Shown: positions 1-41,504 of the stretch, one piece after another
Numbering within the stretch: position 1 is the stretch's first letter
How the letters are laid out: each line of letters opens with the position of its first letter
Made by a program: the position numbers and the translations under genes
Notes under the pieces: model-generated
Told to the model about the DNA's origin: nothing
Seen by the model: the letters and a program-made list of their open reading frames with translations, nothing else
Databases searched by the model: none
Assembly: GCA_016284575.1 (NCBI GenBank)
Contig: JAEEPD010000202.1
Span: forward strand, 1 to 41,504
DNA from: Bacillota bacterium
Lineage (GTDB): Bacteria; Bacillota; Clostridia; Peptostreptococcales; Anaerovoracaceae
DNA: 41,504 nt
Reading direction: 5' to 3'

Positions 1-1
1 A

Positions 2-33
2 AAAGACCCGATACGAGTTCGTATCGGGTCTTT
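2..33. terminator. Bidirectional rho-independent terminator-like hairpin
   Basis: Perfect 14-bp stem AAAGACCCGATACG/CGTATCGGGTCTTT with loop AGTT, A-tract and T-tract at the ends. Confidence 0.8.
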
Positions 34-79
34 CAGTGTTGGTAGTGCCTAGGGGAGTTACGCGTATTTGCGGGTTATA

Positions 80-96
80 GGACAAAAAGAGTTGGT
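80..96 (+). repeat. IS left terminal inverted repeat
   Basis: GGACAAAAAGAGTTGGT, perfect reverse complement of 1307-1323 and 1395-1411. Confidence 0.8.
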
Positions 97-98
97 GA

Positions 99-1223
99 CT
101 AGTCCCAGTTAAACGGGTAGTTTGAATGCTTGTGAAGCTCATTCCAAACGATAGCATCGCCCCATGAAGGGATGGGATCTTCCAGCTTTGCTTTAGACGT
201 CATTTTCCTGTATATCTCGGCAATGCTTTTGTCCGTCGGCATAACTTTGATCAATTCACTTGCACCAAGCGGTTCTTCTGAGTGCATATAGCACCACCAG
301 AAGACCGCTTTGATCCTTCTTTCAATGGAAAGTCCTCTATGATCCCTTAGCATAGCCCTCAGCTGTGCATTTACACCACCTTCGATGCGATTGTTGGTTG
401 AGGGTATCCTTCCTAATTCCTCTAGTAAACCGGGTTCAAGATATGTGAAAAGAGTACCATCCTTAAGAAGCCTGATGATCGAATTTGCAGCCTTAAGAAG
501 CCGTTCGTGAGTCGGTCTGATATTGCCGAACTCATCCCTTGTCATTTGGCTTAAGAAAGTGTTGTATTTAGCCAGCCATTCGACAGATCTATCTGTCCAA
601 AGTTTTGCATCTTCCTGAGTTTTTAGATGGAGAAGATCCTTCGAAAGCATGTAAAGTTCAATACCTGCAGCCGTTTTGGGCCTGCTTGTGATGTAGCGTT
701 TGACCTGGCTGAATACGTGAAATGTACACCTCTGATGCTTGGTATTTGGCCATGCTTTTTTCAGTGCTTTTGCAAAGCCTTTACCTCCATCAGATACCAC
801 GACCTTGGGCTCTGCGATGCGCTGCATCAAGGCTCTCCATGCCCCTGAATGCTCATACCTGCATAAATACCAGCCGAGGACATATTTATCATCACTGCAT
901 ATCAATATGCAGGCTTTACGGCCCAGATAGATCCCGTCAACGTAGATCACATCCTTGTGTTCTTCGATCTTTGGCGGCATAGGCCATATCTCCCAGAATA
1001 CGGCAGTCTTTCTTCTAAAACTACGGCCTTCACCTGGCATTTCCTTTTGTGTCTCCCGGCTGAAAAGCCAATTTAGGAAAACATCAAGCTGTTTGGCAGA
1101 GTTGTCTATTTTTTCAACAAACGTAACTGTGCATTTCTTGCAATGCCAACGTTGTGATCCAGCTCCACTTTTGCCATATTTTATGCATTTTCTTCCACAA
1201 GAAGGGCATACAACTTGTCTCAT
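99..1223 (-). CDS. IS256/IS1249-like family transposase (N-terminal zinc ribbon, MULE-type DDE)
   Basis: 374 aa; CPSCGRKCIKYGKSGAGSQRWHCKKC zinc ribbon; VDGIYLGRK, VVSDGGKGFAKAL, HQRCTFHV, NNRIEGGVNAQLR typical of this transposase group. Confidence 0.85.
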   Translation of the reverse strand: MRQVVCPSCGRKCIKYGKSGAGSQRWHCKKCTVTFVEKIDNSAKQLDVFLNWLFSRETQKEMPGEGRSFRRKTAVFWEIWPMPPKIEEHKDVIYVDGIYLGRKACILICSDDKYVLGWYLCRYEHSGAWRALMQRIAEPKVVVSDGGKGFAKALKKAWPNTKHQRCTFHVFSQVKRYITSRPKTAAGIELYMLSKDLLHLKTQEDAKLWTDRSVEWLAKYNTFLSQMTRDEFGNIRPTHERLLKAANSIIRLLKDGTLFTYLEPGLLEELGRIPSTNNRIEGGVNAQLRAMLRDHRGLSIERRIKAVFWWCYMHSEEPLGASELIKVMPTDKSIAEIYRKMTSKAKLEDPIPSWGDAIVWNELHKHSNYPFNWD

Positions 1224-1301
1224 TTTTCTTCCTCCAAAAGATTGCTTCTCTTAAGGAAGATATACACCCGATTTGAGTTGAAATTTCAATACTTTACAGA
1301 C

Positions 1302-1323
1302 TTTTTACCAACTCTTTTTGTCC
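1302..1323 (-). repeat. IS right-end repeat, inner copy
   Basis: TTTTTACCAACTCTTTTTGTCC, 22-bp direct repeat of 1390-1411. Confidence 0.8.
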
Positions 1324-1389
1324 ACCCTCAATCTTCTCTCAAAAAAGATTCAACCGCTGCAACCCTTGATTCCTCAATGGTTACAGCGG

Positions 1390-1411
1390 TTTTTACCAAC
1401 TCTTTTTGTCC
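1390..1411 (-). repeat. IS right-end repeat, outer copy
   Basis: TTTTTACCAACTCTTTTTGTCC, identical to 1302-1323 at 88-bp spacing. Confidence 0.8.
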
Positions 1412-1420
1412 TATATCTCG

Positions 1421-1720
1421 TTATCTCGGAAGCACTATCTTCCGGTCTTCCTTTTCCTTTGCCTGCCTGTAGAGCACGAAACGGCGGCCTATGGCCTGCA
1501 CGTATTCGGCACCCAGCATGGCAGCGGCGTCATTTGCGGCAGTCTTGGGATCCAGCTCGGAGCCCTCCTGAATCTTCACCTTCAGCAGCTCGTGAGCGTT
1601 CAGATACCTGTCCATCTCCGCCAGCACGGTCTCAGTCAGATCCTGCTTTCCTATGTACACCACAGGCTCCAGCTCCGTTGCCAGCGCCTTCAGATATGCT
1701 CTCTGTTTTCCTGTAAGCAT
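1421..1720 (-). CDS. yhbY: YhbY family (CRM domain) RNA-binding protein
   Basis: MLTGKQRAYLKALATELEPVVYIGKQDLTETVLAEMDRYLNAHELLKVKI...KIVLPR; AGGAG RBS upstream of ATG at 1720. Confidence 0.9.
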   Translation of the reverse strand: MLTGKQRAYLKALATELEPVVYIGKQDLTETVLAEMDRYLNAHELLKVKIQEGSELDPKTAANDAAAMLGAEYVQAIGRRFVLYRQAKEKEDRKIVLPR

Positions 1721-1787
1721 GTTTTCTCCTCTTTCTTTGAAATATTCACATGAAGGATACAACAAGCAAAGGCCGCTGTCAACAAAA

Positions 1788-1812
1788 CTCCCTCCGGCTG
1801 GGCCGAAGGGAG
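1788..1812 (-). terminator. Rho-independent terminator downstream of the ABC permease operon
   Basis: CTCCCTCCGGC-TGG-GCCGAAGGGAG hairpin followed by TTTTG on the minus strand. Confidence 0.7.
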
Positions 1813-1832
1813 CAGAAACATTCAAATCCGGC

Positions 1833-2561
1833 TTATTCGAGATTCAGTCTTCTGTCCAGTATGAACCAGGTGAAGCCCAGATAGATGGCCGAGAAAGCGA
1901 TCGGCAGGATGTACCAGACGATCTCTCCCGCAGAGCCTTTAAAGTCCAGATACTGTGGCGTCAGGCGTGCGCGGACGGTCAGGATGGCGATGCCGAAGAG
2001 CACTGTCCACAGCCTTTTATGTTTGCTGAAAAGATGACCTATGCTGTCGCAAAGATACACGAAGCAGACCAGGGCGATTATCTCAAGCAGCATCAGCAGC
2101 AGCGCTTTGCCAAGCATGAGCCAGGTATTGGCATCGATATTCGGAAGTATCTGCGAGAATGCGTCGATAATCTCCTTAAGCCCGGCTTCACTGGTGATCA
2201 GACCCATCAGAAAGGCGCTGATGCCAACCACCGCCACCTGCATAATGCCCCAGACGATGGCATTTATCAGCTTCGAGCAGATGTGCTCCTCGGTCTTCAC
2301 GGGAAGGGCAAAGTAGAGATAGCCCTCGTTTCCCAGAAGCCCGATGCTGAAGCGCTGATTAAGAAGTATGACGGTCCCGATGGTGGAACCTACTATGAGG
2401 GACACGAACAGTACAAAGGCTGCGGTGAATATCTGGCTGCTGTCCAGCCTCATCCTTGCCATCACCGACAGCAGCACGCTTACAGCTATGATCAGTGCAT
2501 ACACCGGAAACATGCTCCGGCCTATGGACCTGAAATCGTATTTTAAAAGCTTCCCTAACAT
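1833..2561 (-). CDS. ABC-2-type transporter permease protein
   Basis: 242 aa, several hydrophobic segments; operonic with ABC ATPase and GntR regulator. Confidence 0.75.
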   Translation of the reverse strand: MLGKLLKYDFRSIGRSMFPVYALIIAVSVLLSVMARMRLDSSQIFTAAFVLFVSLIVGSTIGTVILLNQRFSIGLLGNEGYLYFALPVKTEEHICSKLINAIVWGIMQVAVVGISAFLMGLITSEAGLKEIIDAFSQILPNIDANTWLMLGKALLLMLLEIIALVCFVYLCDSIGHLFSKHKRLWTVLFGIAILTVRARLTPQYLDFKGSAGEIVWYILPIAFSAIYLGFTWFILDRRLNLE

Positions 2562-3250
2562 CTGAATACCTCCCTGAAATATCCGTCCAGACTCATGCCG
2601 GTCTCCTGCCTTACATCATCCACCGGCTTGTGAAGCACCACTCTGCCCTGCTTAAGGAAGATGGCCTCGTCCAGCACCTTCTCCACGTCGCTGATCAGAT
2701 GGGTGCTTATGAGCACTGTGGCCTCCTCGTCGTAATTTGTGAGTATGGTGTCCAGTATGAAATCCCTGGCTGCAGGATCCACGCCCGCGATGGGCTCATC
2801 CAGCAGGTAGAGCTTCGCCCTGCGGCTCATGGTCAGGATAAGCTGAACCTTTTCCTTGTTGCCCTTGGAGAGCTTCCTCAGCAGCATGTTTCCATCCAGT
2901 CCAAGAGCATTCATCATCCCCTGCGCCCTTGCGCTGTCAAAATCGCTGAAGAAATCCCTGTACATCCCCACCAGCTCCGAAACCTTCATCCAGCCCGGCA
3001 GATAGTCCCTGTCCGGAAGATAGGCCACCAGGGCTTTGGTCTTTTCGGAAGGCCGCATGCCGCAGACCTCGATCTTGCCTGCACTCGGCACCAGAAGGCG
3101 GGACGCAGTCTTTATGAGCGTGGTCTTGCCGGAGCCGTTCGGCCCCAGAAGGCCCACGATACGGCCGGACTCTATGGTCAGATCCACGCTGTCCAAGGCC
3201 TTTGTCTGGCCGTAATTCTTGGTCAGTCCTTCGCACTTTAATGTAATCAT
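2555..3250 (-). CDS. ABC transporter ATP-binding protein
   Basis: Walker A GLLGPNGSGKTTLIK, signature LSKGNKEKVQL, Walker B KLYLLDEPIAGVDP. Confidence 0.93.
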   Translation of the reverse strand: MITLKCEGLTKNYGQTKALDSVDLTIESGRIVGLLGPNGSGKTTLIKTASRLLVPSAGKIEVCGMRPSEKTKALVAYLPDRDYLPGWMKVSELVGMYRDFFSDFDSARAQGMMNALGLDGNMLLRKLSKGNKEKVQLILTMSRRAKLYLLDEPIAGVDPAARDFILDTILTNYDEEATVLISTHLISDVEKVLDEAIFLKQGRVVLHKPVDDVRQETGMSLDGYFREVFRC

Positions 3251-3615
3251 TATTTCAAATACCCCCATTCGTTTACTGCGGCCCGGATCTCCTCGTCCTT
3301 CAGGCCAAGCTCGCGCAGCCGCGTGAACATCTCCTCGATACAGGCGCTGCTGAGCATATCCCGCAGCGTTCGTATCTTTTCTTCGTCAGCAGTCACGAAT
3401 CTGCCGCTGGTCCGGTCCGCGTTCACCAGACTGTCTCTCTCCAGCTCCGAATAAGCCCGCTGGACCGTGTTGGGGTTGACCCCCGCCTCCAGCGCCAGAT
3501 CCCTGACGGGAGGAAGTTTCTCCCCCGGCGCATAGGTCCCGGAGGCTATCCGGCTCTTGATGACATTGCACAGCTGCAGATAAATGGGACTGCCTTCATC
3601 GAATTTCCATCCCAT
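3250..3615 (-). CDS. GntR family transcriptional regulator (YtrA-like)
   Basis: GSPIYLQLCNVIKSRIASGTYAPGEKLPPVRDLALEAGVNPNTVQRAYSELE wHTH; short C-terminus; overlaps ATPase start. Confidence 0.92.
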   Translation of the reverse strand: MGWKFDEGSPIYLQLCNVIKSRIASGTYAPGEKLPPVRDLALEAGVNPNTVQRAYSELERDSLVNADRTSGRFVTADEEKIRTLRDMLSSACIEEMFTRLRELGLKDEEIRAAVNEWGYLK

Positions 3616-3680
3616 AATTACTCCTTTCAAACAATTCCCCTGTTACATGCATGTATTAAAGGCGCCGTCGCGCCGTCTTT

Positions 3681-3700
3681 TGTATTAAGACAGTAATACA
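3681..3700. promoter_or_regulatory. Probable operator of the GntR/YtrA-like regulator
   Basis: Palindrome TGTATTA-AGACAG-TAATACA, plus half-sites TAATACATTAATACA at 3702-3716; downstream of a TTGACA -35-like hexamer (3721-3726, minus strand). Confidence 0.65.
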
Positions 3701-3903
3701 ATAATACATTAATACAGCTTTGTCAACGGGTTTCAGAAAAAAACTTTTGGCACGTGATTCTTTCGCTATGTTCCGACAGTCCGGACGATCTTCAGCCCGA
3801 GCTTCCTGTAAACGCTGTAAGCCGAGGATTATGTATACACTTTTTCCTGCAAACTGCTATAATAGGGGTATCACTGATCAGCAATCATTTTAAGGAGAAG
3901 ATC

Positions 3904-5685
3904 ATGTTTTGTACCACTTGCGGAAAGAAGCTGCCTGAGGACGCCGAAGGCAGACCCATAGGAAATTTCTGTCCCAACTGCGGAGCCAAAATACAGCTCT
4001 TCGCGGATGCTGCGGCTGCAGGGATGGCGGCAGAAGCTGCAGAGGCAGCGGAAAAGGCCAGGGCACAGGCTGAAGCGGCTGCAGAGGCGGCCAGAACAAA
4101 GGCAGCAGAAGAAGCAGCCGCCAAGGCAAAGGCAGAAGCCGAAGCAGCCAGAGCAAAGGCAGCGGCGGAAGCTGAAGTAGCTAAAGCAAAGGCAGCCCGG
4201 GAAACCGAGGAGGCTGAGGACAGCGGCTGGAAGGATCCCTTCAAGGAGGAGCCGGCAGCGGAGCCCCAGTACAAAGCTGCAGACACTGAGCCGGAGCCCG
4301 TCAACACAGTAGAAGAAATCATCCCGCCGGCAGAGCCATCAAAGGCCCCGGAGACCATCGAAGAACCGCCAAAGAAAAAGTCAAAGGCGCCCATCATCAT
4401 CCTCGTACTGATAGCAGCCCTTGCCATAGGAGGCTTTTTCGTATATCAGAACCTGCCCTCCACCAAGGCCGCCAAGCTGATAAAGCAGGCCGATGAGCTG
4501 GCCATGCAGGACAAGTACGAGGAAGGGCTTGAGCTGATAAGAGAAGCCATGGTACTCCAGCCGGACAAGGCCGAATATCCCGAAAAAGAAATAGACATGA
4601 CCATGGCCTTCGCCAGATACTGTGAGGAGGGCAGTGACGATGTAGGTGCTCTGCTCCACTACGCAGAGGCCACCGAAAAGGCAAAAAAGCTGGAAAACAG
4701 CGAGTCCTCCAAGCGTTTCATTCAATCCATCTCCGACGAGATCAGCAGCATCGCAGGCTACTACAGGGACAACGGCAAGTATGAAACCGCCCTTGAGATC
4801 CTCGATGCAAAGGCTGAGATACTCCCGGAGAACATCGCAGGCATCACCAGGGAAAAGATCACAGTCTATGAGCCCTGGATCCAGGCAATGCTGGAGGAGC
4901 CGGAGACCACGGTCCTCAAGGTATTTAAGGAAATGTATCTTGAGAAAATAATGGAGGCTCCGGAATACAGCGCGCTCCAGCCCCTCTTCGACCAGGTAAA
5001 CGACAGGCTCGAAGCCTCAGAAAGACTGGAGAAGCTGGGAAAGCTGGGCAAGACCTTTATGGCCAGCACTGAAAAAGACAGACAAAGCAACGCCTGCAAT
5101 GTATTCTTCCTGGAATTCAGTTCCATACTCTCCGACAACTACGATATTTACAAATGGTGCAAGAACAACGGCGACAAGCTTCCCCTTATCGCATCCATCC
5201 CGGGGACCACACAGTCCATTGGCATCTATGAAACACAGGGAGCCCTGTTCTGCTACATCGGTGAATACAGCGGCAGAAAGCGCAGTGGAAACGGCGCCTG
5301 GTTCACATACCTGGGAAGCGCCCTCAACACCAACCGCAAATACTACGCCCGCGGCACCTGGGAGAACGACCTTCCCAACGGCGAGTTCACCTGCTGGGAC
5401 TATGTAAAGGTGGCGGATCCTGCCAGCGAGACCGAGATCACCATAAAGTGCAATGTAAAGGACGGCCTCTTCAATGGCAAGGCCGAGACCGTATACAAGG
5501 GCGTGGATACCTTCCGTCCCGAATATGTGAATGGCACCCCGAAGATCCTGGACACCCTGCAGGATGAAAACGGCACCACCCGCTATGTTACCGCCTACGG
5601 CGAAGACTCCACCTATTACTTAAGCAATACCAAGGGCGAAAACTACAAGGACGGCGTGCTGGGCTTCGTGACCGCAGCGGAATAG
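3904..5685 (+). CDS. Zinc-ribbon membrane protein with Ala/Lys/Glu-rich segment, single TM and MORN-like C-terminus
   Basis: CTTCGKKL...FCPNCGAKI zinc ribbon; AEAARAKAAAEAEVAKAKAARE low complexity; TM APIIILVLIAALAIGGFFV; ARGTWENDLPNGEFTCWDYV MORN-like. Confidence 0.75.
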   Translation: MFCTTCGKKLPEDAEGRPIGNFCPNCGAKIQLFADAAAAGMAAEAAEAAEKARAQAEAAAEAARTKAAEEAAAKAKAEAEAARAKAAAEAEVAKAKAARETEEAEDSGWKDPFKEEPAAEPQYKAADTEPEPVNTVEEIIPPAEPSKAPETIEEPPKKKSKAPIIILVLIAALAIGGFFVYQNLPSTKAAKLIKQADELAMQDKYEEGLELIREAMVLQPDKAEYPEKEIDMTMAFARYCEEGSDDVGALLHYAEATEKAKKLENSESSKRFIQSISDEISSIAGYYRDNGKYETALEILDAKAEILPENIAGITREKITVYEPWIQAMLEEPETTVLKVFKEMYLEKIMEAPEYSALQPLFDQVNDRLEASERLEKLGKLGKTFMASTEKDRQSNACNVFFLEFSSILSDNYDIYKWCKNNGDKLPLIASIPGTTQSIGIYETQGALFCYIGEYSGRKRSGNGAWFTYLGSALNTNRKYYARGTWENDLPNGEFTCWDYVKVADPASETEITIKCNVKDGLFNGKAETVYKGVDTFRPEYVNGTPKILDTLQDENGTTRYVTAYGEDSTYYLSNTKGENYKDGVLGFVTAAE

Positions 5686-5741
5686 AGCCGTGATGTCGAG
5701 TCTGACGGCAGCCGCTCAAAATACATACAACGACACACAAA

Positions 5742-5771
5742 AAGACCCGGAGGCATCGTCCTCCGGGTCTT
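5742..5771. terminator. Rho-independent terminator
   Basis: 12-bp stem AAGACCCGGAGG/CCTCCGGGTCTT. Confidence 0.8.
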
Positions 5772-5869
5772 GCACTATATGCTCAGACCTGCCTGTAACA
5801 CAAGCTTAAAGAAATAAACACCCTAAATTCATATACTTTGGGGATTTTTTGTGATATATTAAATTGGTT

Positions 5870-6904
5870 ATGAAAGAGATCCTCATAGAAAAAAATGATG
5901 CGCAGCAGAGGCTGGACAGGTTTCTTAAGAAATATCTGGCCAGGGCGCCCCTGTCGCAGATATATAAGATCATCCGCAAGGATGTGAAGATAGGCGGGAA
6001 GCGACCCGGGGAGGACTACATGCTGTCCGAGGGCGACGTGCTGCAGCTCTACGTCAGCGACCAGGACCTGGCCGCCTGGACGGAGACTAAAAAGCGGCGC
6101 CACGCCAAGCGGCAGTTCACCATCTGCTACGAGGACGACAACATAATCGCCGTGGGAAAGCCCTTCGGGCTGCTGGTCCACGGAGACAAAACGGAGAAGA
6201 AGGACACACTGGCAAATCAGGTCACGGACTATCTGATAGAGACCGGAAGCTACGTGCCCCGAATCGAAAAGAGCTTTACCCCAAGCCCCGCCCACAGGCT
6301 GGACAGAAACACCACAGGCATTGTGGTCTTCGGCAAGACCGCCCAGGCCCTCAGGACTCTGGCGGCCATGTTCAGGGAGGACGCGGAGGATGGAGAAGCC
6401 TCAGACCCCGAAGCTGTCGCCCGGCCCCTGACCAAGACCTACCTGGCGGTGGCCACCGGCCGCATCGAAAAGCCCTGCCACCTTAAAAACAAGCTGGTCA
6501 AGGACGAGAGGCGGAACATCGGGATAGTAAAAAATCTTGATTTTAACGGCGGAAAGTATATCGAGACCAGGGTTTTTCCCGTCTATACTAATGGGAGCTA
6601 TACTCTTGCAAGAGTGGAGCTGATAACAGGCAGGAGCCATCAGATAAGAGCCCACCTGGCCAGCATAGGCCACCCAATCGCCGGAGACACCAAGTACGGC
6701 GGCAGAGCGGTACGGACCGGAGGCAGGGACAGCGAGCCTCTTTTGAGCACCCAGCTGCTCCACGCCTGGCGCATAGATTTCAAGGCTCCGCCGGCGCCCC
6801 TGGACTATCTGGCAGGAGAAAGCATAGTCGCCCCGCCGGGAAGAGACTTTTCGGACATCTGCGAAAAGCTCCTCGGAAAGAGCCCCCTGGAGCTGGGCCT
6901 TTAA
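5870..6904 (+). CDS. RluA-family pseudouridine synthase
   Basis: HRLDRNTTGIVVFGKT catalytic motif, S4-like N-terminus (AQQRLDRFLKKYL), LITGRSHQIRAHLASIGHPIAGDTKYGG. Confidence 0.92.
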   Translation: MKEILIEKNDAQQRLDRFLKKYLARAPLSQIYKIIRKDVKIGGKRPGEDYMLSEGDVLQLYVSDQDLAAWTETKKRRHAKRQFTICYEDDNIIAVGKPFGLLVHGDKTEKKDTLANQVTDYLIETGSYVPRIEKSFTPSPAHRLDRNTTGIVVFGKTAQALRTLAAMFREDAEDGEASDPEAVARPLTKTYLAVATGRIEKPCHLKNKLVKDERRNIGIVKNLDFNGGKYIETRVFPVYTNGSYTLARVELITGRSHQIRAHLASIGHPIAGDTKYGGRAVRTGGRDSEPLLSTQLLHAWRIDFKAPPAPLDYLAGESIVAPPGRDFSDICEKLLGKSPLELGL

Positions 6905-6943
6905 ACACGCAAGCTACCCGCAGCAGCGGAACAGGAGATATAA

Positions 6944-7477
6944 ATGAAACTCAGTGAAAACATCATCGAATGGGTCAAGGACATAGCGATCGCGGTGCTG
7001 GCCGCCATACTCATCCTGCAGTTCATCCAGCCCACCATAGTGCAGGAGCATTCAATGGAGAACACTCTCCACGAAAACGACTACGTGTTCGTGAGCAAGC
7101 AGTCATATAAGATCTTCGGAAGCCCCCAGAGGGGTGACATAATCGTCTTCAACAGCTCCCTCACCACCGTAAGCGGCGCCAAGAAGATGCTGGTAAAGCG
7201 CATCATCGGCCTGCCCGGAGACACCATCCAGATAACCAAGGGCGTTGTATACGTCAACGGAGATCCGTTGGATGAGACCTACACAAAGGACGGCTACACC
7301 GGGACGGAGATGGAGGCCGTAAAGGTAAGCTCCGGCCACATCTTCGTGATGGGTGACAACCGCCAGAACAGCGCTGACAGCAGGAGCGAGGCCATAGGTC
7401 AGGTAAGCATGGAGGACATTGTGGGCAAGGTGGTGCTCAGAGCCTACCCCTTCAATCAGTTCGGAAAAGTAAACTAA
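6944..7477 (+). CDS. lepB: Signal peptidase I (catalytically intact)
   Basis: EHSMENTL (Ser), MLVKRIIGLPGDTI (Lys), FVMGDNRQNSADSR boxes. Confidence 0.93.
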   Translation: MKLSENIIEWVKDIAIAVLAAILILQFIQPTIVQEHSMENTLHENDYVFVSKQSYKIFGSPQRGDIIVFNSSLTTVSGAKKMLVKRIIGLPGDTIQITKGVVYVNGDPLDETYTKDGYTGTEMEAVKVSSGHIFVMGDNRQNSADSRSEAIGQVSMEDIVGKVVLRAYPFNQFGKVN

Positions 7478-7483
7478 AATAAA

Positions 7484-7954
7484 ATGGCGCAGACTAAACT
7501 GGTATCAAACAACAAAAAAGCCTACCACGAGTACTTCATAGAGGAGACCTACGAAGCCGGAATAGAGCTTACGGGCACTGAGATCAAATCCGTAAGAGCC
7601 GGCGGTGTTTCCCTGTCCGAAAGCTACGCCAAGGTGACGGCTGACGGCCAGGTCATAGTCTACGGCATGAATATCGCCCCCTACGATAAGGGCAACCGCT
7701 ACAACAAGGAGCCGCTGCGCCCCAAGAAGCTGCTGCTGCACAAGCAGGAGATAAGAAAGCTCATAGGATATACCACCCAGAAGGGGCTCACGCTGATCCC
7801 CACCAAGGTGTATATAAACGCCAAGGGTCTGGCCAAGCTGGAGCTGGCTGTGGCCCGCGGCAAGAAGCTCTACGACAAGAGAGCAGACATCGCAAGCCGC
7901 GATGCCAAAAGGGATATTGACAGAAGGATAAAGGACAGGGGAAGAGATGAATAA
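7484..7954 (+). CDS. smpB: SsrA-binding protein SmpB
   Basis: [40 protein letters not shown]...[13 protein letters not shown]. Confidence 0.96.
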
Positions 7955-8624
7955 GATAAAGGACATCATTTACGATTTTAACGACATCTTCGTCATACTT
8001 CTTATCATTGCGCTTACCGCAGGTGTGCTTTTCTGGAGAATAGACCGCATAATGGCCTACCCCCAGTACCTGGAGGAGCAGAAGGGAGAGCATCTGGACC
8101 TGGATACGGATGTTTCGGGACTGAACCTTAAGCCGGAGGCCGTGGACAGGAACCTGAACGACGATCCCGGGGAGATAGAGGCAAACTGGGAGAATGTCAC
8201 CTCCGAGGCTGCCATCGAAGCCAACGAAGGGGACGTGGGTGACGGCAGCAAGCCCCAGGATGGAACTCAGGGCCAGACAGGAGAGCAGACCCAGGAAGGA
8301 GAGAGCCAGACCACCGAGGGCGCTGTCCAGACAGGGGAATCCCAGGGGACCACAGGACTTCCCAGTATTGAGGGAGGCCTTCCCGGTGGCAAGACTGACG
8401 ACGGCAAGTACGTAACCTTCACCGAGGTCAAGTTCACCGTGCCCAAGGGCGCCAGCGGCACCAGGGTCGGGACCCTGCTGGAGGAGGCGGAGCTGGTGGC
8501 ATCAAAACAGGACTTCATCAACGCCCTGATAGCTGCCAAGAAGGAAAACCGCCTGCAGGTGGGGACCTTCACCATCCCAGCCGGCTCCACAGCCGAGGAT
8601 ATCGTGGACATACTCACAAAATAA
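7947..8624 (+). CDS. Membrane-anchored protein with MltG/YceG N-domain-like C-terminus
   Basis: TM near N-terminus, acidic Q/E/G/T-rich linker, then [63 protein letters not shown]; overlaps smpB stop. Confidence 0.65.
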
Positions 8625-8636
8625 AAGCGACAGCAT

Positions 8637-8668
8637 AAAAAACGCGGCTCAGATGGGCCGCGTTTTTT
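8637..8668. terminator. Bidirectional rho-independent terminator
   Basis: 12-bp stem AAAAAACGCGGC/GCCGCGTTTTTT, loop TCAGATGG, between convergent genes. Confidence 0.88.
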
Positions 8669-8693
8669 ATTGCCTTATTGAGTTCTATGGAGT

Positions 8694-10070
8694 CTAGTCC
8701 TCCACCAGCCTGTTGCTTGCCAGATCCACCTTTGAGTAGTAGATCAGCAGGATAATACCTGCCATGAGCCAGCCCGCAGGATATGCGTAGGTCACCGGCA
8801 GGATGTTTCCGGGGAAGAGGTGAGTAAGCACGAACAGATACAGCTGCCTGAAGGCAACGCCGCCGCCCAGCATGGCAAACATGGGGACCTTTGCATGTCC
8901 CGCGCCTCTTAAGGCTGCGGAGAAGGTCTGGTAGGTGGCCAGCAGGAAGTACACGGGAACGATGTGCCTCAGGAAATAGGTACCCATCTCCACGATGGCA
9001 GGATTGCTGTTGAAGAAGCGTGCCAGCACCGGAGCCGAGGCAAATACTGCCACGCCTGCCACGATGCAGAAGCCGTAGTTCATAAGGGTGGAGATCAGAA
9101 TGCTGCGCTTTGCCCTGTCCAGCTGCCCCTTGCCAAGGTTCTGTCCCACGAAGGTGGACAGCGCCGTGGTAATGGACTGGATGGGAAGCTGAATTATCTG
9201 CGCCACCTTGTTGTAGGCGGTCCAGCCGCCCATCACGGTGCCGCCAAAGGCATTGATGTAGCTCTGAACGAAGAGGTTGGAGAAGGATGTTATGCACATC
9301 TGTATGGCCGCAGGGATGCCCACGTTTATGATCTTCGACATCATGTCCCTGTGGATCTTCAGCTTTTTCAGGCTCAGCTTTATGGGGCCATCCTCTGTGA
9401 ACAGTATCCACAGCACTATGATGCAGGAGATGAACTGGGCAATGGAGGTGGCAACAGCAACACCCAGAACGCCCCAGTTGAATTTGATAACGAAGAGCAG
9501 GTCCAGGATGATGTTGACGATGCAGGATACCACCATTATATAGAAGGGTCTGGAGCTGTCGCCCACGGCTCTGAGTACGCCTGCGCCTATGTTGTAGATG
9601 ACCGGCGGGATCATCAGGGCATACAGCAGGAACAGGTAGGTATGAGCGTCCTTGTAGATGTCTGCGGGCACCTTCATAAGCTTAAGGATGCCGGGCAGAA
9701 GAGTAACGCCTGTCACGCTCAGTATGGCGCCCAGGATGGCGGACATAAGCATGGCAGTGTGCACTGCATCGTTCACCCTGTCGTACTGATGCGCTCCGTA
9801 GTACTGGGAGATGACTATGCCTGCGCCGCCTCCAAGGCCCATGGCGAAGGCTATCATCATATTGAGGGCCGGGCCCACATTGCCAACGGCGGAGAAGGCC
9901 GCATCAGAGGCATAGTTGCCCACCACCCAGGTGTCCACGGTGTTGTAGAGCATCTGGAACAGATTACCCACCAGCAGGGGGATGGCAAAGCTTATGATAT
10001 GTCTGGAGATGCTGCCCTCCGTCATATCCACGTCTTTGCTTTTCTTCTTTCTTTTTTCGGGTTCTGACAT
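8694..10070 (-). CDS. MATE family efflux transporter
   Basis: 458 aa polytopic; GSISRHIISFAIPLLVGNLFQMLYNTVDTWVVGNY...GPALNMMIAFAMGLGGGAGIVISQYYGA. Confidence 0.93.
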   Translation of the reverse strand: MSEPEKRKKKSKDVDMTEGSISRHIISFAIPLLVGNLFQMLYNTVDTWVVGNYASDAAFSAVGNVGPALNMMIAFAMGLGGGAGIVISQYYGAHQYDRVNDAVHTAMLMSAILGAILSVTGVTLLPGILKLMKVPADIYKDAHTYLFLLYALMIPPVIYNIGAGVLRAVGDSSRPFYIMVVSCIVNIILDLLFVIKFNWGVLGVAVATSIAQFISCIIVLWILFTEDGPIKLSLKKLKIHRDMMSKIINVGIPAAIQMCITSFSNLFVQSYINAFGGTVMGGWTAYNKVAQIIQLPIQSITTALSTFVGQNLGKGQLDRAKRSILISTLMNYGFCIVAGVAVFASAPVLARFFNSNPAIVEMGTYFLRHIVPVYFLLATYQTFSAALRGAGHAKVPMFAMLGGGVAFRQLYLFVLTHLFPGNILPVTYAYPAGWLMAGIILLIYYSKVDLASNRLVED

Positions 10071-10161
10071 AAAAACCTCGGATTCTGCAAAATTCTGCTA
10101 AATATATGGAAATTCATTTATTAACGTGGTAATATATGGATGACGGACTCGATAAAACATA

Positions 10162-10728
10162 ATGTGGGTCCGTATTTTTTGTTCGATCTTTATACTTTCT
10201 CTGGCAGCTATTGCCGAAAGGGATATCCGGGAGCGGATAATTCCCGACATGTGGATAATTATATGCCTGTTTTCGGGAATTTCAATGCTTTTCTTTGCTG
10301 AAGCGGCACTTTTTATTGATGATGATTTTTCTCTGATCTATCAGGCCTTCAGAGAGCTTCCGGGAGAATTATGGACAGGCTTTTCAGACGCCCTGCTGCA
10401 GGGCTTTAAGGGAGCTTTCGGAGTCTGGGGCATATGGCTTTTTATGGCGGCTGTTTCCGCCCTCTTTGGTCAGCCCCCGCCCTTTGGCATGGGGGATGCC
10501 AGGCTTTTCGCCGTGCTGTCCCTCTGCCTGGGGCCGATGGCCGTCCTTCGCATATTCTGCCTCTCCTGCCTGCTCTCAGGTCTATGGTGCGCCGCCCTTC
10601 TTGCCCTTAAAAAGATAAAAAGAAAGGACCAAATCGCCTTTGGCCCTTTCATAAGTCTTTCGACTGTTATTTACTTGTTGTCTTCTTCCCACATGTGCTT
10701 TACGAGTCTGAGCATGTTGCAGGTGTAA
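10162..10728 (+). CDS. A24-family prepilin peptidase
   Basis: AERDIRERIIPDMW (first Asp) and FGMGDARLFAVLSLCLG (GxGD), FGPFISL; polytopic, about 188 aa. Confidence 0.75.
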   Translation: MWVRIFCSIFILSLAAIAERDIRERIIPDMWIIICLFSGISMLFFAEAALFIDDDFSLIYQAFRELPGELWTGFSDALLQGFKGAFGVWGIWLFMAAVSALFGQPPPFGMGDARLFAVLSLCLGPMAVLRIFCLSCLLSGLWCAALLALKKIKRKDQIAFGPFISLSTVIYLLSSSHMCFTSLSMLQV

Positions 10729-11690
10729 CCCCACTCATTGTCGTAATATGCTACGAACTTGAAGAAGCGGTCGTTCAGCTCGATTCCCTGACGGGCGTCG
10801 AATGCGCAGGGCTGCGGGCAGCCGATGAAGTCGGAGGTAACGACCTCATCATCCACGTACTCGATAACTTCCTTCAGAGGACCTTCTGCTGCCTCCTTCA
10901 TCTTCTGGCAGATGTCTGCATAGCTGGTAGGTGTCTTCAGCATCAGGTTCACGTCTATGATGGAAACGTCAACGGTGGGAACTCTGTATGCGATACCGGT
11001 CAGCTTGCCGGCAACCTCAGGAATTACCAGACCTACAGCCTTAGCTGCGCCTGTGGTGGTGGGGATCATGTTTCCAAACACTGCACGGCCTGTTCTCCAG
11101 TCCTTAAGAGACTTGGCATCGACTACCTTCTGCTTTGCGGTTGCCGCGTGAATGGTGCTCATGAGGCCCATTTCGATTCCGTAGTTGTCCTGAATTACCT
11201 TGCACAGAGGTGCCAGGCAGTTGGTGGTGCAGCTTGCTGCGGAAACCACCTGCATGTCGGACTTGTATTCCTTCTCGTTTACGCCGTAAACGAAAGTCGG
11301 AGTGATCTTATCCTTTGCGGGAGCGGAAATTACCATTTTTTTAGCTCCGGCCGCAATGTGCTCCATACCCTTTTCCGTAGTGGTATATGCGCCTGTACAG
11401 TCGATGATGTATTCAGCCCCGCATTCCTTCCAGGGAATCTTGGTTGCATCGCTTTCGCCGAATACAGGGATCTTCTTTCCGTTGAAGATGATGCCGTCCT
11501 CGTACTTTTCCACGGTGCCCTTGAAGCGGCCGAAGGTGGTGTCGTACTTGATCATGTACACCATGTAATCCAGATCTCTGCTTCTCCAGTTGATGCCTGC
11601 TATTTCGTAGGGCTCTCCCATCTCTGCCATGCAGAGCATAGCAACTTTTGCGATACGGCCGAAGCCACTGATGCCTATTTTAACTGACAT
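10671..11690 (-). CDS. gap: Type I glyceraldehyde-3-phosphate dehydrogenase (divergent NAD-binding loop)
   Basis: SAASCTTNCLAPLCKVI catalytic Cys, STIHAATAKQK, NMIPTTTGAAKAVG, YDNEWGY. Confidence 0.95.
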   Translation of the reverse strand: MSVKIGISGFGRIAKVAMLCMAEMGEPYEIAGINWRSRDLDYMVYMIKYDTTFGRFKGTVEKYEDGIIFNGKKIPVFGESDATKIPWKECGAEYIIDCTGAYTTTEKGMEHIAAGAKKMVISAPAKDKITPTFVYGVNEKEYKSDMQVVSAASCTTNCLAPLCKVIQDNYGIEMGLMSTIHAATAKQKVVDAKSLKDWRTGRAVFGNMIPTTTGAAKAVGLVIPEVAGKLTGIAYRVPTVDVSIIDVNLMLKTPTSYADICQKMKEAAEGPLKEVIEYVDDEVVTSDFIGCPQPCAFDARQGIELNDRFFKFVAYYDNEWGYTCNMLRLVKHMWEEDNK

Positions 11691-11773
11691 TACTTGCCTC
11701 CTTTATATATATCGAGCGAAGAATAATTCCTGTAAATATTTTACCAAATCTCCAGCCCTTTATCCATAATAAA

Positions 11774-11825
11774 AAATGATTTATGCTATTGCAAATTAGG
11801 ATACTTGCAATAAGCAAAATCATTT
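11774..11825 (-). terminator. AT-rich terminator downstream of trmB
   Basis: AAATGATTT-4-TATTGCAA / TTGCAATA-4-AAATCATTT arms (17 of 21 paired), followed by a T-tract on the minus strand. Confidence 0.65.
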
Positions 11826-11851
11826 AATACGAGTGCTGCCCGCCGGGCTTA

Positions 11852-12490
11852 TCAGAAAACGATAAAGGCGTAATTGATTGTCTTGCCCCGCTCGGAAAAC
11901 TTGGCTTCGTACTCCGTCATGGCCAGCTCATCCCGCCATTCGGAGCTGTGAAGATCCCTGGAGACCCGCTGAACATCAAGGCCGCAGGCCGAAAACTCCT
12001 CCAAAGACCACTCGAAAAGCTCGTCATTGTCAGTCTTAAAGCAGAGGAAGCCGCCGGGCTTTACGAATAGCCTGTACTGCTCCAAAAAGCCTCTGTGGGT
12101 GAGGCGGCGCTTTTCGTTTCTCGCCTTGGGCCAGGGGTCCGAGAAGTTGAGATATATGCCGTCCAGCTCGTTCTCCTCAAAGCAGGGCTTCTCCTTAAGG
12201 TGATAGGCAGGGATGACCCGCAGGTTCGTGAGCTGAAGCTCCGCAATTTTTTGCAATATGCGTGGGTAGATCTTTCCGCCTCCCTCGCAGGCCAGATAAT
12301 TGTTTTCGGGATGCTTTAAAGCCTCTTCGCTTATGAAGCGGCCCTTCCCTGAGCCTATCTCCAGGTACAGGGGCTTTGGCTCATCAAAAAGAGAAGCCCA
12401 GTGCCCCTTGAGGCTCTCGGGCTCTGAGACCAGCCACTGCCGGCCTTCTTCTATTATCTGTTCTTTGTTTTTTACAGGTCTGTGTCTCAT
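11852..12490 (-). CDS. trmB: tRNA (guanine-N7-)-methyltransferase
   Basis: YLEIGSGKGRFI, LDGIYLNFSDPWPKARNEKRRLTHRGFLEQY. Confidence 0.95.
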   Translation of the reverse strand: MRHRPVKNKEQIIEEGRQWLVSEPESLKGHWASLFDEPKPLYLEIGSGKGRFISEEALKHPENNYLACEGGGKIYPRILQKIAELQLTNLRVIPAYHLKEKPCFEENELDGIYLNFSDPWPKARNEKRRLTHRGFLEQYRLFVKPGGFLCFKTDNDELFEWSLEEFSACGLDVQRVSRDLHSSEWRDELAMTEYEAKFSERGKTINYAFIVF

Positions 12491-12493
12491 GGT

Positions 12494-13306
12494 CTAGATC
12501 AGCGGGAATCTCCTCATTACTATCATTGCAGCCAGATAGAGAGCAAAAAGAAGGCCTGCGGTCAGGTCCTTTCTGCCGTATTTCAGAGCGTGGAGACGGG
12601 TCCTGCCCTCTCCTCCTCTGTAGCAGCGGGCCTCCATGGCCATGGCCAGGTCCGCGGCTATCCTGAAGGCGCTTACGAAAAGGGGCACCAGAAGAGGCAC
12701 AAGGCTTTTCGCCCTGTCCATCAGCTTTCCTGTCTCGAAATTCGCGCCTCTTGCGGTCTGGGCCTTCATTATCTTGTCAGTCTCCTCCAGAAGGGTCGGG
12801 ATGAAGCGCAGGGCTATTCCCATCATCATGGCCAGCTCGTGGGGCGAGACCTTGAAGAGCTTCAGGAAGCCCAGCAGGTTCTCAAGACCGTCAGTGAGCT
12901 CTATGGGCTTGGTGGTGAGGGTCAGAAGGGAGCTGCCGAAGATGAGCAGCACCAGTCTAGCGGCCATGAAGCCGCCCCGGTGTATGCTTTCCCGGCTCAT
13001 CTTTATAATGCCCCACTGCCAGATCATGTGCTCTCCGGCGCTGAAGAACACGTTTATGATAAGGGTGAAGATTATAAGGAACATTACGGGCTTAAGGCCC
13101 CGGGTGACAAAGCGCAGGGGCACCTTTGAGAGCTTTATCACGCAAAGCAGACAAAGTCCCGCAAAAAGAAGCCCTGTAAAGCTTTTTGCGATGAACAGGG
13201 ATATCAGAAATCCAAAAGTACCCAGAACCTTGGTCCTCGAATCAAGGCTGTGGATTGGGGATTCTGCCGGATAATATTGTCCCAGTGTGATGTCTGTTAA
13301 TGCCAT
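12494..13306 (-). CDS. ecfT: ECF transporter transmembrane component EcfT
   Basis: LTDITLGQYYPAESPIHSLDSRTKVLGT; AMEARCYRGGEGRTRLH coupling motif. Confidence 0.93.
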   Translation of the reverse strand: MALTDITLGQYYPAESPIHSLDSRTKVLGTFGFLISLFIAKSFTGLLFAGLCLLCVIKLSKVPLRFVTRGLKPVMFLIIFTLIINVFFSAGEHMIWQWGIIKMSRESIHRGGFMAARLVLLIFGSSLLTLTTKPIELTDGLENLLGFLKLFKVSPHELAMMMGIALRFIPTLLEETDKIMKAQTARGANFETGKLMDRAKSLVPLLVPLFVSAFRIAADLAMAMEARCYRGGEGRTRLHALKYGRKDLTAGLLFALYLAAMIVMRRFPLI

Positions 13307-13321
13307 TATGATGATTTATAA

Positions 13322-13433
13322 GTGCTTTGCTTACTGCCCTCAGGGCCCGCTCTCGCCCTTCGCCAAACAAGCTGAGGTCTATTGGCTTGGGCTGGCGCTT
13401 GCGACGACCCCTCGCGGCAGTAAGCTTCAGCAC
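13322..13433. repeat. Long imperfect palindrome between ecfA2 and ecfT
   Basis: GTGCT-TT-GCTTACTGCC (13322-13338) pairs with GGCAGTAAGC-TTC-AGCAC (13416-13433). Confidence 0.6.
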
Positions 13434-13440
13434 ATTCATA

Positions 13441-14307
13441 TTACTCAAATTTACCTTGTAACGCTTTTGCTATTTCCTCTGCGGCGGCTTCGGTGGTAAG
13501 AGCGGGACTGAGGCTGCTGAAGAAGCTGTTTTTCTCAGCCAGTCTGCGTACGAAGCTGGCTGCAGGAGGCGGAAGTATGCCTGAGCGGGCCATAAGCTCC
13601 GCGTCCCCGAATACCTCCTGAGGCGTGCCCAGCTTAAGGAGCTCGCCGTGGGAGAGCAGCAGGATCTTGTCCGAAAGCTCCACCACATCCGCCATATTGT
13701 GGGAGATCATTACTATGGAAAGCTTAGGGTTCTTTCTGAGAGCCAGGACCATGTCCAGTATCTCGTCATGTCCCTGGGGATCCAGCCCCGCGGTGGGCTC
13801 ATCCAGTATCAGAAGCTCGGGCTCCATGGCCAGAACTCCAGCTATCGCCACGCGCCTTTTCTGGCCTCCTGAGAGCTCAAAAGGACTTCTTTGACCAAAT
13901 ATGTCAGGATCGATGGAAACGAGGCTCAGAGCCCCCCTGGAGCGCCTCAGAGCGTCCTCCTCGGAGCACCCGAGGTTCTTGGGACCAAACATTACATCCT
14001 TCAGCACCGTCTCCTCGAAAAGCTGGTACTCCGGATACTGGAACACCAGTCCTATGCGGTGCCGAAGGGCCATGGCCTCGGGGGTCTTTTCATTTATATC
14101 CTTGCCGTCCACCAGTACCCTTCCGCTGTCCGGCTTAAGAAGGCCGTTCAGATGCTGGGCCAATGTGGACTTGCCGCAGCCGGTGGAGCCGATAAAGGAA
14201 ACGAATTCACCCTCTTCTATAGTAAAGCTCACATCCTTAAGGGCGGCGGTCTCAAAGGCCAGCCCCTTGCCATAGGTGTGATAAAGGTTTTCTATACTTA
14301 AGCGCAT
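13441..14307 (-). CDS. ecfA2: ECF transporter ATPase EcfA2
   Basis: Walker A GSTGCGKSTL; FELSGGQKRRVAIAGVLAMEPELLILDEPTAGLDPQG. Confidence 0.93.
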   Translation of the reverse strand: MRLSIENLYHTYGKGLAFETAALKDVSFTIEEGEFVSFIGSTGCGKSTLAQHLNGLLKPDSGRVLVDGKDINEKTPEAMALRHRIGLVFQYPEYQLFEETVLKDVMFGPKNLGCSEEDALRRSRGALSLVSIDPDIFGQRSPFELSGGQKRRVAIAGVLAMEPELLILDEPTAGLDPQGHDEILDMVLALRKNPKLSIVMISHNMADVVELSDKILLLSHGELLKLGTPQEVFGDAELMARSGILPPPAASFVRRLAEKNSFFSSLSPALTTEAAAEEIAKALQGKFE

Positions 14308-15179
14308 GGGACTGCCTCCCCTGCCGTTTTTCTGCCTGCAGTCAGGCTTTCCAGGGCTGCCATCAGGTCCTCCTCGGTGACTATGTCCTTCGGAAGCTCA
14401 ATGCCCCTTGCCTTGAGCTGATCCGCCAGCTCTATGGCGAAGGGAAGCACCAGCTTCATTTCGCGGAGCCTGTCCTCCCGGGCGAATACCTCAAGGGGCG
14501 TGCCCTCCATGGCCAGCTGACCGTCTTTCAGCACCACTATGCGGTCCGCCTTTGCGGCCTCCTCCATGAAGTGGGTTATAAGGACTATGGTCTTGCCCTG
14601 TCTGTGAAGATCGCAGATCACGTCTATTATCTCCGCCCTGCCGGATGGATCCAGCATGGCGGTGGGTTCATCGAATATCATGCAGGAGGACTGCATGGCA
14701 AGAACGCCTGCAATGGCCACCCTCTGCTTCTGGCCGCCGGAGAGCTGATGGGGCCCCTTCCTGCGGTTGTCGTACATGTTTACGGCCTTCAGAGCTTCAT
14801 CCACCCTGCGGCGTATCTCAGCCGGGTCAACGCCCAGATTCTCCGGGCCGAAGGCCACATCGTCCTCCACCACGGAGCTCACCAGCTGATTGTCCGGATT
14901 CTGGAATACCATGCCCACCTGAGAGCGTATCTTCCAGATCAGGTCTTCGTCTGAGGTATCCATGCCCGCAACGCAAACCTTGCCTTCCTCCGGCAGGAGC
15001 AAGGCATTGAGGCATTTTGCGAGGGTGGATTTTCCCGAGCCGTTGGGGCCTACTATGGCCACGAATTCGCCGTTTCTGATGTCCAGGCTCAGGTCCTTAA
15101 GGGTGGGCTCGGCGGGAGCATCCTCCTCCGACTCGGGATATGAAAATGTGATGTTTTTAACTTCTATGATGTTTTCCAT
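14298..15179 (-). CDS. ecfA1: ECF transporter ATPase EcfA1
   Basis: Walker A GPNGSGKSTL; LSGGQKQRVAIAGVLAMQSSCMIFDEPTAMLDPSG. Confidence 0.93.
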   Translation of the reverse strand: MENIIEVKNITFSYPESEEDAPAEPTLKDLSLDIRNGEFVAIVGPNGSGKSTLAKCLNALLLPEEGKVCVAGMDTSDEDLIWKIRSQVGMVFQNPDNQLVSSVVEDDVAFGPENLGVDPAEIRRRVDEALKAVNMYDNRRKGPHQLSGGQKQRVAIAGVLAMQSSCMIFDEPTAMLDPSGRAEIIDVICDLHRQGKTIVLITHFMEEAAKADRIVVLKDGQLAMEGTPLEVFAREDRLREMKLVLPFAIELADQLKARGIELPKDIVTEEDLMAALESLTAGRKTAGEAVPCA

Positions 15180-15250
15180 ACGGGAGGCATTTTATCATCC
15201 GTCTGGCCTTATGTAAAGAGACCAAACTGCGGCCATATGACAAGGCCAGA

Positions 15251-15934
15251 TCAGTCGCGCAGGCGGTTGCGGTCCCTTGGGAAGCCGGGCTGGCGCTTCT
15301 CCAGCTCGTGGACCTGCTTTTCGAAATCGTCCATCTCCTCGGGCATGGAATCTTCCTCGGAGAGGTCCAGGCTGTTTCTGTCAATGCCCGGCTTTTTGAT
15401 GAACTCCACTCTGCGAAGCCACAGGATCATGAGAACGGAGCCGGCCAGGACCATGAGCCGCAGAACAAGATAGAGCAGTGTGTTCAGCAGCTGAGCCTTC
15501 ATGCCGCCGTAGACTATGTTGTAAACGATTATGGAGATAAAGCCTGCAAGGGAGCTTACCGCCGCCAGCAGGAAACGGGCCGGTATGGTGGAATAGCTGC
15601 CGTTGTACTGGTGGTAGCGAAGGGGCTCGTTATAGAAAAGGCCCTTCCCTGCCGCCCACAAGGCCATGGCAGTGCCGAAGACCTCGGGTATATAGGGCAG
15701 AAGCATGGATCTCGTGTTCATGCCGGAGAATTTGAAGAAGCCGCTCACAAAGCAGCAGGCAAATACCAGCAGCGATGCTCCCGCCAGCTTCCAGGAAAAG
15801 CTCTTGTACTCGCCTTCCTTGTGGAAGTAGTAGTTGGGGCCAACGTAGATCACATTGCCCTGAGCATCCTCCACCAGGTACTTGAGCATGTCTCTGTATT
15901 CTTTTCTAAGCGTTATAAAACGTTCTATCCTCAT
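15251..15934 (-). CDS. Hypothetical multi-pass membrane protein
   Basis: 227 aa, four or more predicted TM segments, charged C-terminal tail. Confidence 0.65.
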   Translation of the reverse strand: MRIERFITLRKEYRDMLKYLVEDAQGNVIYVGPNYYFHKEGEYKSFSWKLAGASLLVFACCFVSGFFKFSGMNTRSMLLPYIPEVFGTAMALWAAGKGLFYNEPLRYHQYNGSYSTIPARFLLAAVSSLAGFISIIVYNIVYGGMKAQLLNTLLYLVLRLMVLAGSVLMILWLRRVEFIKKPGIDRNSLDLSEEDSMPEEMDDFEKQVHELEKRQPGFPRDRNRLRD

Positions 15935-16014
15935 GGCATTCTCCTATCGTGCATAACTAATTAAGTATATCACAGCAAGCCGGCAGGTGCATTAATAAAT
16001 ATTGCCCAGATAAA

Positions 16015-16041
16015 AACCGGCAGGTTTTTGGCCTGCCGGTT
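16015..16041 (-). terminator. Rho-independent terminator of the opp operon
   Basis: AACCGGCAGG/CCTGCCGGTT stem with T-tract on the minus strand. Confidence 0.85.
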
Positions 16042-16070
16042 CAGTTCGTCTTTTGACTTGTCAGACTATA

Positions 16071-17615
16071 TTAGTCTTCGTAGATTACCCAGTTGTAAGC
16101 TTCGAGGTTCCACAGAGAGATGGAGGGGCTGAACTTGCAGCCTTCGATGTCGTCTCTGATACCGAAGATGGTGTCAACTTCTGCGAACGGCATGGTGTAT
16201 CTGATGTCGTAGATGTACTGGAGGGTTTCCTTGATCATGGTCTTTCTCTTTTCGAGGTCGTAGCACTGTTCAAGGTCATCCAGCATCTTGTCCAGCTTGT
16301 CATCGTTGTTTCCGATTCTGGAACCAAATGCGGAGTCGTAGATGATCAGGATGGAGGTAACTTCAGATGCGTTGCCGGAACGGATGGAAGCTTCCCAGGG
16401 CTTGCCGGATGCAGCAGGCTCACGGGCTGCCAGCTTGGAGGTCTCGATGTGAACATTGAAGCCGACCTTGTTCCAGAACTGCTGAACGATCTCAGCTGCA
16501 GTCTTGAACTCGCCGCCGGAAGCGATGTGGAGCTCGATCTCCATGCCTTCTACGCCGCACTCCTTAACAAGAGCAGCAGCCTTGTCGGGATCATACTCCC
16601 ACTTGCCGGTGCCGCCGCCGTAGATGGGGGTAGCGCCTTCAGTCTTGGAGGGGATGGGGCAGGTCATAACGGAAGCCTGTCCGTCGAAGGTAGCGTCGGT
16701 CAGAGCGTCAAGGTCGATTGCCAGGGACAGAGCCTCGCGGACTCTTCTGTCAGCGAACTTGGGGTTCTGCATGTTGAGGCATACGGTGTAGTACTTGTAT
16801 GCGCGGCCTCTTTCGATGTGATATCCGTCGAAGGAGTCAACACGGTCAGCGTCGTTGCCGTTGATGTAGAATGCCATGTCAGCTTCGCCGGTCTCGAGAG
16901 CGATAACTCTGGAGTTGGCTTCCTGTACGAATCTGATTTCGAATTCGGGGGTCTTGGCCTGTCCGCCGTACCAGGTATCGTTTCTTTCAAGAACGATGTT
17001 GGAACCGGTAGTCCAGCTCTGGAGCTTGTACGGGCCGGTGCCGATGGGCTCTCTCTGATAAGCGTCTGCGCCTACCTTCTCGTAGGTGGTCTTGTCAGCG
17101 ATGTAGGTTCTGCCGCCGCAAAGTACCTGCATAGCAGGGAAGTACGGATAGTTGAAGGCAAGAACTACTTCGTAGTCGCCGTTGGCATAGGAGTTGACAT
17201 CGTCATACCATGCCATGGTGGAGATAGCAGTGGAGTCAGTCTTGGTCTGTGCGAAGGAGAAGAGTACGTCTTCTGCGGTGAAGTCTTCGCCGTTGGAGAA
17301 CTTGACGCCCTCTCTGAGCTTGAACTTCAGGTGGAGGTCATCCAGCCATTCCCACTCAGTTGCCAGATCAGGATTGAAGGTGGCAGTATCATAGTCATAG
17401 TCCATCAGAGCAGAATAGATCAGTCTGTTGGGGATACCCTGAGCTACGGAGTTGGTTCTGGGTCCGAGGTGTGCGGGTTCTTCTTCGGTAACGACGATGA
17501 TTCTTTCCTTAACAGCCTTGTTGGAGTTTCCGTCGTTTCCGCCTTCGCCGCCGCAGGCTGCCAGCATTCCCATTGCCAGTACCAGGACGAGAAGAAGGGA
17601 TACAAATTTCTTCAT
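16071..17615 (-). CDS. ABC transporter substrate-binding lipoprotein (SBP_bac_5, Opp/Dpp type)
   Basis: MKKFVSLLLVLVLAMGMLAAC lipobox; ATEWEWLDDLHLKFKLREGVKFSNGEDFTAEDVLFSF. Confidence 0.93.
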   Translation of the reverse strand: MKKFVSLLLVLVLAMGMLAACGGEGGNDGNSNKAVKERIIVVTEEEPAHLGPRTNSVAQGIPNRLIYSALMDYDYDTATFNPDLATEWEWLDDLHLKFKLREGVKFSNGEDFTAEDVLFSFAQTKTDSTAISTMAWYDDVNSYANGDYEVVLAFNYPYFPAMQVLCGGRTYIADKTTYEKVGADAYQREPIGTGPYKLQSWTTGSNIVLERNDTWYGGQAKTPEFEIRFVQEANSRVIALETGEADMAFYINGNDADRVDSFDGYHIERGRAYKYYTVCLNMQNPKFADRRVREALSLAIDLDALTDATFDGQASVMTCPIPSKTEGATPIYGGGTGKWEYDPDKAAALVKECGVEGMEIELHIASGGEFKTAAEIVQQFWNKVGFNVHIETSKLAAREPAASGKPWEASIRSGNASEVTSILIIYDSAFGSRIGNNDDKLDKMLDDLEQCYDLEKRKTMIKETLQYIYDIRYTMPFAEVDTIFGIRDDIEGCKFSPSISLWNLEAYNWVIYED

Positions 17616-17652
17616 TTTGGTCTTCCTTTCTTGAAAAGTCTGTGCGCATGAG

Positions 17653-17669
17653 ATGTGCCGTGGGCACAT
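17653..17669. promoter_or_regulatory. Hairpin in the leader of the SBP gene (between the transporter ATPase and SBP)
   Basis: ATGTGCC-GTG-GGCACAT perfect 7-bp stem about 38 bp upstream of the SBP start. Confidence 0.4.
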
Positions 17670-17761
17670 TCAGATATCGATATTTTAGCACCATACTTTA
17701 GTGTGGCATAATATCAATTTCCGCGTGATTAATAACACATCTGCATGAATTATATTAGGCT

Positions 17762-18742
17762 TTAGGCCTGAATATCATTGATCTCCCTTACCTTGTGGCA
17801 GGCCACGAAGTGTCCGGGGACGACCTCCTCAAGAGCAGGTGTCTTGTGGAAGCACTCTTCGGAGGCGAAGGGGCAGCGCTTAGCAAAGCGGCATTCGTCG
17901 CCGGGGTTGATGGGCGATGTGAGCTCGCCCTTGATGACCTTTCTTTCCTTCTTTGCACCGATCTCGGGGATAGGTACTGCAGAAAGAAGAGCCTTGGTGT
18001 AGGGGTGCAGTCTCTGGCGGAACATCTCCTCGGAGTCCGCGAACTCAACTGCACAGCCCAGGTACATTACCATAATGTCGTTGGAGATGTGGCGCACTAC
18101 CGACATGTCGTGGGTGATGAACATGTAGGTAAGGTTTCTCTCCTCCTGCAGATCCTGCATCAGGTTGATGATCTGAGCCTGAATGGAAACGTCCAGAGCG
18201 GATACGGGCTCGTCGCAGACGATGAACTTGGGGTTCAGGGCCAGGGCACGGGCTACGCCTATTCTCTGGCGGCGTCCGCCGTCCAGCTCGTGGGGGTAAG
18301 CGTTGGAAAGTCTTGCTGCCAGACCTACGGTGTCCATCAGCTGGCCTACTCTCTGAGCCAGCTCGTTGGAGTTCTTGGTCTCCTTGTAAATGAGCAGGGG
18401 CTCAGCGATCAGCTGGGATACGGACATTCTGGGGTTCAGAGAGGAGAAGGGATCCTGGAAGATCATCTGCATGTCTCTTCTGAGCTCCTTCAGCTGGGGC
18501 TTGGTGACATCGGAGATGTCCTTGCCGTCGAACCAGATCTTTCCGGAGGTCTTTTCGTGAAGGTGGATGACGGTACGGCCCAGTGTGGACTTGCCGCAGC
18601 CGGATTCGCCTACAACGCCCAGAGTCTGGCCTTCCTTGATGCTGAAGTTTACATGGTCTACAGCATGCAGATCGCCTCTGGGAGTCTTAAAGAATTTGGT
18701 AAGCTCCTCTACCTGGAGCATGGTCTTTTTATCTTCTGCCAT
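17762..18742 (-). CDS. oppF: Oligopeptide/dipeptide ABC transporter ATP-binding protein OppF-like
   Basis: Walker A GESGCGKSTLGR, FQDPFSSLNPRM, C-terminal CRFAKRCPFASEEC. Confidence 0.9.
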   Translation of the reverse strand: MAEDKKTMLQVEELTKFFKTPRGDLHAVDHVNFSIKEGQTLGVVGESGCGKSTLGRTVIHLHEKTSGKIWFDGKDISDVTKPQLKELRRDMQMIFQDPFSSLNPRMSVSQLIAEPLLIYKETKNSNELAQRVGQLMDTVGLAARLSNAYPHELDGGRRQRIGVARALALNPKFIVCDEPVSALDVSIQAQIINLMQDLQEERNLTYMFITHDMSVVRHISNDIMVMYLGCAVEFADSEEMFRQRLHPYTKALLSAVPIPEIGAKKERKVIKGELTSPINPGDECRFAKRCPFASEECFHKTPALEEVVPGHFVACHKVREINDIQA

Positions 18743-18754
18743 TTTCCTTCCTCC

Positions 18755-19717
18755 CTATTCAAACAGTCTGCATCTTACCAGATGGCCCGGTTCGATCTCT
18801 TTGGTGACCAGCTTTCCGCTTCTGCACTCGTCCTTTGCGTGGGGGCAGCGGTCTGCGAATACGCAGCCGTCGGGCAGATTTGCGGGATCCGGCATCAGGC
18901 CCTTGATGGGCTTGAGTCTGTGGGTCTTGGAGTTGAAGTTCGGAATGGAGCCGAACAGACCCTGAGTGTAGGGATGGCTGGTGTTGTTGTAAATGTGCTC
19001 CAGGGTGCCGTACTCGACGATCTCGCCTGCGTACATGATGGCTACCTTGTCGCAAACCTCTGCTACGATGCCCAGGTCGTGGGTGATCAGCAGCATGGAG
19101 GTGTTGAACTGCTTCTTAAGGTTATCGATCAGGTCCAGCACCTGCTCCTGAATGGTAACATCCAGAGCGGTGGTGGGCTCATCAGCCAGAAGCAGGGAGG
19201 GGTCGCAGGCCAGAGCCATAGCGATAACGATACGCTGCTTCATGCCGCCGGAGAACTGATGGGGATACTCGCCGGCTCTTGCGCCTTCGATTCCTACCAG
19301 CTCCATCATTTCCATAGCCTTGAGCTCGGCGTCTCTCTTGGAGAGATTCTGGTGGAGACGGATAACCTCAGCGATCTGATAGCCTACGGTCTCTACCGGG
19401 TTCAGAGCAGTCATTGGATCCTGGAAGATCATGGAGATCTGGTGTCCGCGGATGGAGCGCATCTCGTGCTCGGACTTCTTCATCAGGTCCTCGCCCTTGT
19501 AGATGATCTCGCCGCCGATGACCCTTCCGGGGGGATCCGGTACCAGACGCATGATGCCCAGAGCAGTGGTGGTCTTGCCTGCGCCGGTCTCGCCTACCAG
19601 GCCCAGGGACTCGCCCTCAGCGATCTGAAGGGAGATGCCGTTTACAGCCTTAACTGTTTCCTGGTCGGTAACATAATGTATGGTGAGATCCTTGATCTCA
19701 AGAATATTGTTTGCCAT
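18755..19717 (-). CDS. oppD: Oligopeptide/dipeptide ABC transporter ATP-binding protein OppD-like
   Basis: Walker [78 protein letters not shown]. Confidence 0.9.
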
Positions 19718-19729
19718 TAGCTTACCTCC

Positions 19730-20614
19730 TTAGGACTTCAGACGCGGATCCAGAGCGTCGCGCAGACCGTCGCCCAGCAGGTTGAAGGCGAATACTGCAA
19801 GCATGATCGCCACACCGGGGAAGATTACGATGTACGCATGGTCTCTGATAACCTGTCTGCCGTTGGAAAGCATGGAGCCCCACTCGGGAGTAGGAGCCGG
19901 AACGCCCAGACCGATAAAGGACAGACCGGAGATGGACAGTATGGAGGCTGCGATGCTCATGGAGATCTGTACGATGATGGGTGCCAGAGCGTTGGGCAGT
20001 ACATACTTGGTGATGATGCGGAAGTCGGAAGCGCCGGTGGCTCTTGCGGCTTCGATGTATTCCTGGTCTCTGATGGTGATTACAGAGGAACGGCAGATAC
20101 GGGAGAAGCCTGCGATGGAGCTGATACCCATGGCGAATATCAGTACGTAGATGCTGCTTCCGAAGGCCGCTACTATGGAGATGCCCAGCAGGGTGCTTGG
20201 GATGGCCATCAGTACGTCCATGATACGCATCAGGATGTTGTCGGTGACGCCGCCGTAGAAACCTGCGATGCAGCCTACGATGGTGCCCAGAATGCAGGAT
20301 ACGGCCACAGCGGAGAGGGAGATCTCAAGGGAGGTCCTTGCGCCCCAGACCATTCTGGTGAGTACGTCACGGCCCAGCTCGTCGGTGCCGAAGATGTGCT
20401 CAGCATTGGGATGGCAGTATCTGTTGGACAGATCCTGAGAGTAGTAGTCCTCGCCTACCAGCTGTGCGGGGAACAGAGCGCAGATCAGGAACATCACGAT
20501 GATGAGAAGACCTACGATGCCGCCCTTATTTTTCTTGAACCGTCTGACGAAATCGCCGAACTGGCTCTTTTTCTTCATGGAGATTGCATCTGCAGTTGAC
20601 ATTTCTTTTGACAT
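19730..20614 (-). CDS. oppC: Oligopeptide/dipeptide ABC transporter permease OppC-like
   Basis: HIFGTDELGRDVLTRMVWGARTSLEISL; EYIEAARATGASDFRIITKYVLPNALAPIIVQ. Confidence 0.9.
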   Translation of the reverse strand: MSKEMSTADAISMKKKSQFGDFVRRFKKNKGGIVGLLIIVMFLICALFPAQLVGEDYYSQDLSNRYCHPNAEHIFGTDELGRDVLTRMVWGARTSLEISLSAVAVSCILGTIVGCIAGFYGGVTDNILMRIMDVLMAIPSTLLGISIVAAFGSSIYVLIFAMGISSIAGFSRICRSSVITIRDQEYIEAARATGASDFRIITKYVLPNALAPIIVQISMSIAASILSISGLSFIGLGVPAPTPEWGSMLSNGRQVIRDHAYIVIFPGVAIMLAVFAFNLLGDGLRDALDPRLKS

Positions 20615-20615
20615 A

Positions 20616-21590
20616 CTATGCCTCCTTTGCAGCTGCAGCGGGAGCTGCCTTGGCCTTCTTGACCTTTACATACTGAGATCTGATACGCGGATCGATGAAT
20701 GCATAGAGGATATCTACGATCAGGTTGGCTACCGACATGGTCAGCGCCAGGAAGAGCACGCCGCCCTGTACCTGAGGAGCATTCTTGAGGTTGATGGAGT
20801 CGATCAGCAGCTTGCCGAGGCCGGGGATGGCGAATACCATCTCGGTGATGGAGGAGCCGCCCAGCATTCTTCCGAACTGCATACCTACTACGGTAACGAT
20901 AGGAATAGCAGCGTTCTTAAGAGCATGTCTCCAGATAACTACGGATTCCTTCTGACCCTTTGCTCTGGCGGTTCTGATGTAGTCCTGACGGATAGCCTCC
21001 AGCATGTTGGAGCGGGTCATACGCATGATAGAGGATGCGGAGTGGAGACCCAGAGTGAGTGCAGGCATTATCCAGTGCTTCCAGGTCTTGAAGCCTGCTG
21101 CAGGCAGCCAGCCCAGCTTGACGGAGAACAGAAGCATCAGCATCAGTCCCAGCCAGAAGGTAGGCATGGATACGCCGATCATTGCGATAAAGCGGCAAAT
21201 GTTATCCCAGAGGGAGTACTGCTTTACCGCAGAGATAATACCTGTCGTAAGACCTAATATACTCGACACGACTACGCTGAAAAACGCGAGTTTAAAAGTG
21301 GTCGGGAAACGGGTAAGGATCTCTTCAGTTACAGGCTTCTTGGTGTTGTAGGAAATACCAAGGTCGCCCTTGAGGGCCTTACGGACATAGTTGAAATACT
21401 GAATCCAGAATGGCTTATCAAGGCCGTTCTCAACACGGAACGCTTCCTTGTCCTCTGCGGTAGCCATATCGCCCAGGATATAGTCTTCCGCATTGCCGGG
21501 GGAGAAGTACATCATGGAGAATACCACCAGTACAACGCCCAGCATTACCGGGATAAGCATCAGGATTCGTCTGCCAATGAATTTAAGCAT
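20616..21590 (-). CDS. oppB: Oligopeptide/dipeptide ABC transporter permease OppB-like
   Basis: MLKFIGRRILMLIPVMLGVVLVVFSMMYFSPG; DYIRTARAKGQKESVVIWRHALKNAAIPIVTVVG; start re-set to internal Met. Confidence 0.9.
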   Translation of the reverse strand: MLKFIGRRILMLIPVMLGVVLVVFSMMYFSPGNAEDYILGDMATAEDKEAFRVENGLDKPFWIQYFNYVRKALKGDLGISYNTKKPVTEEILTRFPTTFKLAFFSVVVSSILGLTTGIISAVKQYSLWDNICRFIAMIGVSMPTFWLGLMLMLLFSVKLGWLPAAGFKTWKHWIMPALTLGLHSASSIMRMTRSNMLEAIRQDYIRTARAKGQKESVVIWRHALKNAAIPIVTVVGMQFGRMLGGSSITEMVFAIPGLGKLLIDSINLKNAPQVQGGVLFLALTMSVANLIVDILYAFIDPRIRSQYVKVKKAKAAPAAAAKEA

Positions 21591-21827
21591 AAGTTGAGTC
21601 CTCCAAATGATTGCTGCTAAGGCTTTCGCCCAAAGGGTAAAGATGACTTTTACCCTTATAAAAAAGATATAGATATTATTACATGCAGACATAGTTTTTT
21701 GAAATGCCTTGATTAGGTTTATTAATGCAATCGTGTAATCATTCGGCTAAATTTATCTTGAATTCATATCAATTTCGTAATATAATAATGCTGGAATGGC
21801 ATTAATCTGCGTGAGGGGGATAGAACG

Positions 21828-22754
21828 ATGTCAAGCATGCTTAGATTAAAGTATTTTGTGAGCCTTGCAGACAATCTGAGCTTTACCAAGGCTGCACAGG
21901 AATGCTTCATAGTACAGACTGCCATGAGCCGTCAGATAGCGGCGCTGGAGGCGGAGCTGGGAGTGCAGCTTTTCGTAAGGAATACAAGGACCGTGGAGCT
22001 TACAGAGGCGGGCAAGGAATTCTACAGCTTTGCGGTGAGCGCTCTTAATGACTACAACAGAGGTGTAGAGCGGGCCAAGATGGTCTCCGCCAGCTACGAC
22101 TGGACCCTCAAGATAGGCATAGGCCCTCAGGAGCATCTGCTGCTGGAGCCCCTGCTGTCTCAGTTCATAGAACTGTATCCGCAGACTGCGGTCATAGTTG
22201 ATCAGATGGGCTACCGGAACCTGCAGAAATACTACAGGGAGGGGGCATATGACATCATCTTAGGCCACAGAAAAAGGCTGCCGGAGTTTGATGACGCAAA
22301 CAGGATAGAGTTTCCCGGCATCAAGTGGGGCATAATCCTCTCTGAGAAGAATCCGCTGGCTGAAAAGGAAGACATCATGCCGGAGGACATGTCGGGACAG
22401 ACCTTCGTGAGCATGACCTCCATAAACATGGAGCAGTTCGAGGAGGCTGTACACCAAAGCTTCCCGGGCTCCAAGTTCATCAGCGCCAATTCCATACCGC
22501 TTAAGTACATGTTCGTGCGCATGAACATGGCCATCGCTTATATGCCCGGCTTTCTTGCCAAGGACATGCCCAGCGGCATAGTCTTCAGGGAAAGCAGCTG
22601 GATGAATGAACCCCTTAAGGATGATCTGGAATTCGACATGGTCTACAGGGTGACCGCCCACGAAAGGCGGGCCCAGGCGGAATTTATAAGGATCGCGTCG
22701 GATTATCTCACCAGCGGGGGAGACAAGCCCTGGATGCACACCCAAAGAGAGTAG
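21828..22754 (+). CDS. LysR family transcriptional regulator
   Basis: RLKYFVSLADNLSFTKAAQECFIVQTAMSRQIAALEAELGVQLFVRNTRTVELTEAG. Confidence 0.95.
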   Translation: MSSMLRLKYFVSLADNLSFTKAAQECFIVQTAMSRQIAALEAELGVQLFVRNTRTVELTEAGKEFYSFAVSALNDYNRGVERAKMVSASYDWTLKIGIGPQEHLLLEPLLSQFIELYPQTAVIVDQMGYRNLQKYYREGAYDIILGHRKRLPEFDDANRIEFPGIKWGIILSEKNPLAEKEDIMPEDMSGQTFVSMTSINMEQFEEAVHQSFPGSKFISANSIPLKYMFVRMNMAIAYMPGFLAKDMPSGIVFRESSWMNEPLKDDLEFDMVYRVTAHERRAQAEFIRIASDYLTSGGDKPWMHTQRE

Positions 22755-22801
22755 CATAAGCCAGTCGGAAGGCAGCTCCTCGCCGCGCGAAAACGCAAAA
22801 C

Positions 22802-22843
22802 AAAAGCCCCGGACCTCAGGCATTCCCTGAGTCCGGGGCTTTT
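22802..22843. terminator. Bidirectional terminator between convergent lysR and nitrilase operon
   Basis: AAAAGCCCCGGAC(C)TCAGG-CATTC-CCTGAGTCCGGGGCTTTT, one bulge. Confidence 0.9.
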
Positions 22844-22883
22844 TCGGCTTTTTACTAAGGAGTAAAGCCTGTCTGTTCAGTTT

Positions 22884-23723
22884 TTATGCTTCCAGAGTGT
22901 CGCAGGTGTCGGGACGTCTGTTGTGCAGCTGACCGATGGATCTTCTAACCTCTTCGATATAGTCAAGATCGATGTCGGCATAGATGATGCCTGTGCGCTC
23001 CTGGGCTCTTGCGATAACCTTGCCCCAGGGATCAACTACCATGGATTCGCCGAAGCTTGCGGCAACGGGACCGCCGTACTGGCCGGCAGCCACCATGTAG
23101 CAGCCGTTCTCCAGAGCTCTTGCTCTGAGCAGCACTTCCCAGTGGTCCTTACCGGTGACCATGGTGAAGTTTGCGGGGTTGAACAGCAGCTGAGCTCCCA
23201 TGAGGGTCATCTTTCTGAAGAGCTCGGGGAAGCGGATGTCGTAGCAGATGGCCAGGCCAAGCTTACCAAGCTCGGTGTCAACGACTACCACCTCGCTGCC
23301 GGGCTTGCAGCGGGAGGATTCCTTTGCAACGTGGCCGCTGGGAAGGGTCACATCGAAGGGATGGATCTTGTGATATTCAGCTATGACTTCGCCCTGGGGA
23401 TCCACAACGAAGGTGGTGTTGTAGGTCCTGGGATCCTCGGGGTTCTCGGTCTGGATACCGAAGGAACCGCAGTGGATGTAAACGCCGTGCTCCTTGGCCT
23501 TCTGCTGGAAGAGCCTGAGTGTGGGGCTGTCCTCTCTGGTCTCGGGGGAGGGAGCGTTGTCGTCCTGTCCGCCTCTTCTTCTGGAAACGGCCTCGGGGAA
23601 GGAGATGAGCTTTGCGCCTCTTGCAGCGGCCTCGTCGATGGAGTCTGCAATGAACTTCCAGTTAGCCTCTCTGTCGGTGCCGGAATTGGTCTGAACCACG
23701 GCAATCATGTATTTCTTGATCAT
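22884..23723 (-). CDS. Nitrilase-superfamily carbon-nitrogen hydrolase (copy B)
   Basis: Glu-Lys-Cys triad in ISFPEA, YHKIHPFDV, LAICYDIRFPELFRKM. Confidence 0.92.
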   Translation of the reverse strand: MIKKYMIAVVQTNSGTDREANWKFIADSIDEAAARGAKLISFPEAVSRRRGGQDDNAPSPETREDSPTLRLFQQKAKEHGVYIHCGSFGIQTENPEDPRTYNTTFVVDPQGEVIAEYHKIHPFDVTLPSGHVAKESSRCKPGSEVVVVDTELGKLGLAICYDIRFPELFRKMTLMGAQLLFNPANFTMVTGKDHWEVLLRARALENGCYMVAAGQYGGPVAASFGESMVVDPWGKVIARAQERTGIIYADIDLDYIEEVRRSIGQLHNRRPDTCDTLEA

Positions 23724-23741
23724 TTTATAGCCTCTTTCTTC

Positions 23742-24581
23742 CTACTTTACCATGCCTGTGGGTTCTTTTTCGAGTCCGGGATAGACGTCAGGACGTCTGT
23801 TGGACAGGGTTCCGAGCATCATGGCGCACTGATCTGCATAATCCAGATCGATGTCGCCGTAAACGATGCAGGGCTTCTCCTGAGCTCTGGCAATTACCAG
23901 GCCCCAGGGGTCTACGATCATGGAGTTGCCGAAGCAGGGGCCGCCATACTGAGCGGCTGCGATAACGTAAGCGCTGTTCTCCAGAGCTCTGGTCCTCTGC
24001 ATAACTTCCCAGTGGTCCTTGCCGGTGGTCATCATGAAGGCTGCTGCGGTGATGAACACCTGAGCGCCCTGCATGGCCATTCTTCTGTAGAGCTCAGGGA
24101 AGCGGATGTCGTAGCAAAGGGACAGGCCGATCTTGCCCAGCTCGGTGTCGACAACGACGATCTTGTCGCCGCGGACGGTGGTCTTGGATGCGTCGAATAC
24201 TCTGCCGTCGGGGAGGACTACGTCGAAGGGATGGAGCTTGACGTACTTTGCGATCTGCTTTCCGTCAGGTCCGAACATGAAGGTTGCGGTGTTGACTCTG
24301 GTCTCTCCGGGGATCTCAAGAGGAATACTGCCGCCGACTACATAGATGCCGTGCTCCTTGGCCTTTGCAGCCAGAGTGGTGCATGCGGGACCGTCGGGTC
24401 TTTCTTCTCTCTTGACACCCTCCTGGGGCTTTCCTGCGATCAGGAAGTGCTCGGGCAGGGATACCAGCTTGGCGCCGTTCTTTGCAGCTTCATCGATGGC
24501 GTTGCAGGCGAACTCCAGGTTCTTTTCCTTGTCTGCGCCGGAGCTCATCTGAACGGCAGCGACTTTATACTGTCTGGTCAT
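23742..24581 (-). CDS. Nitrilase-superfamily carbon-nitrogen hydrolase (copy A)
   Basis: Glu-Lys-Cys triad in VSLPEH, YVKLHPFDV, LSLCYDIRFPELYRRM. Confidence 0.92.
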   Translation of the reverse strand: MTRQYKVAAVQMSSGADKEKNLEFACNAIDEAAKNGAKLVSLPEHFLIAGKPQEGVKREERPDGPACTTLAAKAKEHGIYVVGGSIPLEIPGETRVNTATFMFGPDGKQIAKYVKLHPFDVVLPDGRVFDASKTTVRGDKIVVVDTELGKIGLSLCYDIRFPELYRRMAMQGAQVFITAAAFMMTTGKDHWEVMQRTRALENSAYVIAAAQYGGPCFGNSMIVDPWGLVIARAQEKPCIVYGDIDLDYADQCAMMLGTLSNRRPDVYPGLEKEPTGMVK

Positions 24582-24593
24582 TTTTGTTCTCCT

Positions 24594-25292
24594 TTACTTC
24601 TTCCAGAAATCGGGAGCGAGCTCGCCGCTTCTGAGGGCATTGATGATGTCCTGGATCTTGGCTTCTTCCAGAACCTTTACGGAAGGTCTGCCGGATGCGG
24701 GCAGGGGCTGGCCGGATTCATAGGCAGCTCTCATCTTGGCTTCTCTTGCAGCCATGGCTTCTGCTCTTTCGAGCATCTCCTCATAGCCTTCAGAGGGCAT
24801 TACTACAAGGCCGTCGCAGTCGCCGAGGATGATGTCTCCGGGGTGAACAACGGCGCCGCCGCAGCAGACGTCGATCTGGGTCTCACCGGTGATGCCCCAG
24901 CAGTTGCAGGTAACGGCGGAGAGGCCGCTGCAGAATACGGGGAAGTCCTCGAAGGTGCGGATGTAAGCGGAGTCGGTGGCCATGCCGTCGATGACAAAGC
25001 CTGCCAGGCCCTTTGCTCTTGCGCCGCGGGCTACGAATTCGCCAACGGGAGCGTAGATGTCGTCCCCTGCTCTGTCGATAACGATGACGCTGCCTTCAGG
25101 TGCATCCTCAATGGCCTTGAACATGGCATAGTGGTCCTTGCCATAGGTCTTGACGGTGTATGCGGGGCCGCAGATCTTGGAGTTGGGGTTGATGGGCTTG
25201 ATCTTGGGCGCCATGAAGCGGACACCGATGAAGTGGCCGTAGGCGGCGGGATCAGTCTTCATAAATCTTGCTTTTAATTCTTCAGTCCACAT
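24594..25292 (-). CDS. RraA-like family protein
   Basis: KICGPAYTVKTYGKDHYAMFKAIEDAPEGSVIVIDRAG...GLAGFVIDGMATDSAYIR...GDIILGDCDGLVVMP; start re-set to internal Met. Confidence 0.85.
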   Translation of the reverse strand: MWTEELKARFMKTDPAAYGHFIGVRFMAPKIKPINPNSKICGPAYTVKTYGKDHYAMFKAIEDAPEGSVIVIDRAGDDIYAPVGEFVARGARAKGLAGFVIDGMATDSAYIRTFEDFPVFCSGLSAVTCNCWGITGETQIDVCCGGAVVHPGDIILGDCDGLVVMPSEGYEEMLERAEAMAAREAKMRAAYESGQPLPASGRPSVKVLEEAKIQDIINALRSGELAPDFWKK

Positions 25293-25367
25293 GATAATTT
25301 GCCTTTCTGTCTGCCGCATCCTCAGAAGGATGTCCGGCATGCTTTATAGTCTATTAACGATTAACGA

Positions 25368-26111
25368 TTAAGCCTTGATATCAACAGCCCATTCGTCCTT
25401 CAGGAAGCTGCAGATGCGAGCAACTGCGGCCTCGACCACTGCCTTGCCCTTCTCTGCGGTGCCAAGAGTTGCATCGCCGACGGTGGCAGAGGGAGTCTTG
25501 TCCTGCATGGGGACGAAGGTCATGATGTCGGGGTAGTTGACTACATTGGGCTCGATCTTGGTGGCCTTGCTCATGTCCACCAGGTCGGGACGGAAGTAGA
25601 GGATGACGGAGGTGCCTGCCTCAGCAGCGTGGCCGTGGCACATTCTGCCCTCGGTGTCGAAGATGCCCTTGCCAAGAGGCTGAACGAATCTCCACCAGTC
25701 AACCTGAGCCCACTTGCAGCCCTTCTGCTCCTGGTACTTGCGGGCAACATACATGATGGTGGAGTTGCTGGCGGCATGACCGGTGATGAAGAGGAACTTT
25801 CTGAAGCCGTAGTCGTAAAGCTGAGCCATCAGCTCCTCGATGTACATCTCAAACAGCTTCGGGGTGATGGTGAGGGTGCCCGGATAGGCCAGCAGCATGC
25901 TGGAATCTGCCAGGGGGAAGCAGGGAGCGATCAGGGCGTTGCACTTTTCAGCAACGAGCCTTGCTACTCCGTCTGCTGCGATGGCGTCGGAGCCCATGGG
26001 AAGATGGGTGCCGTAGATCTCGCAGGCGCCTGTGGGGATGATCACAAGATCGGTCTCCTTGCGGCGCTTGTCGAATTCGGACCAGGGCATTTCATTGATA
26101 ACGTTTGTCAT
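25368..26111 (-). CDS. Creatininase family protein (copy B)
   Basis: IIPTGACEIYGTHLPMGSDAIAA, FITGHAASN, CHGHAAEAGTSVILYFRPDLV. Confidence 0.88.
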   Translation of the reverse strand: MTNVINEMPWSEFDKRRKETDLVIIPTGACEIYGTHLPMGSDAIAADGVARLVAEKCNALIAPCFPLADSSMLLAYPGTLTITPKLFEMYIEELMAQLYDYGFRKFLFITGHAASNSTIMYVARKYQEQKGCKWAQVDWWRFVQPLGKGIFDTEGRMCHGHAAEAGTSVILYFRPDLVDMSKATKIEPNVVNYPDIMTFVPMQDKTPSATVGDATLGTAEKGKAVVEAAVARICSFLKDEWAVDIKA

Positions 26112-26203
26112 GATTTTTCTCCTGTTATGTAAAGCTATAGGTTAACGTTATTTAAGGGACTGCAGGCTTACGCAGCTTTAATAAGGGCCCGCAGCTGCAG
26201 AAG

Positions 26204-26641
26204 CTATGCCTTTCTCAGCTCTTCAGCCTTGGCAGCGTTTCTTTCTTCCATTTCCTTCTGCTTCTGTACATACTGTGCGTAGTTGGGATTGAAGGGACGC
26301 AGATACCCGCTGCTGCCTGCGTTGTCGTTGCCGTGCTCCTTGAAGATCACGATGGAACGGCCATGATCCTCGCCCAGAGCCAGTGTGCATGCTCTTTCGA
26401 AGCCTGCGCAGATCAGGTTCTTGCCCTCCGGAGTCTTGCCGAAGGTGGTGAAGATGTAGAGGCACTGCATGTGCTTGGTCTGCTCGTCGCAGTTCTCAGC
26501 CTTGATCTCCTGGATGGAAACGAAGCTGTGGTCCATGGAAACGCCAAAGCCCTCCATGCAGGCCTTCTTGGTCTCCTGGATCAGGAGCTGCTTCTGCTCC
26601 TTGGTGTAACCTTCTACGATGTTTATGATTCCTAAAGACAT
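26204..26641 (-). CDS. Tautomerase-superfamily-like protein, two-repeat, lacking Pro1
   Basis: SLGIINIVEGYTKEQKQLLIQETKKACMEGFGVSMDHSFVSIQEI plus second unit YIFTTFGKTPEGKNLICAGFERACTLALG...SIVIFKEHGNDN. Confidence 0.6.
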   Translation of the reverse strand: MSLGIINIVEGYTKEQKQLLIQETKKACMEGFGVSMDHSFVSIQEIKAENCDEQTKHMQCLYIFTTFGKTPEGKNLICAGFERACTLALGEDHGRSIVIFKEHGNDNAGSSGYLRPFNPNYAQYVQKQKEMEERNAAKAEELRKA

Positions 26642-26659
26642 TTTGTTTCTCCTTTCAGA

Positions 26660-27400
26660 CTAGATGTCCCACTTCTTATTCATGAATTCAACGATGCGGT
26701 CCACGCACTTGTCGATTATGGCCTTGCCCTTCTCTGCGGTGCCCTTGGTGGCGTCACCGACGGTGGCGTTGGGGCTGCGGAAGTCCATGGGGAAGTACTG
26801 CATGATGTCAGGATATTCAAAGCACTGGGGATTCAGCTCCACGCGGGTCATTCTTTCCTTGACCACCAGCTCGGGACGGAGGTAGAGCATTACAGAGGTG
26901 CCTGCCTCAGAGGCGTGACCGTGAGCCATCTGGCCCTTCTCCTCGAAGATGTCCATGCCGTTGGGCTGAACGAATCTCCACCAGTCCACCTGAGCGTAAT
27001 GGATGCCGTGGGACTTGGTGTACTTGACGCCTACCTGATTGATGGGGCCTACGCTGCCGCCGTGTCCGGTGATGAAGAGCAGGTTCTTGAATCCGTACTC
27101 CACAACGAGGCACTCAACGATGTCCTCCATAACGGCCTTGAAGGTCTCGGAAGATACGGTGATGGTGCCGGGGTATGCCATAAGGGACTTGGAGTCGGAT
27201 ACGGGCATCATGGGTGCGATCAGGGCGCCGGTCTTTTCTGCGATGCGCTCTGCAACGCCCATGGCTGCGATCCCGTCCTCGCCCATGGGAAGGTGGGGTC
27301 CGTAGATCTCAACTGCTCCGGTGGGGATGATAACAGTATTGGTGTTTTTACGGCGCTCGTCGAATTCGACCCAGCTCATTTCGTCTATTCTGTAAGTCAT
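26660..27400 (-). CDS. Creatininase family protein (copy A)
   Basis: IIPTGAVEIYGPHLPMGEDGIAAMGVAERIAEK, FITGHGGS, HGHASEAGTSVMLYLRPELV. Confidence 0.9.
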   Translation of the reverse strand: MTYRIDEMSWVEFDERRKNTNTVIIPTGAVEIYGPHLPMGEDGIAAMGVAERIAEKTGALIAPMMPVSDSKSLMAYPGTITVSSETFKAVMEDIVECLVVEYGFKNLLFITGHGGSVGPINQVGVKYTKSHGIHYAQVDWWRFVQPNGMDIFEEKGQMAHGHASEAGTSVMLYLRPELVVKERMTRVELNPQCFEYPDIMQYFPMDFRSPNATVGDATKGTAEKGKAIIDKCVDRIVEFMNKKWDI

Positions 27401-27539
27401 TTTTCCTCCTGCCCGATACTAAGCGGGCTGCAGCTTGCGCTTTGTTACTTTTATGCACTAAAATAATACAATCTATCAGTAAATAATACAAACGCATAAA
27501 TTTAGCGGATTAATGATTGATTGTAGTAAAAAGCAAAGT

Positions 27540-27567
27540 AAAACCCGGGGCTTTAGCTCCGGGTTTT
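27540..27567 (-). terminator. Terminator downstream of the pilus/sortase operon
   Basis: AAAACCCGGGGCTTTAGCTCCGGGTTTT hairpin ending in a T-tract on the minus strand. Confidence 0.75.
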
Positions 27568-27638
27568 CGTTTTGATCTTCAGAACCTGAGTTCCTGCATT
27601 GAACCTGTTTAATAAAGAATATTTTTCATCAGCACGCA

Positions 27639-28322
27639 TCACTCTGTTTTATCGCATCTGATGGCTGTTCTGTGGCTGCCGCCCGGGGTACAGGTGAAAA
27701 GTGTCAGGTCCCAGTCGCCGAGCACATCAGTCATGTATTCTATTTCGTGAGACTCGAGGGTCTCGATCTTGCTTACCTTGTATTTGTAGTGGGTCCCGTC
27801 CACACTGCGGAAGTCGACGTCTGTACCGATGGCGGCATTGCGCAGAGGGCCGAAGTGGTTGCTGTAGTTGTGTGCGCAGATGACCAGATCCCCGCTCTTG
27901 TAGCTTCCGCTGTAGCGGCAGGGAGCGGTCTTGAGCTTGTCGTAGTCCCAGTTCTCCATAACAGGAAGAGATAGGCCGTAGGCGTCCACATCAAGGATGC
28001 CGATGTAGCGGTCTCCGTCCAGCAGGCAGATATCCATGGGTAGAAACTCCGCAGGGAGGTCCGGGTCCACGGGGAAGATCTCGTTTCCGATCAGCTGCTG
28101 GCTGTCATCTCCCGTCTGAACATAGACGCCGGCGTCGACGGTCTGGCTTACAGCCTGCCCGCTGTTGATGCGGGACGCCAGCTCGTTTCGCACAGTCAGG
28201 GAAGCCGTGCCTGCGCGGCGGTCCTCGTTCACGTTATGGACGACCAGTGTCAGGGCTGCAAGGATGAGCAGCAGGCCTATGGCAAGTATTGAATTTCCGA
28301 CAATACGTCTTGTCTTATTCAT
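27639..28322 (-). CDS. Sortase (second sortase of the pilus locus)
   Basis: N-terminal TM; VICAHNYSNHFGPL (His), LTLFTCTPGGSHRTAIRC (Cys, Arg). Confidence 0.88.
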   Translation of the reverse strand: MNKTRRIVGNSILAIGLLLILAALTLVVHNVNEDRRAGTASLTVRNELASRINSGQAVSQTVDAGVYVQTGDDSQQLIGNEIFPVDPDLPAEFLPMDICLLDGDRYIGILDVDAYGLSLPVMENWDYDKLKTAPCRYSGSYKSGDLVICAHNYSNHFGPLRNAAIGTDVDFRSVDGTHYKYKVSKIETLESHEIEYMTDVLGDWDLTLFTCTPGGSHRTAIRCDKTE

Positions 28323-29745
28323 TCTCTTTCTTCTTTCTTCTGAGCAGGAGTCCGAAAATGCTCAGGACTGTGCCGCTGCCCGCAAGAACAGGTACGGGCC
28401 ACCAGAGCTGGCCGGTCTGGGGCAGATGGGCCAGGGGGTTGCCGTTTTCATCGAGGTCCTCGTCCTCATCTACCTCTTCACCGTCATCTCCGGGGGTGCT
28501 GCTGCCGGGATCGGGACCGCCGTGTTCGGAATCATCGCTGTCTTCACTTCCCGGATCCTCGCCTCCGCCGATACCGGGATCGGTGGTAATGCTTTCAGGA
28601 GTGGTTGGAGTCTCGCCGCCGTCCAGCACATTCACGAATTCCATGATGCTGGCGCGGACGTTGTCAGAGCGGATGTAGCTCACGCTGAGGACTATCTCTC
28701 CATCCTTGGCGCGGACCGCCACATTCATTGTGTATGTTTTGGTTTCGTATTCGAATTTGGGATTGGTGCCGACATTCTCGGAAATGATGTAGCTGTAATC
28801 CTTATCCACATCCTCCAGGCCGAACTGCATCCAGCCGAACTCGACTTCGCCCTCGCCCGTAATGCTGGCCTCCATGGTGGAGCCTCGCGTTCCGTTGGGC
28901 ATGGGAGCATCAGCCTGAAGCGGCTTCATGGTGAAGACGAACACATCGCTTCCGGAGTAGGGCTTGCCGCTCTTGTCGATGATCTTCTTTCGGATGGGCG
29001 GATCCAGCTCTGCCTTGGGAGCGGGCTTGGGATTTTCTATTTTTGTGTTGGTTACAGTGTAGCGAAGTCCTGTGCTGCTTACCGAAGCCGTGTAGCCTTC
29101 GACAGGCTCCTCCGATACATTGTATGTGTATCCGGCATCCAGACCGCTGAAGGTATGTCTCCAGCCGCCTGCTGCAGTAAGAACCGCGGAATCGATCAGA
29201 CTGCCGTTCTTAAACAGATTGACTGTGATGGAGGGAGGAAGCGTATCCTCGGGGGAGACACCTGACCATACTTTACTTACATATACTTTTACGGTCTCCG
29301 GGTCCGGGTCCGGAGCGGGGGTAAAGACGTTGCTGAAATCGATATCGTCATATTTGGTCAGATCGCCGGGCTTGTAATACCCCAGATTGAAGGCCAGCTT
29401 GCCCATGACATCTTTGTAGATGTAGACTCTTGCGGTATAGATCATCCGGTCATAGGCGACTGTCGCAGTATCGGCATTCTCGACCTTGATGGTGAAATCA
29501 TAGACGCCTTCTGCGGTAAAGGTCCTTGTAAAGCTTTGCGCAGTCCCGGGAACCAGATCCAGTGTATCGAGAAGAGTATCCGTTGCATCATCTGTTAATG
29601 ACACTCTGCAGCCTACTCCGCTGCAGCTTACCGGCATATTTACATCTATGCTGCCTGCGCCATAGACCGGCCATGCGGAAAAGACCGTCAACAGCAGGCT
29701 AAGTGCCCAGATCAGGCTTGTTCGTCTAATTATCTTGTTTTTCAT
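28315..29745 (-). CDS. LPXTG-anchored surface protein / putative minor or basal pilin with Cna_B and Spy0128-like domains
   Basis: Signal peptide; VKVYVSKVWSGVSPEDTLPPSITVNLFKNG...GLDAGYTYNVSEEPVEGY (Cna_B); acidic stalk; LPQTG-hydrophobic-RRKKKENE. Confidence 0.88.
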   Translation of the reverse strand: MKNKIIRRTSLIWALSLLLTVFSAWPVYGAGSIDVNMPVSCSGVGCRVSLTDDATDTLLDTLDLVPGTAQSFTRTFTAEGVYDFTIKVENADTATVAYDRMIYTARVYIYKDVMGKLAFNLGYYKPGDLTKYDDIDFSNVFTPAPDPDPETVKVYVSKVWSGVSPEDTLPPSITVNLFKNGSLIDSAVLTAAGGWRHTFSGLDAGYTYNVSEEPVEGYTASVSSTGLRYTVTNTKIENPKPAPKAELDPPIRKKIIDKSGKPYSGSDVFVFTMKPLQADAPMPNGTRGSTMEASITGEGEVEFGWMQFGLEDVDKDYSYIISENVGTNPKFEYETKTYTMNVAVRAKDGEIVLSVSYIRSDNVRASIMEFVNVLDGGETPTTPESITTDPGIGGGEDPGSEDSDDSEHGGPDPGSSTPGDDGEEVDEDEDLDENGNPLAHLPQTGQLWWPVPVLAGSGTVLSIFGLLLRRKKKENE

Positions 29746-30466
29746 TGCTTCCCGTATCCTCCGTTTTGAGGGTTATGGTGCCTATTACCAGAAGTCTGTC
29801 GTTCATGCCTTCACCGTAGCACGTGGACAGAGCCAACAGAGGCAGATCTGCTTCCGGTTCTTCGTATATAAGGGCATTATCCTGAAGATAAGCCAGAACT
29901 TTCGATTTTGATGTCTTTTTTACATTGAACAGCACAGGATCCATTCCATCGCCCTTCGTTACAGCAAAGAGCCTGTAATCAAATACCTGCGATTCGGATG
30001 TTAATGTTCCTGTCTTGTGTGCTTCATAGTAATCTTTGGACAAATATTCCTCCAGCGAGCCGAACATCTTGCCGTATTCCATGTGATGTCCGTAAACCAA
30101 AGAATATTCGTCGGAAAAATCCTTTGCGTTGCCCGCATCCAGAAAGATGCTGCCGCTAAGGGAGAAGTCTCCATAAGGGTCTATATTGAGGAACTCAAAA
30201 TTGTCCTCCCCCTGCATCAGCGGATAGTCGATGTTCGTACCATCCAGCGCTATCCAGCCTGCCTGCTTGTCTGTGATCTTCTTTTCGGGAGCCAGGGGTA
30301 TGTCCAGCTCCGGTTTATAGTATAGAAGGGATTTGTCGGACGCATGCTGATAGAGATACGCATTGTCCAGTACCGAATATGTACCGATGAACATCATGAG
30401 CAGGCAAACCAGCACTAATGCCAGATCTATGATTCTGTCTATAAGTCTTATGATGCTGCCTGCCAT
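29726..30466 (-). CDS. Class B-like sortase (pilus polymerising candidate)
   Basis: SLVYGHHMEYGKMFGSLEEYL (His), LLALSTCYGEGMNDRLLVIGTI (Cys, Arg); start re-set to Met at 30466. Confidence 0.9.
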   Translation of the reverse strand: MAGSIIRLIDRIIDLALVLVCLLMMFIGTYSVLDNAYLYQHASDKSLLYYKPELDIPLAPEKKITDKQAGWIALDGTNIDYPLMQGEDNFEFLNIDPYGDFSLSGSIFLDAGNAKDFSDEYSLVYGHHMEYGKMFGSLEEYLSKDYYEAHKTGTLTSESQVFDYRLFAVTKGDGMDPVLFNVKKTSKSKVLAYLQDNALIYEEPEADLPLLALSTCYGEGMNDRLLVIGTITLKTEDTGSNEKQDN

Positions 30467-30567
30467 TGTCGTCCTAAAATACCTTAATGAAATTGCAGTC
30501 CGGGCGCCCTGCCCTGCTGCGGGTCTTAGCTGCACTCAGGGAAACTCAGGCCTTAAGTGCTGCATCC

Positions 30568-30598
30568 CGGCGGAGAGAGGACCAGCCCCTCTCCGCCG
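30568..30598 (-). promoter_or_regulatory. GC-rich intercistronic hairpin between pilin and sortase genes
   Basis: CGGCGGAGAG(A)GG / CCCTCTCCGCCG stem, no T-tract. Confidence 0.5.
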
Positions 30599-30687
30599 TA
30601 ATAAATATCGCTCTTCGTCTGTTGATCTGCGGTCCTGGATGTTTGTTTATTCAGCAAGCTTCAGGACCCAAAGCACTGATTTTCTGC

Positions 30688-31800
30688 TTAATGCTGCTTT
30701 CTCTTCCTGGAGGCAAGCATGATCAGCAGACCTGCGCCGCCAATGGTGATGACGGCAATGGCAGGAGCAACTGAGAGAAGTACACCGGTGGGTACGGTAG
30801 CATCCTTGGTGTTTCTGAATAATACTTCTACAGCAGATTCACCGATACTGTGATTTCCTGTAGTCAATCCGGACACATAGTCTCCCTCACCGACGATCTT
30901 GTACTCGGAAGTATACCCAGGCTCTTCTGTTTCTGTAACATTATAGGTTGCGCCCTGAATAAGCTTGATAGAAACATCTTCATCATCCTTCAGCCAGAAC
31001 ACAACTGAAGCAGTGCCATCTGCTCCAATAGTGACAGAAGTCGGATTCGCATAGTTTGCAGGCTCACCAAAGAGGGTGGTTGCAGGGGTTCCGGGGCCAC
31101 CGGCAGTATTAACAGGTAGCGTATTGCCTGCGACTGCACTCATGCCTGAAAGATTAACAGTAAACATAAAGTACTGATCTTTTGATCCAAGAGCTCCGCG
31201 GACAAGCTTTTCGATCGTCAGCTGCGGCTCTTTTGCAGGATAGTTATCAACGATAGAGTTTATTTTTGTTGTTGAAGACAGACTTTCACTCAATCCGTAA
31301 GAGATCTCCAGATTACCACTGTTATCAACAACTCTGACCACCAGATAAAGTGTCTTTTTCTCATTTGATACCTTAGGATCTCCTGTAGCACCTGCACCGG
31401 AGGCCACTTTTTCTACTGTCCAGTAATAGATTCCCGGCTGGGTAAATGACAGAGAAGAAAGATCGATAGAAAAATCCTTCTTCAGCTTTCCATCAGCGGG
31501 CAGGGTGTCAGTAGGACCAAAAGATAATGTAGCCAAAGATGTTCCTGTAGGGAACTTTGACACATCAATGGCTCCGGCGTAAAAATAATCTACTCCGCCG
31601 TTTGAGTAGCCTGTCATATTTGATGTTGTTTTGAGCTCATAAGTAACGTTTGGTATAACGGAGCCCGCAACATGCAGCTCCTCTTGTACTGTTACAGTAC
31701 CGCCTGTAACTGCGGTGTACGCGCTTGCCGGCACAGCGCTCAGCGCGAGCAGCAGCATTGCCACAAGCACGCTTGCAAGCCTTCTTGTCTTGTTTTTCAT
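30688..31800 (-). CDS. FctA/Spy0128-like major pilin with VPTG sorting signal
   Basis: MKNKTRRLASVLVAMLLLALSAVPASAYT signal peptide; GIYYWTVEKV...KKTLYLVVRVVDN; C-terminal TVPTGVLLSVAPAIAVITIGGAGLLIMLASRKRKQH. Confidence 0.88.
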   Translation of the reverse strand: MKNKTRRLASVLVAMLLLALSAVPASAYTAVTGGTVTVQEELHVAGSVIPNVTYELKTTSNMTGYSNGGVDYFYAGAIDVSKFPTGTSLATLSFGPTDTLPADGKLKKDFSIDLSSLSFTQPGIYYWTVEKVASGAGATGDPKVSNEKKTLYLVVRVVDNSGNLEISYGLSESLSSTTKINSIVDNYPAKEPQLTIEKLVRGALGSKDQYFMFTVNLSGMSAVAGNTLPVNTAGGPGTPATTLFGEPANYANPTSVTIGADGTASVVFWLKDDEDVSIKLIQGATYNVTETEEPGYTSEYKIVGEGDYVSGLTTGNHSIGESAVEVLFRNTKDATVPTGVLLSVAPAIAVITIGGAGLLIMLASRKRKQH

Positions 31801-32160
31801 GTTTTCCTCCTGTTGATTGAAGAGCAATAGAGTTTCTATGTTCTAAATCCGCTGTTGACGGATGATTAGACAGCTATTGGCGGACATTTGTGCTTGTCCG
31901 CCGGTCGTTCATGGTATTAATTTCGAAAAAATAGCGATAGTGATCCTACTAGTGGTCGGGCTGATGAGAGCGGGGCCGCTAGTATAAGATACTAACGCCA
32001 ATTATCCCTGTTTGGGTATGGTTGATGTATAAGTGGTTAACCTTTCGTAATCACTCCTGTTATTGTATTGGAGCTTCATGATATCGCGGAAATGAATCCT
32101 CTTCATAAAATTCGCTTTTCCTACGGGCAAATTCTACCATGTTGATAGGTAGAACGCAAT

Positions 32161-32193
32161 ATGTGTTTTTAACCATTTCGGTTAAAAAACATA
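32161..32193. repeat. AT-rich palindrome in the sipA-pilin intergenic region
   Basis: ATGTGTTTTTAACC-ATTTC-GGTTAAAAAACAT, one mismatch. Confidence 0.5.
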
Positions 32194-32347
32194 TATTTCT
32201 ACTATATTAGTCCTGTGTCTATGATGTTTCGTGGATAATAAGGTTTTTTTTTCACATTTTCTTCTGCTGCATTATCGCGTTAAACTGCTAACACGTTGAA
32301 ATTTCTGAAGCTGAAGACTATGCAGCCTGGGTGCGAAAACCCGTTTG

Positions 32348-33103
32348 CTACAGTCCCCGCCGCCGGATTATGTAGACGGCTTTACCCTTGACATCGTCGG
32401 TACTGATCTCGCCGAAGATGCGGCTGTCGCTGCCGTTTGTGCGAAAATCATCAAGCAGGAATAGGCCGCCCTCCCCGACGACATAGGGGTATTCCACCGA
32501 GGAATCTTCTGCCGGCTGAGTGAGGTAAAAGACCGTTTCGTTTGGAATATAATTGTCCACGACCAGCTGGCCTTCCTGAGTTATGACCACAGTGCTGCCG
32601 CCCTTGGCCACGATGCGGGAGATGCGGTTTTTGCCGCTGATGGGGTCCTGATAGAGCACGATGTCACCCACCCGGCAGGGCTCCAGCCTGTAGGTTATGA
32701 CCAGGTCTCCGTCCATGACGAAGGGGTACATGTGATTGCCGTGGTTGAGGTGCACGCCCAGGACGAATCTGCCCACGAGGAACACGGCAAGGGCGATGAC
32801 TGCGATCTTTATAAGCAGGTGAAGAAGCTCCTGCCCTACGCTGCTGCCCCCCTGTTTCGAAGCGGAGCGTTTTGCCTGATTTCCGGAGGCCGAGTGTCTG
32901 CCGGCGGAGCGGCCGGACCTGGACTTTACAGGAACTTCGGCGGAGGTTTTGCCTGCCGCAGAGCTTTGGGGCACGTCAGCGGGTTCCTTCTGGCCTGCCT
33001 TGAGTTCTTCGGGCATGTCAGCCGGAGCCGGCTGTTTTTCTCTTATTGTAACAAGGACTTCTTCTGTCCCTTTATTTTCAGTTGTTATGTTCTTATCTTC
33101 CAT
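32348..33103 (-). CDS. Signal-peptidase-I-like protein (SipA-like), catalytic residues absent
   Basis: VHLNHGNHMYPFVMDGDLV (Ser box without Ser), NRISRIVAKGG (Lys box without Lys), LFLLDDFRTNGSDSR. Confidence 0.85.
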   Translation of the reverse strand: MEDKNITTENKGTEEVLVTIREKQPAPADMPEELKAGQKEPADVPQSSAAGKTSAEVPVKSRSGRSAGRHSASGNQAKRSASKQGGSSVGQELLHLLIKIAVIALAVFLVGRFVLGVHLNHGNHMYPFVMDGDLVITYRLEPCRVGDIVLYQDPISGKNRISRIVAKGGSTVVITQEGQLVVDNYIPNETVFYLTQPAEDSSVEYPYVVGEGGLFLLDDFRTNGSDSRIFGEISTDDVKGKAVYIIRRRGL

Positions 33104-33193
33104 GGTGGTCCTTTTCGGTGATTCGCAGAGAATGCATTTTACCAGCAGGCGGCGATGATTGCAACAGGTTAATCCGAGGCGCCGCCCCAGCGC

Positions 33194-33952
33194 TTACGCT
33201 TCGTTGAACACTGTGATATAGGCCGAGACCGGGTTCGGGCTGAGCATGGTCCATCTCGGAGCCGGGTCCAGAGTGTAGCCGTCCCGCACCTGCCAGAAGC
33301 GGAATGACTTGCCGGAGCCGGTCATTTTAAACTCGGCGCTGCCGCAGCAGACCACGCTGTGATTGAAATAGCCCCCCGCATCTGAGTACCAGATGTTCAG
33401 AAGGAAGGGCCTGCCGGCAGCCAGCTCCCTGAGGCCGCGGCTGCGGGAGAAGCTGTTGACGGCGATGAGAGGGAGGCTGAGGCTCCGGATGCAGAGCCTG
33501 GAAAAGAAAGTATAGTCGATGTTGTCCAGGGTGAAGTCTCCAAGGGAGGGCGCCGGATCCAGCTTTTCCCGGAAGATCTGCATGATGCGGGGCGCCAGGG
33601 CTTCTGCGGTGACGTTGCCCGGGGCGGGCCTTGAGCTGCCAGCGCTCAGGGCAGAGCCTGCGGTGACGGCGCTCGGAGCAGAGCCTGCGGTGATGGCGAC
33701 CGGACCGGACTCTGAGCTGCTGGCCAGTCCTGCCGCGCCGCCCTCCCGCGCCTGAAGCCGGTTCATGTGAAAAGCCAGCATCGAGGATATCCCATACAGG
33801 GCGCAGGCGTTGGTCTCGAAAATGTAGTAAGGCGGAACCCTGTCCGCCAGCGATACCTGCGATTGCAGTTCAAAGGAGCGTCCCGGGTACTTAGCCTCCA
33901 GGAAGCTTACAGGGTCCTCTATTCTGTTTGCCGGCGTATCTCTGAACAGCAA
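33194..33952 (-). CDS. Papain/C39-like cysteine peptidase-fold protein
   Basis: FETNACALYGISSMLAFHMN (Cys), GGYFNHSVVCCG (His), FWQVRDGYTLD (Asp); no signal peptide; AGSAPSAVTAGSALSAGSS repeat insert. Confidence 0.6.
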   Translation of the reverse strand: MLFRDTPANRIEDPVSFLEAKYPGRSFELQSQVSLADRVPPYYIFETNACALYGISSMLAFHMNRLQAREGGAAGLASSSESGPVAITAGSAPSAVTAGSALSAGSSRPAPGNVTAEALAPRIMQIFREKLDPAPSLGDFTLDNIDYTFFSRLCIRSLSLPLIAVNSFSRSRGLRELAAGRPFLLNIWYSDAGGYFNHSVVCCGSAEFKMTGSGKSFRFWQVRDGYTLDPAPRWTMLSPNPVSAYITVFNEA

Positions 33953-34041
33953 TTACATTCCTTCCGGACGCGGCACATCCGCTGTCGCTACTTTATGTAT
34001 TATAGCAGAAAGGTCCTCGGTTGCCAAAGTAAGTTGAAGCA

Positions 34042-34845
34042 CTACAGCAAATAGTACTCGGCGACCTGTTTAATCTTTCCGCTCGTGAGCGGCTGCTGCT
34101 GATTTTCAAGCGTAATGATCAGTCCCTTCCCGGGGAAAAGCCCGTCCCTGGCATATCGATCCATTTTGTACATAAATGAATTCTGTACATACTCCGGGTC
34201 ATCCATACGGCCGAAATGCTCCCAGTAATAGATTTCGCCGGAGCGGCTGATAACTGTAAAGTCCGGGGTCGAGCTTCCGGTGGAGTAATTGAAGTAATAT
34301 GCCTGCTCATATGTGTAATACAGGCCATGCTCGTAAAGAAAATCCGCAATGAGAAGCTCGGACTTGGAGCGTACGAATTCACCCCGCCTTGTCTGAAAAA
34401 GGAGACCCTCCTGGTGGGAGGAAAAGCCCTGCGGTGCGGGCGTATCCCAGGTATCATCTGCCCAGACATCTATCTCTGAAAGAGGTCCGAGCAGCCGCCT
34501 TCGGCCCGGGCTGAGAGAGCGATACGCATCAGTGAGGGCTTCAGGTTTATATTGATTCAGGAAACGGTGGATCGCATTGCGTTCCTCTTTAGCCAGTCGG
34601 AGCGTTTTTTCTGCGTAGTCTTTTTCCGCCAGACGCGCGGCTAAGGCTTCATCGCTGCTCCGGATGTATTTGGAGACGGTTTTCCCGTCTTTGTTTCTTC
34701 GGAGTTTATAGTAATGCCAGCTGCCGTTTTTAATCTGTCTGCATCTTAATGCACCGCCCGGGGCTTTTCTTATGATTCCGCTGCAGATCTGGATGACAGT
34801 ATTCAGCTGCGCCTCTCTGCGTAGAAGATCATCTCTGATTTTCAT
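34042..34845 (-). CDS. PD-(D/E)XK-like nuclease-fold protein
   Basis: VRSKSELLIADFLYEHGLYYTYEQ...TPDFTVISRSGEIYYWEHFGRMDD. Confidence 0.65.
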   Translation of the reverse strand: MKIRDDLLRREAQLNTVIQICSGIIRKAPGGALRCRQIKNGSWHYYKLRRNKDGKTVSKYIRSSDEALAARLAEKDYAEKTLRLAKEERNAIHRFLNQYKPEALTDAYRSLSPGRRRLLGPLSEIDVWADDTWDTPAPQGFSSHQEGLLFQTRRGEFVRSKSELLIADFLYEHGLYYTYEQAYYFNYSTGSSTPDFTVISRSGEIYYWEHFGRMDDPEYVQNSFMYKMDRYARDGLFPGKGLIITLENQQQPLTSGKIKQVAEYYLL

Positions 34846-35451
34846 AATTTATCTTTCCTTTACATTTATTGCTATTATCCGGCGGGTCAATGATACTTGA
34901 TTATGTATTTAATGTCAATATTTACTTTTAATGCGCGTTGTTGAACTCAGTTCATTTAGGTGCTTCGAAAATTGATAGTATCAGATTTTCGATTTTCCGT
35001 TTTTTGTACCATGTAAAACCGCAATTTTTTGGGAAACATAAGTCTATTGATGGTACGGGATATGTGAATTCACAGTTGTTGTTCTATTTTCGATACATAT
35101 TTTTACATTTAACCCCACCTTTTGCTGGCATAGATCTTCAACCGAGTCTTTTTCATGGTACAAAATATCAACTTCACCTTTCTGGTTCCATCATTTTCGG
35201 AAGGACCTTTTCTGAAAGGCATTGGACCCTTGATTCGGCACGTTTACAACGGCATTTATAGGATTTGCGGGGAATTGGGACTATTTCGAGAAATTTGGGG
35301 CGAGGTGCAAGGCTTGACGGCCGGCCAAAAGCGGAGGACGCACTACAAGGACATTTTTTAGTACCGTTTGAGTTTGGCAAAGGCTTTTGGATAGGGTACA
35401 ATGGTGAGGAAAAGGAAAAGTATTCAGGATAGAACCTGCGGGAGATCATAT

Positions 35452-38400
35452 ATGTTAAGGATAATAAATGCGGCAAGCGAGGAGCGGCTGGAGGAGCTGC
35501 TTTTCAGGGATATAAAGGAGAAACTCGAGCGGCTGAGAAGCCGGGAAGCCGCCGGCTCAGGCTTTGTACATGCAGGAGGGAACTCCGAAAGTGCCGGGTC
35601 TGAAAACCCGAAGGCCAAGAGTGCGCCAGAGCTCGGGAACGAGAATGCCAATAGTAGCCTGAAGTTTGGGCGCGAGAGCTCCGAGAGTGCTCGGGAACTC
35701 GGGGGCAAGGATACCAGCAGTGCACAGGAGTCTGGGGACAAGGGATCCAAGGGGGCATTGGGATCAGGAGGAGGACTGATTGAGCCGCTAACCATGAATA
35801 GCGGAGAGCTTCGCGCTCCGCGGCAGGTGGTGCTTGTTGTTCCGGCGCAGTACACGCTGCGGGCGGAGGAGCGGGCCTTCAGAAGCCTTGGCGGCGACGG
35901 TTTTTTCGACTTTCACATAATGTCCGGAAACAGACTCATACACCAGATCGTCCACGAGACCGGCGGACCCGGGCTTACCCCTGTCAACAATCTGGGGCGC
36001 ACAATGATGCTGCGCCGCATCGCGCGAAACAGGGCGCAGGATCTGAAATGCTACGGTTCCCTTGCAGAGAGCAGCGAGTTTCTTAAGCTGGCCGGAGATT
36101 TTATAGTGCAGGCCAAGCAGAACAAGATAGACGAGGAGGCCATGCCGCTGCTGGTCCAGGCCAGCCCCGAGGGCAGCCTGCTGCGGGACAAGCTGTCGGA
36201 CATGCAGATACTGATGAGCGAGTACCAGCTGGCCATGGCGGGCAGGTTCAGCGATTCTGAGGATCTGCTGGCTTTTGCTGCAGGAAATGCGAAGGACTCC
36301 CCCTTTGTACGGGATTCATATTTCTTCTATTTCGGCTTTTATTCTTTCACTTCCAACGAGATGGATTTCCTGACGTCGCTGGCGGAGGCGGGATGCGGGC
36401 TGACGGTGATGCTTCAGGGCGCTCCCTCAGAGGGCCTGGAGGATGACGTTTTTATGGTCCCCAGAAGATCTGCCCAGCGACTGACTGCGCTGTGCAGGGA
36501 AAAGGGGATCCCGGTTGAAAGGCTCACCGAAGCTGAGCAGGATAGACAGGCGGGAGCCGGACTCGATGCAGAGCAAGGCTGTCAGGCAGGAGCCGGGCTC
36601 AATGCAGGGCAAGGCCGACATGCAAAAACGAGAGCCGAAGCTGAGCAGGATAGACAGGCGGGAGCCGAAGGTCCGGCAGGTGATGCAGGAGGCGGAGCCA
36701 AAGCAGCTGCCGCTGCAGCTGCGGGGACTTCGGCTGCCGATGGATGCGATTCAAACGCAGCCGGGACGCGGGAAATCAAGCTGGTGTGCTGCGCGTCGCC
36801 CTTCGCCCAGGCGGAGACCATTGCGGCGGAGGCGTCTGAGCTCATCCGCACAGGCAAGGCTAAGCCCGGGGAGATCGCCGTGCTCTGCGCCGATCCGGAC
36901 GCAGACGGCAGCATCATGAGCCGCGTATTCGCAGACTTTGAGCTTCCCATCTTCATGGACAGCAAGCGCAGCGTCTCCCACAACCCGGCGGCAGCCTTCA
37001 TCAGCGCAGCCCTGGACATCGCGGCAGGAGGCTTCGAAAAGGAAGCTCTTCTGACCATGCTCAAAAGCCCCTATCTCCCCGAAGCGCTCAGAAACACCCG
37101 GCTCCCCTCATATATGGAGCTGTATCACATAGAAGGCAGAAATTTCGAAAAGCCCCTCAAATACGGCAGTGCAAAGTACCCCGAGGAGGAATTCACGGCC
37201 ATGGAGGAGGCAAGATCGGGCCTCTGCGCCCTGCTTTCCCCCTTCTGCAAAGCCTTTGAGACCGCTGAGACAGCTGCGGACAAGTCCAAGGTTTTGTATA
37301 ACTTCATGGAAGAGAGCCTTGGCATACGGCAGATGCTGCAGGAAAGCGCTGCGCAGCTCTCGGAAGAGGGCTATCTTGACGCGTCGGAGGAGATCTCCCA
37401 GCTCTGGGGCGCAGTCTGCAGCCTGCTGGACCAGATAGTGGAGCTCTTAGGCAGCGAAAAGCTGAGCCCTGCGGAGTACCGCGATATTTTCCAGAGCAGC
37501 CTCCAGGACATCGAGATAGGCGTGCTGCCCCAGTCCGAAGGCATGGTACAGCTGGGAAGCATCAGCCGCTCCAGGATCCCCGGGATCAAAGCCCTGTTCA
37601 TAGCGGGCTTCAACGACGGCAGGATCCCGCCGGACGGAGGCGGAGATTTTCTCCTTAGCGACAGAGAGCAGGAGGAGCTTATGGCCGCGGGATTTACGGT
37701 CTGCAAGGGAAGCGAGCTGCTGGACGCGGAAAACCGGCTGCTGGTGCACAATGCTCTGTCCCAGCCCGTCAGCTATCTGTGGCTGGGCTGGTGTGCCGCT
37801 GATGAAAAGGGCGAGGCCATGAAGCCCTCCCCCATGCTGCTGGAATTCGCCGAAAAGCACGCTCTCAAAGAAGAAAAAGACATAGAAAACAGCGGCAGTT
37901 CCCTGCCCTTCATTCAGGGCAGCAGCCCTGCCCTCTCACGCCTCGGCGAGGAGATGCGAAGGATACTGGACAGCGATGGCAGCCTGAATGGCATGGACCC
38001 CGCCCTCATGGCAGTCTACGGCCTCCTGGAGCCGGAGAAAAGAGCGTCAATCAGGGACGCCCTGCTCTACAAGGGCGGCAAGCCCCGGCTGGAACCGGGG
38101 CTCACGAAGGAGCTTTACACACCGGGAGGAAGGGAGCTGTCACTGAGCCCCTCAAGGCTGGAGAGCTTCGCAGCCTGCCCCTTCAAGCACTTCGTCCGCT
38201 ACGGCCTCAGCCCCGAGGAGAGCCGCGAATTTGCCATAGATTCCCTCACCGTGGGCAACATCCACCACGAAGCCCTGCTGGCCCTTTGCCAGCGGCTCAG
38301 CAAGCCGTCGGAGGAGGCAGGAAAGCCCATCAGCAGCCCGGACTCCCTCTGGAGCACCATCACAGACGAAGAGCTCAGGGCGATGATGGACCAGATCCTG

Positions 38401-39216
38401 GAGGAGCTGGCGGAAAGCGGCTTCGACGGCATAATGAAGGCCGGAGACAGGGAAAGCTACCAGTCCAGGCGCATCCGCAAGGTCTGCAAGGACTTTGCCA
38501 GGCAGCTGGTGCTTCAGGTGCGCAAGGGAAACATCGACAGCATGTACTTTGAGACGGGCTTCGGTCGGGGCCGCAACTTCCCCGCCATCGATCTTCCAAC
38601 CAGCCTGGGCACCGTCCACGTGGAGGGACGCATCGACCGCGTGGATCTGATAAAGACCTCCGACGGCAGCTACGTAAAGGTGGTGGACTACAAGTCCGGC
38701 TATAAGAAATTCGAAAGGGACAAGGTCGAAAAGGGTCTGGCGCTGCAGCTGATGTGCTATCTGGAGGGCACCCTGGGCCGCAAGGATCTGAAGCCCGCCG
38801 GGGTCTTCTATTTCATGATCAGAGAGCCAAGGCAGGAAGCCTCCTTCGCGGAGCTTGCCGCAGATGAGCTGAGCGTAAAGCTTCGGGAGAATCTTGAAAA
38901 GGAGTACATGCTCAACGGCATGTTCGTGGAGAGAGACGATGTGCTGCGTTCCCTGGACAGGGAGCTTCCGGAGGCCGACAGCTCCACAGTCATAAGCTTC
39001 AAAAGGACTAAGGAGGGCAAGATCAAGGCCGGAGGCATGGTGAGCGAGGAGGAATTTGAGGCCTTCCGCAGCCGCTTCAGGAAAACGCTGGAGGGCATCT
39101 GCAGCGAGCTGGCAGAGGGCAGCATAAATCCACGTCCCCGAAGAGTGGACAAGCTCCGCACCAGCTGCGATCTTTGCGATTACAGGTCGATTTGCCTTTA
39201 CGGCACCGAGCGCTGA
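35452..39216 (+). CDS. addB: AddB/RexB-like ATP-dependent nuclease subunit B (PD-(D/E)XK, Fe-S)
   Basis: VVLVVPAQYTLRAEERAF; FIAGFNDGRIPPDGGGDFLLSDREQEEL; SRLESFAACPFKHFVRYGL; VVDYKSGYKKF; SCDLCDYRSICLY. Confidence 0.88.
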   Translation: MLRIINAASEERLEELLFRDIKEKLERLRSREAAGSGFVHAGGNSESAGSENPKAKSAPELGNENANSSLKFGRESSESARELGGKDTSSAQESGDKGSKGALGSGGGLIEPLTMNSGELRAPRQVVLVVPAQYTLRAEERAFRSLGGDGFFDFHIMSGNRLIHQIVHETGGPGLTPVNNLGRTMMLRRIARNRAQDLKCYGSLAESSEFLKLAGDFIVQAKQNKIDEEAMPLLVQASPEGSLLRDKLSDMQILMSEYQLAMAGRFSDSEDLLAFAAGNAKDSPFVRDSYFFYFGFYSFTSNEMDFLTSLAEAGCGLTVMLQGAPSEGLEDDVFMVPRRSAQRLTALCREKGIPVERLTEAEQDRQAGAGLDAEQGCQAGAGLNAGQGRHAKTRAEAEQDRQAGAEGPAGDAGGGAKAAAAAAAGTSAADGCDSNAAGTREIKLVCCASPFAQAETIAAEASELIRTGKAKPGEIAVLCADPDADGSIMSRVFADFELPIFMDSKRSVSHNPAAAFISAALDIAAGGFEKEALLTMLKSPYLPEALRNTRLPSYMELYHIEGRNFEKPLKYGSAKYPEEEFTAMEEARSGLCALLSPFCKAFETAETAADKSKVLYNFMEESLGIRQMLQESAAQLSEEGYLDASEEISQLWGAVCSLLDQIVELLGSEKLSPAEYRDIFQSSLQDIEIGVLPQSEGMVQLGSISRSRIPGIKALFIAGFNDGRIPPDGGGDFLLSDREQEELMAAGFTVCKGSELLDAENRLLVHNALSQPVSYLWLGWCAADEKGEAMKPSPMLLEFAEKHALKEEKDIENSGSSLPFIQGSSPALSRLGEEMRRILDSDGSLNGMDPALMAVYGLLEPEKRASIRDALLYKGGKPRLEPGLTKELYTPGGRELSLSPSRLESFAACPFKHFVRYGLSPEESREFAIDSLTVGNIHHEALLALCQRLSKPSEEAGKPISSPDSLWSTITDEELRAMMDQILEELAESGFDGIMKAGDRESYQSRRIRKVCKDFARQLVLQVRKGNIDSMYFETGFGRGRNFPAIDLPTSLGTVHVEGRIDRVDLIKTSDGSYVKVVDYKSGYKKFERDKVEKGLALQLMCYLEGTLGRKDLKPAGVFYFMIREPRQEASFAELAADELSVKLRENLEKEYMLNGMFVERDDVLRSLDRELPEADSSTVISFKRTKEGKIKAGGMVSEEEFEAFRSRFRKTLEGICSELAEGSINPRPRRVDKLRTSCDLCDYRSICLYGTER

Positions 39217-39266
39217 GTGGTATAATAAATTGTTTTAGTACAATTACCTCAGTAAAGGAGCGACCC

Positions 39267-39830
39267 ATGCTTAAGACTGCCATAAGACTTGTTCAGCTTG
39301 GCGTGGCACTTGCTAAAAACAGGGAGGTTCTTGCCTACCTGTTTTTCGGTGTGCTTACCACAATAGTCAACACCCTCTGCTACAGCGTCCTGGACAGGCT
39401 CGGGCTGTCCACACTGGCGGCTACCTTCCTAGCCTGGCTCATAGCGGTGATCTTCGCCTTTATAACCAACAGGAAGTACGTCTTCCGGGCCGACAGAAGC
39501 GGCGGCAGCGCGGCAAAGCAGTTCTTCGGCTTTTTCTTTGCCCGCAGCTTTACCGGCATCCTGGACCTGGTGATCATGTATCTTGCGGTGGACGTCTACG
39601 GGATGAACGGCACCCTGTGGAAGCTCATTTCGAATGTCATAGTGGTGGTGCTGAATTATTTCTTCAGCAAGCTGCTGGTCTTCAGGAAGCCGAAGACTTT
39701 GGAGGCTGAGCCTGAGACCCGTTTTGTGCCGGAGGAGGCTGAGCCTGTGACCCGCTCTGTGCCGGAGGAGGCTGATGAGGCAGGCGCAGCTGATGAAGAA
39801 GCACCGGATACTGAAAAAACAAGTGAATAA
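39267..39830 (+). CDS. GtrA family membrane protein
   Basis: NREVLAYLFFGVLTTIVNTLCYSVLDRLGLSTLAATFLAWLIAVIFAFITNRKYVF. Confidence 0.9.
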   Translation: MLKTAIRLVQLGVALAKNREVLAYLFFGVLTTIVNTLCYSVLDRLGLSTLAATFLAWLIAVIFAFITNRKYVFRADRSGGSAAKQFFGFFFARSFTGILDLVIMYLAVDVYGMNGTLWKLISNVIVVVLNYFFSKLLVFRKPKTLEAEPETRFVPEEAEPVTRSVPEEADEAGAADEEAPDTEKTSE

Positions 39831-39894
39831 GCGCAGTCGTACATCCCAATAATCACATAAAACAACAAACCATTTATATTTATATATAATCAAC

Positions 39895-41349
39895 ATGAAC
39901 GATACTCTGAACTGCAAACAGAATATACTCCACAGGATCGCCATCTTCCTCTTCAGCGCCTGGTGCTTTTTCCTGGCCTGGCGGAACATGCTGAGGCTCT
40001 TTGTAGCCCCGCCCCTGTGGTACATAAGCATCGCGGCAGGCGCATCGGCGCTGCTTTCCATAGCCGTCAGCTTTCTGGCTGCAAAGCCCCTCTCAAAGCT
40101 CAAAGGCTGGCAGATCGCGGCCCTGCTCTTCGCCATCTCCCTAGCCCTTAAGCTGCTGGTGGTCTTCAGCTTCGCACCCGCGGAATACTCGGACTTTCAG
40201 ACCTTCCGCGCCGGCGCCGCCCTCACTGCCAAGAGGGACATGTTTTTCATCACCAGCCTGCCCTACTACAGCATCTGGGCTTACCAGTTCGGCTTCGAAT
40301 GGCTGATCTCCCTGATCTTCAGGCTTTTCGGCCGCTGGGACCCGGTCTTCGGCCTGGTGGTCAACAGCTTCTTCGCCGCAGGCTGCACCCCTGCACTCTA
40401 TGCGGTGGTCAAGGAGGTCCGGGACAAAAAGGCCGGCATCTGCGCCGCCCTGCTCTTCACCCTGCTGCCCATAACAATCAATCTTTCCGCGGTTTTCACA
40501 AACCAGCACGTATCCCTGTTTTTCATACTCATGGGCCTCTGGCTGCTCCTAAAGCGCCCCGACTGGCTGGGCGGCCTGCTTTCGGGCTTCTGCCTTGCCG
40601 TAGCCAAGGTGGCCAGAGCGGACGTCATCGTCTACATCGCAGCCATCGCCGTGGCCATAGTGCTGCTAAAGCGCAGCAAAAAAGCCTTCATAGCCCTGGC
40701 CTGCTGCGTCATCGCCTACTTCGGCTTCTTCAAGGCGGCGGAGATCATCGTATCCCCCCTGCAGCCCTTCGGTCTGGGGAACAATTTCCCCCTCTACAAA
40801 TTCGCCGTGGGCCTGGATGAAGCCAGCTCCGGACGCTATTCCGTCCGCATGCAGAACGAGATATTCAACAACGAGACCTATCTGGCGGATCACGCCCTGC
40901 GGGACGCGGAGACCATGAAGCTCATAAAGGAGGAGCTTTCCATCGGGCCTGCGCGCCTTGCAAAGCTTTTCCTTGCCAAGATTGACATACAGTGGACCAA
41001 CCTTTATCACAGCTACGAAATGCTCCACGACATAGTGCAGCAGGAGACCGTAAGGACCCCCATCGGCAGCGTTACCAGCAAGGTGATAGCCCGCACGGTG
41101 ATGCAGTGGGACGATTTTTCCCGCATGCTGCTTTTTGCCGCGGCGGGGCTTGCCGGCTTCGTGCTTGGCACTAAAAAACGCATGCATCTGGGCGCCAGCG
41201 TGCTGATCCTGGCCTTCATGGCCTTCAGCGCCATCGCCTTTGCCATAGAAGTGCAGTACAGGTATTCCTATTTTGTATTCCCTGCGGTCTGCATGGTTGC
41301 CGCTATGCTGCCGGCCATACTGTTTGAGGAAGAGCCCGCCGGGGAGTAA
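39895..41349 (+). CDS. Glycosyltransferase family 39-like polytopic membrane protein
   Basis: 484 aa, 10 or more TM segments; FAPAEYSDFQTFRAGA, KKAGICAALLFTLLPITINLSAVFTNQH. Confidence 0.75.
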   Translation: MNDTLNCKQNILHRIAIFLFSAWCFFLAWRNMLRLFVAPPLWYISIAAGASALLSIAVSFLAAKPLSKLKGWQIAALLFAISLALKLLVVFSFAPAEYSDFQTFRAGAALTAKRDMFFITSLPYYSIWAYQFGFEWLISLIFRLFGRWDPVFGLVVNSFFAAGCTPALYAVVKEVRDKKAGICAALLFTLLPITINLSAVFTNQHVSLFFILMGLWLLLKRPDWLGGLLSGFCLAVAKVARADVIVYIAAIAVAIVLLKRSKKAFIALACCVIAYFGFFKAAEIIVSPLQPFGLGNNFPLYKFAVGLDEASSGRYSVRMQNEIFNNETYLADHALRDAETMKLIKEELSIGPARLAKLFLAKIDIQWTNLYHSYEMLHDIVQQETVRTPIGSVTSKVIARTVMQWDDFSRMLLFAAAGLAGFVLGTKKRMHLGASVLILAFMAFSAIAFAIEVQYRYSYFVFPAVCMVAAMLPAILFEEEPAGE

Positions 41350-41353
41350 AAGC

Positions 41354-41384
41354 GATGACAGGGAGGACCCATGCCACTGTCACA
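41354..41384. repeat. Degenerate copy of REP-like palindromic repeat
   Basis: GATGACAGGGAGGACCCATGCCACTGTCACA resembles 41411-41441. Confidence 0.55.
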
Positions 41385-41410
41385 GAGGAGGAGCCCTCAA
41401 AAGTTTAAAA

Positions 41411-41441
41411 GGTGACAAAGAGAACCGTCCCCATTGTCACA
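41411..41441. repeat. REP-like palindromic repeat copy 2
   Basis: GGTGACAAAGAGAACCGTCCCCATTGTCACA; GTGACAA/TTGTCAC arms. Confidence 0.85.
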
Positions 41442-41446
41442 ATACA

Positions 41447-41477
41447 GGTGACAAAGAGAACCGTCCCCAATGTCACA
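41447..41477. repeat. REP-like palindromic repeat copy 3
   Basis: GGTGACAAAGAGAACCGTCCCCAATGTCACA, one substitution from copy 2, period 36 bp. Confidence 0.85.
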
Positions 41478-41504
41478 TGGAGACGTTATTAAGGAGAACT
41501 GATC

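Follow-up and report, generated by a model that had tools for sequence, protein, structure and literature searches.

The operon, the adjacent importer and a putative shared upstream site

The window, meaning the whole stretch of 41,504 nucleotides that was analysed, carries six open reading frames on the minus strand at 22884–27400, exactly where an earlier note on this DNA had placed them. Read 5' to 3' along the operon, the genes are creA, taut, creB, rraA, nitA and nitB, separated by 18, 92, 27, 12 and 18 bp, and in ascending coordinate order their products are 279, 279, 248, 247, 145 and 246 aa long. All six proteins exceed the curated Pfam cut-offs for their families (Creatininase, 1.2e-56 and 1e-53; CN_hydrolase, 2e-57 and 4e-66; RraA-like, 2e-33; Tautomerase, 5.9e-6), which, with the coordinates and gaps, confirms the description of the locus as six tightly packed minus-strand genes of these families. 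The features of the locus are:

26660–27400, minus strand: creA, creatininase-family enzyme of the subfamily with Tyr for His36 (Pfam, fold match, alignment)
26204–26641, minus strand: taut, tautomerase-like protein of 145 aa (Pfam, start backed by a ribosome site)
25368–26111, minus strand: creB, second Tyr-type creatininase (Pfam, alignment, tree)
24594–25292 (annotated frame to 25340), minus strand: rraA, RraA-like protein with a DGMATD motif (Pfam, start codon analysis)
23742–24581, minus strand: nitA, Nit2-like CN-hydrolase, local duplicate (Pfam, residues, tree)
22884–23723, minus strand: nitB, Nit2-like CN-hydrolase with Glu, Lys, Glu and Cys (Pfam, residues)
21828–22754, plus strand: LysR-family regulator, divergent from opp (open reading frame, Pfam)
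16071–21692, minus strand: Opp-type ABC importer, oppB, oppC, oppD and oppF with the binding protein oppA (Pfam)
21743–21756, plus strand: TCGGCTAAATTTAT, putative shared operator in the lysR/oppB intergenic region (sequence match)
27496–27509, minus strand: TCCGCTAAATTTAT, putative shared operator 96 bp upstream of creA (sequence match)

Good Shine-Dalgarno sites precede creA, taut, creB and nitA. No ribosome site precedes the annotated start of rraA (25340). The sequence GAAAGG stands before the Met at 25292, where its closest relative also begins, so that 25292 is probably the true start. At 27540–27567, upstream of the operon, there is a strong hairpin resembling a terminator.

The adjoining LysR gene and Opp-type importer had been left out of the earlier note. 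Homologues of the importer genes, 45–64% identical to those of the window, lie directly upstream of a cre-nit-rraA series in a Eubacteriales MAG (L005). The sequence GCTAAATTTAT is common, without mismatch, to the lysR/oppB and creA upstream regions, and the wider word TCSGCTAAATTTAT occurs with at most one mismatch only at these two promoter sites in the 2.03-Mb assembly, a word that was picked after the match had been seen and whose match is reached by 26 of 1000 region shuffles (p ~0.03). This sequence match makes it probable that the operon is linked to the neighbouring lysR/oppBCDF-A block through shared LysR control of the two putative 14-bp sites.

Elsewhere in the window, the minus strand holds a sortase/pilin-type cluster (27639–33103) with two sortases, a Cna_B/FctA pilin with an LPxTG-like end, a DUF7601 surface protein and a signal peptidase, as well as a gene for a Mutator-family transposase close to the edge of the window (99–1223). 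Two ABC ATPases and a CbiQ-type permease are encoded at 12494–15179; directly upstream, a minus-strand frame of 227 aa without a family match (15251–15934) may be a so far unrecognised ECF substrate-binding component.

Recurrence of the cassette in other genomes

The six genes represent a local expansion of a cassette that occurs more widely. In its general form this cassette combines an importer with a creatininase-family enzyme, a Nit2-like amidase and an RraA-like protein, and ten full or partial instances of it besides the window were found in other Bacillota genomes. When 84,980 species genomes were scanned by pattern with creB as the query, a single close relative, L005, was returned; the other instances came from profile searches of further genomes and the reading of gene neighbourhoods. 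The instances are arranged as follows:

L005: opp-cre-nit-rraA, in which the Opp homologues are followed directly by single cre, nit and rraA genes
L012 and L025: cre-nit-ESS (GltS-like)-rraA
L011: cre-ESS-M20
L026: GntR|TRAP-nit-rraA
L048: cre-SSS-rraA-nit-KorABC
L089: cre-nit-TRAP
G932, on two contigs: GntR-cre-DctQM (L090) and DctP-nit-rraA (L039)
L038: rraA-TRAP
L093: oppBC-cre-nit

DctP, SSS, M20 and the 2-oxoacid oxidoreductase were confirmed by NCBIfam, which gave no match for the carriers of L011 and L012; the ESS/GltS-like label (L011, L012 and L025) and the unprofiled DctQ, DctM and GntR were assigned by reading the sequence. Some instances are short of a core enzyme, as L089 and L093 have no rraA nearby and the genome of L026 has no creatininase at all. 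Across the instances the gene content is kept while the order and the importer class (Opp ABC, GltS-like, TRAP, SSS) change, so that the conservation of gene order raised in the earlier note holds for content, in the ten other instances, and fails for order. The tautomerase-like gene is missing from every other cassette, with no homologue in 98 sampled relatives or in the plasmid set, and the view of it as a regular member of the operon does not extend to the conserved core.

Neither the 98 relatives nor the creB pattern scan yielded the complete six-gene set a second time, a result that could be taken to mean that unrelated hydrolases lie together here by chance. This is highly improbable and was rejected, as it is contradicted by the recurrence of the core combination in ten other instances with different neighbours.

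Since Opp, ESS, TRAP and SSS carriers are exchanged around the same enzymes, the substrate should be taken up from the environment, and to judge by the kinds of carrier a small organic acid is the favoured candidate; with importer classes this different, the substrates may also vary between instances. An unlikely alternative is the catabolism of peptides or cyclic dipeptides, in which Opp would import peptides and the creatininases would function as peptidases, in the manner of MftE during the maturation of mycofactocin. The Opp-type importers of the window, L005 and L093 and the M20 amidohydrolase of L011 would fit such a role, but the homologous cassettes are served by carriers of the TRAP, ESS and SSS classes, by which peptides are not usually transported, and OppA scores far below every NCBIfam specificity cut-off. 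The creatininases likewise lie far below the MftE cut-off (and that of IolN), and a mycofactocin-type peptidase role for creA and creB was rejected on this ground.

The L048 operon runs on into the genes for a complete three-subunit 2-oxoacid:ferredoxin oxidoreductase (KorABC), which is present in this one instance only. The alpha subunit is above the curated NCBIfam cut-off, and the beta subunit has its best match, below the cut-off, in the 2-oxoglutarate type.

Other associations of these families were also seen. Creatininase genes of the His type adjoin RraA genes in L065, L070 and L071, and in L065 and L071 the RraA protein is of the Arg type and an oppB-like gene follows, which is a different creatininase-RraA association; these loci were rejected as a second cassette, as the RraA protein keeps its Arg where it was read (L065 and L071) and no nitrilase was seen. 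Plasmid matches to the creatininase and RraA proteins belonged to unrelated operons.

Residue changes in the cassette enzymes

Both creatininases belong to PF02633 (192 and 183 bits against a gathering cut-off of 31), and the predicted fold of creA (pLDDT 87) matches that of Pseudomonas putida creatininase (PDB 1j2t and 1q3k) with TM scores of 0.79–0.82. We take Glu34, His36, Asp45, His120 and Glu122 to be the metal ligands in the solved structures. The equivalents of Glu34, Asp45 and His120 are kept in the cassette enzymes, of which metal-dependent hydrolysis is expected, but the position aligned to His36 is Tyr in 10/10 cassette creatininases (His or Gln in five outgroup proteins) and that of Glu122 is Gly or another residue; Glu122 is not kept in the outgroups either. 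The ligand set of creatininase (EC 3.5.2.10) is therefore changed at His36 and Glu122.

A degradation of the creatinine, hydantoin or pyrimidine type, which the creatininase fold and a remote similarity to true creatininase might suggest, is thus very unlikely: the two proteins reach 125 and 109 bits in the true-creatininase model TIGR04448, where the cut-off is 235, and no creatinase, hydantoinase or dihydropyrimidinase was present among the profiled cassette genes. Assignment of creA and creB as true creatininases was rejected on the score and the changed ligands. From the wider family (BrbF formamidase, MftE, IolN) the cassette enzymes likewise differ in falling well below every equivalog cut-off and in their partner genes. 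Other chemistry has been found in this family, since BrbF is a formamidase of riboflavin synthesis (PMC9478397), and a new activity in the Tyr-type branch would therefore not be strange.

In profile searches of the searched genomes, the Tyr-type subfamily scores at least 333 bits, as against at most 172 for all other creatininases, and the tree gives weak support (74/86) to its clade in its entirety. Of the Tyr-type creatininase genes in the sampled genomes, 5/7 have a nitrilase gene no more than 1.5 kb away, as against 0/33 of the other creatininase genes (Fisher p 3e-5, where some rows share one genus and are not fully independent). Creatininases also occur in catabolic operons of another kind, namely the phosphotriesterase-creatininase-KDGP aldolase sugar operons of Listeria and Alicyclobacillus, which unlike the cassette have no nitrilase and carry sugar-type partners. 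In L053 and L084, a creatininase gene stands beside apparent phosphotriesterase-like and sugar-isomerase-like genes, resembling the Listeria/Alicyclobacillus plasmid loci.

For both nitrilases the nearest solved relative is Nit2, of the omega-amidase/deaminated glutathione amidase branch. The catalytic Glu, Lys, second Glu and Cys are all kept in nitB and in 9/10 cassette nitrilases overall, whereas nitA has Ala at the second Glu. The cassette proteins differ from this branch in lying far below the NCBIfam cut-offs for deaminated glutathione amidase and N-carbamoylputrescine amidase and in having no transaminase partner.

The presence of two nitrilases and two creatininases had been read in the earlier note as a sign of two successive steps or paired substrates. 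For the nitrilases, two conserved successive steps do not follow, as nitA pairs with nitB in the tree (99/96), which marks a local duplication, one copy of which has lost a catalytic Glu, while the other cassettes have one of each enzyme. The creatininase duplication, by contrast, may be older, since creB is 54% identical to the cassette creatininase of L005 and groups with it to the exclusion of creA (97/94).

The RraA-like proteins share their fold family and the metal-binding Asp with HMG/CHA aldolase and the RraA family (PDB 3NOJ). In HMG/CHA aldolase, an RraA-like class II pyruvate aldolase, Arg-123, which precedes the metal ligand Asp-124, stabilises the pyruvate enolate; its replacement by Ala left no detectable activity, and Lys at this position lowered kcat 181-fold (PMC5065237). 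The cassette-type proteins carry Thr at the position of this Arg, reading DGxxTD in 9/9 cases, compared to DGxxRD in 10/10 other RraA proteins, and the nine form a monophyletic group (100/98). Since the catalytic Arg is lost, a role as pyruvate aldolase should not apply, and the HMG- or oxaloacetate-type aldolase activity proposed for rraA was rejected. The proteins also lie far below the cut-offs of the named RraA and aldolase models. A family member with dehydratase/decarboxylase activity has been reported (PMC8563752) and sets a precedent for non-aldolase chemistry.

The Thr type of RraA was present in 2/198 other sampled members of the bacterial family to which the window belongs, G004 and G1067, which together with the absence of the tautomerase-like gene from the 98 relatives indicates that the locus is accessory. 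In G004, of the same genus, the RraA-Thr gene (contig C53, L047, 3705–4400) is 69% identical to rraA of the window and stands alone, with no nitrilase or creatininase near it.

In the tautomerase-like protein, the match to 4-oxalocrotonate tautomerase is confined to the N-terminal 50 residues (E 5.9e-6), and the protein differs from that superfamily in a long C-terminal extension without a known match. Its N-terminus, MSLGII, has Ser in place of Pro-1, and as this start is backed by a good ribosome site, the protein is without the catalytic proline. A single-sequence structure model was weak (pLDDT 54) and gave no usable match.

A proposed route for a small acidic amide

The earlier proposal of a catabolic operon for a nitrogen-containing substrate gains support from the conservation of its gene content in unrelated genomes. 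The statement that it matches no nameable pathway also stands for the literature searched, which left out most subscription journals and in which the gene combination was not found described. The recurring cassette is a new combination or variant built from known enzyme families.

Our preferred reading, to which we give a probability of about two in three, is that of a LysR-controlled unit that takes up and degrades a small acidic amide, in which Opp, creatininase, Nit2-like and RraA-like steps lead to a 2-oxoacid. We infer the substrate, the order of the steps and the individual reactions as follows. The Opp importer would bring in the substrate, for which the candidates are a lactam, a cyclic imide and an N-substituted amide of either a 2-oxo or a dicarboxylic acid. 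Two hydrolytic steps at C–N bonds are suggested by the presence of a creatininase and a Nit2-type enzyme: the Tyr-type creatininase would carry out a first metal-dependent cleavage of the ring or C–N bond to give an open amide acid, and the amidase nitB, with nitA as a diverged paralogue, would release ammonia to leave a carboxylate. The Arg-less RraA-like protein could then perform a metal-dependent non-aldol step, such as an isomerisation, hydration or lyase reaction, so that the carbon skeleton would become a 2-oxoacid for ferredoxin-dependent oxidation; such an end product is suggested by the L048 operon, which runs into the oxidoreductase.

A more specific possibility, which we consider doubtful yet the least improbable of the alternatives, is a 2-oxoglutaramate route, in which a cyclic or N-substituted form would be opened or trimmed by the creatininase or RraA-like protein and nitB would act as omega-amidase to yield 2-oxoglutarate. 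The kinship of the nitrilases to Nit2, itself an omega-amidase, the 2-oxoglutarate-type match of the L048 beta subunit and the recurrence of TRAP and GltS-like carriers are consistent with it. However, no transaminase occurs in any cassette, and the residues do not separate omega-amidase from other members of the Nit branch. 2-Oxoglutaramate sits mostly as the 5-hydroxy-pyroglutamate ring, but the opening of such a carbinolamide needs no hydrolase.

A more far-reaching reading would make the cassette a horizontally mobile, undescribed pathway of anaerobes that feeds a 2-oxoacid into ferredoxin-linked metabolism, with the Tyr-for-His creatininase and the Arg-less RraA-like protein each catalysing a reaction new to its family; we hold this to be an evenly balanced proposition. 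Retention of the cassette while the transporter changes speaks for a single catabolic task, and both residue swaps are clear and cheap markers by which the cassette can be traced in genomes. Assigning the reactions would correct the misleading annotations as creatininase, RNase E regulator and aldolase, and could reveal a nitrogen source of anaerobic bacteria.
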